Assembly: GCA_958450365.1 (NCBI GenBank)
Contig: CAUEEP010000925.1
Location: 930,001 to 994,000, forward strand
DNA: 64,000 nt
Source of the DNA: Mesorhabditis belari
Taxonomy: Eukaryota; Nematoda; Chromadorea; Rhabditida; Rhabditidae
Reading direction: 5' to 3'
Every line of letters begins with the position of its first letter. Position 1 is the first letter of the stretch. A program made the translations under genes and the position numbers. The notes below the pieces were generated by a model that was given only the letters and a program-made list of their open reading frames with translations, did no database searches and had not been told where the DNA came from. Below are positions 1-64,000 of the stretch, one piece after another.

Positions 1-475
1 TCAATGAGTTTCAATGATTTTCAATGAGTTTATATTCTCGCCAAAGCTAAACACCCGTCCGATCTGCCAAGTTAAGGCTCGGTTAGTCGTTGGTTTGGAG
101 TTATCTCAAGCGTAGAGCAATTTAACCCACCGTGCTCGTTGAAATTAAACTACGGCTTGGCTTGCACATAAATTGCAGCCATTATAAACGGTTATTTCAT
201 TGACCAGGATCGTTACTCAACAAAATAATGACTTTCAAGAGTTATGCTTAAGTTAAGAATTTGAAGTGCTGTTTTGGCAGTTTAGGTTAGGGTTCCAATA
301 GGATTTTTATCTTTATTGTGATTGATTGCTGGGATTGGTTGAATAAACCAGTAGATACTTTTATTCTTCAATGATTTTCATTAAAAAAAACTCTAGTTTA
401 TGTGGTCCAACCAAAAGTTTAGACCAATAAATCAATCCTAATTGGTAGACTGAATAAAATGAATACAGTCGAATC
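1..475. other. Gene-free AT-rich stretch
   Basis: No coding exon recognised. The first 35 bases hold a short direct repeat of the tcaatgattt type that recurs near 367. Nothing else is supported. Confidence 0.5.
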
Positions 476-477
476 TC

Positions 478-690
478 GTTAATGAACAAAGCTCGATAGT
501 GAACGTCTCGATTGTGAACGCCTTGATAGTGAACGCCTCGATAGTGAACGCCTCGATAGTGACCAAACCTCGATAGTGAACGCCTCGATAGTGATCAAAC
601 CTCGATAGTGAACAAACCTCGTTAGTGAATGCCTCGATAGTGAACAAACGTCGATAGAGAACAAACCTCGATAGTGAACACCTCGATAGT
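478..690. repeat. 15-bp minisatellite
   Basis: About a dozen imperfect copies of a 15-base unit, cctcgatagtgaacg, some stretched to 17 bases by a 'caaa' insertion. The open frames on both strands here are products of the repeat, not genes. Confidence 0.85.
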
Positions 691-699
691 AAACGGTTT

Positions 700-1725
700 C
701 TTAGGATCTCTTCCACAGTTCACTAACGACGTTCGATTGTATTTCCAATCGATGCCCGACCCTGAAAACCCCAGGACACAAATTTTAAACATTAAATCTC
801 ATTTTGGAATCATTTACAGGAAAAAGAAAGAATTACTGTGTAAAGTGAGTGTTCAAAGTCCAAAGAAAACTCATTGTAAAGTAATTTCGCAAAAAAAAAC
901 ATTTCAGTACTCAGTCAAATATTCAAAACTTAATTTGACTTTTTTTTGCAAAATTCTCGTTTAATCTTTTTTTTGTTTTCACAATTTGATTACTTTTTTC
1001 AAAATTCTATAGACAATACTTCACTTGAAGCAAAACTAATAAAAAACGATGATTCAATTGTGGAAATTCATAACCCAAACATCTTTTTTTAAAGAAAAAC
1101 ATGAAAACTTCCAAATTTAAGACTAATTTTAGTTTTTTATTTCTCTTTTTAGTTCCTTTCTTTCAATCCCTTTTCTAAACCATCTTTCTCATTTCCCTTT
1201 CTACCATAATCTTATCTTTTTTTATCTAATCTATCCACTTTTTCTATCCTTTAATATCCATTTTGAACCCACACAAAATTAGCCAAAAAAAGTGAATAGA
1301 TTAGATAAAAATCGAGAAGATTACGGTAGAAAGAAGGGTAGAAAGAAGGGTAGAAAGAAAAGTTTAGAAAACCCTGTTACTATTCGGCTAGAAATTTCCA
1401 TATCTTAACAAATAACTAGATTAAATCTATAATATTTTATCTAATTTATGTGCATGTTTACCTATAAAGTACCATTGTTCTGAGAACATAATCGAAAAAA
1501 AGCTTATACTTAAACTATGCACACTTTTTCTCAAAAGCACTGGATAGACTTAGGCTTAGGTGAGAATGTATAACCGAATCGTACCGAAAAGCTTACTAGG
1601 GATGCTTTTGGATTTACTTCCGATGGTGTATGTTGTTTGGGGATGACGATTCTAAAGTTTCGAGATATTTACCTCCAAAGTTTACCTCAAAATCGAGCAT
1701 CCATGAAACCGCGCACCCACGAGTC
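700..1725. other. AT-rich intergenic sequence, no gene seen
   Basis: Runs of A and T, with a weak inverted similarity between about 1155-1265 and 1285-1370 (reads such as 'ttctaccataatctt' against 'aagattacggtagaa'). No splice-bounded coding exon was recognised. Confidence 0.4.
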
Positions 1726-1732
1726 ATAAGGG

Positions 1733-2172
1733 GGATGGGACAAAGGTGCACCTTTTTTTTGCGCACCCGACCAAAAGCGCATCTTTTTTTTCGCTGGAAA
1801 AGGCCTTAGAAAAGGCCGTAGAGCTTTAAAAATGTTCCCGCATAGGGGAATCATATGCGTAGATTCCGAATTTCGACAAATTAGAACTCGCTGACACGTC
1901 AAATTTGGGCTAAGAGGCAAAAACTACGCAACTTCACGCTTTTCCGCAGTTTTTGCCTTTTAGCCCAAATTTGACGTGTCAGCAAGTTCTAATTTGTCGA
2001 AATTCGGAATCTACGCATATGATTCCCTTCAATGGAAATATTTTCGAAGCTCTACGGCCTTTCCTAAGGCCTTTTCCAGCGAAAAAAAAAGGTGCGCTTT
2101 TGTGCGGTCGGGTGCGCAAAAAAAAAGGTGCGGTCGGGTGCGCAAAAAAAAGGTGCACCTTTGTCCCACCCC
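1733..2172. repeat. Fold-back (palindromic) element, about 440 bp
   Basis: The left arm, starting gggatgggacaaaggtgc, is matched in reverse complement by the right arm ending gcacctttgtcccacccc. The arms pair almost throughout, with a loop near 1925-1950. Inside are runs of the motif 'gcgcacc' plus poly-T. The organisation matches the hairpin at 18592-18978, so this is a dispersed family. It looks like a fold-back MITE. No protein is encoded, and overlapping frames on both strands mirror each other. Confidence 0.85.
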
Positions 2173-2173
2173 A

Positions 2174-3080
2174 CGTCCGCGCGAAATAAGGCGAAAAATG
2201 CGATCGCCGTTAAATTTGCTCAAGATAAGTGCTATTCGATGCGAAAAAATGTCCTGAATCCAAATTTGAAAGAATTTTTCGAATCCGTCTGACAGATTTT
2301 TTTTAAATCGAAAAAAATCGAAAAAATCACTATTTTTCTATATAAACGACAAAATTGCCTCTCTTTTACAGGCTGGTTCTCGGCGAAAAGGAAATTTTGG
2401 TGAGCATCATATACCAAACTTTATGCTCAAGGGTCTTGTGCACATTTTGACACCAAAACGAGATCAATTGGGTGAATCTGTGAAAAGTTGATGCCTTTTG
2501 AACGCAAAAGTAGCGTTTTTCAACTTTCTGCGCGCCATGCGTGGGTAAACTACTTTTTAATTGTTTACATAATTTTGTTTCCAACTGATGACCCTGTAAA
2601 ACCTGTAACCTGTAATACACAAATCATTCGTTGAAATCAAAATTATGTAAACAATAAAAAAAGAGCCAAAATTTTGATTGAAGTGAAGAAAAACAAAAAG
2701 AATTGAAAAAATTCATAAGAACACATTTGTTTGTTTTATAATTTTGTTTTTTTTTTTGTAATAGTTCCGGTAGTTTACCCACGCATGGCGCGCAGAAAGT
2801 TGAAAAACGCTACTTTTGCGTTCAAAAGGCATCAACTTTTCACAGATTCACCCAATTGATCTCGTTTTGGTGTCAAAATGTGCACAAGACCCTTGAGCAT
2901 AAAGTTTGGTATATGACGCTCACCAAAATTTCCTTTTCGCCGAGAACCAGCCTGTAAAAGAGAGGCAATTTTGTCGTTTATATAGAAAAATAGTGATTTT
3001 TTCGATTTTTTTCGATTTAAAAAAAATCGAATAGCACTTATCTTGAGCAAATTTAACGGCGATCGCATTTTCGCGCGGAT
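2174..3080. repeat. Large inverted repeat, about 0.9 kb
   Basis: The left arm (about 2174-2555) and right arm (about 2770-3080) are near-perfect reverse complements around an AT-rich centre. For example, 'gcgatcgccgttaaatttgc' at about 2200 is mirrored at about 3045-3066. The right arm lacks a segment of roughly 55 bp present on the left at about 2240-2293. It abuts the smaller fold-back at 1733-2172, and 'gtcataaggg' occurs at both outer edges (about 1722 and 3090), so the two may be one composite element. Confidence 0.8.
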
Positions 3081-3133
3081 GTGCACCCCCGTCATAAGGG
3101 TTCCACAGTGGCTTGTAAACATGAGCCTCTGAG

Positions 3134-3217
3134 GTTCCATGGCCGAGTGGTCTAAGGCGCGCGCGGTCAATCTGAAGTTCCAATAGGGGGTTTTTGGTTC
3201 GACTCCCCCGGAGCGAG
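3134..3217 (+). pseudogene. tRNA-like relic (Leu/Ser-type arms)
   Basis: An A-box-like stretch 'tggccgagtgg' and a B-box 'ggttcgactcc' lie about 50 bases apart, as in a long-variable-arm tRNA. The acceptor ends do not pair and no credible anticodon stem forms. It looks like a decayed tRNA or tRNA-derived SINE, not an active gene. Confidence 0.5.
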
Positions 3218-3219
3218 AA

Positions 3220-4480
3220 CGTTTTGGAAAAAAATATTTTCTAATAGTTTCGGATACTTTAATGAAGTATTTACAAATCTCAAGTGTTAGAACTCAAAGA
3301 AGTTTTGAAAAAATGAGAGTTTTCAAAGTTTCTAAAAACAGCATTTTGTAAAGGGAATTACTAGAAATTTGCGGTTAAAATCAAATAATTGCAACCGTAA
3401 AAATAAACTATCTGGAGTTTGTTAGCTTAAATTTAAGATTTAAATTCAGATTCTAGAGTCTTTTAAGTCCTGGGATTGTAGTGCAAATTTCTGGGATTTG
3501 GTTCATCAATGTGCTAAAAAAACCAGGGCAATAATCAGGCTTGGATTCTGGCCCAGCCTGGTACAGATCCAAGGGATCTGCTTGGAACAAAGGGGGTAAA
3601 CTTGGTCCACAAAAATTCTTGAGCCTATCAGACCGGGTTGGTTCTGTATCTTGGACCTATCAGAGAGGGCTCTTTTGCTGGCTTCCAGAGACGCTAAGGC
3701 TCGGTCGGAGCACAGTTTTGTATCCTTTTCTAAAGCGTACCATAGCTTTACCACCTTTCTTACCGGATAATCCTACCGTAACCTTTTCGAAATCTATCGT
3801 AACCTTCGCAAAATCTACCGCAATCTAGCCTTTCAAGCACCATTTATCATTTCCCTTCACCAAATCCGTTCTCCAAATTCTCCAGTTCTCAATCTTGTAC
3901 TTATAAAACTCGACAATTCGATAGTTTCATCCCAAAATCACAAAATTTTGACGTTTCCCCAACCCGGGGGATTTATCAAAAATTGCAAAAAAGCTCAACT
4001 TTTAAAAAAAGTTTGACAAAATACATCTTACAAATCTCTGGAGATCAAATAATTATAAATTTGCACCAGAAAAACTTGCAAATTTGTCATTTTTCCAAAG
4101 TTTCATTTTTGCAAAGTTTACTGTAATTTTTGTATGAAAGACCAAAAAGAATCAACCTTTTTTGGGTCACAAAGTTTGAAATTTTGGGCGGACCAGGTCT
4201 ATTTTGAGTTTACAGATCACAAATTTGTTTGATTTCTTCATAAATGATTTCAAACCAAGTGGGACAAATCCTTCCTTGGTCAAATCTAGTTTCACAGGGT
4301 TCATTTCGATAAAACTGATCAACATTCAACTGATCAGCTTGAGGATTGCCAAGTTTGCTTAAGCTAAACCATTCAAAATTAAACCAAAAAAATCCTGGCT
4401 TGACCTAGTTTAGCACATAAGTCAGTTAAAACAGTTAAAAACGTGTTCCTAGATCCTAGTCATAGCAGAGCTCAGTTAGA
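3220..4480. other. Intergenic sequence, no gene seen
   Basis: Open frames of up to 95 codons occur near 3506-3828 on both strands but show no family resemblance and no splice context. The stretch is otherwise AT-rich. Confidence 0.4.
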
Positions 4481-4496
4481 AGTCAGGCCTAGATCT

Positions 4497-4630
4497 GCCT
4501 TCTTGCCCTGGCCCTGGCTCTGGCCCCGATTCTGGCCCTGGCTCTGGCCCTGATTCTGGCCCTGGTTCTGGCCCGGGCTTCTGGCCCTGGTTCTGGCCCT
4601 GGTTCTGGCCCGGGCTCTGGCCCTGGGATT
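4497..4630. repeat. Low-complexity 'ctggccctg' minisatellite
   Basis: Imperfect 12- to 18-base repeats of ctggccctggttctggcc. The minus-strand frame reads as a Pro-Gly-Gln-Asn repeat and is not taken as a gene. Confidence 0.75.
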
Positions 4631-4883
4631 TTGGACAAGGAAAGAACCAGGCTTGGCTCAGAAAATTGCTTCTAGCACAATCTTGTTGGCTGAATCTGGC
4701 TTCTGGCCTGACTCTGGTGTGAGCTTGACTTACTCTAAGACTCATAATCAGATGAACTTGTTGACTAAAACATCCCTTGTTCTTGATTATTGTAATGATT
4801 TGATAAGATCTTCAAGTGTTGCCTCTCTTTGACACAATATCTTTGTTGAAACAGTATCCCATTTCTCAATCATTCCTTTTCAG

Positions 4884-7800
4884 ATGTCATCTCTCTTCTT
4901 CATCACCTTTTCCATATTCCAAGTTCTTTCTTCTGCCACTTCTCACCTCCATCCGGGTGTTCCTCTTGGCACTGATCCATTTGGACGATCAATTTCAGCT
5001 CGTTTGGGAGTACGATATGGAGAGAAGCCAGAGAGATTTCAGGTTTGTAAAGCTATTGAGCTATGTGAAGCTATTGAGCTATGTGAAGCTATTGAGCTAT
5101 GTGAAGCTATTGAGCTATGTGAAGCTCTTCTAAAGCTTGTTTAAGTAATGATAAGTCTCCAATTTCATCAAAAATCTAGACCACTTGGTAGATTCATTCA
5201 AATGAATTTTTCTAATCGATTGGTCGATCCCAAAAACCCAAATTTACAACTGAATTTCTTCTTTTTCTACAATTTGTACGATTTGCCATTGGCAAACTAA
5301 CTTTGAACTCAAATATCTTGGCTTTGGGTTGACCAATTTAAATATTCTTAATGTCACTGGAATCGCGAAGACTTTCTCTGTCGATTGGTACAAAAACTAT
5401 TTCAATTGAACAGCCCAACACCAAGATATTTGAGCACAAAGTTGAATTGCCAATGGCAAAGAGGCAGGGCGCATATAAAAGGTCATTCTGGTTCCGCCCC
5501 TTTTGCCAATCCAACTTTGAGCTCAAATTTCTTGGTGTTGGGGTGTCCAATTTCGATATTCTTGGTATCATTAGATGCGCCAAGTCTTTCTCTGTCGATT
5601 GGTACAAAAACTATTTCAATTGAACGGCCCAACACCAAGCTATTTGAGCTCAAAGTTGAATTGTCGATGGCAAAGAGGCGGGACCCATCTCAAATGTCCA
5701 ACAAGCTTTCTGAGCGTCACTATGCTCAAATTTTTGGGTGAATTTTTGCCTTAAACTCTTTCAAAAACCCTGGACAACGGAAAAGAGCCGATAAGCCATT
5801 TGAACTTTAAAATGCTCTTCGAAAATCTTTATTTTTTCTTCAAAAACCCCTTTCATCCAATTTGTTGGGAATTTCATGCAAAAACGCATGAATTCTCAGC
5901 TTTTTGTCCGTCAATTTCGAGCTTTTTGGGTGGATTCCGAGGAAAATTCTAAAAAAAGAATGACGGGAAACTAGGGGAAATAGGAAAAAGATCATTGTGA
6001 GGGGTTCATTGAACATTTAAGCGGGAATGTAAATGCAATGAGCCCGAGTTTAACGAGCATTTTCGAACATAGGGATCAGTTGAACGAGTGAACTTGATCT
6101 CGATCAGTGTACAATTGAGGCTATTGAAGTGCCAATTGAAGCTAGCTAATTGATATGGAGAATATTTGGATCTGACTTGGACATATTTCGTAAAGTTCCC
6201 CAAATTTTAGTTTGCAACGATGGCGAAATCGAGCTGGCGTAAATCCCTGTTCACCGAACGACCAAAAGAATGCCCACAGTTGAAAGGTTTGTGCTTTCTA
6301 ATAATGTTTTCTAACAGCTCTAACAACAAAGTCGAACAACACGATGAATTCTCGTTCTTTACCTTAATTGAATGAAGAAATTTTATGACAGACTTGAAAT
6401 TTGACTAAATTACGGCAAAAACTTGCAAACTTTTAGTGAAACTCAATCAGGAAACGAGCGAGGATTGTTTGTTTTTAAATGTCTTCGGGCCAACGGTTAG
6501 TTGTTTTTTGTTTGATTGTTTGATTGATTGTTCAAAGGTTTCGATGTTCAAAAGCCTTCCACTGTCATCAGTTACATCTAGATTACAGTGGTAAAGTTTA
6601 GTCACAAATCAGCTTACTTCATTCGACTACAATTCTTTTAATAGATAAATGTAGCCAAGATTGAGGGCTTCAAAATTTTATATAACACGGAGCACATTAA
6701 GGTTGAACTTGGCGCTTGAAGGTTAATCTACCAAAAAGAAGTCGCCGTAAATACTGAAGAATCAATGCTCAGAATAAAATTTCACCGATACAAGAAATGC
6801 AAATCGATCTCTTTATTCAACTATTGGGTTGGGGAGAATGAGTCGGCGCCGAAAATGAAAAAAATGTCTAAAACTTCAATTCGACTTCGTCAAATAATAT
6901 GCGTTTGATATGAGTAGAATGATTAACTAATTCTCTACAAAATCACATTTAAAAGAAAATTCAAACAGCGCCTCCGCTCAAGAAAAAGCCATTTTTTCAC
7001 AAAAACTACAAACTGTGATCTAGAAAAAACCATTGGTGGGATCTTCCTGCAAATTTGGCAACTTAAGTAATTGAATGTGCTCTATCTTTTTTATATAAAC
7101 ACCAAAGAAGGTTTATGTGAAAGAAACTGTTCAAATGATGAGTCGGACTCTTTGCCATTTTAACCAGCTTTGGAAGTTCATAAACTCCACGAAAGAAAAG
7201 CTTTGTGAAATCTCTCAAAAGTCATTTTGTAGAGAAATAGTGGATCCTTTTGATCAAACCAAACGTATGTTTAAAGAAGGCTTTATGTGTGCAAAAAGTC
7301 CCTTTAAAGTTTGGCGCCGACTCATTTTCCCCAACCCAATAGATCAATCTCAAGCAATTAAATGAATCATTTTTCAGAAAGCGTATTCCCACGAACTCCT
7401 CCCCGTTCTCGTTTACATCCACGGTGGAGCGTACAAATTCGGGACGGGAAACCAGTTCGAAGTGGAGAATATGGGGAATTTGTCGAAACAGGGATTTGTC
7501 GTCGTTACACTGCAATATCGATTGTCGACACTTGGTGTGTAAATGGACCAAAGCAAAGAAAGAATTGGTCAAGCCTTCCACTCTTTCACTTGGAGTACTC
7601 TAAGCTGTAACCTAGAGTTACTCTATCGACCTATTCCAGGCATTAGGGTTACTGTTACTGAAACATCAGAAGCCTTAACCTTGAAATTGCTGTAATTCCA
7701 AAAGCTCTAGGATTACTGTAACCCAGAGAAACAAAGAATTTGACTCTAGGTTCGACTAAAATTACAGTACCTCTGAAATTTTGGATTCTCGATTTTGGAA

Positions 7801-10800
7801 TTACTGTAACTGTTTACAGGGTTACTGTAAACTAAGCTACATTTACTATATATAAAAGAGCAGTGTCTGTCTGTCTGTACGGGGATTTTCTTGACCACCA
7901 ATAAAGCTACAACTTCTTTAGAAAACCTTAGAATATATTGTAGTTTTGTCATTTAAAAGAAAAAGTGAAGAAATCGAAGTTCGGTGAAAGACCCGGGAGT
8001 CGAACCCGGACCGCATGATCAGTAGAAAAACTCGCTCTCGACTGCGCCAAGGCGACGACAGATTCTGGCCAGAAAAACCAGCTCTTAGACTGCGGTGACA
8101 AGATAAAGTGGAGTTTTCGGGATGGCTTTTTCACTGTGGTGCAGTCTAATGGCGGTTTTTTTGGTCAAACTTCTTTGTCACCGTGGCGCAGCTGGGAGCG
8201 CGCCAGTCTACCCCCCACACGGTCCGGGTTCGAATCCCGGGTTATCCAACTAACTCCGTTTTTTTTTATTTTTTCAACTGGTTTTCAAGATATTCAACCT
8301 CTCAAGTTTCCAGGGTTTTTCCATGTCGACGGTTCTAAACTTTTCCCGGCGAATCTCGGTCTTCACGATACTCATTTAGCACTTCAGTTCATCTCAAAAC
8401 ATATCAAGGAGTTTGTTTTTAAATATAAAAACTATCGATTTTTGATATCTAGATAGCTATTTGATATTTAATAGCTGATAGCTGAGAAATTCTAGATTTG
8501 GCGGTGATCCGAAGCGCATCACACTCATCGGCCAGTCAGCTGGAGCTTGCTCAGCGCACGCGCTCTCCATTTCACCGAATGTCAACAAAGGTGAGCGATC
8601 TTTAAAGCTTATATGAAAATCTTATATTTTTAAGGAGCAACTTGTTATTTTCCACATATTCCAGAACTTTTCCATCGAGTCATTCTGATGTCGGCTGTTG
8701 TTGAAGTCTGCTACAATGGAACGGGCAGTGGTGTGTCGCCGAGCGCTGTCGCTGCTAAAGAGGTCAGTAATCGATTGATGATTGACATTGACATTCGATT
8801 GACGATTGACAATTACTCGAATTAGCATTTAATCTACGATTACCACATTGTGCGGTGCATCGAATTTGCTTTTGAAAAGCACAGTAAGATCGGAAATTCA
8901 ATTTGCTTTGCAATTTCAGCTTTGCAATATCGATCTCAATGAGGATTTCGATGACGAAGTGCTTTTCAAGTGCCTCAACGAAGCCCCATTAGCTAAAGTG
9001 GAAAATGTTGATCAGGTGAATAGATAGAACTTATATAACTGTACATTACAACCAATCAGCTACAAGAAAAGCTTGAACTTTGTTGACTAATATTGGGTTG
9101 GTGAATTCAAAAAACTGCAGAACTTTGAACGAAAATTTATTCAACATAAAACCATCAATTCATTCCAAATAATTTCCATTACGACTTCTGCCCATTTTAC
9201 AGGCAATTTGCGGATTCCTCTTTCGTGGTAGGATTTTGGTTTTGAATCGAAAAACTTTCAAAGCCAATTTTTGACTGCTTCTTTCGAATCGAAGTGTTCT
9301 CCGGCAAGCTCATTACTCATGATCCGGAATAAATAGTAATCAAAAGGGGCGAGGTCTGTATGGGGATGCGACAAAAGTTCCCAAACAAGGCTATTTATTT
9401 TAGAAATAGTCAGTTTTGCAACATGAGGGCGCGCGTTGTCGTGGAGGAGAAGGATCTTTGACTTGGAGGGCCTATTCTTCTTCAGGGACTCATTCACCTT
9501 TCCCAACTGTCCACTGTATTTGATTGCATTAACGGTCTCTTGCTATCCAGCAACTCCCAGTACACCACTCTCTCCATATCCCAGAAAACGCAGAGCATAA
9601 ACTTCTCCTGGTGCAAACCAGGCTTAGGATCACTTTCGGGTTTCTCGCCTGGCCCCTAATTTTGGCCCATCCTGTATCAACAAAGTTCTATGACTTTGAG
9701 AAACTTTTGCCATTCTATGACTCAGCAAAGTTCTGTTAATTTAACTGCTTTTTTCAATTCAATTTCATTTTTCAATTTTCAATTTCAATTCAGTTTGAAA
9801 AACACGAGAAGAACTGGGTTCTCTTCACGGATGGGCATTTCTTCCCCGAACACTATAGATTGATGAATCGATCGACGAGAGGACACGACTATTTGATTGG
9901 AGTGACGAGTGATGAATGGGCTTTCTTTGGTGAGTGATTTTAAAAGAAATTTCACTGTCTAGGAAAGCCATGGGCTTCACCATAAGCAAGATCATGCGAA
10001 ATTTCGCAAGTCGCAAGATGTTAGGCGCAAGTCAGACTCACCAACACAACTTGCAAGCTCGCAAGGCGGGTTCAGCAAAAATAACTTGCAAGCTCGCAAG
10101 TCGGGCTCACCAACAAAATCTTACGAAATTTCGCAAGATCTTGCGACACATAAGAACACTGAAAATAGCATTAATTTACTCATTAATTGTTAATCGTTAC
10201 TGGACCCGAACCCAAACAAGAGTCCTTCATTGTAACTTTACAGCCAGCCTTAACCGTATAATTTCTGTAATTTTCTTCATAGTATTTTCATTCCTTAACC
10301 TATCACATTTTCAGAGAACCTATTTGCCTATGGCTTTTCTCGAAAAGATTTCACGCCTAAACGCTTCGAGGAAACCGTTCAAAAATACATGGGAATCGAG
10401 AAAAAAGAAGAAATTGATTTATTGAAAGAATTCTATACGAAAGAAGAAATAAAAGGAGAAGATGTTCAAAGTTATTGGTTCGAAAATGTGGTCAATGTGG
10501 GTTTTTTGAATGCAAAAATCTTTAGAGTTTGCAGTTTACAAGACTATCTTTACAGCTTACAGTTACACATCTTTACAGTTTACAGTTCACAAGATCAATC
10601 TGCTCATTATTCATTAATCTTTCAGTCGATGACCGATTTGGCCTTTCACGTGCCAATTCTGGACGAGATCCACCGTCTAATGTCAGCCACTAATCCGCCA
10701 AACATTTACCTCTACACTTTTAATATCACCGCTCCTTCATTCAATCAAGGATATCGTGGGTTTTAAAAAAATGTTCAATGCAATAAAATTCCTTCCTTAA

Positions 10801-12431
10801 ATCGTTTTCTAAACACCTTGGCTTATTTGTTATATTTTTTTTATATTTAGACGCATCTCACTGCTCCGATCTTCAGTACATTTTCGGCGACTCGAAGACA
10901 ATCGCTGATTATCCCTATTTCCAGAGCACAATTCTCGGATTCGCCAAGAATGGGTGAGTTGAGAAATATCGTTAAAACTTTATAAATAGTTACAAAGTTT
11001 CGTGTCTTAGTTTCGTGTCTTAGTTTCGTGTCTTAGCTAAGAGAAGATAGTCAATTCGTACAGCATTACTTGATCCTTACATCCTTTACCTTTTCAGTTT
11101 TATTGGACTAGAAAACCTGAAGTGAAAGACTAATTTTGCTAAGTATTATATTGGGTTGGCAAGAAAGTTTGTAAAAAATGTTTGCACGGTGATTTCCGAA
11201 AAGCTAAAACATTTATTTATTCAAGGTAATCGCCATTTTTAAGCATCACACTCTGTTATTTATTGGGCAAAGCGCGAAGCCAGTTTTCGAGCTCAGATAT
11301 CCAAGCTTTCGACCTCAGATGTAGAATGAGATGTCGAAGACATTGAGCAACTTTTGAGGAGTCTCTAAAGAAATAAAAATAAAGCTAGAAAGTAAACGAA
11401 TTTCATTTAAATTGTTCAATATAGGAGCTTTTCAATATTTTAAGCGATCAATAGAAGATCAAGATCAATAAGAGATCAAAGTCAATAGAAGATCAAGATC
11501 AATAAGAGATCAAAGTCAATAGAAGATCAAGATCAATAGGAGATCAAGATCAATAGAAGATCAAGATCAATAGGAGATCAAGATCAATAGAAGATCAAGA
11601 TCAATAGGAGATCAAGATCAATAGAAGATCAAGATCAATAAGAGATCAAAGTCAATAGAAGATCAAGATCAATAGGAGATCAAGATCAATAGAAGATCAA
11701 GATCAATAAGAGATCAAAGTCAAAGAAGATCAAGATCAAAGGAGACAAGATCAAGAGATCAAGATCAACAAGGATCAAAGTCAAGAAGACAAGATCAATA
11801 GGAGATCAAAGTCAATAGAGATCAAGATCAATAGAAGATCAAGATCAATAGAAGATCAAGATCAATAAGAGATCAAAGTCAATAGAAGATCAAGATCAAT
11901 AGGAGATCAAGATCAATAAGAGATCAAAGTCAATAGAAGATCAAGATCAATAGGAGATCAAGATCAATAGGAGAGAATTGAAGTTAACAATCCCTTTTTT
12001 AGCGATTGTCTCTCATGCTCAAAGAGTTAAAGAAATCAGAGACAAAAGTAAGTCTACTGACTTTCTTGCCAACTTAATTTGAACGAATCAGCTACTTGTG
12101 GGCAAAAAGCGTCTCTGTCTAATCACAGTATCGCAACTTTTCCCGGTTACAATTGAAAAAAAGATCGGATAGACTATGTAACAGCAAAGTTAGTACAATA
12201 ATGAATAAATATCTGTGTTGTGTTGTACTAAACTGGTGTTGTACTTGTAATAAATGTTTTACTCGATTACTTTTCCCCTATTTCAGTGCCTATCCGATGC
12301 GTCGAGAGAAGCATCTGAAAGGCTCGCTCGTCTTCAACAATCACCTCCCATTCATCTCCTATTCGAAAGATTTTTGTCCGCGTGCGCGTCGACTCATCGA
12401 CTCATTTCAGGAAAAATCTCCAAAGGTTTAA
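4884..12431 (+). CDS. Secreted carboxylesterase (type-B, COE family), 13 exons, 510 aa
   Basis: Predicted alpha/beta hydrolase that cleaves carboxylic esters, probably secreted. Exons joined in phase: 4884-5042, 6211-6286, 6437-6495, 7378-7534, 8314-8410, 8496-8590, 8665-8762, 8920-9015, 9794-9929, 10315-10496, 10626-10755, 10851-10953, 12287-12431. Residues 1-19 look like a signal peptide. The family motif GVRYGEKPERF is at 42-52, EDCLFLNV at 87-94, and oxyanion motif HGGAY at 113-117. The nucleophile is Ser197 in GQSAG, the acid Glu320 in TSDEW, and the base His432 in HCSDL. The usual EG after the acid is EW here. Cys74 and Cys89 probably form the first family disulfide. Total length is close to the usual 530-560. 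The start is directly preceded by TTTTCAG, suiting trans-splicing. The triad is intact, so the gene is probably active. The substrate is unknown, and it could instead be a neuroligin-like or cholinesterase relative. Confidence 0.9.
5045..5130. repeat. 18-bp tandem repeat in esterase intron 1
   Basis: Four to five copies of gctattgagctatgtgaa begin just after the exon 1 donor at 5043. If the intron were retained, the array would add a short in-frame repeat, but the donor and the family alignment favour splicing. Confidence 0.85.
5285..5690. repeat. Hairpin repeat family, esterase intron 1
   Basis: Two head-to-head hairpins whose arms read 'tttgagctcaaatatcttgg' and its reverse complement, separated by a conserved middle containing 'cgccaagtctttctctgtcg'. 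The same hairpin recurs at 17150-17590 and 24285-25060. It has no coding content and looks like a fold-back MITE family. Confidence 0.8.
6824..7339. mobile_element. Mariner-type MITE, copy A (516 bp)
   Basis: The terminal inverted repeats begin ttgggttggggagaatgag and extend through 'tcggcgcc', with TA on both sides (6822-6823, 7340-7341). It is nearly the same as the 523-bp element at 42030-42552. No transposase is encoded. The TTGGGTTGG end is shared with the mariner relics at 9093, 11151 and 55347, so it was probably mobilised by a mariner transposase. It lies in esterase intron 3. Confidence 0.85.
7979..8059 (-). pseudogene. tRNA-like relic
   Basis: On the minus strand an A-box-like 'ttggcgcagtcg' and a B-box 'ggttcgactcc' flank a disordered middle. 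The T-arm stem (ccggg/cccgg) is intact but the acceptor and anticodon stems do not pair. It lies in esterase intron 4, opposite the similar element at 8178-8250. Confidence 0.55.
8178..8250 (+). pseudogene. tRNA-like relic
   Basis: A-box-like 'gtggcgcagctggg' and B-box 'ggttcgaatcc' with an intact T-arm, but no acceptor or anticodon pairing. With the minus-strand copy at 7979-8059 it forms an inverted pair inside one intron. Confidence 0.55.
9093..9665 (-). mobile_element. Mariner transposase relic
   Basis: It begins with a mariner-like end (ttgggttggtgaa). The minus-strand sense includes HDNARPH (second catalytic Asp) and LAPFDYYLF (third Asp of the DD34D triad). Further upstream, at about 9540-9620, a frame resembles the family segment PKPGLHQEK...VFWD with the first Asp. 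The N-terminal half and the far terminal repeat are missing and the frame is broken, so it is dead. It lies in esterase intron 8. The 28990-29460 element is its close relative. Confidence 0.85.
10000..10150. repeat. Short direct and inverted 'cgcaag' repeats
   Basis: Two direct copies of a block of about 45 bp (acttgcaagctcgcaag...) flanked by inverted 'gaaatttcgcaagatc' sequences. The block lies in the intron after the esterase exon that ends at 9929. Confidence 0.6.
11151..12075. mobile_element. Mariner-like element filled by a satellite
   Basis: The left end ttgggttggcaagaaagt is mirrored on the right by 'actttcttgccaactta', with TA beside the left end. About 250 bp of the left interior resembles mariner remnants, but no transposase motif is readable. 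Most of the interior (11420-11980) is a short satellite. It lies in the last esterase intron. Confidence 0.7.
11420..11980. repeat. 17-18 bp satellite array
   Basis: About 30 units of the type agatcaagatcaatag(g/a), alternating with an 'agatcaaagtcaatag' variant, so a higher-order pattern is visible. Around 11715-11800 several units have lost 1-2 bases. The array is entirely inside the mariner-like element at 11151-12075. Confidence 0.9.
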
Positions 12432-12932
12432 TCCTTTATGGTTTCATGTCTCTCATGTTTTTTGCTTTTTCCATTACGATCTTCGTTTTGCCTTGTTTGA
12501 GCGCTGTTTGAGCCGCCCTGGTGAGCTTTTTTGCGTAAACGAGAGCCATTTGAAGCCATTTGAAGCCCTGGAAATTTAAGAATTTCGAGTTTTTCAGCTA
12601 AATTTCTTGAAAAATTTGCCTAAAGTGTTCAAATTTGAGTTTTATTTGTTAAATTGTTTAAATTTGTTTAAATTTTTGAAAATATAACAAAATTTTGGTA
12701 AAAATGAGAATTTTGCTCTAAATTTGGCTACTTTTTAATCAAAATGGATCTCTAAACCTTCTAATGAACTAGCGCTGGATAATTAACTGAAATTAACTGA
12801 AATTTTTGGTTACTTGGTTAGCTTTTAATGGTCTAAGTGTTCTCTATGTGCACAGCATCTAGCTTATTGCCTACAGCATCTAGCTTGTTGCTTTGGATCT
12901 ACAGCCATTGATGACCAGACTAATCTACACTA

Positions 12933-13153
12933 CTGGACAATGAAATATCATATCTGAAAAAAGATCGTCACTTTCGCGCGTCTGTAACTCCATTGTCTTT
13001 AACATATTTCTAAATATTAATATTACCATTGTGTAGCCCTTGAAAAGAGCTTTCAAAAAATGTATAACACTAATAGTTTAAACTCAAAGACAAGGGAGTT
13101 ACAGACGCGCAAAAGTGACGATCGTTTTTCAAATATGATATTTCATTGTCCAG
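12933..13153. mobile_element. 221-bp hairpin MITE with TA flanks
   Basis: Ends ctggacaatgaaatatcat and its reverse complement, TA on both sides, arms of about 80 bases pairing around an AT-rich centre. This is the Tc1/mariner non-autonomous layout. Confidence 0.85.
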
Positions 13154-13689
13154 TACTGTATTTTATTTTTACTCTAAGCTCTAAGCTTTCACTATTTCCC
13201 TGGGTTATTGTAGCTTTTTAAAAGTAAATCGAAATGTAATCGAAATGTGATCAAAATGTAATTTAGATCTAAAGCTAAATGCGAAATGCATAAATGCAAA
13301 TTTGTTGAACTTGAATGCAAATTTATTGATCTCCACGATGATTCTATTGTAAATTTCTGTGATAAGACAATTTTTACAATTTTGGCTCTATCTTTTTGCT
13401 CTTTTACTGTATCTTTATGGGCTTTTCTAATGTTTTCTAAATGTTTATTACACAAAATAACGTATTTTCTATGTTTTTATCGTTTTTATATTTGCTCCAG
13501 AATAAATTTTCACATTTGTCATCAGTTTTTTCGCAATGAATTAGGGAAAACTGGGGAAATCGCAAAAACATTGAACATTTTGGAAGCCACGCTAAAAATT
13601 GGCGCAAAAATAAGTGAGATCGGGGCAAAGATAGAAATTTTTGAAAATTGTATAGAACTTTTTCATTTTTTGATGAAAACTTGGGAATC

Positions 13690-14008
13690 TGTACAATCTG
13701 TGGGACAAACTGGAGGACAAACTGGAGGACAACCTGTAAGACAAACTGTGAGGACAATCTAGAGGACAATCTGTGGGACAAACTGTAGAACAAACTGTGC
13801 GACAATTTGTACAATAATCTGTAGGACAATCTGTACGACAATCTGTAAGACAATCTCTAGGACAATCTGGAAGACAATCTGCAGGACAAACTGTAGGACA
13901 ATCTGTAGGACAATCTCTAGGACAATCTGGAGGACAAACTGGAAGACAATCTGTAGGACAAACTGTAAGAAAATCTGTACGACAATCTGTGGACAATCTC
14001 TAGGACAA
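13690..14008. repeat. 12-bp minisatellite (gacaatctgtag)
   Basis: About 25 degenerate units of gacaatctgtag, with variants gacaaactgtag and gacaatctctag. The array ends about 50 bp downstream of the endophilin-B stop. Minus-strand reading gives a Cys/Pro/Thr repeat that should not be taken for a protein. Confidence 0.85.
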
Positions 14009-14057
14009 TCAATAATTTACAGTAGCTTGGGGCAGTTTTTAGAAAACCGAGTTTTTT

Positions 14058-14691
14058 TCAAAGAATCTCCAAGTATGAGATCGGCACTTTCCCCCGACTT
14101 CCACCCTTTTCGGCCATCACGAATTCGGGATCCATCCCGGGGAGACGGTAGACGATCAAGATCTGCAATTTGACGAATAAATAGTGATCTTGGTCTTAAA
14201 GCACGTTCCAGTACAGTAACTGATTGATAAGCTAAAGAACTCACATCATTCTCCTTTAACAGTGATCTCACTCGGCAACACCGCATCGTAATCCATCAAA
14301 ACGCGAGCTTGTTTCGTGGACAAATCATCCGGGTCCATTGACTGAAAATGATAGAGCATCTGGCTACTTTATGTGAGCCTAGCTTGAAACAGAACTGGTT
14401 ATAAACCATTGTAGTTTATACAGTTGACTCTCGATATAACGACTCTCGATAAACAATTCTCGATATAACGATTTGGTCGATAAGACGACTTATACCTACA
14501 GTCCAGGCCAAGTGCTTAAAAAATAAAAAAAAAAAAATTTTTTTAAAAAAATTTATTTTATAAAAAATTTTAAAAAAAAAGGGGGTTTAAAAAAAAAAAA
14601 TTTAAAATAAAAAAAAATTAAAAAAAAAAATAAATATAAAAAAAAAAAAAAAAAAAAAGAGGGGGGGGGGAAAAAAAAAAGAAAAATAGAT

Positions 14692-14748
<57 letters not shown>

Positions 14749-14925
14749 TTTTTAAAATTTAAAATAAATAATTATTTTATAAAAAAAATTAAAAAAAAAA
14801 TAAAAAAAAAAAAAAAAAATATAATTAAATTTTAAAAAAAAAAAAAAATTTTTTTTTTATTTTTTTTTTAAAAAAAATTATATTAAAAAAAAAAAAAAAA
14901 ATAAAAAAAAAAAAAAAATTTATTT

Positions 14926-14960
<35 letters not shown>

Positions 14961-15010
14961 AAAAAAAATTAAAAAAAGAAAAAAGAGGGTTTAAATTAAA
15001 TAAAAAAAAA

Positions 15011-15049
<39 letters not shown>

Positions 15050-18000
15050 ATTTTTTTTTTAATTTATTATATTCTATTTAATTTGTCTACTTTTTCGTTT
15101 AATTGTGTTATTTATGAGTCTATGAGTCGTCTAATTTGTTTAATTTCTCGTCTTTCTCATCTTTTTCATTTTTTTCGTCTAATTCTTTGAATAAACGATG
15201 TGTGAAAGATCAAAAAAGTGAATGGATTTGATAAAAATAAAGACAAGATTACGGTAGAAAGAGGACAAAGAAAGAAAAATGCTTAGAAAAAGTGCTTTTT
15301 ATACTCACTTTTCCCGCTCCAGGCATCGATCCTAGCGATTTCCCGAAAGTATTCGTCACAAGGATTTGCGCGTTTCCAAGAGAAAGTGTTCTGAAAAGTT
15401 GAAAATAAAATTTTTACAGAAAATTTGGCACCACGACAGTTTGAGCCACTTTTTCTGGGGTATTTTTATGCGTAGATTTTGAAAAACGAAACGAGAACTT
15501 AGGAAAAGGCGTTTTAAGCCGAGTTTCGGCGCTTCGGGGCTTCTGTTTTGTACTTCACCTTCTATAGTCCAAGTTATCGCCTATTAGGGCACTTTTCAAG
15601 CTCAAAACTAGAGCCAAAACCCTTTTCAGTCACTAAAGATTCATTTTCTAACATAAATTAACTCGTAGAAACAAAAGAAATTGAAAAAATATTTTTTGAG
15701 ATTTTGAATCATGTGGGGGACCACATGAAAATTTTTTATTTTTCTGCTATTATTCTTATTTTTTTTTTATTATTTACATTTTTATTTATTCAGAAATGTA
15801 ATCAGTAGTTGAAATTATGCCAGAAGAAGTGTTTTTGAGTTTAAAAGATATTTTGAGAGTCCGTGTTTAGACCTCTTTCCTATGTGTACCCATCACACTG
15901 AGCACGCACTTTGGAGCCCTAAAACTCCGCTTCAAACGCATTTTCGCAACTTCTGGTTGTGTTTTTCGGAATCTACGCATAAAATTACGTTAGAAAAAGT
16001 GGGTTTAAAGAGAAAAAGTGGCTTCCAACTGTGGTAGTGCTAAAGATTTGACATTTTGTCAGTTTTTTTAGCTTTTCGAGTTGCATTTTTATTTTTTTTT
16101 AAGCTCGATTTATTTATTTTCTCTCAGGCAAGACCAGATTTTTGTGTTTGAATGAGGAAAAATTTCAAATTACATAGTTAATTTCACTTTAAAATACAGT
16201 AAACCCGATGAAGATATTGGGGAAACTCTATTTGGTGAACTTTTGGTAGCCAAATCATAATACAAATCAAAATACGACGATTTTTCAATGCAAAAACACT
16301 CGAGAAACCGAAAAAATTGCAAAGCTGGACCGCAGCGCACAATTTTGAACTACACAGAAGCACCACATTGACCGAATTGCACGCGGGTTACGGTAAGTTG
16401 AGTTTGACTTGAGAAATCGTGGATTTTTAAAACATATCGATAAATTAACAATGCCATTTGCAATTCTGGCACGCACATCACGATTTGAAAAGATATTCAG
16501 GCAAGAATTGCAATCTAGAATCAAGAGATTACTGTAGCTCTTTAAAAAGTAGACAAAATTGAGTTAAATCGAAAACGCATTGAACAAAAAGTAAATTCTG
16601 GATGTCATTAAAAATTTTGAGCCAGGTTTGGGAAAAGATTTCGGAATTTAAGAATCACTTGCTGTTGCAAACTGTTGCACAACTTTAGAAACCGAAAATC
16701 AACTTCAAATCAAAATCGTTAGCACTAAATGAAAATCTGGAGAGCACAGCACAGTTTGGTGAGTAATTGGGAATCATTGTCGCGGAGAGTTGAAGGCTGA
16801 ATCGTCGTGGCCCGAGTACAGCGAGATGCCAGAGTCGGCGGAGAGGGAGCTGAAAATACAGGCAACGGTATCGAGCACAATCGAAACTCTGGCTATCACG
16901 AGACAAGACTACGAGAGTTTTAAAGGCCAACTGAGAAAATTGGATTGCGTCAATCTCTACCGTTGTTCTGCACTCACCCCGAAAGTTCTCGCTGCAAATC
17001 GGCCATGTGTTGATGTGCTTGGGCGAAGAAGGACATCTGAGCTTCGACAAAGTCACGTAAACATTTGAGTTGACCGTTCTGCAAGTTAGAGATTGGATAT
17101 GCAAAGGTATTAAGGCCAGATGGCTCCAGAATGACTCTAGGGCAGGGTTATCAGACATTTGATACACGCCCCGCCCCCTTTGTCCTTAGCAATCCAACTT
17201 TGAGCTCAAGTATCTTGGTGTTGGTGTGTTCAATTTCGATATTCTTGGTGTCATTAGATGCGCCAAGTCCTTCTCTGTCGATTGGTACAAAAACTATTTC
17301 AATTGAACAGCCCAACACCAAGAAATTTGAGCTCAAAATTAGATTGGCAAAAGGGGCGGGACCAGAAAGACCTTTTATACACGCCCCGCCCCCTTTGCCA
17401 TCGGCAATCGAACTTTAAGCTCAAATGTCTTGGTCTTGGGCTGTTCAATTTAAATGGTTTTCTTACCAATCGATAGAAAAAGACTTGACGCATCTAATGA
17501 TACCAAGAACATTTAAATTGAACAGCCCAAGACATTTGAGTTCAAAGTCAGATTGCCAATGGCAAAAGGGGCGGGGCGTGTATCAAATGTCCCACAATCC
17601 TAGGAACAGGCTAGGTTGGAACCTGGCTTAGCTTTAGAAAAGTTATGGCTGTAGCCTAGCCTTGTTAGAGATGTTCAAAAACAGACCTGGCCTGGCTTTG
17701 CTATGGTTTAGTCTTAAAAAATAGCTAAAGCGTGACTTGGACTTGGCTCACAAGCCCTAGAATTAGGGCTTGTGACTAGAATTCTGACCATCTTTAGGTC
17801 CAGAGCCAGGTGAATGGTCAAAGTTAAGTCGACTTCTAACCAAGGCTAATTTACAGGGTACGTGAAAAGTTCTGTCCCCTCTTAAAAGGCTTTTACGATG
17901 TTTTATGAAGTTTCCTATTTATCTTCTATCTTTCATATCTTTTACTCAGATATAAAATTTTATAATTTGATAGAACTTTTCATGACAACATTTGAGGTCT

Positions 18001-21000
18001 GGTCGCAGGCCAAAATAGCTTTCCTAGCTTCGTAGCAAGTTAGAATTTGATATTTTCGTATTCTTGACTTTAGCTGGTACCTTAGATAATTGAATATCTT
18101 GACTAATTGTAAAGAGCTACAAAGGGGGATCAATTATCAGGCGGTAAATTTACAAGGATACGAAAATATCAAATTCTAACTTGCTACGAAGTTTCCCCGA
18201 CAATTAATGTAATTGTTACATCAAAAGCATTTGATTATTTGATTATTCATTACTTTTATGACTTCTTTAACCTTTTCCCCTCCAACTTACATGTGCCGTT
18301 TGTATTCCCTCAAGCAAAAGCTTTGTGATCTCGGCCTGTTTATCGAATTCGGCTTGTGCCACTCGCAAATCGGCTTCCGCCTAAAAGACACCCATATTAC
18401 AGTAAACTTGATTATGGTAGTACAAATTGGCCACTTCATTTGTATGGAGCACTTTTAAGAAAACGGAAACCATTCTATGCACGATTTTACACCACTACAC
18501 AATTTTTTTTACCTGTTCCACCGTAAAACCGCCAGTGGTGCGGCTGTTTCCCTAAATATTTTAATGCTCATGAAATTTTTAGAGAATTTTGGGAGTGGGA
18601 CAAATGCGACCTTTTTTTTCCGCACCTTGCCCACTAGCGCACCTTTTTTCGCGTTTTAAAAAAGCTCTAAAAAGCTAATATCAGAGCGTGTGGAACCAAT
18701 TTGAAAGACAAAACGGCTGGGTCAAATTACAGAAAATTGTCGATTTTTCTCTTTGTATAACTCCGTCCGTTTGTTTCCACAAGCTCTGATATGTCAAAAT
18801 TTCGATTCTACGCCCTAAAATCACCTAGAAAAACAACTTTTGGAATAGAAATTGGTTAATATTACTTTTTAGAGCTTCTTTAAAACGCGAAAAAAGGTGC
18901 GCTAATGGGCTAAGTGCGGAAAAAAAGGTGCGAAAATGTCCGGGTGCGCAAAAAAAAGGTCGCATTTATCCCACTCCCAGAATTTTAGCTTTTTTTAGCT
19001 TAATGCCTTTTAGAAAGCGACTGACCGCTGTCTGTGTTTCCATTGTTTTCGCCTTTTTCAGCCGACTCTTGCACGCGTCCAGGTCCAAACGCTTGCTCTG
19101 CAGCACTTTTCGCTCTTTCTGAAAATATTTCGCATTTTAATTGAAGAAAATTGACCAACTTTTGAAATTTCTAAGCAAAAACAACTTTAGAAAAAATCAA
19201 TGCTTCCGATTTTGCAACAAGTTGGCCTTATTTCAAATTTATTACCAAGCAACGAGTATTCAGCTAATCAGCTGAATATTCTTTTTAAGGAAAATTTTTT
19301 TTTTACTATAAAGTCCCGGATTAGATATTCTTCCTTATTCTTCAAAACTTTCATTTTTTAGCCGATTTTCAGTTTTATTGATATTAGAGTTGTTAGTTTG
19401 TTCCAAAATCATATTTTGATTAGTTTCATTTCAAATCAAAAACGAAACAGCTCCCAAATCGAGGTTTTCGTGTAGAATGCTGAGTAATACACATCAAAAT
19501 CCTTTGAAACTGCGTTTTGTTGAAAACTTTTGCTGCGTGAACGGCTAATTTCAAATTTCCTTTGATGGATAGCTTTTAAAACCGAGCGAATCTCCCTTTT
19601 TGTTCGAAACTTTGCGAAACCATCACAAAATTAGTAAAACTTTGAACTTTTTGTGCGAAATGTTGTCGAGTTTTGCTTTCTCTTTCTTTGTTTTTATTGC
19701 AATTAGATCTAATTTTTTTTTTTTCAGGAGATGTCGTCAAGTCCGAGTGACTGCACGTATCTACAGGAAAAATTGGACGAGTACATGCCTGGATCGCCAA
19801 TTTTTGTCGCTCCGCCCGCCTACGAGCATGTGCCGAAAAGTATCTTCGTCGGTGGACTTTCGCCTGAGGTGGTGTTTGCTATAAAGTTCAGTGCTACTAA
19901 AGTCTGTCGTGTGGTGACGACAATATTTTGCAGCCATAAAGATTTGAACGGATCAACTTTTGAAAGATTTTGCACTCAAAGATGGTGCTTAATTGACCGT
20001 TGAAGAAAAGTTTGGGAAAGGAAAATTGTTAGCACTGAGGCAGTTTTTTCCAAAATGTAGTTTTTCTAGGGTAACTGGTGGAGCTGATCACGAAAAAACA
20101 TGTTTAAGATGTTTTCAATTAAAAAACATATATTGGAGTAACACCTCGGCCGTATGAGAATTAGGCGATAGCCTAGGAGCCACGTGCTTCCGGGACGAAA
20201 CTCACATCAGCCCTAGGAGAAACAGGCTAGCCTGGGTAGTGCGGTCGCGGAGCCAAAGCCTAGAAAAATGTAGGTGCCTGACTAATACCCAACCCAACGA
20301 CCCTCTTAAGGGCCACAAACTACCCAATATAACGGCAATGCATGTTTTTTAATTGAAAACATAACTTAAAAATGTTTGTTTTCGTGATCAGTGTCATCAA
20401 TTACCCTACAAAAACTACATTTGGGAAAATTTAGAGTGCCCCAACCGCCCTAGCACCAAATTGTTTGTAGAATGTTCAGAGGGGCTAACGATTACAAATT
20501 TTCTATCGGTAACACAATTAGATTTGGTCACGTTTAGAACCTGCTTAATATACCACAAGATCTGTAAATTTGCTTCCAATCATGGCATTAATGTTTTAAA
20601 TTTAGACTAGCGAGGAGGATCTTCACAAAGCCTTCCTCGATTGTGGAGAAATCAGGAAAGTAAAGATCATTCGTGAGCAAGACGGAACATCCAAGGGTTT
20701 TGGATTCGTCGAGTTTTTGCTAATGACAAGCACGGAGGCCGCCCATAGTTTGGTGAGCACTTTGATGGATTTAACGATGTGAAACAAGTTGAAAAAGGCT
20801 TGTATCGCGAAATTTGCGTTGATGGTTGGTAATTGATCAATTGATTGATAAAACAATCTTTTAGCATCTTATTGCTTGTCACAGAAGGAGTGAAGCTTTA
20901 GTTTATGGTTAGAAATTTGATCCAAAAGCTCCATCAGGGCAACTTCTTGAAGGAAAATCGAGTTTAAATGGAGAAAGTCTGCGTGTTTAAAACAACCCTA

Positions 21001-24000
21001 TTAGAGACTGACACATAGAAACCCTTTAAAGTGTCAATATCCAAAGTGGCGGATGGCTTGTAAATGACTTACACTCACAATTTAACCGATTAGTCTATTG
21101 ATGTTAAACCAGAATAATTTTATTTTTAGAGGGCTCGAGATCAAATTCCTGAAATCAAAGGACGTCAAGTGAAGATTGGAGACGCGTTTCACCGAGTCTA
21201 CACTTATCCGAAAGCTGATGGTGCGTTAACGTTTCTCCACTCTGTAGCCGTTTTTCCTTTTAGATTACAAAGTTGCGACGAAAGGGAAGATCGTGTCAAA
21301 CGAGGGATACAAGTACTTCTTTCCGGCTCCACACCCCTACATGCTGATGGGACTTCCGTCACCAAGCGCATTTGTTGTTAGCGACCCGAGCTCCCAGAAG
21401 ACACCAGCAGAACAGCAGAATGCATGGAGAAGTGAGACAAGATTTTGTTGTACCTAATTGTGTTATTTAGGCAGAAGTGACTTCACGAATGCTTTCCCAT
21501 TGTTGCCGACGAAGAATTTCAATCAACATCAACCGCCGACACCCATCACAGCTCAGAATAACAACGGGTCAAGTGTATTCGATTATGGACAATCAATGGC
21601 TATGAAGAATTATGTGAGTTTTGATGTTGTTGTAGCTAAATCAGGGTATAAAACATCTGGGTACTGTGGCGCAAGTATTTGTTTTGACTAGACAATTTGT
21701 ATTTTTAGGATTATGCTTCGTTGGCGGCTTATCAACATTATTTGGCAGCAACATCGGCACAACACTCTGGCCTTTATCCCCCTGCTCACTACTTCTCATC
21801 ATCGCAATTAGAAGAGATGCGACGCCGCGCTGGATATCAGCACATGCCCAACTACGACTACCCAGCCAACAACAACTCGTCTATGGGACGGCTCACCGAC
21901 AAGTACGCGCGCATGGGATTGAGCAACTCCTCAAACACTAGAATCTCCTATTCGGCCAAGGTATGTTCTTTGCTCAGGTATCATCATGTTTCTTGATTAG
22001 GTGAGCGGCTTTGGTACGCATCGCAATGAGCGTCACAAAAGTCCAGCTGATGGAGATTATGCACACTCAGCGAAGCATGGAACTGAGGTAAGAGCTGATT
22101 TTTAGAGAAATTTATCAAGTAAATCCTGTTTCATTACTCTGTAATCACTTTTGTTTAGATTGGTGCCGGTGACTCTGCTCCTCGTCACGGTGGTCGCAAC
22201 AGCAATGAAAGTCGTCCACAACGTCAGCAACATCATCGACAACAAGAGCGCAGAGAGGAGAAAATGATGACCCCGCCAGCCACTCCAGCGGCAAAAAGCA
22301 ACGAGGAATAAGTTAGATATCACCCCCATTTATTCTATTGTCAACTTTCTTTCGTAAAATCGTTACTCTAGGCTATTTCTGATAATGTTTTTAGATGTCA
22401 TTTCTCACCATTGTCGTTTGCTTCGTATCTTGGTCTATACATTATTCTCTTCATCAATCCCTCATCGCTTTTCTTTTCTAATTGGCTAGTCTTGACAAAT
22501 TCCTAGTTTGTTATCACTAATAATGTCGTTCGTTGTTTTTCTTTCATTTCCTTCACTTCGTCGAGATTTCTTTAATAATTGGTGGAATTGCTTCGGCGGT
22601 TTGCCTGTTGTTTTCAGATTTCTACCATGGCTTTCATCAATTTATTGTTATTTCTTGAAGCACTCGGAATTTTGCGTGTTTTTGTCCACTCGTGGACCAA
22701 TTGCGGTCTAATAAATCTATTTTCACAAGAAAGTTATCTAGGATCTCTAGTTGGGCTCCAGCTTTTCACAAACCTGGATCGTCCGCATGTCTCCTTCGAG
22801 AAATCGTCGAATTGGTAGCAGGGTGTGGCTGGCGGATTGGGCGACGAATTCTTTCTCGGTTTGGCCGATCTTCTGCTCAGTTTGTGCAACTTTTAGCAGC
22901 GCGGTGCCTAGAGTTAGAAGTTATAAATGTTACATTTGTAATTGCTGGACTTGGGCTTCTTAATCAGACTGGGAATTTTGCTAATGGCGACACGGTCTTC
23001 ATACAAACCGTATGGTGTCGACGGTCCAAATTCTTCCCCCGCCTCAATCATCGTTTGTGCCAAATGCTCGAGATTATTCATGCGTCCATTGTCCTTTTTC
23101 AGATCGAGTTTCTCGTAGAAGACCTCTTCCATACGAACGGCTGAAATTTGGAAATTTTCATCATTGATTTCGGACCCCTTTAGCCTCAATTACTCTTATC
23201 AACAAGATATTCCACATGCAAATTGAGCCTTCTCCCCTTGGAAATATCACTTCTCGAAGCTATTCAAGGGTGGATCCAAAAAAAAGAGAGCAACTTTTCT
23301 TTTTCCATCACTCGTCATCTTTTCCCCTTTTTTTGGCTTCCATTAGTGAGAACGCCCCCGGGAGAGATTTCCCCTAAAAGATGCTCAAACATGGCGAAAA
23401 AATGCACACATTTGGACTCGTCTCTCATTTTTCACCCCCTTTTTTTCTTCTTTTCCAACATTCTCTCCTGGAAAAGATCAATAGAGCTCTTTTTTTGACC
23501 TTTTTGGCCTTTTTGGGCTTTTTGGCCTTTTTGAGCCTTTTTGCTAGACTCTCTAAAGCTTTCTTCGACCCTGAAATCAGTAAAAACTATAGGTTTAGTG
23601 CTAAAATATTGGCTCTGAGAAAGCCAAAAGCCGAATTTTTACTTTTTTGGTTATGCTAGAGCTTTTGCAAGTGCTGCAAGTGATAAATGACCCTAAAATA
23701 GGTTTGTAAAAGCTAAAGCATTGAGCATATCCATAGTTCAAATTGTAAAAAGCTTTCGCGAGTACTGAGGCTTATGTGGAACATTTTAAAGACAAGAAAG
23801 TTATCGGGGAAAGCACACTGGTAACAGGGGAAATAGATCTATCAATATGAACGCTCAGGAATTTGTCAAACTAATCCAGCTCAACAAGCAAACCAGCGGT
23901 CCTCCAGCTGACTCCAGGCCAGCGATCCTTCAGCTGACTCTAGGGCCGAGTCTAGAGGCCAGGTTTAAGCCTGATACTTGGCAAACCCAAACCCAAACCC

Positions 24001-25285
24001 TCCAGCAAGCTAGGTCAGAAACTGGTTCAACACTTTTTTTGAAAACTTACTTGGATTTGGTTGTAGATAGCTCTCGATACAACTCAACAATTTCCTCGTG
24101 TGCTCCTCGGTTTTGTCGGCTCTCAAGAGAAGCGCCTCGAAGTGTGGATCCAACTCGGTGCGCTCGGCTTTCAGAAAAGTCTCCTCGGTGTACTGAAATC
24201 GAAAACTTTTTGCACATTAGCCTAGCAGGCTTACTTGAAAATTACCGTCTGTTACTTATCGTCTAAAATTAGGTTTATCGGACGTTTGATACACGCCTCG
24301 CCCCCTTTTGCTATTGTCTAACTTTGAGCTCAAATATCTTGGTCTTGGGCTGTTCAATTTAAATGTTCTTGGTATCATTAGATGCGCCAAGTCTTTCTCT
24401 GTCAATTGGTACAAGAATCATTCAAATTGGACACCCCAACACCAAGATACTTGAGCCCAAAGTTGGATTGGCAAAAGGGGAGGACCAGAAAGAACTTTTA
24501 TACACGCCCCGCCACCTTTGTCCTTGGCAATCTAACTTTGAGCTCAAATATCTTGGTGTTGGGTTGTCCAAATTTAATAGTTTTCTATCAATCGACAAAG
24601 AAAGACTTGGCACATCTAATGATACCAAGAGTATTGAAATGGGACAGCCCAACACCAAGATATTTGAGTTCAAAGTCAAAGTTCAGGTCAGGCTTTAGGT
24701 ATTTTTTGAGTCTAAACCATAGCAGAGTCAGGTCAGGCATGTTTTTAAACATCTCTAACAAGGCTAGGCTAAGGCTAGGCCAGGCATAACTTGTCTAAAG
24801 CCAAGGCAGGTTCGAACCTAGCCTGCTCCTCTCTGACCTGGGATTGTGGGACATTTGATACACGCCTCGCCCCCTTTTGCTATTGTCTAACTTTGAGCTC
24901 AAATATCTTGGTGTTGGGGTGTCCAATCTAAATGTTCTTGGTATCATTAGATGTGCCAAGTCTTTCTCTGTCGATTGGTACAAAAACTATTGAAATTGGA
25001 CAGCCTGACACCAAGATATTTGAGCTCAACGTTGGATTACCAATGGTAAAGAGGTGGAAACGAACCAGGATCCAGTAAGAGAAAAAGTATTCAGCCGACA
25101 AAAGTCAATGTTAATTTTTGCAAAAATTACTGTAATCAAATCAGATATTGGACTTTACAGCATTTTAAGACTATCTAGCAACAATTATCTAACTTAAACT
25201 TCTTCCATTTGAAATTCCCCACCTGTTTCGCGCGGCTGAAAAAACCGCTCGCATCGCTGGCCATTTTCTTTATGTTGAAGTCCAT
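14058..25285 (-). CDS. erp-1: Endophilin-B (N-BAR and SH3), 12 exons, about 369 aa; 2-nt deficit in SH3 exon
   Basis: Membrane-curving protein of the SH3GLB/endophilin-B family, acting on Golgi, autophagic or endosomal membranes. Exons in transcript order: 25285-25223, 24192-24051, 23140-23009, 22907-22774, 19118-19026, 18551-18513, 18380-18291, 17078-16978, 16849-16820, 15390-15309, 14341-14245, 14162-14058. N-terminal amphipathic helix MDFNIKKMASDAS, then BAR motifs FTEET-like, EEFGPSTPYG, KRLDLDACKSRLKKA and LKCLRDFVEAQM. The SH3 starts ARVLMDYDA and ends GKVPISYLEIL. Length matches SH3GLB1 (365). The 39-nt exon 18551-18513 lies where vertebrate SH3GLB1 has an optional insert. Exon 14341-14245 has 97 nt where phase demands 99: 'gagatcactg' seems to lack two bases of the family ELSL codons, so the SH3 is frameshifted as read. 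If the exon starting at 16849 is not spliced at 16820 it reaches a stop near 16777, giving an SH3-less form. The gene symbol is by C. elegans analogy. Confidence 0.85.
14518..15060. repeat. A-rich low-complexity block
   Basis: About 540 bp that is almost only A, with scattered T and runs of G (e.g. 14660-14668). It lies in the endophilin-B intron between exons 15309 and 14341. Such composition is unusual even for this AT-rich window and may be an assembly or long-read consensus artefact. Confidence 0.8.
15430..16050. repeat. Fold-back repeat in endophilin-B intron
   Basis: Imperfect inverted arms: 'gccactttttct' with 'tatgcgtagattttgaaaaac' on the left against 'ttttcggaatctacgcataaa' and 'agaaaaagtggc' on the right, around an AT-rich centre. 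The 'tctacgcata' motif is also in the fold-back at 1733-2172, suggesting related elements. Confidence 0.65.
17150..17590. repeat. Hairpin repeat family, endophilin-B intron
   Basis: Same family as 5285-5690: arms containing 'gagctcaaatatcttgg'-type sequence and 'aacagcccaacaccaag', repeated head to head, bounded by 'cgccccgccccctttg'. Non-coding. Confidence 0.8.
18592..18978. repeat. Fold-back element, 387 bp
   Basis: The left edge gggagtgggacaaatgcgacc is exactly mirrored by ggtcgcatttatcccactccc, apart from one base. Poly-T blocks and 'gcgcacc' motifs match the fold-back at 1733-2172. It sits in the endophilin-B intron between the KRLDLD exon and the 39-nt exon. Confidence 0.85.
19731..22311 (+). 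CDS. daz-1: DAZ/BOULE-like RRM protein, 8 exons, 392 aa
   Basis: Predicted cytoplasmic germline mRNA-binding translational regulator of the DAZ family. Exons: 19731-19868, 20606-20752, 21130-21220, 21264-21431, 21471-21613, 21709-21960, 22001-22087, 22159-22311, all in phase to TAA. One RRM spans about residues 34-125: RNP2 SIFVGGLS at 37-44 and RNP1 KGFGFVEF at 76-83. It ends GRQVKIGDAFHR, like the DAZ signature G(K/R)xLKLGPAIRK. The tail is rich in Tyr, Asn, Gln, Pro and Ser, then basic and His-rich at the C-terminus, as in DAZ proteins, though no clear DAZ repeat is seen. A TTTTCAG acceptor lies 3 nt before the ATG. The whole gene lies in the intron of the opposite-strand endophilin-B gene between 22774 and 19118. 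It could instead be another RRM family such as Musashi or hnRNP; DAZ fits best by the end of the RRM. Confidence 0.78.
20050..20430. repeat. Fold-back with GC-rich structured core in daz-like intron 1
   Basis: Arms of about 90 bp (20051-20140 and 20335-20430) are reverse complements, sharing 'tgatcacgaaaa' and 'caattaaaaaacat'. Between them about 190 bp (20145-20333) is far more GC-rich than its surroundings and holds small hairpins such as taggc-gata-gccta (20161-20174) and ccctcttaaggg (20300-20312). No open frame is evident. Identity unknown. Confidence 0.7.
24285..25060. repeat. Hairpin repeat family, three hairpins
   Basis: Three members of the family at 5285-5690, bounded by 'gatacacgcctcgccccctt'. 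Two lie at 24285-24690 and one at 24850-25060, separated by a 'ggctaggctaagg' low-complexity stretch. Located in the first endophilin-B intron. Confidence 0.8.
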
Positions 25286-25739
25286 TTTTGAGATTTGCGT
25301 GGAATAAAAACGAATAAATTAGTGTATTAGGCAATAATTTGTTGCTTGAATATCTGAAAATTTGAAATAAAATTTAAATTTGAAAACATTTTGACTCAGA
25401 GAATTAAAGGCGATTTTGAGGAAAAAAGAAAAAATTTCTTTTCCATTTTGGACTTTTTTTTTGGGAAGAGTTGTAAAATTCATTAGTGCCCGATGGTGAG
25501 CGCTTTTTCGAGAAAATTCGATATCCGGTTGAAGAAGGGAAAATGGGGAAATGAAAGAAAAGAAAAGAATTCTTCGAGGTAGGTTTGAGGGAAATTTGAA
25601 CTCAAGAAGCTGGGGCTGGAGCTGGGCAAAGGCAAGTCAGTCGCCAAAATATATACTGTAGCAAAATGATCATTGTTTTGTTCTGCAAAGGGGTATAAGT
25701 CGAGAACTATGCTGGCCAAAGAGTTGTACCTAGGGCAGA

Positions 25740-25805
25740 TCAAAACCTGTGCGCCGCCGGGACTCGAACCCGCGACCTTTCCCTCGCTAACCAACCAACC
25801 GCGAC
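25740..25805 (-). pseudogene. tRNA-derived repeat, minus-strand copy
   Basis: On the minus strand 'ggttagcgaggg...ggttcgagtcc' ends in cggcggcgca, followed by a tail shared with the next copy ('aggttttgatctg', 'ttggccagcatagttct'). Together with 25890-25990 it forms an inverted pair of a tRNA-derived SINE-like repeat. Confidence 0.6.
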
Positions 25806-25889
25806 CAACTGTGCTAACTATTATCTCCTTACTTCAGAGCTCTTTATCCCCTTACTTCAGAGCTCAGTAAGCGACGAAGCGAGCGGACG

Positions 25890-25990
25890 AAGTAAAGACG
25901 GTAAGCGTAAGATCGCGGGTTCGAGTCCCTGCGGCGCACAGGTTTTGATCTGCTCTAGGTTCAACTCTTTGGCCAGCATAGTTCTAGACT
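25890..25990 (+). pseudogene. tRNA-derived repeat, plus-strand copy
   Basis: B-box ggttcgagtcc, end gcggcgcacagg, and the same tail 'ttttgatctgctctagg' plus 'ttggccagcatagttct' as the minus copy at 25680-25805. A shared non-tRNA tail after the tRNA-like head is the SINE layout. Confidence 0.6.
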
Positions 25991-26159
25991 AGTACCACTT
26001 TGCTCTAGTTTCAAATGGTGGCCACGGAAGGATGAGCTCTGCAATGCTGGTTAAGGTTTTCATACCTAATTTCGTGCGTATCCCAGGCTTATAAATCGAG
26101 ACGTGTGGAACTCGTCCAGAGAGGAGGGAAGTTAATTCCCTCTGGAGTAAGGGAGATCC

Positions 26160-26245
26160 AGTGCGTTGTGGTTAACATAGTTGCTAGGTAAGCGAAAGAT
26201 CGCGGGTTCGAGTCCCGGCGGCGCACGAGCTTTTGATCTGCCCTA
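26160..26245 (+). pseudogene. tRNA-derived repeat, third copy
   Basis: Head 'gtgcgttgtggttaacatag', B-box ggttcgagtcc, end cggcggcgcac, then 'gagcttttgatctgcccta', as in the two copies upstream. The acceptor stem does not form a full seven pairs. Confidence 0.6.
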
Positions 26246-26524
26246 GCTCCAACTGAGGAATAGTCCCGGGTAAGGTCCGAAAAGTGTGTTCGGCCGGAAA
26301 CCCGTCCGAAAACCCGAAATAGGCTTACAATGGAAAGGCAACAGTAAGATATGACCAAATTAGATAAGCCAGACGCAGAATTTCACGCTGATTCCGAATC
26401 TGCTTGTCGTTTTTAAAAAATCGATATCTATAAAGTTTTACGTGTTTCAAGTTTTAGGTGAAAGTGCGGGATTTGGAGCCGAATAGAGGTCTTTATAACA
26501 GTTCTCTCACTGATCGGGAACGTG

Positions 26525-26602
26525 AACTGGTGGTGTAGTGGATAAGACGCTCGGATACAAAGCGAACGCTTCGGTTTCTGGCTCGAGTTCGATTCCTTTT
26601 CA
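26525..26602 (+). pseudogene. tRNA-like relic
   Basis: 'tggtgtagtggataagacgc' resembles a D-arm with A-box, and 'agttcgattcc' a B-box. The T-arm and acceptor stem do not pair, so it is decayed. Confidence 0.45.
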
Positions 26603-27745
26603 TAAAAATTTGTTTTGCGTTTTAATGTTTTAACATCTGAATTTTTTTTCTGGGCCTAAAACTATTTGAAATGTTGCTATTGTTGCCTGTTGCCTTGTTA
26701 CTGCTATAATTGGTGCTAGAATTGCCATCGTTGCTACTATAATTAAGATTCTCGTTTAAGAATTAAGATTCTCGTTTAAGCATTAAGATTCACGATTCTA
26801 AGAATCGAGAATCGTAAACTTTTGAATTTTCCGCTTCCAGTGAATTCCCGAAACCTATTCCCGCAAAAAGATTGACGGCTACCAGAAACTTTTCCGATTA
26901 CAAAAAAACGGTTATGACAGAAAAACCCTGGATTACAAAGCAAGAAAAAGTGTTTCCGAGTCTACGGCTGAGATCTAAAATCTAAAAACCCGATTTTCCC
27001 AGTTTTACCTAGACTTTAGACCAAATTTTTCGAGATTTGCAGAATATTTTTCGATAAGCAAATTGCGACTACCACCAGAATACGGTAATTTTGAAAAACA
27101 CATTTTAGAAAACACATGAACATCAGCAAAAAAGAGGAAATCGGAAAATTTAGTCGATAACTGGGGCCACTCTAAAATGGGCATCGAATGAGCAAATGGA
27201 AATGGAAAGGAAAAGGAAAAAGAAGGGGAAAGCTTTAGCCTTGCCTAGCAAAAGGCCCAGGCCGAAATGTGCGGAAAAATTGCGGCCTTTTTGCTTTTTT
27301 CTCTCTTCTTTTCTCTGTTTTAGCTCGGAGGCCCATTTTGGAGAAAAGGGAACCCCTGATAGATCCTTTTTAAGATTTTCTCTGCTCTTTTTCTCTTTTT
27401 TTCGAAACCCTTGCCTAAAAATTCATACATTTTTTGCTGAGTGGGAAAAGAAAAGAATATGAAATGACGAACTGGATAGGATTTTGATGAAAAACAGTAT
27501 GACTAACAAGGGAATGGTCTGACCAGGGAATGGTCTGACCTTCCCAAGTTACCCGCGAGTTACAATATGAGGTAGGTGCAAAAAGAAAGGCCTGAACGTG
27601 TACATTCAGAAACTGTTCTCAAAAACCGCTAATCGGCAAAGCGCACAAAGTTACAGCCATTTGAATTTCGAAAAAATGAATGCTTTTCTCGAATTTCTGG
27701 CACACTGATTTTGTGGAAAGGCTTTCCCTTCGCCATCCCAACAGT

Positions 27746-27806
27746 CAGCTCGTAGCCTAGTGGTTAGTGTGCCTGCACTCTTTGATCTTGGTTCGGATCC
27801 ACTATT
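27746..27806 (+). pseudogene. tRNA-like relic
   Basis: 'gtagcctagtggttagtgtgc' A-box-like stretch and 'ggttcggatcc' as a mutated B-box, about 40 bases apart. No full cloverleaf. Confidence 0.45.
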
Positions 27807-28075
27807 AGCAAACTTTTTGCTTTTTTTGAAAAATAGTTAAAAATCCTTTTTGATTGTTAGAAATTTGTATAATGTTATTTTACAAATAACAACTCTGGTG
27901 GGGTCGAAGTTTGGAATCGACTGGAAACCCAGTGCATAACATAGAAACGGCAATGGCGAACAAAAAGCGACAAAAATTAGCCGCTAATAGCCACGGAAAC
28001 GCGAGAAATCTGGAATGCAAAATCGGGATTCAAAACTGATACCTTTAAAAGACTTCTCTTGCTACCGGCTAGAGA

Positions 28076-28156
28076 TGAGCTTGTGGCCTAGCGGATAAAG
28101 GCTTAGGCTTTGAAACAACGGTCCTATTTTTACCCTCGGGTTCAATTCCGCCTGCA
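28076..28156 (+). pseudogene. tRNA-like relic
   Basis: 'gtggcctagcggataaaggc' matches a D-arm with A-box. 'ggttcaattccg' is a B-box-like T-arm. The region between is too long and unpaired for a working tRNA. Confidence 0.45.
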
Positions 28157-28989
28157 AACTTTGATTTTTTTTTTCTGGGTGTGCATCGACGTAACCACTG
28201 GAATCCTAAGAAAACTGACGAAATATCTGAAATTGCTCTGCTCCAAATTGTTTATGGGTGATAGAAAGTAAGTTTAATATATTTTCTCGTTTTCCCAGTT
28301 GAAAACAAATTAGAGTTCATAAATAAACTAAGATTTTTAGTCGGAACACTGTATTCATCATAAGATAGCTATTATAAGAGTACTTAAGAGATTCGCAACA
28401 TAAGAGTATATAAGGGATTAACTGTATAAGAGTGCATAAGAGATTTTCAATTCGCTTTTTTAAAGAAAGAGAACTTTAAGTTTACCTATAGTTTTGTAAA
28501 TTCTTGTAGTGAACTCCAAAAGAATGAGCCTATGAAAAGTGGAATGACATTTACGACATCATCTACTTTTGTAATATAAAATTGAATTCAAAAATAGAAA
28601 TTTGATAACAAGTTATTCATTAAAGATCAATTTTTTTATGCAATTTGCAAAAGTGAACAAAGGAAACTGAAATTATTGAGAAATCGTAGACAAACGGATT
28701 AAGATTTAAAGGCAAAAAAATAAGTTCAATGGTGGTTTTGTTGAGGGAAGGAATGTGAGGTGAAAAGGGGATCAATAGAGAAGAAGGGGTACGGTGGGAG
28801 GAGCGGGGGATAGGGCCGACAGGGAAAGGCAAGAGTCGACGGGGAGACGGTCACCTTGGTTACCTGGATAAACAGAGGGAAATCAAGGACATTGTAAAGC
28901 TTCAAGATTTTAGTTTTAGTATACTGTTTATTGCTTTGATCAAAGTGCTTTTGTTGGCTCATCGTGTAAGGGAGGACCCTGAGCTTGTT

Positions 28990-29838
28990 TTATTGTTTTA
29001 TAAAACTGCTAGACTTTGAACTAAAATTTATTCAACATAAAACCATGAATTGATTCCAAATAATTTCCATTATTATTGACGATTTCTGCCCATTTTACAG
29101 CCAATTTGCGGATTTTTCTTTCGTAGTAGGATGTTGGTTTTGAATCGAAAAACTTTCAAAGCCAATTTTTGACTGCTTCTTCCGAATCGAAGTGTTCTCC
29201 CGCAAGCTCATTACTCATGATCCGGAATAAATAGTAATCAAAAGGGGCGAGGACTGTATGCGAGATGCGCCAAAAGTTCCCAAACAAGGCTGTTTCTTTT
29301 AGAGCAAGTCAGTTTTGCGACATGAGGACGCGCGTTGTCGTGGAGGAGAACGATCTTTGACTTGGAGGGCCTATTCTTCTTTAGGGATTCATTCACCTTT
29401 TTATTATTATTGACGACTTCTGCCCATTTTAAAGGCAATTTGCGGATTCCTCTTTCGTAGTAGGATTTTGGTTTGTGTGTTAGACAAGTGTGAGACTCAA
29501 AAATGGAGGACTCCCAGTTTGAGCACTTTCTTCAAAAGAAACCCATTTTGGTGTCAATAGAAAAGTTGTAGAGAATCAAAAAGTAGGCTTATAGCCAAAT
29601 TTTCAAAAAGATACACTTAGTAGTTTCGCTTAAAATGCAAGTTTTGTGAAAATTTGGCATCTCTTTCTTAAATTTGGCATTTCTTGAAAACGAGTTTTTG
29701 AATCGTTCTGAAAATCTGGATATAAGCTTCATTTTCGATTCTCTACAACTTTTCCATTGACACCAAAATGGGTTTCTTTTAAAGAAAGTGCTCAAACTGT
29801 CACATATGACAATAGCCGGCAGTTTTCAATTCACCAAC
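28990..29838 (-). mobile_element. Mariner relic, second copy of the 9093 family
   Basis: Plus-strand 'aaaatttattcaacataaaacc' and the minus-strand frame with VNESLKKNRPSKSK and HDNARPH are close to the element at 9093-9665. The right end 'ttcaccaacccaa' at about 29823-29835 is the mariner terminal repeat. Part of the transposase is repeated at 29402-29460. A hairpin (29513-29800) sits between transposase and terminal repeat. Inactive. Confidence 0.8.
29513..29800. repeat. Hairpin nested in mariner relic
   Basis: 'gtttgagcactttcttcaaa' followed by 'cccattttggtgtcaat' is mirrored at 29755-29800 by 'attgacaccaaaatggg' and 'aaagtgctcaaac'. Arms of about 75 bp. Confidence 0.8.
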
Positions 29839-30080
29839 CCAATAGATCAGGAAACAGGAGCCTGGTCCTGCCCTGAAGGCTCAGGCTTAGGCTCAAAATT
29901 GTTCCAACTTGTTCCAGCTACCGTTCCCTTTAGGCTTAAACTTTAAAAATCTCGATTTTAGTTGATTTGCAACGAGCTTTTCACACTTTTTCCATTATTC
30001 ACTAATTCTAAGTCGAAAATTTTATGTCTACTTACTTTTCTACTGTCTACTTACTTCTCTACTTTTCAGAAAATCTAAAA

Positions 30081-33000
30081 ATGCGCCTAAAAACTCTGCA
30101 ATCAAGTGTGGCCCGGCACTCAGATGCGGTTTGTGCTGTGGGGTGAGTTGAAAAAACTGAATTGACCAATTTGATTCAAAAAAGTGATATAGAAGCGTCA
30201 TATCCGGCTTCTTTAAATAATTGTTCACGACAGAAAGTGTGCTCTGATTCGTTCTCTGATTCGCTTGACTCTGCTTGACGTGTCGCTTTGCGTTTTGGCT
30301 TGTCGTTTTGACCCTTTTCGTAGTGTAGAAAGCTTGGTTCGACTTGCTATTTTCTAAAGATTATAAAATTGTGTTAAAATTATTCTGGTAACAAAAAGTA
30401 AGATGCAAAAAGATTCATAAAAATTAAAGTGAACATGTGAAACGCTCGTTTTCGATATTTTATTCGTTTTTTTTTACCTAAATTCGCAAAATTATTAAGC
30501 AATTTATTGATTCTAGAATTTTTTCGATGCGCTCTTTTGAATAAAAAAGATTTCGAACAGTAGCATGCTGATGATTTAAGATATTTCGATTTTCTTGAGT
30601 GAACTTATCAATGTGAAACGCACTGTAGTTTAGTTTGATCAACTCCGGGATAAAAATGACTTTAATTTGATGACTGACTTTAAATTGAAGAAAATCCAGT
30701 GAAATCCAATGTTCTTTTATATTTCAGTTGGTCATCGAGTGATGAAATGGTCTCCTGTTCGGATGATCACACGTTTCTCAAATGGAATCTCGTCACAATG
30801 GAGGCAACAAAAGTCACCAATTTGGCTGAGTGAGTTTTGGAAAGATTTGAAAAGATTGAATTACTGTAACTTTTGTCTACGGTTTACGGTAACTGGGGCA
30901 TGCTTTAGAGTGGCTTTAGCTTTAGGGCAGGCTTCAGAGTGGCTTTAGCTTTAGGGCAAGCTTCAGAGTGGCTTTAGCTTTAGGGCAAGCTTCAGAGTGG
31001 CTTTAGCTTTAGGGCAAGCTTCAGAGTGGCTTTAGCTTTAGGGCAGGCTTCAGAGTGGCTTTAGCTTTAGGGCAGGCTTCAGAGTGGCTTTAGCTTTAGG
31101 GCAAGCTTCAGAGTGGCTTTAGCTTTAGGGCAGGCTTCAGAGTGGCTTTAGCTTTAGGGCAGGCTTCAGAGTGGCTTTAGCTTTAGGGCAGGCTTCAGAG
31201 TGGCTTTAGCTTTAGGGCAGGCTTCAGAGTGGCTAAAGTTTTACATTTAGCACTACCTTTCCCACCTCGATGTCTTGGTTTCCGCGTTCGTTGACAAGAG
31301 GCGGAAATGATGTTTTAGCGTTGACCTCATCGGATGGTTTGGTCTTGATTTTTGTGAAATTAATCACTCAAATCTATCTAGGAAAACTGCACTTGATCAC
31401 TCGTAACGGGAAAATCGAGAAAACCGTCGACGCGCATCGGGGAGCGGCGTTGAGTGCAAAATGGAGCCACGACGGGACTGGGCTGATCACTTGTAAGTGA
31501 GAATTGAACAAAACTGGTTTTCGAGTGCAAACATATTCTTTCTGGCACACACACACGCTAAGCTTGCTAAACGCTTGCTTGCTAAATAAACGAGCTCTGT
31601 ACTTTGTGCTCCTGTAAACTGCAGGCTTCCTGGTGCACTGAAGTGACTTGGTAGTGGAAGAAAAACCATGAAAATTAGTGCACTAGAAGAGATGTGTTTG
31701 CACAAAATTTGAGCCCATTTCTATATTCAGGGTGAGCTTTCAGGTGGCGAGGATGGCGCGGTAAAGATGTGGTCACGGCAGGCGATGCTTCGGAGTGTTC
31801 TCGCGCAGTTCGCCTCGCCGATCTATTCGGCTGTTTGGGATGGAAGTGCGTCGAGAGTGTTGTACGCATCCGAGGACACTTGCTATATTAAAGCGTTGAA
31901 GACACAGGTAAGTGCGAGATCGAGGATAAGTCAGGTCCTGGGTCTGGCTCTGGCTTTTGCACTAATCGAGCTTGTGCCTGGCTCTGGACACGGATCCTAG
32001 GGAACAGCCGGAACAGCCTTGATCCAGACATGAGCCCAAAACAATACCTGGGTAGTTTGGCTTCCCTGGTCTGGCTTTGCGGCTTAGGAAGAGTTCAAGA
32101 ACTGATTCAAAAGAGCTCTTGAGGCTAGACCTGGCTTCTGGTCGGATTCTGGCCTGGGCCATTATCATACAGTGGTCCACAAAAGTAATGCCCCATTGCC
32201 ATCCAAAAGTATCGCACTTTTGTTGCACTTCGCAGAAATTTTGTTCAAAACATCTTTGAAGATATATTTCTTTCCTTTTAAAATACTATAAGTATTCTAG
32301 TTTTTGAATATCTAGTTTTTTTTTGATTGAAATCTTTCCAATCAAAAGTTCGATGTGGAAGAGGGCATTTACCCCTGAAATTAGCTCCACAAAAGTAATG
32401 CCCCATTGATGTTTTCTTTAATTATTCTCTTTATTTTTGCGTTCTATGAACATTAAGTGTATTCTATTTTATTATTTAGTTGGCTGGCAAGAAGAATATT
32501 GATACTCCGGAGAAGCTCAAAATCGCCAAGGCTCGGGAAAATGGGATGAGGGGAAAGGATGTGGCTAACCTCTTCAATTGCTGAAGTTGTGGCTAACCTC
32601 TTCAATTGCTGAAGTTGTGGCTAACCTCTTCAATTGCTAAGGATTTGGCTAACCTCTTCAATTGCTAAAGATGAGGTTAACATCTTTAATTGCTATAGAT
32701 GTGGCTAACCTCTTCAATTGCTGAAGTTGTGGCTAACCTCTTCAATTGCTAAGGATTTGGCTAACCTCTTCAATTGCTAAAGATGAGGTTAACATCTTTA
32801 ATTGCTATAGATGTGGCTAACCTCTTCAATTGTTCGATATGGACGGTGCGCCGCATCCTTTCTCATTCAAAAGTCAGCGGAAACCTTTATCGAGGCCTCA
32901 AGAGTGGCCGACCTCCAATCACAACTACAAAAGAAGATCCAGCCGTGATCAGAATCGTAGAAAACAATCCGAACAAAAAATCAACCGATGAAAACCAAAT

Positions 33001-36000
33001 GATGAGGGATCAATTTAGCAAGATTGTATCAAACGATCAGACGATGGATTATACGATCAAACGATCAAGCTGGATTATATGCAAGAAGGGCTGCCCATAA
33101 ACATCTAATTAACCTTTTTTTCTTATTGAACTCTAAGTAACTTATTTTTTTTCGTTTTATACTTTAATTTTTATGCAATGATACGGATGAATCTTATTCT
33201 TGAAAAGTAGAATCTTTTGGGTAAGCAAAAAGCCCCTACACTAATTCTGAAATGTCGTTTTTGCAAGGTTTTCTTACGAAAGAAACTTTTGGATGGCAAT
33301 GGGGCGTTACTTTTGTGGGCCACTGTATGTACCGTACTAGCGCCTTCAGCTAAGGCTGACAAATAGAACCACCAACTTTTCCAGGTGTCTCCAATCAAAT
33401 GGAAAGCCCATGACGGTGTGATCACATGTTTGGATTGGAGTGCAGCGAGTGATCTGATCATCACCGGCGGAGAAGACGGGAAATTCAAGGTTTTGCTTGA
33501 ATAAAATAAGATATAACAAGTTATATTTCTTGACAAAGCTAACAATTCAGAAACTCTAGTTTATTGCAGAGTGATAATTAAAATCTTTAGACAAACAACT
33601 AAATCTAGGTCTGGGATTCATTCGGCCGAGTTCTATTCACGTCGGCGAGCCACGAGACACCGATCACTTCACTAGCTTTCTCCCCGGATGGATCGCTCTT
33701 TGTGATTGGATCGTTCAACTTGCTGCGGCTTTGTGATCGAGCTGGAGTGAGTGCAGATATACACTGCTATAATTTTACGACCACCTTTTTTCCGCAATTT
33801 TTTAAGAAAAATGTTATCCCATCGAAGATCATATTTTAAATAGTATTATTATTGATGTAAGCTCGGCTTTCGTTGCGGATGTTTCATTCTGCCATAACCG
33901 GTTGAATCGTTAAGATAGGTACTGGTAAATTGGTGTAAATGGCCGATTTTCCTGGCAATTTATCGATAGCTGTTTCTATAACTAGTTGAATCGTTAAGAT
34001 AGATACTGATCAAATGATGTGAACGGCCGATTTTCCTGGCAATTTATCGATAGCTGTTCCTATAACTGGTTGAATCGTTAAGATAGGCACTAATCAATTG
34101 GTGTGAACGGCCGACTTTCCTGGCAATTTATCGATTTAGCTGGCCCCTTCTTGATTCATTGCTTCGATCACCCACTTTTCTTTATCAGAAAGTTGCTTTC
34201 TTTTGCCTATCCCTAAAATAAAAAATTTGTTTTGAAAACAGTACAGAAAATAATGAAAAACACAAAAGAAAGTAAAAACTTCTCTTGTTTTTACTTTCTT
34301 TTGTTTTTTCTCAACTGGTCATAAAGTTATGTCAAGCAGTGTAGTGAATAAGTACGTAAGCAATAAATCGTAAAACTTGTTGATTTCAGTGGTCTCACAG
34401 CGTTGAGCGTCTCGATTGTGGATCGGTGATGGCGGTGGGATGGAGTCCCGATGGGACACAATTGGTGGCCGGGGGAAGTCATGGACATGTCGTCCATGCA
34501 CATCTCATTGAACAGTTTGTTATTGTCGAAAATAATTGAGTGAATCGCAACTCGCGTAAAACTTGAGTCTATCAGATTCGAAATTAAGAAAGTCTCTCAG
34601 ATTCGCCATTAAGAAAGTTCTAAAGTTACTAAATTCAAAACAAAAATTCACAAGCTTTACAAATTCTCATTCAAATTCGCAAATCCAACAAATCCCGCAA
34701 ATTCATCGATAAATCGCAAATTCAACGCGAATTATCGGTTAACTTTCAGGCGAACCTCCTACCGTAACCTGGACATCACGCAAACGAAAACGAATCTCAT
34801 TGAAGTGCGGGATATGACGAGTGAGGTGGCCAGGGAGAAGCTGGACACAAGGGATCGGTGAGGAGTAGACAAAGGAAAATTCCAACCCGAACCTCAATTC
34901 CACCTTCATTTTCTTCGCCGATTCTTGGCCGATTGCTCGGAGATTTTGTCTAGAGATAGAAATCGACTGCACACTGCACAAGAAACACTCATTCTCAGAA
35001 TTCAAAGTCTTTTTGCAGGATCACGAAATTCTCAGTGGCGCACGATCATTTGGTGGTGTTGACGAGTAAACAGATCTACATCTTCAGGTAGATATTACAG
35101 CTCTAAATCTTCAAGTTTTGATCGCTTCTTTTAAAAGATTCAATCTCACATTCTGTAGTGAGCATTGAGGCCAAGAATGACCGATCCAGAATTCTCGGGT
35201 AAGAAGTCTGGTCCACAAAAATTCGAAACGATTGCAATCGGATAGATTTGAAAAGCCGGATCTGACTGTAAACGAGCTCGAGTATAGACTAGACTAATTG
35301 GATCTGTCTGTTTGGCTAAATTGAACTTTACGGCCTGATCGAGAAACAAAATCAACCAACGAAATCTGGTTTTTCTGTTTTCCCCCATGCCAGAATGCAC
35401 AAAAAAACATAAGTTTTAGTTTTAGTGATCTAAAAATAAACATTTAACTATAAACTCAGACTAAAGCCTGAGTGTTGGTACAGCGCGCGCGCTTCTTATG
35501 AACTAGTCGATATCCCTCCGCATTTCCATCAGTAACCATCAGAAGTGTTAGAAAATAATTCGAAATTGCCACCACATTGATCACATTGAATTCATCGTCC
35601 GCGGGAATAAAGCCGAACTCCCTGATCAATGCCACCAAATTGCTCAAATGTGATCAATGTCATCACATTGATCACATTTCAATTCGTCAGGAATAAAGCC
35701 GAACGCCCTCCATTCGTTTAGCCACACAATTGGGCTTACAAATGAGATTGCCCACGCGCATTCCCAAAGAAAAAAAAAGTTATTAAATGAAAAGAAATCA
35801 TAAAAAGTTAAAAGAAATGCAATACAATGTAAAAATAAAAGTAAAGGTGATCGAATGTGGGAAAGTGGAAATTTGAAAGGATAATTAAATGCAAGATTGT
35901 GTTTCAAATGCTAATTTTGACGCTAGACTGTAAAGTGCACTTAATGTGGTTGCACTAGCGCTATTCTCTAGCGTCTAGCGGTTATTGTTTTTCATTTTTC

Positions 36001-39000
36001 TTTCTCTAGAAATTCTCCCTCTCATAATTTTGTTTTTGTGCATTCTGGAGAAAAACATAGGAAGCAGATGTCGTTGGAAATCTCGATAAGACCGTAAAGT
36101 TGAATTTTGCCATCAATTGCTACAACGATTATCGCCGATTTGAAAGAGGGAAGCGTCTCGTTGTTCAAAGTACTGAACCGGGAGCTTTACCCGCTCATTG
36201 AAACTGACTGATTGCTTGTTACAATACTCATTTACACTCATTTACAATATCATTCAGCTCGAAGAACTGGAACACACCGATCATTGTCGATTTGAAAGAG
36301 GGAAACGTCTCGTTGTTGATACAAACGGAAAAGTGAGTTACAGTGAAAAGTTTTCATTCGAATGGTAATGGTTTAAAGTAATCAGAACTGGTAATAGTCT
36401 AATTGTTAGTAAAAGTTCAAATTCCCTTTTCCAGACTATTCGTGGTGAGCGACGGTGGCTCGTTGTACTCTTACAGCTACGAGGGACGATACATTTGTGA
36501 GATCAAAGTACCCGGCACTGGGGGAAGTTTCAACGAATCGGTGAGTTGGTGAATTCTATTTTGCACTTGTTTTTTCTGTGTTTTGTCTGGGCTCCCTTTG
36601 TTAAGTTTTTCAGAGAAAAAAGGATCGGTTGCGCTTTCTGAAGATTCCTTTCCCACTTTTCTGAAGATTCCTTTCCCCTTTGTGAATCTCTTTTTTTCTT
36701 TATGCTCTTGCATATATCTACTTTGCTTACTTGCAAAACCTTGCCACGTCTTGCGCGCAATTTCTGAGTCTTTAGTACCTTTGGGATTTGGATAAATTTG
36801 GATAATTTGGAAATTTGGAAATTTGGATTTTTTGCGAACGTTAAAGCAAACTATTGGCTTTGGTTTGACCTGTCAAACCTTTATTCTCTATTCTTTGAGC
36901 TATAAATCATGTAAGTCAGACAAATTTGAAGCAAGTTAGAAGCGTTTTTAGTGTGATAGTTCGTCATTGTTGTAGTTTATAGCGCCCAACCTGGGAACGA
37001 CATGGCCCACCGGTTGACCATTGCCACGTCAAAGCCTATAACTTTCCTCAAATGTAATATTTTTCCAATCTCTTTTCAGTTAATTGATCTCTGAATATTT
37101 CTCAACATTTTGACACCAAAAGCAGCTTGATTGATTCAGTGGAAAATCTGGGTCTTTTCCTGAAAATTCGGCTCTTTTCCTGAAAATTTGGTTCTTTCTT
37201 TGATCTTTTAAAAGTTTAGACATAACTAGAATTGGGAAAGTGAACCAAAATTTCGGGTCAGAGAGCGCGCGTTTACGCTCTAAAGTACGCCAATGTAAAC
37301 GCGCCTATTGGTGCAGAATGTGTTTGAAAATTTGAGCACAAAGTACACTATGGCTTCTATTAGGTTGTCCAATAAGTAATGCGTGTTTTGACACGATTTT
37401 CAAAATATCACAAAATTAACGAAAGGACGAGCATTGTCAAACTGCAGTTTAATCATCGAAGTGTCCTCTCCTTTACGACAAAGAGCTTGCTGCACTCTTT
37501 CCAATTGTTGAGAGTACAAGTCAGCAACGACTGGCCTTCCAGCGCGTTCCTCGTCCTCTAACGACTCGTTTCCGTCCGCAAATCGTTTAAACCAGCGCTG
37601 GCACTGGCTGATTGAAATTGAATCCTCTCCAAATGCGGCACAGATAGTTCGATGGCAATCCGCTGCAGTTTTACCTCGTTTGAAATCATACAGCATTAAT
37701 GCGCGGACAACAAACTTTTTGTCTTTCATCTGCAAAACAACATATCTATTATAAAACAAAGGCAAATGAATAAAATAATATATAAAAATAAACAAAAGAT
37801 GCTGATGATTAAAAAGAGCATATATTTGCTCGAAGCGATTTCGCAATAGTTTCGAAATAAGTAACACGCATTACTTATTGGACAACCTAATATTTCGGTC
37901 AACTTTTCAGAACACAGCTCTATCGAATGATACGATTGTGGTGAGAGATCGAAATGATTATACAAAGGTGCACCTATTCGATCCGAACACTGGGAAAGTG
38001 CAGGGTGATGGGATGATCACGCATACGGTGAGAGAAACGGGAAAAGGGTGCGCTCCTTCCTTCCTTATTGCTAAACCATGCCCGTAGAAAAGAATACGGT
38101 AAAAAAGATTACGATTACGTTACAAGATTACGGTAAAAAGAGGAAGAGGCATGGTTTAGAAGGGTAGGAGTGTATAGGGTTACTGTAGAAAGTCGACTTT
38201 TCAGTCTGATATCGAATGCGTTCGTGTCTCGCAAAGCGGTGCGCTCAACGCAAGAGTGATCGCTTTCACTGATTCATCTACTTCCGTTTATGTTTCACTC
38301 GTGAACTCGTTTGGAACAACGCCAAGGACTGCGAAAATTGGTTGGAATCTTTTTCGTTCATTTTCTACTTGATTTTACTTGATTTACTTGTTTTACTTGA
38401 TGTTTTTTACTTTTGAGCATTCACTTTTTCATTTTCGACTCCAACTTCATTTCATAGAGTTTCCATTCACATTTTCTGTCTTTCAGTTTATTGTAATCGA
38501 TTTAACAAGTTTATTTAAGGGTTTAAAAATATGGAAGGGATTCTTTGAGAGTTCTGGTAGGCTAGAAATGACTTCGAGAATGGCGGCGAGAACTGGACGA
38601 TCATCTTCCAGCTTTCAGCATCCAACAACCAGCTTTCAGCATCCAGCAACCAGCTTTCAGCTTTCAGCAGAGCACAGTTCATCGTCCAGATTCCCTTAGC
38701 TCTCCAACAGCTCTCAAGCTGAGTTCTCGCTGAGTTCGTTTGCATCGTTGCATCGTTGCATCCTTGAATTGACGCCACATCATCTCGATATCTTGTGAAT
38801 TGACGGAATCGATGAAGTTTGTTGTTTGGTTGACCAAATTGAACTGATGGGAAGCAAGACTTCGATACGAAGATCATCTATCAGAAGGGATCCTTGGGAG
38901 TTCTGGTGGGCCAGAAATCTCTTCGAGAATGGCGGCGAGAACTGGACGATCATCTTCCAGCTTTCAGCATCCAGCAACCAGCTTTCAGCTTTCAGCAGAG

Positions 39001-42000
39001 CGCAGTTCATCTTCTAGATTCCCTTAGCTCTCAAGCATTTGTCGCTGAATTCCATGTAACGGTTTGCACCGTTGAATTGGTGCCACATCTTTTCAATATC
39101 TTGTGAATGGACGAGATCGACGATGTTTGTTGTTTGGTTGACCAAATTGAACTGATGAGAAGCAAGCCTGGGAAGCAAGGCTGGGAAGCAAGGCTAGGAA
39201 GCAAGGCTGGGAAGCAAGATTTCGAAACGAAGATCATCCATCAGAAATGATCCGGATTCCAGGAGCAATGTACTTTTCGATAGTTGGAATCAAAGTAACA
39301 GCTGATTGGTCGGGAAGACAAAGCTTCATTTGATTCCCCTGTACACTCCGCTAAAGCACCACTTCAAGACCATTCGCCCAACATGATATTTCGAGGAGTG
39401 ATTCATCGATCTCAACAGTACACCCGGGGCCTCCAATTGCATGAGTTTGTGTTCGGTTCACAGAGCTTTAAGCACACACTTGACGCAAATGAAAGTTCTC
39501 CACGATGGTTTGTAACGACATCTCCAATTCTTCCTCAGCAAATTTGATTGTCGAATTTCCGTTTGTCCACAGATGAATGAACTTGAAAATGATGATGATG
39601 AAATGATTGAAAATGATTAAATTGAAAAGAAAAACTTGAGCCTTGAATTGTTCAATTGTTCAAATCAATTGTTCATCTGAATGGCACGAATGGAGTCTGG
39701 AAATCTTATGTAGACATGCTCTCTCCAACGATATTGATCCAATCCTCAAGATTGGATTCGATCCTTCGATCATCTCTCGACAATTCGACACTTTTATCAA
39801 TCCATTCTTTACAAAGTAGACGATTGCATTCTTTTCCGAGAAAAGATTTTCAAGCTTTTCAAGAATTTCATTTTTGAAGTGAAATGGGAAAGCTTGTTTT
39901 CATCTCAGGCTCTTTTGGAATTTCATTTTTTGCCCTTTATTGAACTGATGTAAATTCTAATGTCAAAAAGCGCATTTTCTGTAATCATAAAACATCTATT
40001 TTACTCTAAATAACAAAAAAGTACCGTGGTTACAACCAAGAAATTCAAAATTTTCTTTTCAGGTGCCCTAATCGAGCAACTCTGCTTCAATGATCTCTCG
40101 CCGATGCTCGTTGGATTGGGCGATGGAAAGGTGGGGAGATTTAGGGAAATTTAAATGTTAGATCATTTGCCAAAGCTCAGTGATCTTGGTTGGATACGTT
40201 TGTTTGAGTGAGGGGACTTGGTTGGATCAAAACAAGATTGCGTAAATGAGTTTTTTCATGGAACCTTTATAAATCCGCTTTCACAACAGCTACAACTTGT
40301 CCTTGTTGTCCAGCATCTTCGATCGTTTCCTTCACAAACCTTGCCACATAGTCGCCAGTTTCACTAAGATTAAGATTGTGTAAATTCTTTAGTTGCCTAC
40401 ATCTCCGTTACTTGATTTAGAGCGAGCACTTTTGATACTTTGATTCGTGCACTAGTTTTTCTTCTTTCCGGTAAATGTAGCAAACAATTGCGCCGAGGAA
40501 TTTGATGCGAAATCCGCCATCCATTGATTGGGACCACTCCATCCATTGATTGGGACCACTTCATCCATTGATTGGGGCCACTCCATCCATTGATTGGGAC
40601 CACTTCATCCATTGATTGGGACACACCATCCATTGATTGGGACCACTCCATCCATTGATTGGGACCACTCCATACATTGATTGGGACCACTTCATCCATT
40701 GATTGGGACACACCATCCATTGATTGGGGCCACTCCATCCATTGATTGGGACACTCCATCCATTGATTGGGGCACACCATCCATTGATTGGGGCCACTTC
40801 ATCCATTGATTGGGGCCATTCCATCCATTGATTGGGGCCACACCATCCATTGATTGCAATAGACACCCAATTCAATGATTCAAGCTCGAGTTTAAACTAA
40901 ACAAAAACAAATAACTACAAATAAAGCTGCATTAACTTTTTCTTTCTCATCCGTTGCCATGTTCGCTATCTCGCTTCGCACGGCAGCGACTGTGGGAGGG
41001 ACAAACATTGTTTTGCTGTGCCATGAAACTTTGGAATTCTTCCTGCTTCACTTTGTTCAACGTTATCCATCCACGGCTTATGAGCTTACCAATTGTCTGC
41101 CCGGAAAGCCAAAGATTGACGGTTCAATCCCCTCTCCGGAAATCTGCTTTTTCTTGCCAATTCCTTCACTTCTTTATTTCTTACTTTTGCTTTCTTACTT
41201 TCTTACTTTGCAGGTCCTCGTCTGGCCAGTGCCAGCACTCATTTTCGTCGATCGAGAACTCCTTCAAAAAGCGGTGATCGAGAAACCCGTGAATGGGCTG
41301 GGGAAATTCCCGCAACTCATCAAGTAGGTGATTTTACAAGAATTGGTTTTGAGCTTTAAACGTTCTTAATGTGCTTCTCAGTTTTAGTTTAGTTTAGGCC
41401 AAGGTTTAGTTGAAAAGCTTACAGTTTTCGCTTGCTTTAATGTACTCAACAAACTCAAAAAAACTCAACAAAAAGTTTTACCATAAGAAAATCAATGCAA
41501 TTTCTAGTTCTATCTATTCTTTATTTTACAATTTAACCATTTTACCAATGTATTCCCATTGCAGCTTCTCGGACAATCAAGTGATCCTTCGTCGCTCCGA
41601 TGGCTCTCTTGTCCCGATCGCTCTTTCTCCTTTCCCATCGGCTCTCCTCTCATACACTGACGCATCGAAATGGGATCAAGCGATACGTTTGTGTCGACAC
41701 ATTCAGGTAGATATTTTTAGACTTCTAAAGAAAAACTGGAGTAAAGCATTAAGTGCATTGAGCTGTCCGTGTAGCGCAAATGGCAGAGCGTTCACGCGTT
41801 CGAACCCCGACACATTTGTCCTTCATCTAGCACAAATGGCAAAGCGGCTTCGAACCCCGACACCAAATCTTTGTAGTGTTCTTTGTAGTTCTTTGTAGTT
41901 CTTTGTAGTTCTTTTTCTCACAATCAGCCTGTGAAAAGTATCGGTGTACTATTTCGCAAAAAGGTTACACCTTAAAACTCAAGAAAGCAGGGTTTGTACA

Positions 42001-45000
42001 AAATTGCGTCAAGGAAAATGCGCCAATTATTGGGTTGGGGAGAATGAGTCGGCGCCGAAAATCAAAAAAATGTCTAAAACTTCTAGCAGACTTCGTCAAA
42101 TAATATGCGTTTGATATCAGTAGAATGGTTAACTAATTCTCTACAAAATGACATTTAAAAGAAAATTCAAACAGCGCCTCCGCTCAAGAAAAATCCATTT
42201 TTTCACAAAAACTACAAACTGTGATCTAGAAAAAAAAACCATTGGTGGGATCTTCCTGCAAATTTGGCAACTTAAGTAATTGAATGTGCTCTATCTTTTT
42301 TATATAAACACCAAAGAAGGTTTATGTGAAAGAAACTGTTCAAATGATGAGTCGGACTCTTTGCCATTTTAACCAGCTGCGTTTGGAAGTTCATAAACTC
42401 CACGAAAGAAAAGCTTTGTGGAATCTCTCAAAAGTGATTTTGTAGAGAAATAGTGGATCCTTTTGATCAAACCAAACGTATGTTTAAAGAAGGCTTTATG
42501 TGTGCAAAAAGTCCCTTTAAAGTTGGGCGCCGACTCATTCTCCCCAACCCAATACTTTCGAAAGTTGCAAGATGTTGTAATCGTTTTTTATCAAAAAACG
42601 AATCCAAAGACTTTTTTCAGGATGACGTCTTGTGGGCGGTTTTGGCCGGCACGGCCGCGCAACAGAAAAACCTTTACGCGGCCGAGATCGCCTATGGGGC
42701 ACTGGATGAGGTGGACTTTCAAATTCCATATTTCCCCCAAATTTATAGACTACCTACCGTAAATAATGCAATAGAAATTGGATTTTTTTTTTTCCTTTTT
42801 GTCACTTTCAATCTTTTTTCCCAGCTTTCTAAGCTCTTTTTTGATCAGCGTCAATGCTAAAAATCTGTGTTGTATCTCAAAAAATCACCCATCTTCTCTA
42901 CTTTAATTTGATACCCAAGCGCGCAGAAACAACAGTGTGATTGAACACATACAGATACAGATTCCGCTTCGTCTGATGACTCGGTGTCTGGTGGTGGGCA
43001 CTTGTTTGATTCAATAAAACTCGAATCGAACCAAAATTTGCACCTTGACCATCGTTAACCGTCGACCGTCGGTTTAACTAGACCCTGACTTTTGTCGGTA
43101 TCAACGTACGGTAAACTAACGTACTGGTGCTGAGATATGAGCGTTTATTTCAGAGTCAACTTACACTACGCGACGCTCCTATAGGGTGGGGTTCTATTGC
43201 AGAATCATCCAAAAATTTCGTTTTTCAACGTTTCAAAATAAGGATTTTTCTTATGAATCGTGTTCCAAAGCAGAAATATCCCAAATCTTCACTTCAATCA
43301 ACAAAAACAAATGAAATATCATTCGGCTTCAAGGCTGCATGTATTTATTGAAGAGTTTGACTTGGTTCTAAGTTTTAATAACACGAATGGACCTGTGATA
43401 CGTTTTTGATCGGATTGGTCCCCGCCGACGATGCATGAAGAGAGGAGATCCCAGAATTGAGCTGAAATATTATTTAGCATCTCTCAGCGTCACTTTACCG
43501 TGTCACTCTTAATTGGCACTAAATTGTCATTGGATTTTGAACTTTGTGACTAAATATTCTTAGGTATAAGGTAGTCAAAGCTACAAATTTAGTGCTGAAG
43601 TCTTGCTTGACATCTGCTACAGAAGGTAGTTTGAGTACAGGACTTGTTGGGCAGATTTTAGAAAACGAAGTAAAACTCTAGTCTTGATTGTAACAGAGGA
43701 GTTGGTGCGATCGCGTCAATTTTAGCCCTGGTTTTGTGATGTGCTATTGTACCACCCGTAATGGTACGGCACTCTAGAATATCCCAAATCTTTCCACAAA
43801 GCAAAAGATATTCAAGTAAGAATAAGTCGTATCGGACCATGGTCAAAAGTGAGTCAAAATGGGTACAAAAGTAAAAGTTGGGATAAGTACAGTACCATAT
43901 TCCCATATCTGACATCTGACAATCATCTGACACCTGAATATCATTGAGACTTTTCAGGGTGAAAAGGTCGCCTTTCTCGCCGACGCCCGCTCTCATCCGA
44001 ACAAGGATGTACGAGCGGCGATGTTGGTTTTGCTGACAGGAAAGGTGAGTGGGGGAATCTCAACAACAATTTGTTAATGAAGATCCAGATGGATTGCTAG
44101 ACTACTTTTTGAATAGTGTGATTTAGGCCGAAAAGTACCGTACTTAAGTAGAGGGAAAAACCAAGAATTGGTGAATTGTCGCTTTATCCCTCAAATTCTA
44201 GAATCATGAATAGGAAAAAAAGTGACAATGGCAGGAACATCAGATCTAAGAGATTACGGTAGCTTTTCACTTAACCGCACCTCTTGAATCATGCATTTTA
44301 ATCAAACGGGCATTTACTTTAGATCGGCGACGCGGATTCTATGCTGGAAAGGACGGGACACATTTTTCGAGCGATCATGCTCAACATTTCGACGTTTAGA
44401 TGGAATCGGTTAGTGCCTATAGTGGTAACAATTGTTTCAAGTGGTAAATGGTAACAATTATTTCAAGTGAAGCGTTACTTAAATGTGCTTAAATGGTAGC
44501 CAGTGCAAAACCTTGATGTAGTTACTTATATTCAATCTTAGGTTGAATACCTTTATGTTACTAAAAAAAATCCTTTCAGCGCACTCGAGGTGGCCATCAA
44601 ACACAAAACGCATATCGAAACGGTGCTCGGCTATCGTCAGAAATATCTCGATCAATTCGGAAAGCGGGAAAACGATCAAAAGTTCTTGGATCAGTTGAGC
44701 AAAGTGAGTCATATTCAAGAGGCGTACTTTCAGCTCATAATCTTATAAATGCACGCTAGCTGGCGCTCCGATTCTCCTCTAGACCACAAATCGTTGCAAA
44801 TCCTTTTAATCCATTAACCTTTCGACACAGTTTATTTATAATCCAGTTTTGCGTTGTTTGGGCACAAAATTAGACCCTAAATAGACCAAAATTAGACCTT
44901 AAAGGGTTTGGTAAAAATTGAACGAGGATAAAATGTGATAGAATCTTTCCCATCCACCAATTCACTCCTTTTTCCAGTTCGAGGTCGATTGGGAGCACAT

Positions 45001-45040
45001 CGAGGAGATGATCGCACAAGAAATGCAAAAAGAACAATGA
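30081..45040 (+). CDS. che-2: IFT80 (CHE-2), intraflagellar transport WD40 protein, 22 exons, 757 aa
   Basis: IFT-B complex subunit needed to build cilia; in nematodes this means sensory neurons. Exons: 30081-30142, 30728-30829, 31251-31336, 31382-31492, 31744-31907, 33385-33489, 33609-33746, 34390-34514, 34750-34857, 35019-35087, 36258-36332, 36435-36540, 37911-38027, 38205-38340, 40063-40130, 41214-41323, 41565-41706, 42621-42710, 43958-44044, 44323-44408, 44580-44703, 44978-45040. All junctions keep phase and the total (2,274 nt) is close to human IFT80 (777 aa). The N-terminus MRLKT and motifs [82 protein letters not shown] and [15 protein letters not shown] match the family in order: two WD40 propellers, then an alpha-helical tail. 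An acceptor lies 11 nt before the ATG and AATAAA follows the stop at about 45048. The frame appears intact despite many intronic insertions. Confidence 0.95.
30900..31234. repeat. 29-bp minisatellite in IFT80 intron 2
   Basis: About 11.5 very similar copies of a 29-base unit beginning gcttcagagtggctttag, differing mainly in the last base. The array stops 17 bases before the acceptor of exon 3 (31251), so it occupies the branch-point region. Confidence 0.92.
32170..33325 (+). mobile_element. Tc1-like transposon relic with intact ends
   Basis: Ends cagtggtccacaaaagtaat and the matching reverse complement at 33289-33325 form terminal inverted repeats of about 38 bp flanked by TA on both sides. 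The inside (about 32480-33100) encodes the N-terminal Tc1 HTH region: [29 protein letters not shown], and SGRPP, the GRPR-like hook. No DDE catalytic domain remains and a 28-bp array disrupts the HTH. Located in IFT80 intron 5. Confidence 0.88.
32553..32830. repeat. 28-bp tandem array within Tc1 HTH
   Basis: About ten units of a 28-base repeat (ctgaagttgtggctaacctc...). The unit is the codons for VANLFN of the flanking transposase, so the array grew from transposase coding sequence. Since 28 is not a multiple of 3, each unit shifts the frame. Confidence 0.9.
33901..34137. repeat. 84-bp tandem repeat, about 2.8 copies
   Basis: Units start with gttgaatcgttaagatag at 33901, 33985 and 34069, a constant 84-base period, and contain 'tcctggcaatttatcgat'. 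In IFT80 intron 7. Confidence 0.9.
36100..36190 (+). pseudogene. Decayed duplicate of IFT80 exon 11
   Basis: At 36128-36174 'gatttgaaagaggga' followed by 'gcgtctcgttgtt' repeats the coding sequence for [10 protein letters not shown] found in the real exon at 36258-36332. It has no matching splice frame. An extra exon copy lies about 150 bp upstream of the functional one. Confidence 0.6.
37360..37890 (-). mobile_element. Internally deleted mariner (531 bp) with TA target duplication
   Basis: Ends ttaggttgtccaataagtaa and reverse complement, about 28 bp each, TA at both edges (37358-37359, 37891-37892). The minus strand reads a mariner N-terminal [35 protein letters not shown]. It then jumps to FDNARPF near the end, so the catalytic centre is deleted. 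In IFT80 intron 12. The duplicated IFT80 copy has the empty site at 50530-50531. Confidence 0.92.
38530..39600 (-). mobile_element. Merlin/ISXO2-type DDE transposase pseudogene with duplicated tail
   Basis: On the minus strand (39440 to 39015) broken frames read GCTVEIDES (first Asp), then [25 protein letters not shown] (second Asp), [27 protein letters not shown] and MWHQFN. This order is that of ISXO2-like (DDE_Tnp_IS1595) transposases of Merlin elements. The C-terminal part is repeated at about 38530-38885. Both copies have TGA in place of the Trp codon after IISDG/PSDR, so decay preceded the duplication. In IFT80 intron 14. Confidence 0.75.
40510..40856. repeat. About 22-bp minisatellite (atccattgattggg)
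   Basis: About 16 units containing atccattgattggg with variable 'accactcc', 'gccacttc' or 'acacacc' ends. In IFT80 intron 15. The paralogous intron in the second copy has a single unit at about 51238-51252, so the array expanded or collapsed after duplication. Confidence 0.92.
41760..41870 (+). pseudogene. tRNA-like relic, partly doubled
   Basis: 'gtgtagcgcaaatggcagagcg' (A-box-like) with 'cgttcgaaccccgacac', followed by a second shortened unit 'tctagcacaaatggcaaagc' with 'cttcgaaccccgacac'. Present in IFT80 intron 17 but absent from the paralogous intron at 52041-52226. Confidence 0.5.
42030..42552. mobile_element. Mariner-type MITE, copy B (523 bp)
   Basis: Near-identical to 6824-7339: ends ttgggttggggagaatgag and reverse complement, TA on both sides. 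In IFT80 intron 17. The duplicated IFT80 copy has the uninterrupted site at 52157-52158. Confidence 0.92.
43290..43510. repeat. F-box-flank module inside IFT80 intron 18
   Basis: Carries 'gtatttattgaagagtttga', 'aagagaggagatc' and 'gaattgagctgaaatatt', which also occur just after the F-box-like genes (about 49740-49900, 57700-57830, 63730-63870), in reverse near 45760-45900, and again at 52930-53090. A dispersed module, not part of IFT80 coding sequence. Confidence 0.75.
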
Positions 45041-46170
45041 GAATGTGAAAATAAAAGTTTCAAGCTAAAAAAGAAACTTGTATTAAATCTTTCGATTCGA
45101 AATCACCAAGCACTTCCAAAAGAGAACTTTCCAAGGAATGCAGGTTTCGCTTTTAAGCAAAACAAATCTATCGTAATTTTGTATTATATCATTAGGACTT
45201 ACAAGGAAAGTAATAGATTGTTCGGAAATAAATGAGCGTTTTCAACTTCAACAATGTGACGACATACATCTTGAGAAGGAGCTTTCGCCTTCAGCTTTGG
45301 GAACTCAAGATTTCGATCGAGCCTCAGGGAAGATTGATTATCGGAAGGAAGAAGTAAGACAACAACTTTGATCAGACACCAGCCAGAATTTCCCTTTGAA
45401 CTCAACGTTTTGTTGGTTTCGGATTAACCTAAAGCCATCCGAAATGTGTCATTTTTGGCTAATTGTAAATTGAACCTAGTCAAAAGTTACTTTTCCGTTC
45501 AATGCAAACCAACCCGAATCCGTCTCTAATTAGTAGGCAAAAGTAAAAATATTAACAAGGGAATGCCAATCGGGCGTGGTGGCCGAATGACACGAGCCAT
45601 CTACCATTCGACGGGGAATTTCACGCTGATTCCGAATCTGCTGATGAGCACTCTGTCAAAAGTTATAAGCGTGCAAAGTCAAAGTGATAAGGTAATTTTA
45701 TCAAAGGATAGATGAAAAAGCAGAAAGAGTGGAGCGGTAATGCGACGCCAAGAGATAGTAAACAATTCTCAGCTCAATTCTGAGGTCTCCTCTTTTCAAA
45801 TATGTTCAGCCGAGACGAATTCGATCAAAAATCTATCACAAGTCCATTGGTGTTTCCTAGAAAGCCTAGAACCAAGTGAAATTCTTCAATAAATACATGC
45901 CGTCTTGAAACCAAACGCTATTTTATTTGATTTTGTTGATTGAGCGAAGTATTTATTTATTTATGCATAAACAGAGTTAAAGGTGAAAAAAATCACAAAA
46001 CAGTACTGACATATCACCATAAAATATCACCAAACAAAATCTCGTACTCAAAACTTCAAATTTAGACATTTTTGGCATAAAAAAGAGGAAGTATGTGCCA
46101 TAGACTAAATAAGCCCTGTGATAAAAGTAATATGAAAAAATACAAATTATTGGGGCATCAACAAACAAAG
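45041..46170. other. IFT80 3' flank plus inverted F-box flank
   Basis: AATAAA at about 45048. At 45204-45232 lies a mariner terminal repeat remnant shared with 54806-54834. From about 45450 to 45930 the sequence is the reverse complement of the F-box-gene 3' flank at about 49730-50200, including 'gcgtgaaattcc'. No gene seen before 46171. Confidence 0.6.
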
Positions 46171-46730
46171 TTAGAATTGAATCGCTGAAACATATTTGGC
46201 GAAGAAAAAGCCATGGCACACAACATAAATACAGTCACGCTTCTCGTCGATTCTTTTCAAATAGCAATCAAATGGACCATCAAGAGAAACATAATGCTGA
46301 AAATTTCTCTTCATTGGACTAAGATCCATTGAATGAAGAGAAGCATCCGCATCAGCACGAAAGTGATCAGAATCAGAACGAGAATGATCAGAGTCAGAAC
46401 CAGAATCCTCCGAAACAGAACGAGAAGGATCAGAATCAGAACGGGAATCCTCAGAAGCAGAACGAGAATGATCAGAACCAGAAAGAGATACAGCAGCTAC
46501 AGAAACAGAACGAGGAGAATTAGAACGAGAACGATCAGACTCATCCATAATCCCGTGTCTTCTCAACGTTTCCATCATTGTATCACTGATGAAAGTCCTG
46601 ATGTTCGGTTCGTTGACCTCACGAATTTCAGGAAAGTTCTTGATCAAATTGCTAATTGCAACTGACATTTCACCTCGCACGACACAAGCGGCTTCTTTAT
46701 CGGTGGCCCAATCGTTGTCACAACCTTTGT
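46171..46730 (-). pseudogene. 5'-truncated F-box-like family member (C-terminal third only)
   Basis: The minus-strand frame keeps the family C-terminus: KEAAC, NLIKNFPEIREV, a long Ser/Asp/Arg-rich stretch, then DGPFDCYLKRIDEKRDCIYV and the ending FFAKYVSAIQF. Everything upstream of the KEAAC segment (about 260 residues) is missing at about 46730, where unrelated sequence begins. No start or promoter is evident. It lies in opposite orientation to the three other members, with its 3' flank inverted too, consistent with an inversion breakpoint. The 64- and 110-codon plus-strand frames here are mirror images of its Ser-rich repeat. Confidence 0.8.
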
Positions 46731-48013
46731 TCCATCATAAGTTTCCACGTCTTGAATTTCCGAAACTCGACTAAATTCAGCAAATGAACGTTAACCTGCA
46801 GATTTGCATACCCTAGTCCGATTGGTGACCTCAAGATTGACAACGACAGCATATGAGTCGATCCCCTAAACTTTTTTGGTTTAAATACTGATTGAACATA
46901 ATATTCTGAGCTTTTTTGTTGTTTTCTTTTCTGTTAATGAAGCATGGTGATGCAGCAAAAACGTGCTATCTTTGTGAAAAAAACAGAGAAAAGGCAAAAA
47001 TTCTGACCTTTTGTCCATGTACAAATTTGATTCCTTTTCTCTACAGATGGTTCATTTTCTCGACAGATTTGGTTCCTTTTCTCTACAAATTTGGTTGCTT
47101 TTCGGTTATTCGCTATAACGATTTGAAGTCCTGAGCGAATCGTTAAATCGAGAGTCGACTGTATTGAATTGTCCCGTATCTGGCCCGATTTTGCCGATTT
47201 TCACCAATTTTCTTACCATTTCTAGAAATTCACACGACAATAATTTCCCCATCCACTATGAATAGAGATCCAAATTGTCATTTGTATCATTTACACATCA
47301 TCTTATCTTCTTTACTTTGAAAACTCCCTGCTTTCCTTGACTTTTTTGATCTCTTTTCAATTAAAATGTTCTTATTTAAAATGAATTATTAAGAAAAACA
47401 AAACGATTCGTTATTTTTGATCTTTTAATTTTATGAAATTTACAAAGTCTAGTATTATGATTCAATAAATGATAATTTGTGAATGATAACAAATGATAAC
47501 AAAATGTGAGCCAGACACCCAAATTCAAATTCTAAATGACAACCTAGTTGGCTACGGTACCAATTGATCGGGTAAAATGGGAATTTTGCGCTTGGCAAAT
47601 CATTCTTCTCTTCCCCGCAAGTTATTGGTGATCTTTTCTGCCATATTTTGAGGTTTTTGAGCTGTCCCTTGTTAGAATAGACTTTTATATCTTTTTAAGC
47701 GCATATCTTACTAGTTTTAAGCATAGTTTTGATAGCTAATCAGCTATTTTTGGTCTACGATACGTTTTTGCATAAAAAGAGCGACTGTTCGAATCTTTTG
47801 AGTCAATATTAGCTCCTTTTAGATGTAAAACTTTGATTATTGTTTTTATGCACTAAAGATCATCACAAGTTTTAGAGAAATCAAAGATTTTATCAAACTC
47901 TAGCTAAAAACCTGCATTTGTCGCCGCCTTGTTGATTGTTTTTGTTTTACAGCCAACTTTTCTGCCATATATTTACTGATTGTTCTTTTCTAATCTTTCA
48001 ATTTTCAGGTAGA
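46731..48013. other. Upstream region of F-box-like gene 2
   Basis: No coding exon seen. From about 47500 it shares the family 5' module found before the other two intact copies ('gctacggtaccaattgat' at about 47551, 55779 and 61862). The acceptor TTTTCAG at 48002-48008 lies just before the start codon. Confidence 0.55.
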
Positions 48014-49472
48014 ATGGCAGAACTTCCAGTCGAGATGCCCAATCTTCTCAAATTCCCGATGGGACAACTCTGCTACGATCTGGTTTTGGAAGTAATCGAT
48101 GAATTGGAGCCAAAGGATGTGCCCGAATTGATGAAAGCAGACAGAAGATTTCGATGGATTCTTCTCCAGAAACCAGCACGGATTCTTGGAAAACAAATCC
48201 ATTTGGTTAGCGTCGAGATGGATGATCGAGAAACTCTGGATGATGAGCGCAAACGCTATCATGATCTCGTCTTCATGATGAAATTCGCTGAATCAAGGCC
48301 TCTTCCATTTTATTTCTGGTCACATAAAGTCCTTCTCCTGTCACAGGTTGAACGATGTTCGGTTTTGAACATTTCAGAAGCTGGATGGGGATCGGTTAAT
48401 AGGAAACTTTCGTCACTCAAGAAGGCCTTCGCCAATTTGAAACAAGTCGACGAGTTGGAAGTTAATATCTATGGAGACAATTTCGACGATTTTTTGTGGA
48501 ATTTAAAAGCTGAAGTCACGGATCTGGCGACATTGAGGTTTTCCGATTTACATTTAGAACTTATGTTGTCTTTGATCAATGGAAGCCTTCAAAATTGCAA
48601 AATGATCTCAGTGGATCTTTATGATGGGCCTGATTTTTATCCAACACTTTTTTCGGCACTTTCGAAGACTCAACTTGAGTTATTTGTGACTCATGTTTAT
48701 TCAAGTGATGTCAAATCGACAATTGAGTGGATTCTGGATTCCGGAATTCCGAGTGAAAATAAAGAAGCCGCTTGTTTCGTGCGAGGTGAATTCGGAGTTG
48801 AAATTCGGAATTGGATCAAGAACTTTCCTGAAATTCGTGAGGTCAACGGACCAAACAAGGCTTTCATCGGGGGATACAATGATGAAAACGCTTAGAAAAC
48901 ACAGGTTTATGGATAATTATTGTGATCGTTCTCGTTTTCGTTCTCCTTCTCGTTCTCGTTCTCCTCGGCCTCGTTCTCGTTCTGTTTCTGTATCTGCTGA
49001 ATCCCTTCTTTCTATGGATCGTAATCCGATGAAGAGAGGTGTTGAGCATTATGAATCTCTCTCTGTTTCTGATAATTCCCTTTCTGATTCTGTTCATTCT
49101 CTTCGTTCTATGGATCGTAGTCCAATCAAGAAACGGGTTAGGCGTTCTGTTTCTCTTGGTGGTCCAATTGATCGTTCTCCTCCTCCTCCTCCTCCTCGTG
49201 CTCCTTCTCGTTCTGTTTCTGTATCTACTGAATCCCTATCTGTTTCTGGGGATTCTCGTTCTGATTCTGATGATGCCCGTTCTGATTCTGATGATTCTCT
49301 TCATTCTTTGGATCGTAGTCCAGCCAAGAGAGCGTTTGATCGTTGTCATCGTGCTTCTGTTGATGGTCCTTTTGATTGCTATTTGAAAAGAATCAACGAG
49401 AAGCGTGACTGTATTTATGTTGTGCGCCATGGCTTTTTCTTCGCCAAATATGTTTCATCGATTCAATTCTAA
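48014..49472 (+). pseudogene. F-box-like family gene 2, +1 frameshift, Ser-rich tail
   Basis: Nematode-expanded family with an F-box-like N-terminus (LCYDLVLEVIDELEPKDVPE, then DRRFR), which in F-box proteins contacts Skp1 for ubiquitin ligation. The rest may be an FTH-like recognition part (LINGSLQNCKMISVDLYD, KTQLELFV). The first frame runs 48014-48895 (293 codons). Near 48865-48880 the reading 'atcgggggatac' has one base more than the paralog at 63216 ('atcgtgggtac'). The conserved tail then continues in the next frame to 49472. That tail is long here: an RS/SD-rich stretch, a Pro run, and the family ending CYLKRINEKRDCIYV...FAKYVSSIQF. Either a recent pseudogene or a consensus error. The function as an F-box protein is inferred. 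Confidence 0.7.
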
Positions 49473-50484
49473 CTTTTTTTGTTGGTGCCCCAATACTTTG
49501 TATTTTTTTAGATTACTTTTATGACAGGACTTGTTTAGTCCATGGCACCTGCTTCCTCTTTTTTTCCCAAAAATGTGCCTGTCGAAATTTGAAGTTTTGA
49601 GTACGAGATTTTGTTTGGTGATGTTTTATTGTGATATGTGAGTCCTATTTTGTGATTTTTTTTCACCTTTTACTCTGTCTATGCATAAATAAATGCTTAG
49701 TTCAACCAATAAAGTCAAATGTAATAGCGTTCGACTTCAACGCTGCGTGTATTTATTGAAGAGTTTGACTTTTTTTTAAACTTTAGAAACACCAATCGAA
49801 TTGTGATACATTTTGGATCGAATCGGTCGCCGTTGAATATACGTGAAGAGAGGAGATCGCGGAATTGAGCTGAAATATTGTTTACCATCTCTTCGAGCCG
49901 CATTACCGCTTCACTTTTTTCGCCTTTTGTTCCATTGTTTTGGTAAAATTACCTTATTACTTTTACTTTGCACACTTATAACTCTTCACAGAGTGCTCAT
50001 CAGCAGATTCGGAATCAGCGTGAAATTCCGCGTCGAATGGTAGATGGCTCGTGTCATTCTGTTGGCATTCCCTTGTTAATATTTTTATTTTTGCCTACTA
50101 ATTAGACACAGATTCGGCTTGATTTGCATTGAACGGAAAAGTAACTTTTGATTAGATTCAATTTACAATTCCCGAAAAATGACAGTTTTAGGTTAAACCG
50201 AAACCGAAACAACGTTTCGTTGAAAGAGCAATTCTGTGCTAATACGCCCTGTAAGTACCAGTCTTATCTTTGTCAGCTTTGGCTTCGGTTTTCCAGTTCA
50301 GAGTGTATCTGCATCCTTTGACTAGCTACCCATTTTTCTTACAAAAATTTTCAGTATCAGTTGTTGTTTTATTGCTGAATTTCTCATTTCCATTCGTCAC
50401 CATTTTATATATTTCCGCGAGAAGAAAGGAAGAGTCATTAAATTAGTAGAAGAAAAAAGAAAAAGGGATCAAATTAGTCATCAA
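49473..50484. other. 3' flank of F-box-like gene 2
   Basis: AATAAA near 49685, then the family 3' module (49740-49900), then sequence that is the reverse complement of about 45450-45700. No gene seen. Confidence 0.5.
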
Positions 50485-53400
50485 ATTGGATATGTTTGCA
50501 AGTTTGAGGAAAAACTACATTATGGCTTCTATTTCGGCCATCTTTTCAGAACACAGCTCTATCGAATGGCACGATTGTGGTGATTGTGGCGGCTCACCAG
50601 TTCATTTTTTCACTGTAACAATCAAAAATCAGGCATAAATTCGATTACTTTATGTCTTCAAGGTTCAATCATATTTATTACTTGAAATACTGATAAAAAG
50701 CACCCACAAAAAACGGTTAATTTTTATGAGCGTTAATATAATGTTGACATTTTCTTGTAAGCATAAATATTACTTCTAATAGAAAGCTAGGTCCTAATGA
50801 TCAAAGAATGCGATTTTGAAACTTTACTCTAGTTTTTTCTCTAGGTGTACGGTAGCACAGAACTAGCCCAGGACTAAAATTGAGGGCTTTCTATTAAGCA
50901 CCAACTCTTCTATCACAGTCAAGACAAGAGTAGTACTTCGATTTCTAAAATGTTCCCAAAAGGTATTGTACTCAAAATATCTTCTGTAGCAGACGTCAAG
51001 CAAACAAGACGCTTTCACAAAAGTTACAACTTTTCGTTGTAGTCCAGCATCTTCGATCGTTTCCTTCACAAACCTTGCCACATAGTCGCCAGTTTCACTA
51101 AGATTAAGATTGTGTAAATTCTTTATTTGCCTACCTCTACGTCACTTGATTTAGAGCGAGCACCTTTGACACTAATTTTTCTTCTTTCCGGTAAATGTAG
51201 TAAACAATTAAGCCGAGGAATTTGATGCGAAACCACTCCATCCATCGATTGCAATAGACACCCAATTCAATGATTCAAGCTCGAGTTTAAGCTAAACAAA
51301 AGCAATAACTGACAAATAAAGCTGCATTAACTTTTTCTTTCTCATCCGTTGCCATGTTCGTTATCTCGCTTTGCACGGCAGCGACTGTGAGAGGGATCAG
51401 TATTGTTTGTTGTGCCATGAGACTTTGGAATTCTTCCTGCTTCACTGTCTTCAATGTCATCGATTCACGGCTTATGAGCTTACCAATTGTCTGCCCAGAA
51501 AGCAAAAGGTTGAGGGTTCAATCCCCTCTCCGAAAATCTGCTTTTTTGTCCCAATTCCTTCACGTCTTTATTTCTTGCTTTGCAGGTCCTCGTCTGGCCA
51601 GTGCCGGCACTAATTTTTGTCGATCGAGTACTCCTTCAAAAAGCGGTGATCGAGAAACCCGTGAATGGGTTGGGGAAATTCCCGCAACTCATTAAGTAGG
51701 TGATTTTACAAGAATTGGTTTTGAGCTTTTGAGGTTTTGAGCTTTCTCAAAGTGACCAAGGCTTAGTTGAAAAGCTTACAGTTTACGTTTGCTTTAATGT
51801 ACTTAACAAAGAACAAAATGTTTTACCATAAGAAAATCAATGCAATCTCTATCTATTCTTTATTTTACAATTTTACCATCTTTGTATCCTCATTGCAGCT
51901 TCTCGGACAATCAAGTGATCCTTCGTCGCTCCGATGGCTCTCTTGCCCCAATAGCTCTTTCTCCTTTCCCATCGGCTCTACTCTCATACACTGACGCATC
52001 GAAATGGGATCAAGCGATACGTTTGTGTCGACACATTCAGGTAGATTCGTCGCACAATCAGCCTGTGTAAGGTACCGGTTACTGTTTACAAATAGGATTA
52101 CTCAAGCTTAAGAAAGCAGGGTTTGTACAAAATTGCGTCAAGGAGAATACGTCAATTAGCTTCGAAAGTTGCGAGATTGAGTTGTAATCGCTTTCATCAA
52201 AAAGCGAATCCAAAGACTTTTTTCAGGATGACGTCTTGTGGGCGGTTTTGGCCGGTACGGCTGCGCAACAGAAAAACCTTTACGCGGCCGAGATCGCCTA
52301 TGGGGCACTGGATGAGGTGGACTTTCAAATTCCATATTTCCCGAAAATTTATAAACTACCTACCGTAAATAATGCAATAGAAATCGGAGTTTTTTTTCCT
52401 TTTTGTCACTTTCAATCTTTTTTTCTAGGCTTTCTAAGCACTTTTTTTGATCAGCGTCAATGCTAAAAATCTAAAAATCTCAAAAATAACCAATCTTCTC
52501 TACTTTAATTTGATACCCAAGCGCGCAGAAACAAAAGTGTGATTGAACACATACAGATACAGATTCCGCTTCGTCTGATGACTCGGTGTCTGGTGGTGGG
52601 CACTTGTTTGATTCAATAAAACTCGAATCGAACCAAAATTTGCACCTTGACCATCGTTAACCGTCGACCGTCGGTTTAACTAGACCTTGACTTTTGTCGG
52701 TATCAACGTACGGTAAACTAACGTACTGGTGCTGAGATATGAGCGTTTATTTCAGAGTCAACTTACACTACGCGACGCTCCTATAGGGTGGGGTTCTATT
52801 GCAGAATCATCCAAAAATTTCGTTTTTCAACGTTTCAAAATAAGGATTTTTCTTTTGAATCGTGTTCCAAAGCAGAAATATCCCAAATCTTCACTTCAAT
52901 CAACAAAAACAAATGAAATATCATTCGGCTTCAAGGCTGCATGTATTTATTGAAGAGTTTGACTTGGTTCTAAGTTTTAGTAACGCGAATGGACCTGTGA
53001 TACGTTTTTGATCGGATTGGTCCCCGCCGACGATGCATGAAGAGAGGAGATCCCAGAATTGAGCTGAAATATTATTTAGCATCTCTTGGCGTCACTTTAC
53101 CGTGTCACGCTTAATTGGCACTAAATTATCATTGGATTTTGAACTTTGTGGCTAAATATTCTTAGGTATAAGGTAGTCAAAGCTACAAATTTAGTGCTGA
53201 AGTCTTGCTTGACATCTGCTACAGAAGGTAGTTTGAGTACAGGACTTGTTGGGCAGATTTTAGAAAACGAAATAAAACTCTAGTCTTGATTGTAACAGAG
53301 GAGTTGGTGCGATCGCGTCAATTTTAGCCCTGGTTTTGTGATGTGCTATTGTACCACCCGTAATGGTACGGCACTCTAGAATATCCCAAATCTTTCCACA

Positions 53401-54642
53401 AAGCAAAAGATATTCAAGTAAGAATAAGTCGTATCGGACCATGGTCAAAAGTGAGTCAAAATGGGTACAAAAGTAAAAGTTGGGATAAGTACAGTACCAT
53501 ATTCCCATATCTGACATCTGACAATCATCTGACACCTGAATATCATTGAGACTTTTCAGGGTGAAAAGGTCGCCTTTCTCGCCGACGCCCGCTCTCATCC
53601 GAACAAGGATGTACGAGCGGCGATGTTGGTTTTGTTGACAGGAACGGTGAGTGGGGGAATCTCAACAACAATTCGTTAATGAAGATCCAGATGGATTGCT
53701 AGACTACTTTCTGAATAGTGTGATTTAGGCCGAAAAGTACCGTACTTAAGTAGAGGGAAAAACCAAGAATTGGTGAATTGTCGCTTTGTCCCTCAAATTC
53801 TGGAATCATGAATAGGAAAAAGAGTGACAATGGCAGGAACATCAGATCTAAGAGATTACGGTAGCTTTTCACTTAACCGCACCTTTTGAATCAGGCATTT
53901 TAATCAAACGGGCATTTACTTTAGATCGGCGACGCGGATTCTATGCTGGAAAGGACGGGACACATTTTTCGAGCGATCATGCTCAACATTTCGACATTTA
54001 GATGGAATCGGTTAGTGCCTATAATGGTAACAATTGTTTCAAGTGAAGCGTTACTTAAAGGTGCTTAAATGGTACTGTAGCCAGTGCAAAACCTTGATGT
54101 AGTTAATTCAATCTTAGGTTGAATACCTTTATGTTACTGAAAACTGAAAATCCTTTCAGCGCACTCGAGGTGGCCATCAAACACAAAACGCATATCGAAA
54201 CGGTGCTCGGCTATCGTCAGAAATATCTCGATCAATTCGGAAAGCGGGAAAACGATCAAAAGTTCTTGGATCAGTTGAGCAAAGTGAGTCATATTCAAGA
54301 GGCGTACTTTGAGCTCATAATCTTATAAATGCATGCTAGCTGGCGCTCCGATTCTCCTCTAGACCACAAATCGTTGCAAATCTTTTTAATCCATTACCCT
54401 TTCGACACAGTTTATTTATAATCCAGTTTTGCGTTGTTTGGGCACAAAATTAGACCCTAATTAGACCAAAATTAGACCCTAATTAGACCAAAATTAACCC
54501 TTAAAGGATTTGGTAAAAATTGAGCGTGGATAAAATGTGATAGAATCTTTCCCATCCACCAATTCACTCCTTTTTCCAGTTCAAGGTCGATTGGGAGCAC
54601 ATCGAGGAGATGATCGCACAAGAAATGCAAAAAGAACAATGA
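50485..54642 (+). pseudogene. Partial tandem copy of IFT80 (exon 13 start plus exons 16-22)
   Basis: Direct-orientation duplicate of the 3' part of the IFT80 gene. A stub of exon 13 (50550 to about 50583) keeps its acceptor, then sequence unrelated to IFT80 replaces exons 14-15. From about 51010 it follows the first copy again: exons 51586-51695, 51899-52040, 52227-52316, 53560-53646, 53925-54010, 54160-54283, 54580-54642, each the same length as its original, all splice sites kept, no stop. I see four amino acid changes (E to V, V to A, K to T, E to K) in about 233 codons. No promoter or start is apparent and both propellers are missing, so it is probably a non-functional or truncated copy, though a C-terminal protein cannot be excluded. 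Confidence 0.9.
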
Positions 54643-54805
54643 GAATGTGAAAATAAAGTTTCAAGCTAGAAAAAACTTGTATTAAATCTTTCGATTCGAA
54701 ATCACCAAGCACTTCCAAAAGGAAACTTTCCAAGGAATTCAGGTTTCGCTTTTAAGCAAAACAAATCTATCGCATTTGATATCATTAGGACTTACAAGGA
54801 AAGTA

Positions 54806-55262
54806 TTAGGTTGTCCGGAAATAAAAGAGCGTTTTCAACTCGAATATTTAAAATCCCATAAATTGATCCAAACAAAACTTTATTAATCGATATAAAAACC
54901 ATTACAATTAACACATTTTGGCCAACGAGAAACAAGTTTCATGCCGGTAGCATATAAGTCCGAGCTTCTGGAGGCGATAAAGTCGGCGGGGGCGTTTTTG
55001 GCATCGTCTTGAGTTTTGAAGCATTCCTCCAGGAGAAAGTTGTCGAGGTGCTTCAAAAAGGGGTAGTCGGTAGGCGAAAGGTCCGGCGAATATGTCGGCT
55101 GAGGCAAAATTTCGTAGCTAAGTTCGTTCAGCTTTTGCAGGGTCGGTTGTGCGACGTGCGGACGAGCGCTGTCGTGGAGATGAATTGGACCTTTTCTGTT
55201 GGCCAATGCCGAGCACGACTCGACGACACTGCCTTGGCCCCAAACTTTGTTAATGTTACGAG
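54806..55262 (-). mobile_element. Mariner relic 3' of IFT80 copy 2
   Basis: Terminal repeat ttaggttgtccggaaataaa with TA at 54804-54805. The minus strand reads the transposase C-terminal part: HDSARPH, LSPTDYPFLKHLDNFL and an ending RWPKCVNCNG. The N-terminal half and far end are missing. The same terminal repeat in decayed form follows copy 1 at 45204, so it inserted before the duplication. Confidence 0.85.
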
Positions 55263-55346
55263 CCTTTCAGCTGCATTTTGGCTAATTGTAAATTGATCCT
55301 AGTCAAAAGTTACTTTTCCGTTCAATGCAAACCAACCAGAACCTAA

Positions 55347-55505
55347 TTATTGGGTTGGTGGAAAAGTCCTTTCGGATTTTTTGGGAGAGTACCTTAAATT
55401 TGTCCAATTTTGACGTTTTATAGCTCCTAAAGCTGAATTCAAGACGGATCGATTGGTAAAAACCGTTTTGAGATATCTCTTTTCTAAAAGTTTTTACAAT
55501 GGTAG
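55347..55505. mobile_element. Mariner end fragment
   Basis: Begins ttgggttggtggaaaagtcc after 'atta', a mariner-type terminal repeat. It interrupts sequence that is continuous at the copy 1 flank (about 45530-45560, 'aaagtaaaaatattaaca'). No coding motif. Confidence 0.65.
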
Positions 55506-56317
55506 GCCAAAGTAAAAATATTAACATGGGAATGCCAACCAAAAATTTCATATTTTTTGCGCAAATCCAACCTTGCAAAATAGGGGTTTTTCTTCTGAAT
55601 CGTGTCCGTAAGCGAAAAATGGCTGATTGCCGAAATTTTTGTGGCCAAGCTGTCACTTTTCTTTTGTGATTGGACAAAAATTTAAAAATCCCAAAAACCT
55701 CAATGAAACCATGGATTACGAGTTGAAACACAAATGCGAGCCAAACACCCTAATTCGAATTCTAAATGACAACCTCATGAGCTACGGTACCAATTGATAG
55801 GGTAAAACGGAAAATTTGCGCTTGAGAAATCATTCTTCTCTTCTCTCCGAAAGGGATTGGTGATCTTTTCTGCCTTATTTTGAGCTTTTCGAGTCGTTCC
55901 TTGTTAGAATAGACTTTTATATCTTTTTAAGCGCAGATCTTACTAGTTTTACGGATTTTTTTGATGACACATCAGCTATATTAGGTCTACGACACGTTTT
56001 TTCTTAAAAAAAGCGACTGCTTAAATCTTTTGAGTCAATCTTAGCTCCTTTCAGATGTAAAGCTTTGATTATTGTTGTTGATGCACTAAAGATCATCACA
56101 AGTTTTAGAGAAATCAAAGATTTTATCCAAAAACCCGCCTTTGTCCCCAACTTATTTTTGTTTTGTAGCCAAGTTTTCAAAGAGAAGTCAAAGATTTTAT
56201 CAAACTTTAGCCAAAAACCGACATTTGGGCCCAGCTTGTTGATTATTTTGGTTTTGTGGCCAACTTCTCTGCCAGATATTTGGTTGTTCTTTTCTAATCT
56301 TTCAATTTTCAGGCAGA
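55506..56317. other. Upstream module of F-box-like gene 3
   Basis: Shares the 5' family module with 47500-48013 and 61720-62342 ('gctacggtaccaattgat' etc.). Acceptor TTTTCAG just before the start. A frame on the minus strand at 56004-56483 is a shadow. Confidence 0.5.
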
Positions 56318-57430
56318 ATGGCAGGACTTCCAGTCGACATACCCAATCTTCTCTATTTCCCGATGGAGAAACTCTGCTACGATCTGGTTTTGGAAGGAAT
56401 CGATGAATTGAAGCCAAAAGATGTGCCCGAATTGATGAAAGTTGACAGAAGATTTCGAGGGATTCTTCTCCAGAAACCAGCACGGATTCTTGGAAAACAA
56501 ATTCATTTGATTAGCGTCGGGATGGATGATCGAGGAAGTCTGGATGACGAGCACGATCGCTACGAGGATCTAGTCTTCATCATGAAATTCGCTGAATCGA
56601 CGCCGCTTCGATTTTATAACTACAAAGAGGTCCTTCTCTTGTCAGGGGTTGAACGATGTTCGATTTTGAAGATTTCAGAAGCGGGAGGGGGATTCATTGG
56701 TGGGAAAAAACTTTCGGCACTCAAGAAGGCCCTCGCCAATTTGAAACAAGTCGGCGAGTTGGAAGTTCAGATCGATCACGACAAATTCAACGATTTTTTG
56801 TGGAATTTAAAAGCTGAAGTCACCGATCTAGCAACATTTTTTTTTTACCATTTACGGGGAGAGGCACATCAACAACTTATGTTGTCTTTGATCAATGGAA
56901 GCCTTCAAAATTGTAAAATGATCTCAGTGGATCTTTATGATGGGCCTGATTTTTATCCAACACTTTTTTCGGCACTTTCGAAGACTCAACTTGAGTTATT
57001 TGTACCTGAGGTTTATTCAAAATATGTCAACTCGACAATTGAGTTGATTCTGAATTCCGGGATTCCGAGTGGAAATAAAGAAGCCGCTTTTGTCGTGCTT
57101 CTTTCGGGCGGTGAAATGGGAGTTAAAATTAACAATTTGATCAAGAACTTTCCTGAAATTCGTCAGATCGACGAACCAAACATCAGGACTTTCATGAGGG
57201 ATACAATGGTGGAAACGCGGAGAAAACACGAGTTTATTATTCAGGGTTGTGATCGTTCTGAGTCTGATCATTCTCTTCGTGGTCCAATCAAGAAACGGGT
57301 TGGGCATTATGTTTCTCATGATAGTTCATTTGATTGCTATTTGAAAAGGTTCGACGAGAAGCGTGACTGTATTTATGTTGTGGGCTCTTACTTTTTCTTC
57401 GCCAAATATGTTTCATCGATTCAATTCTAG
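56318..57430 (+). CDS. F-box-like family gene 3, intact, 370 aa
   Basis: Single uninterrupted exon, with TTTTCAG and five bases before the ATG. N-terminal F-box-like segment, residues about 8-50 (LLYFPMEKLCYDLVLEGID, KPKDVPELMK, DRRFR). Then KPARILGKQIHL, a helical middle with KALANLKQVGELEV, and SLINGSLQNCKMISVDLYD and KTQLELFV in the C-terminal half. The short tail lacks the Ser-rich insert and ends YFFFAKYVSSIQF. Probably a nematode F-box/FTH-like adaptor of an SCF ubiquitin ligase with an unknown target; this is inferred from layout, since the F-box match is weak by eye. Polyadenylation signal AATAAA at about 57645. It shares flanks with genes 2 and 4, so all three arose by block duplication. 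Confidence 0.75.
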   Translation: MAGLPVDIPNLLYFPMEKLCYDLVLEGIDELKPKDVPELMKVDRRFRGILLQKPARILGKQIHLISVGMDDRGSLDDEHDRYEDLVFIMKFAESTPLRFYNYKEVLLLSGVERCSILKISEAGGGFIGGKKLSALKKALANLKQVGELEVQIDHDKFNDFLWNLKAEVTDLATFFFYHLRGEAHQQLMLSLINGSLQNCKMISVDLYDGPDFYPTLFSALSKTQLELFVPEVYSKYVNSTIELILNSGIPSGNKEAAFVVLLSGGEMGVKINNLIKNFPEIRQIDEPNIRTFMRDTMVETRRKHEFIIQGCDRSESDHSLRGPIKKRVGHYVSHDSSFDCYLKRFDEKRDCIYVVGSYFFFAKYVSSIQF

Positions 57431-60210
57431 CTTTGTTTGTAGATGCCCCAATACTTTGTATTTTTCAGATCAGTCTTTTATGACAGCGCTTATTTAGTCT
57501 ATGGCGCCTAGTTCCGCTTTTTTGCCAAAAATGTGCTTGTCGAAATTTGAAATTGTGAGTACGAGATTTGTTTTGCGATGTTTTATTATGATATGTGGGT
57601 ACTATTTCGTGATTTTTTTCACCTTTAACTTGGTCTATTCATAAATAAATTCTGCAATCAACAAAATCAAATGAAATAGCGTTCAGCTTCAACGCTGCAT
57701 GTATTTATTGAGGAGTTTGACTTTGTTTTAAACTTTAGAAACACGAATCGACTTGTGATAGATTTTGGATCGAATTGGTCGCCTTTGAACATACATGAAG
57801 AGAGAAGATCACAGAATTGAGCTGAAATAATCTTTGCATTATGGCCTCACTCTTTTTGCCTTTTGTTCCATGGTTTTGATAAAAAGACCAAAAGAAAGGG
57901 CTTCATGATGGAGTAACAAACAAATTTTAGGAGAATGACAGTCATTTGGCGATTTGAATGCTAATAGCTAGGCAAGGCATTAAATTGTCATTGTCATTGT
58001 CATTTTGCAAGGAAATTTGCTTGCTAACTCTATCATAGACTTTAGAAAGCGTAAGTAGCTTATAAGGGAGTTTTGACTATTTTCAGCCACGGGAATCTGC
58101 CCTTCTTACACTAGTGTGTTCCCAATCTTAAGGATATCAATTATTTTGGAAAGACTTAAAGCATCGAGTGAGTCAAGCTTGAAGCTTTGAGTTTCTTTGA
58201 GGGAAGTTATCAACTCGAACGCCGTAAATATTCACAAGTATGGCTTGAAGCCAAGGAACTCATTTTTTGGATTTCGTTGAGGGTGAACATTCAAAATATT
58301 TATAACATCATCCAGAAAACAACAATAGGGCTGGTTTTGCATCAAAATTTTAACACTGAATATACACTGAAAATAAATAAGAATTGGATGCATTGCAGAT
58401 GAGATTCTTGGTTGATTGAACAGCTCGATTCCAGAGCCCTTTAGCCTATTATGAGGCTATTGACTACATATGATAAATGAATAAGTCGACAACTAACTTA
58501 TGGATAAGAGATATGGTGATGATGAATTGGTAGACGAGACATAGTATGAATCCCATAGCATATAGGAAAAAGTGTCTAAAAGTACTAGTTGTGATCCAGA
58601 AATAACAATATTCAATGGACATTAGAGGAAGTCTCATTGACGAGTGATGTGAATCGACAGAGCTCTTGAGAAGAGTGCGGTGAATGGGAAAAACGGTGAA
58701 GAATGATCGACCCAATTCCAATCTCAAATCAGATGTAGAGTTTGTAGAGCGTAGAGCTTAAAGGGGGTGCTTCTTTTATAAGGTAGCATCTAGTGAAAAG
58801 TGTGTAAAAATACTAGTTGTGATCCAGAAATAACAAAATGGGTCTGGCTGGATGCATAATGTGAAGTTTTAGATGCTACAGAGTTGAGTGCAGGCTCAAA
58901 AGTCTCAAATCATGTCATGTGATTAAATGATTCGGCTTCTTTCTGTTAGAGCTTCCGATGAGAGAACTAACGACTCATGTTTCGCCTTCCCGTCTTCCCG
59001 AAACGCCTGCGAGCCTGCCCAAATCCTAATGGTGACCGATTCGAATTTAATAGTTGGTTTAATGTTATTTATTGTTTTGTTTGCATTTATTTAATGAATT
59101 TATAATTGTTAATGGATCAAAGTGGTTTTCAAAACGAGTTTGTTTGTCCTCGAACTCCTCGAACCTGTTTATCATCTATTTGTGTAACTCAAAAAGCTTA
59201 AACACCTTGAAAGCGCCCGTATACTAACAACAATGCAGGTGTATTCGCCCTCTCCTCATCGTCCTCATAGCTCTCGTTTTTGGCGGCTATCTCACGTGCT
59301 TTTTACTCGGCTTTTGTCCGGAAAAAATGAAAAGTATTTATATAGGAGTTTAACTAGCCTGCTTTATCTAACAATAAGTGATAAGATTCTTGTGTTTTCC
59401 TGCTGCTTGAATAAATGGCACAAAGATTGAGCTTCTTGTATTATATGGATCCCTGTAGACAATCAGCACAAGAAATCGATGGATACACAGCGAGAAGTTT
59501 CATTTTAACGGCTTAAACAATTTGTTGAACTGTTTGAATAAACTGTAACGAAAGCAGCTCTGTACTTGTGCAATAAATTGGACGGTTTTTTGCGGGTAAT
59601 TTGATTGATTCTATCAATGTTCAGATGAAAAAGAAGCACTAAATGAAATAAATAAATGCAAATTTTCAAGCGTGCACTAATATTTTTTCAACCGCCTCCC
59701 GGACCGTAATACTATTAGAGAGTGCACTACTATTAGAGAAAACAGCACCAATCATTTTCCGGGAGAAGAGAAGAATGATTTCTTAACAGCAAGTTTCCCT
59801 TTTATTTCATCAATTAATACCCTAGTCCACAAGGTTGTTTTTTAGAATTTAGAATTTGGGTGTTTAGCTCAGATTTCTTCAATTGTAATCCATCGTTTCA
59901 TTGAGGTTTTTGAAATCTTGAAATTTTTCTTAATGTTCCGTTTGTCGGTGTTTCCGTAAACCCCCCAATCGACTGATCTGCCTGCTTCTTTTGATTGGCA
60001 AAGCACAAGTGGCTCGTTTAGAGGCGTCCGGAACAGTTGGGTTTGACTCGAAATGACTACGAGATCGAATCTCATTTGCATGAAATCTGTCGGCTATGCT
60101 CAAAAACGATTCATTCAAACGTTAAATTTTTTTAAAATGCTAAAATATTTTCTCAAAAATACTTCATGCGCTTTTCAAATACGGAATCAGCTTTGATTAA
60201 GATTCGATCT
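57431..60210. other. Intergenic region after F-box-like gene 3
   Basis: The family 3' module lies at about 57650-57870. A 40-base sequence (tactagttgtgatccagaaa...) occurs at 58582 and 58809. A hydrophobic open stretch at 59236-59350 is noted separately. Nothing else is supported. Confidence 0.45.
59236..59350 (+). other. Possible terminal exon of a small membrane peptide
   Basis: After a possible acceptor (aatgcag, about 59239) one frame reads a hydrophobic segment LLIVLIALVFGGYLTCFLLG followed by FCPEKMKS and a TAA at 59350. AATAAA follows at about 59409. No upstream exon in phase was found and the other frame has an ATG, so this is only a candidate. Confidence 0.25.
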
Positions 60211-61109
60211 TTATTTTTGAGCCTTCTTGACGGTCGCTTCGATTTGGACTTTTTGGCGACAAACGTTGTCACAGTAGTTCCAATATTGTGGATAGCATTG
60301 TTGCACGCAGCTCTCGCCCACACCGCAATCCGAATCCTTCTGGCAGTCCGCATTCTGAAACATTCGCTGCATTACACATATAACTAGCTCTACTTAGGTG
60401 TTTTCTTTCAATTTTTGTAACTTGTTTTTATTTCTAGGCTTGGAAGTCGAGAGTTTCAAATTGGAATTCAGGATCTAACAAAAAAATTGAAAAGCTGATT
60501 GAAAAGGATGAGTATTTCAGGTCAAGCCGTTGTACATCCATAAAGCCAACATTACGTGCGTTTAAAAGTTGAAATTTGAAATGACTCTTTTTCATTCCCC
60601 TCTAAGCAATAGGGATCTATCCAATGGATAATTTAATGTTTGCAAAAAAGGCTAAACGAGACTTACAACGGCCTTGTTGCTGAGCTGTTCGACAATCGGC
60701 TTGCAGTCATCATGACATCCCCACAATTCTCCCCATGTATTCTGGCAGGTCGTTTCGCATTTCTCGCCTTGTCCGCACACCTTGCTGCATGCAGCTTTCT
60801 GAAAGAGTAATAAGAATTTGGTTTTAGTTTTTGACTGGGCATAAATTTCTTCACCCATAGAACAGGCAGAATCAATGCTATTCTATTTGATTGTTTGATC
60901 AGCCTACAAATAGAAAATACAATCAAATGATCAGATAATTAGCAGCCTTTAACAAATTAGCCGTAACAAGTTGTAACTTTTATCTTCCTCAAATCATTAT
61001 CAAAAAAGCAACAAACCACTTTTGGCTCATTGTTCTCAACGGGAGCCCCGCTGATGGGCGAAAAGAAGAAAACAACGGAAAAGAAGAGAATGATTTTCAG
61101 CTTGAACAT
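60211..61109 (-). CDS. Small secreted protein with two six-Cys repeats, 3 exons, 121 aa
   Basis: Exons in transcript order: 61109-61020, 60798-60667, 60354-60211, all in phase 0. Residues 1-21 are a clear signal peptide (MFKLKIILFFSVVFFFSPISG). Exon 2 encodes C-x3-C-x5-C-x3-C-x9-C-x3-C with the core CSKVCGQGEKCETTCQ. Exon 3 encodes C-x5-C-x5-C-x3-C-x7-C-x3-C with the core DSDCGVGESCVQQCY. Each repeat has its own exon, so the protein arose by exon duplication. The C-terminus is Lys-rich (KKAQK). An acceptor lies one base before the ATG, and AATAAA overlaps the stop. It does not match a family I can name. An extracellular disulfide-rich peptide, perhaps in defence or cuticle, is possible but unproven. 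Confidence 0.75.
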
Positions 61110-62342
61110 TCTGCAATTGAGAAGCTTGTGAGAAATTTACTAGAATAGCTATTTTGATCCTAAATCCTTGATAAGCTGTGATGAATATCCTCGAAACGGA
61201 AACTCTCTTATACAGCAGAATTGTAAGCATTTACATCAGGATTCCGCAGAGCTCAATTCGCCTTTACCCCTTTTTCTCACGCTCTCAAAACTACGACCTC
61301 TTATCAGGAAATTCAATGATTTATTCTTCGGAGGCTCCTTTGTTTTGTCTTTGTGCCAGCTTATCAATCAAATCAATTGAAATTTCTCTCGAAATGGGAA
61401 GATCTCCGAAATTTCTTTAAAGATCGGGTGATGATTAATTCTTATGACAATTCGAAAAATATGACAATTCGAAGCCCTCTAGTTTCTGGCAAGAATACTG
61501 TAGGCTTACAAAGAAGATGTGTGCGTTCACTGCAGCATTTTTGACTTTTTGTCTAATTTGCACCTAATACCAAGAAATGTGTATGTGGCCGAGCATCGGC
61601 GAGAGATTATTTAAGTAAAGTTGCTGGGGCGTCTGAAACAAATAAAAGAAATGGCATGTTCAACGAGCTGGGTATGAGGAGTAAGACAGGATGATGCCAT
61701 TTTTATAATTTTAAAATTTTTGTGACCAAGCTGTCACTTTTCTTTTGTGAATTGATATAAATTTAAAAATCTCAAAAACCTCCATGAAACTATGGATTAC
61801 GAGTTGCAAACAAAATGTGAGCCAAACACCCAAATTCGAATTCTAAATGACAAGCTCATGGGCTACGGTACCAATTGATGCGATAAAACGGAAATTTTTG
61901 GGCTTGGGAAATCATTCTTCACTTCTCCCCGAAAGTTATTGGTGATCTTTTCTACCATATTTTGGGCTTTTTGAGTTGTTACTTGTTAGAATAGATCCTT
62001 TTAAACGCTTTTATATCTTTTTACTAGTTTTAAGCCTTTTTTGATGACAAATGGCCTATTTTTGGTCTACGACACGTTTTTTCTTAAAAAAAGCGACTGC
62101 TTAAATCTTTTGAGTCAATTTTAGCTCCTTTTAGATGTAAAGCTTAGATTATTGTTGTTTATTACTAAAGATCATCACAAGTTTTAGAGAAATCAAAGAT
62201 TTTATGAAACTTTAGCCTGCATTGGTCAAACAAACAAAACCGCCATTTGTCCCCACCTTGTTGATTGTTTTTGTTCTGTAGCCAACTTTTCTGCCTTGCA
62301 ATTACTGATTTTTCTTTTCTAATCTTTCAATTTTCAGGCAGA
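61110..62342. other. Upstream module of F-box-like gene 4
   Basis: Divergent intergenic region between the Cys-rich gene and F-box-like gene 4. From about 61720 it matches the 5' module of genes 2 and 3. Small frames at 61168-61544 have no support. Confidence 0.5.
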
Positions 62343-63461
62343 ATGGCAGATCTTCCAGTCGAGATGCCCAATCTTCTCAAATTCCCGATGGTAAAACTCT
62401 GCTACGATCTGGTTTTGGAAGTAATCGATGAATTGGACCCAAAAGATGTGCCCGAATTGATGAAAGCTGACAGAAGATTTCGAGGGATTCTTCTCCAGAA
62501 ACCAGCACGGATTCTTGGAAAACAAATCCATTTGATTCGCGTCGAGATGGATGTTCGAGATAGTTGGGATGACGAGCGCAAACGCTACGAGGATCTAGTC
62601 TTCATCATGAAATTCGCAGAATCAACGCCTCTTCCATTTTATTTCTTGTCACATAAAGTCCTTCTCTTGTCACAGGTTGAACGATGTTCGGTTTTGAACA
62701 TTTCAGAAGATGGAAGGGGATTCATTGATACGAAGAAACTTTCGGCACTCAAGAAGGCCTTCGCCAATTTGAAACAAGTCGACGAGTTGGATGTTCAGAT
62801 CTATGAAGACTATTTCAACGATTGTTTGTGGAATTTAAAAGCTGAAGTCACCGATCGAGCATCATTGAGGTTTTTCGATTTACAAAATGAAGAGATGCAT
62901 CAACAACTTATCTTGTCTTTGATCAATGGAAGCCTTCAAAATTGCAAAATGATCCAAGTGGATCTTTATCATGTTCCTGATTTTTATCCAATAGTTTATT
63001 CGGCACTTTCGAAGACTCAACTTGAGTTATTTGTGACTGTGGTTCGTTTAGAAAATGTCAAATCGACAATTGAGTTGATTCTGAATTCTGGAATTCCGAG
63101 TGGAAATAAAGAAGCGGCTTGTTTCGTGCGATTTGAAATGGCAGTTGAAATTAACAATTGGATCAAGAACTTTCCCGAAATTTGTGGGGTCAGCGAACCA
63201 AACAAGACTTTCATCGTGGGTACAATGATGGAAACGCTGAGAAAACACGGGTTTATTATTCAGGGTTGTGATCGTTCTGAGCCTGATCATTCTCTTCATT
63301 CTCTGGATCGTAGTCTATTCAAGAGAAGGGTTGAGCATTATGTTTCTCCTGATGGTCCATTTGAATGCCATTTGAAAAGAATCGATGAGGAGCGTGGCTG
63401 TATTTATCTTGTGCATCGTGGCTTTTTCTTTGCCAAATATGTTTCATCAATTCAGTTCTAA
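62343..63461 (+). CDS. F-box-like family gene 4, intact, 372 aa
   Basis: Single exon. The start chosen is MADLPVEMPNLL, five bases after TTTTCAG. An upstream in-frame ATG at 62265 lies before that acceptor and is probably intronic or outron. Same layout as gene 3: F-box-like residues about 8-50 (LCYDLVLEVIDELDPKDVPE, DRRFR), KPARILGKQIHL, KAFANLKQVDELDV, SLINGSLQNCKMI, KTQLELFV, and the ending GFFFAKYVSSIQF. The tail is short, with HSLHSLDRSLFKRRVEHY where gene 2 has its long Ser-rich tract. The role as a substrate adaptor for SCF ligases is inferred. AATAAA at about 63676. Confidence 0.75.
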   Translation: MADLPVEMPNLLKFPMVKLCYDLVLEVIDELDPKDVPELMKADRRFRGILLQKPARILGKQIHLIRVEMDVRDSWDDERKRYEDLVFIMKFAESTPLPFYFLSHKVLLLSQVERCSVLNISEDGRGFIDTKKLSALKKAFANLKQVDELDVQIYEDYFNDCLWNLKAEVTDRASLRFFDLQNEEMHQQLILSLINGSLQNCKMIQVDLYHVPDFYPIVYSALSKTQLELFVTVVRLENVKSTIELILNSGIPSGNKEAACFVRFEMAVEINNWIKNFPEICGVSEPNKTFIVGTMMETLRKHGFIIQGCDRSEPDHSLHSLDRSLFKRRVEHYVSPDGPFECHLKRIDEERGCIYLVHRGFFFAKYVSSIQF

Positions 63462-64000
63462 CTTTGTTGGTTTATGCCCCAATACTTTGTATTTTTTCAG
63501 GTTAATTTTATGACAGCACTTATTTAGTCTATGCCACCTACTTCCAATTCTTTGCCAAAAATGTGCCTGTCGAATTTTGAATTCTTGAGTACGAGATTTT
63601 GTTTGGTGGTGTTTTATTGTGATATGTGAGTACTATTTTGTGATTTTTTTTCACGTTTTACTCTGTCTATGCATGAATAAATTCTTCAATCAATAAAATC
63701 AAATTGAATAGAGTTCGACTTCCACTCTTCTTGTATTTATTGAAGAGTTTGACTTTGTTTTAAACTTTAGAAACCCCATTCGACTTGTGATACATTTTTG
63801 ATCGAATTCTCTTTGAACATGCATGAAAAGAGGAGATCGCAGAATTGAGCTGAAATATTGTTTACCAGGTCTTGGTGTCGCATTATGGCCTTACTCTTTT
63901 TGCCTTTTGTTCCATGGTTCTGATGTAAAGACCACAAGAAAAGGCTTCATGATGGAGTAACAGACAAATTTTAGGACAATGACAGCCATTTGGATTTGAA
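63462..64000. other. 3' flank of F-box-like gene 4
   Basis: The family 3' module continues to the window end ('gtatttattgaagagtttga' at 63732, 'ttccatggttctgatg' at about 63910), closely following gene 3 flank 57650-57960. No gene. Confidence 0.6.

What the first reader, a model, noticed from the sequence alone, without database searches (positions are those of the whole stretch)
18513..22907. DAZ-like germline RNA-binding gene nested in an endophilin-B intron, on the opposite strand
Endophilin-B exons end at 22774 and resume at 19118 (minus strand) in phase, and an 8-exon, 392-residue DAZ/BOULE-like gene (plus strand, 19731-22311) fits entirely between them. Antisense transcription through the whole nested gene by its host could couple germline and somatic expression or generate double-stranded RNA in a nematode.
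Basis: partly seen in the sequence, partly recalled or inferred. Interest (0 to 1): 0.75.

Follow-up and report, generated by a model that had tools for sequence, protein, structure and literature searches.

The report
Germline gene nested inside endophilin intron
In a soil nematode, a gene of the DAZ fertility family sits whole inside an intron of the endophilin-B gene on the opposite DNA strand; such nesting is common in worms, but this appears to be the second, more divergent DAZ-type gene of a species that makes females without using the father's DNA.

Summary
The window is Mesorhabditis belari. Endophilin-B (minus strand, 11 exons, 25285 to 14058) has a 3655-base intron (22773-19119) whose flanking exons join in phase inside the conserved BAR domain (TIQ|KERK). 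All eight exons of a 392-residue single-RRM gene (19731-22311, plus strand) lie inside it; the protein equals a public M. belari prediction. A second contig, read here as the other haplotype, has the same arrangement. The only plus-strand AATAAA between the nested stop and 23700 (at 22710) lies 64 bases before the host exon, so the mature mRNAs probably do not overlap. Opposite-strand nesting is ordinary in worms (567 pairs in C. elegans; PMC12274878).

New here: the genome holds a second, more canonical DAZ/BOULE-type gene (contig C625) with eight exons, similar intron phases and the same C-terminal TPPATP. The nested gene is therefore a divergent DAZ-family paralogue, probably moved as DNA, not by retroposition. 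Most likely the two genes run as independent units, with germline transcription of the nested gene possibly causing a short, SL-spliced endophilin-B transcript starting at 19118, as ceh-10 does to polq-1. Transcription, conserved nesting and dsRNA could not be tested.

The parts
25223..25285 (-). endophilin-B exon 1 (MDFNIKKMASDASGFFSRAKQ)
   Evidence: identical in C68
24051..24192 (-). endophilin-B exon 2
23009..23140 (-). endophilin-B exon 3
22774..22907 (-). endophilin-B exon 4, ends ...MRTIQ at the donor of the nest intron
19119..22773 (-). host intron 4 (3655 bases) that holds the whole nested gene
19026..19118 (-). endophilin-B exon 5 (KERKVLQSKRLDLDACKSRLKKAKTMETQTA); in-frame ATG at 19043-19041
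   Evidence: 19026 as exon end agrees with public protein P0075
18513..18551 (-). endophilin-B exon 6 (GNSRTTGGFTVEQ)
18291..18380 (-). endophilin-B exon 7
16978..17078 (-). endophilin-B exon 8, end of the BAR domain
15309..15390 (-). endophilin-B exon 9 (linker)
14245..14341 (-). endophilin-B exon 10 (start of SH3); this copy differs in length by one base from C68, and the one complete reading of the window's copy found stops this exon earlier, at 14261
14058..14162 (-). endophilin-B exon 11 with stop (SH3 end)
19119..19712 (+). inferred promoter/outron region of the nested gene, between host exon 5 and the acceptor
   Evidence: inference from position only; no promoter test done
19713..19727 (+). 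T-run plus CAG acceptor, three bases before the ATG with which the public model also starts: candidate spliced-leader trans-splice site
   Evidence: sequence; trans-splicing inferred
19731..19868 (+). nested DAZ-like gene exon 1 (ATG at 19731; RNP2 SIFVGGL)
20606..20752 (+). nested gene exon 2 (RRM core, RNP1 SKGFGFVEF)
21130..21220 (+). nested gene exon 3 (RRM end, VKIGDAFHR)
21264..21431 (+). nested gene exon 4 (DYKVATKG...GYKYFFPAPHPYMLMG, similar to the C625 paralogue)
21471..21613 (+). nested gene exon 5
21709..21960 (+). nested gene exon 6
22001..22087 (+). nested gene exon 7
22159..22311 (+). nested gene exon 8 with stop (C-terminal MTPPATP shared with paralogue)
22710..22715 (+). only plus-strand AATAAA between the nested stop codon and 23700; 64 bases before host exon 4
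   Evidence: the variant AATAAT also occurs at 22519 and 22574
20046..20460 (.). repeat-family element with inverted arms inside intron 1 of the nested gene
   Evidence: 145 match rows in the own genome; apart from the two whole-gene copies the rows lie within about 20044-20471 (40 of 135 candidates scored)

Best explanation
This is an opposite-strand nested gene pair in Mesorhabditis belari. SHOWN by sequence: a complete 8-exon gene for a single-RRM, DAZ-family-like protein lies within intron 4 of the endophilin-B gene; both gene models are conserved, and the arrangement is present on both contigs that carry the locus; the genome holds a second, more canonical DAZ-type gene (C625) with a similar exon plan. 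INFERRED: the two contigs are haplotypes; the nested gene is a diverged DAZ-family paralogue that reached the intron by DNA duplication or relocation. It is transcribed from its own promoter in the ~0.6 kb between host exon 5 and its ATG, receives a spliced leader at 19727, and ends near 22710. Endophilin-B pre-mRNA runs antisense through it and the whole intron is spliced out, so mature mRNAs do not pair. The two genes work mainly as independent units. The likeliest interaction is one-way: when the nested promoter fires, divergent transcription makes a short host RNA that begins in the intron and is SL trans-spliced at 19118 (exons 5 to 11), mostly as a by-product.
For: Gene models and join. 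Public M. belari proteins: P0001 equals the nested protein, and P0075, on a contig of the length of C68, joins the exons on both sides of the nest intron. Endophilin-B1 (6up6) aligns at 272 bits, endophilin-A type chains at no more than 48.6 bits. Second contig. DAZ family: of the 60 PDB rows shown (194 matched), DAZL has the highest score among chains that I judge to be single-RRM (40.2 bits, next 38.2) and covers the whole RRM; the C625 paralogue scores 61.7 bits to DAZL over its whole RRM, the next chain judged single-RRM 41.9. Paralogy: 121 bits, 100 of 371 positions identical; outside the RRM 60.8 bits against a shuffle maximum of 29.3, 0 of 200 shuffles reaching it; intron order and phase equal at 6 of 7 junctions (C625 model made by hand); the own-genome search with the nested protein found C625 also from the region after the RRM (residues 126-181, 24.1 bits, E 0.0014). 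C625 is M. belari DNA: a ~1.15-kb element in it matches 39 other places at 88-91%, C701 included. No exon overlap. One-way induction is the measured behaviour of ceh-10/polq-1 in C. elegans (PMC12274878).
Against: No transcript data of any kind. With mouse Dazl as query, a PABP-like exon of the same genome scores slightly above the nested protein (36.9 against 35.5 bits), and in an exon-by-exon genome search the nested locus ranks ninth and tenth of 18 rows, C625 fourth. Several multi-RRM chains have higher summed scores than DAZL. Pfam finds only a generic RRM. The searches for relatives of the nested protein returned itself and seven RRM proteins, none a named nematode orthologue, and only itself when restricted to the RRM. 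The SL site and promoter are read from sequence alone. The later C625 junctions were chosen by eye to keep the frame, so their phase agreement is partly by construction.
Confidence: 0.8

Rival explanations
1. Functional antisense coupling, the first reader's idea: host transcription through the nested gene silences it in soma, or the two RNAs form double-stranded RNA that feeds endogenous siRNAs.
For: Geometry permits it: the whole nested coding region is antisense to host pre-mRNA. Nested pairs in C. elegans are on average coexpressed less than neighbouring pairs, which those authors read as probable avoidance of transcriptional interference (PMC12274878).
Against: No exon-exon overlap is predicted. 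The intron is normally spliced in the nucleus (general knowledge). I found no sequence feature that marks a dedicated mechanism, but none was searched for beyond 3' UTR motifs and polyadenylation signals.
Confidence: 0.12
2. The two halves of endophilin-B are separate genes, so nothing is nested.
For: A public M. spiculigera model (P0091, 157 aa, partial) ends exactly at ...MRTIQ, and the M. belari model P0075 starts late, at MIEAGEEF.
Against: The break falls inside one BAR domain; 7 of 7 relatives read that extend past it are continuous there; P0075 itself crosses the intron; the SH3 end lies on the same strand downstream. Truncated models are expected where an intron holds another gene.
Confidence: 0.03
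3. The nested gene is not DAZ-family but another single-RRM protein, and the likeness of both genes to DAZL is general RRM likeness.
For: Marginal scores of the nested RRM: PABP-like exon 36.9 against 35.5 bits with Dazl as query; ninth rank in the genome search; several multi-RRM chains score above DAZL by sums over domains.
Against: Paralogy with C625 outside the RRM and in exon plan, and C625 is clearly DAZL-like (61.7 bits; printed single domains of the two chains ranked above it reach 32.2 and 25.3 bits).
Confidence: 0.12

Closest known systems
Opposite nested gene pairs of C. elegans, in particular ceh-10 inside polq-1 (PMC12274878)
   Same: A developmental gene lies inside an unrelated host gene on the other strand; a nested promoter inside the host lies upstream of later host exons in host direction.
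   Different: There the nested gene acts in neurons and the host in the germline; here the expected roles are reversed (by analogy with C. elegans daz-1 and erp-1). Induction of the host was measured there and is only predicted here. ceh-10/polq-1 nesting was found in all six nematodes those authors looked at; conservation is unknown here.
DAZ/BOULE family (human DAZL and BOULE, Drosophila Boule, C. elegans DAZ-1)
   Same: One N-terminal RRM with recognisable RNP motifs, a low-complexity tail, RRM split by introns; shares its exon plan with a more canonical DAZ-type gene on C625.
   Different: RNP1 and the end of the RRM have drifted (TSKGFGFV; VKIGDAFHR instead of the KLGPAIRK of DAZL); no DAZ repeat recognised; germline role not shown.
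Endophilin-B / ERP-1 (C. elegans P0049; Endophilin-B1, PDB 6up6)
   Same: N-BAR plus SH3, 272 bits to Endophilin-B1; TIQKERK context.
   Different: Hosts another gene in intron 4; has a short insert (GNSRTTGGFTVEQ) that C. elegans P0049 lacks but C. angaria P0011 and Auanema P0009 have in similar form.

Membership tests
Opposite nested protein-coding gene pair | one gene wholly inside a single intron of the other | tested here: met
   exons 19731-22311 within intron 19119-22773; AATAAA at 22710 also inside; true transcript ends unknown
Opposite nested protein-coding gene pair | opposite strands, both protein-coding and conserved | tested here: met
Opposite nested protein-coding gene pair | both genes transcribed, host transcript spliced over the nested gene | not testable with these tools
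   no RNA data; only gene predictions P0001 and P0075
DAZ/BOULE family | a single RRM near the N-terminus | tested here: met
   Pfam RRM_1, one stretch, residues 38-92
DAZ/BOULE family | RRM closer to DAZL/BOULE than to other RRM families | tested here: inconclusive
   DAZL leads the chains judged single-RRM by 2 bits; a PABP-like exon is slightly better with Dazl as query; the C625 paralogue is much closer to DAZL
DAZ/BOULE family | RNP consensus PNRI(V)FVGG and DRAGV(I)SKGYGFV(I) (PMC2904765, passages read) | tested here: inconclusive
   PKSIFVGG and EQDGTSKGFGFV: close but not identical
DAZ/BOULE family | RRM exons split at conserved junctions | tested here: inconclusive
   junctions shared with the C625 paralogue; published junction positions were not seen as text
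DAZ/BOULE family | DAZ repeat (24 residues rich in N, Y, Q; described as more divergent, PMC2904765 passage) | tested here: inconclusive
   no Pfam match beyond RRM_1 at E 0.001; whether that library holds a fitting repeat model was not checked
DAZ/BOULE family | germline expression and function | not testable with these tools
   known for C. elegans DAZ-1 (PMC9846511, passages read)
Endophilin-B | BAR domain closer to endophilin-B than endophilin-A | tested here: met
   272 bits against at most 48.6 bits; Pfam BAR 189.5 bits on a 210-residue part model
Endophilin-B | C-terminal SH3 | tested here: met
   exons from 14341 to 14061 match P0075, whose precomputed Pfam rows include PF14604 and PF07653 (SH3 by recall)

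The most novel reading that the evidence does not exclude
M. belari kept two DAZ-type genes, the divergent one inside a broadly expressed membrane-trafficking gene. Germline firing of the nested promoter makes a germline-only, SL-spliced short endophilin-B (exons 5 to 11, first in-frame ATG at 19043) that lacks the N-terminal half of the BAR domain, so that DAZ output and a germline endophilin isoform are wired together. The nested DAZ copy may be specialised for the gynogenetic oocyte programme of this species.
Probability: 0.15. Interest if true: 0.6.

Novelty: new member of a known kind. Interest (0 to 1): 0.36.

Why it matters
Nested opposite-strand genes are common in worms, so the arrangement itself changes little. 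What adds value is the second DAZ-type gene. C. elegans has one, daz-1 (that it is the only one is recalled), which is needed for oogenesis and proposed to act in the sperm/oocyte switch (PMC9846511, passages), while M. belari females arise by gynogenesis (PMC7433073, abstract). Two diverged DAZ-type genes in such a species give a concrete candidate for how its oocyte programme was rebuilt, and the locus makes 'does a nested promoter switch on its host in the germline?' a one-read test: spliced leader joined to 19118.

Tried and rejected
Conserved nesting in other nematodes: not testable. The protein search gives no positions; contig lengths were considered as a linkage proxy, but the searches with the nested protein returned no named nematode orthologue to compare. 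A search for papers naming both daz-1 and erp-1 found none in the held library; F56D1.7 occurs in 1 paper, which was not opened. That C. elegans daz-1 lies on chromosome II and erp-1 on X is recalled, not tested (the 17,718,942-base contig of P0049, fits X as recalled).

DAZ orthology by exon-wise genome search: hard to read, because an RRM split over exons scores low; whole-RRM comparison and the C625 paralogue were used instead. PUF and GLD-1 motifs in the predicted 3' UTR: none for TGTNNNAT and TACTMAC, one ACTAAY at 22516, four TTT(C/G)TTT; not used. Six minus-strand AATAAA in the host intron were not followed. Contamination as source of C625: rejected because it shares an element at 88-91% with 39 other places (40 of 1077 candidates scored) and has similar base composition (GC 0.377 against 0.384). 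No structure was predicted, since RRMs fold alike.

Pieces of what looks like another gene shortly upstream of the C625 DAZ gene on the same strand were looked at once; one weak Pfam row below its cut-off (12.8 against 27 bits), so no family was assigned.
Full report
WHAT IS THERE. The window is part of a 2,006,742-base contig (C701) of a 207.6-Mb assembly. The nested protein is identical to a public Mesorhabditis belari prediction on a contig of that length. On the minus strand lies an endophilin-B gene: exons 25285-25223, 24192-24051, 23140-23009, 22907-22774, 19118-19026, 18551-18513, 18380-18291, 17078-16978, 15390-15309, 14341-14245 and 14162-14058 (for exon 10 see below). Its BAR domain aligns to Endophilin-B1 (PDB 6up6) at 272 bits and to endophilin-A type chains at no more than 48.6 bits. 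Intron 4 (22773-19119, 3655 bases) splits the BAR domain between TIQ and KERK; the join is in phase, and TIQKERK is contiguous in 7 of 7 relatives read that extend past it (9 proteins fetched). The public M. belari endophilin-B P0075, itself partial at its start, also joins these exons. On the plus strand, within that intron, eight GT..AG exons from 19731 to 22311 encode 392 residues with one RRM; the script counted 56 open splice combinations, and this is the one that equals the public model.

SECOND CONTIG. C68 (235,246 bases) has the same locus. The nested gene is identical over 2581 of 2581 bases. All 8 nested exons and 9 of 11 host exons match exactly; exons 9 and 10 of the host differ. 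In exon 10 the window's copy differs in length by one base; P0075 is the reading of C68, and the one complete reading of the window's copy found ends that exon at 14261. An assembly slip or an allele are both possible. I read C68 as the other haplotype: PMC10456839 (passages) describes parts of an assembly of this species that were not merged because the two alleles differ.

NESTED GENE IDENTITY. Among the 60 rows shown of 194 PDB matches, DAZL is the best chain that I judge to be single-RRM (40.2 bits; RBM11 38.2, mS86 36.9, CIRBP 36.7), aligned over the whole domain. Several multi-RRM chains have higher summed scores; where single domains were printed they reach 31.5 bits, for the rest the single-domain score is unknown. 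With mouse Dazl as query over the fetched loci, a PABP-like exon scored 36.9 and the nested protein 35.5; with a recalled human BOULE RRM, the C625 exon scored 42.6, the nested protein 40.9 and a SUP-12-like exon 38.5. In the exon-wise genome search with Dazl the nested locus is ninth and tenth of 18 rows. So by itself the assignment is only probable.

THE PARALOGUE. That comparison led to contig C625 (35,623 bases). A gene there, 18623-20177 on the plus strand, reads as eight exons and 354 residues in a model made by hand. Its RRM (MPNRVFVSGF...LSKGYAFVTY...LKVAPAYRK) matches DAZL at 61.7 bits over the whole domain; the next chain judged single-RRM has 41.9. It and the nested protein align over 371 positions with 27% identity (121 bits, composition correction off). 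Outside the RRM the score is 60.8 bits against a shuffle mean of 19.2 and maximum of 29.3 (0 of 200 reach it). Junction order and phase agree at 6 of 7 introns, exon 2 is 147 bases in both, and the third junction splits the same aspartate codon; the junctions after the fourth lie in poorly aligned parts and were chosen to keep the frame, so they weigh less. Both end in TPPATP plus a short charged tail. In a search of the own genome with the nested protein (23 rows), C625 was the only place, apart from the two copies of the nested gene, that matched beyond residue 111 (residues 126-181, 24.1 bits, E 0.0014). C625 carries an element shared at 88-91% with 39 other places, C701 included (40 of 1077 candidates scored), and has similar GC and 4-mer make-up, so it is this genome. 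A 501-base probe of the gene (18500-19000) found no second copy. No M. belari protein but P0001 was listed, so this gene may be unannotated. Retained introns argue for duplication at the DNA level, not retroposition. Neither gene's orthology to C. elegans daz-1 could be tested.

HOW IT MOST LIKELY WORKS. Shown: position, exon structure, family likeness. Inferred: the nested gene has its own promoter in the ~0.6 kb between host exon 5 (19118) and its ATG; a run of T and CAG three bases before the ATG is typical of a spliced-leader acceptor (recalled). The only plus-strand AATAAA between its stop and 23700 is at 22710, 64 bases before host exon 4, so the two mature RNAs should not overlap. Host transcription runs antisense through it. 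In C. elegans, erp-1 promoter GFP is seen in many tissues (PMC6010539, passages; [quoted passage not shown] If that holds here, the genes may run largely in different cells. The best-measured interaction known to me in a nematode is one-way: ceh-10 transcription goes with a short polq-1 transcript that starts at the nested gene (PMC12274878; sections 6, 10, 13 and 14 read). A similar geometry exists here, and a transcript starting in the intron would meet the acceptor before 19118 without an upstream donor, which in nematodes favours spliced-leader addition (recalled principle). This predicts SL joined to 19118.

HOW ORDINARY. C. elegans has 567 opposite nested protein-coding pairs, 5% of its protein-coding genes. 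PMC2330155 (passages) reports that worm overlaps are about 12 times fewer than its random model expects, that nested ones are the preferred kind among them, and that conservation over long distances is poor. One such pair in a 64-kb window is unsurprising. No paper of the held library names daz-1 and erp-1 together, and a search for DAZ family, nematode, duplication and boule gave 4 papers, none of whose titles or listed abstract starts reports a nematode duplication; most subscription papers are not held.

VERDICT. Observation confirmed; regulation by antisense or dsRNA not supported by the sequence; new member of a known kind, with a second DAZ-type gene as the more interesting by-product.

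Noticed in passing
G000:C625:18623-20177 (+), loci L028/L029: Second, more canonical DAZ/BOULE-type gene of M. belari, eight exons and 354 residues in a hand-made model; a 501-base probe finds no second copy.
   Followed up: yes
window 17000-24500 against C68: 9 differing columns between the two contigs here, against 118 in 12255-14525 and 144 in 28359-31234: a tract of near-identity around the nested locus, perhaps gene conversion.
   Followed up: partly
window 14245-14341 (-): Host SH3 exon 10 differs in length by one base between the two contigs.
   Followed up: partly
M. spiculigera P0091: Public endophilin-B model of a sister species stops exactly at the nest junction (...MRTIQ, 157 aa, partial), as if its intron 4 also confused gene prediction.
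   Followed up: no
window 20046-20460: Repeat with inverted arms in intron 1 of the nested gene, found at many other places of the genome.
   Followed up: partly
window 47936-48892, 56243-57427, 62265-63458 (+): Three long open frames of one family (MA(D/E/G)LPVEMPNLLKFPM... and close variants), a local tandem family, F-box-like by eye only.
   Followed up: no
window about 29020-29400 (-): Remnant with HDNARPHVAK, a Tc1/mariner-like transposase motif (recalled).
   Followed up: no
window about 25740-25960 and 26190-26230 (-): Repeats with GGTTCGAGTCCC or its reverse complement, a tRNA B-box-like motif, suggesting tRNA-derived SINEs (recalled); ARAGORN finds no tRNA gene in the window.
   Followed up: no
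window 30896-31234 and 11446-11974: Tandem repeats of 29 and 34 bases; the first matches C68 in several shifted registers.
   Followed up: no
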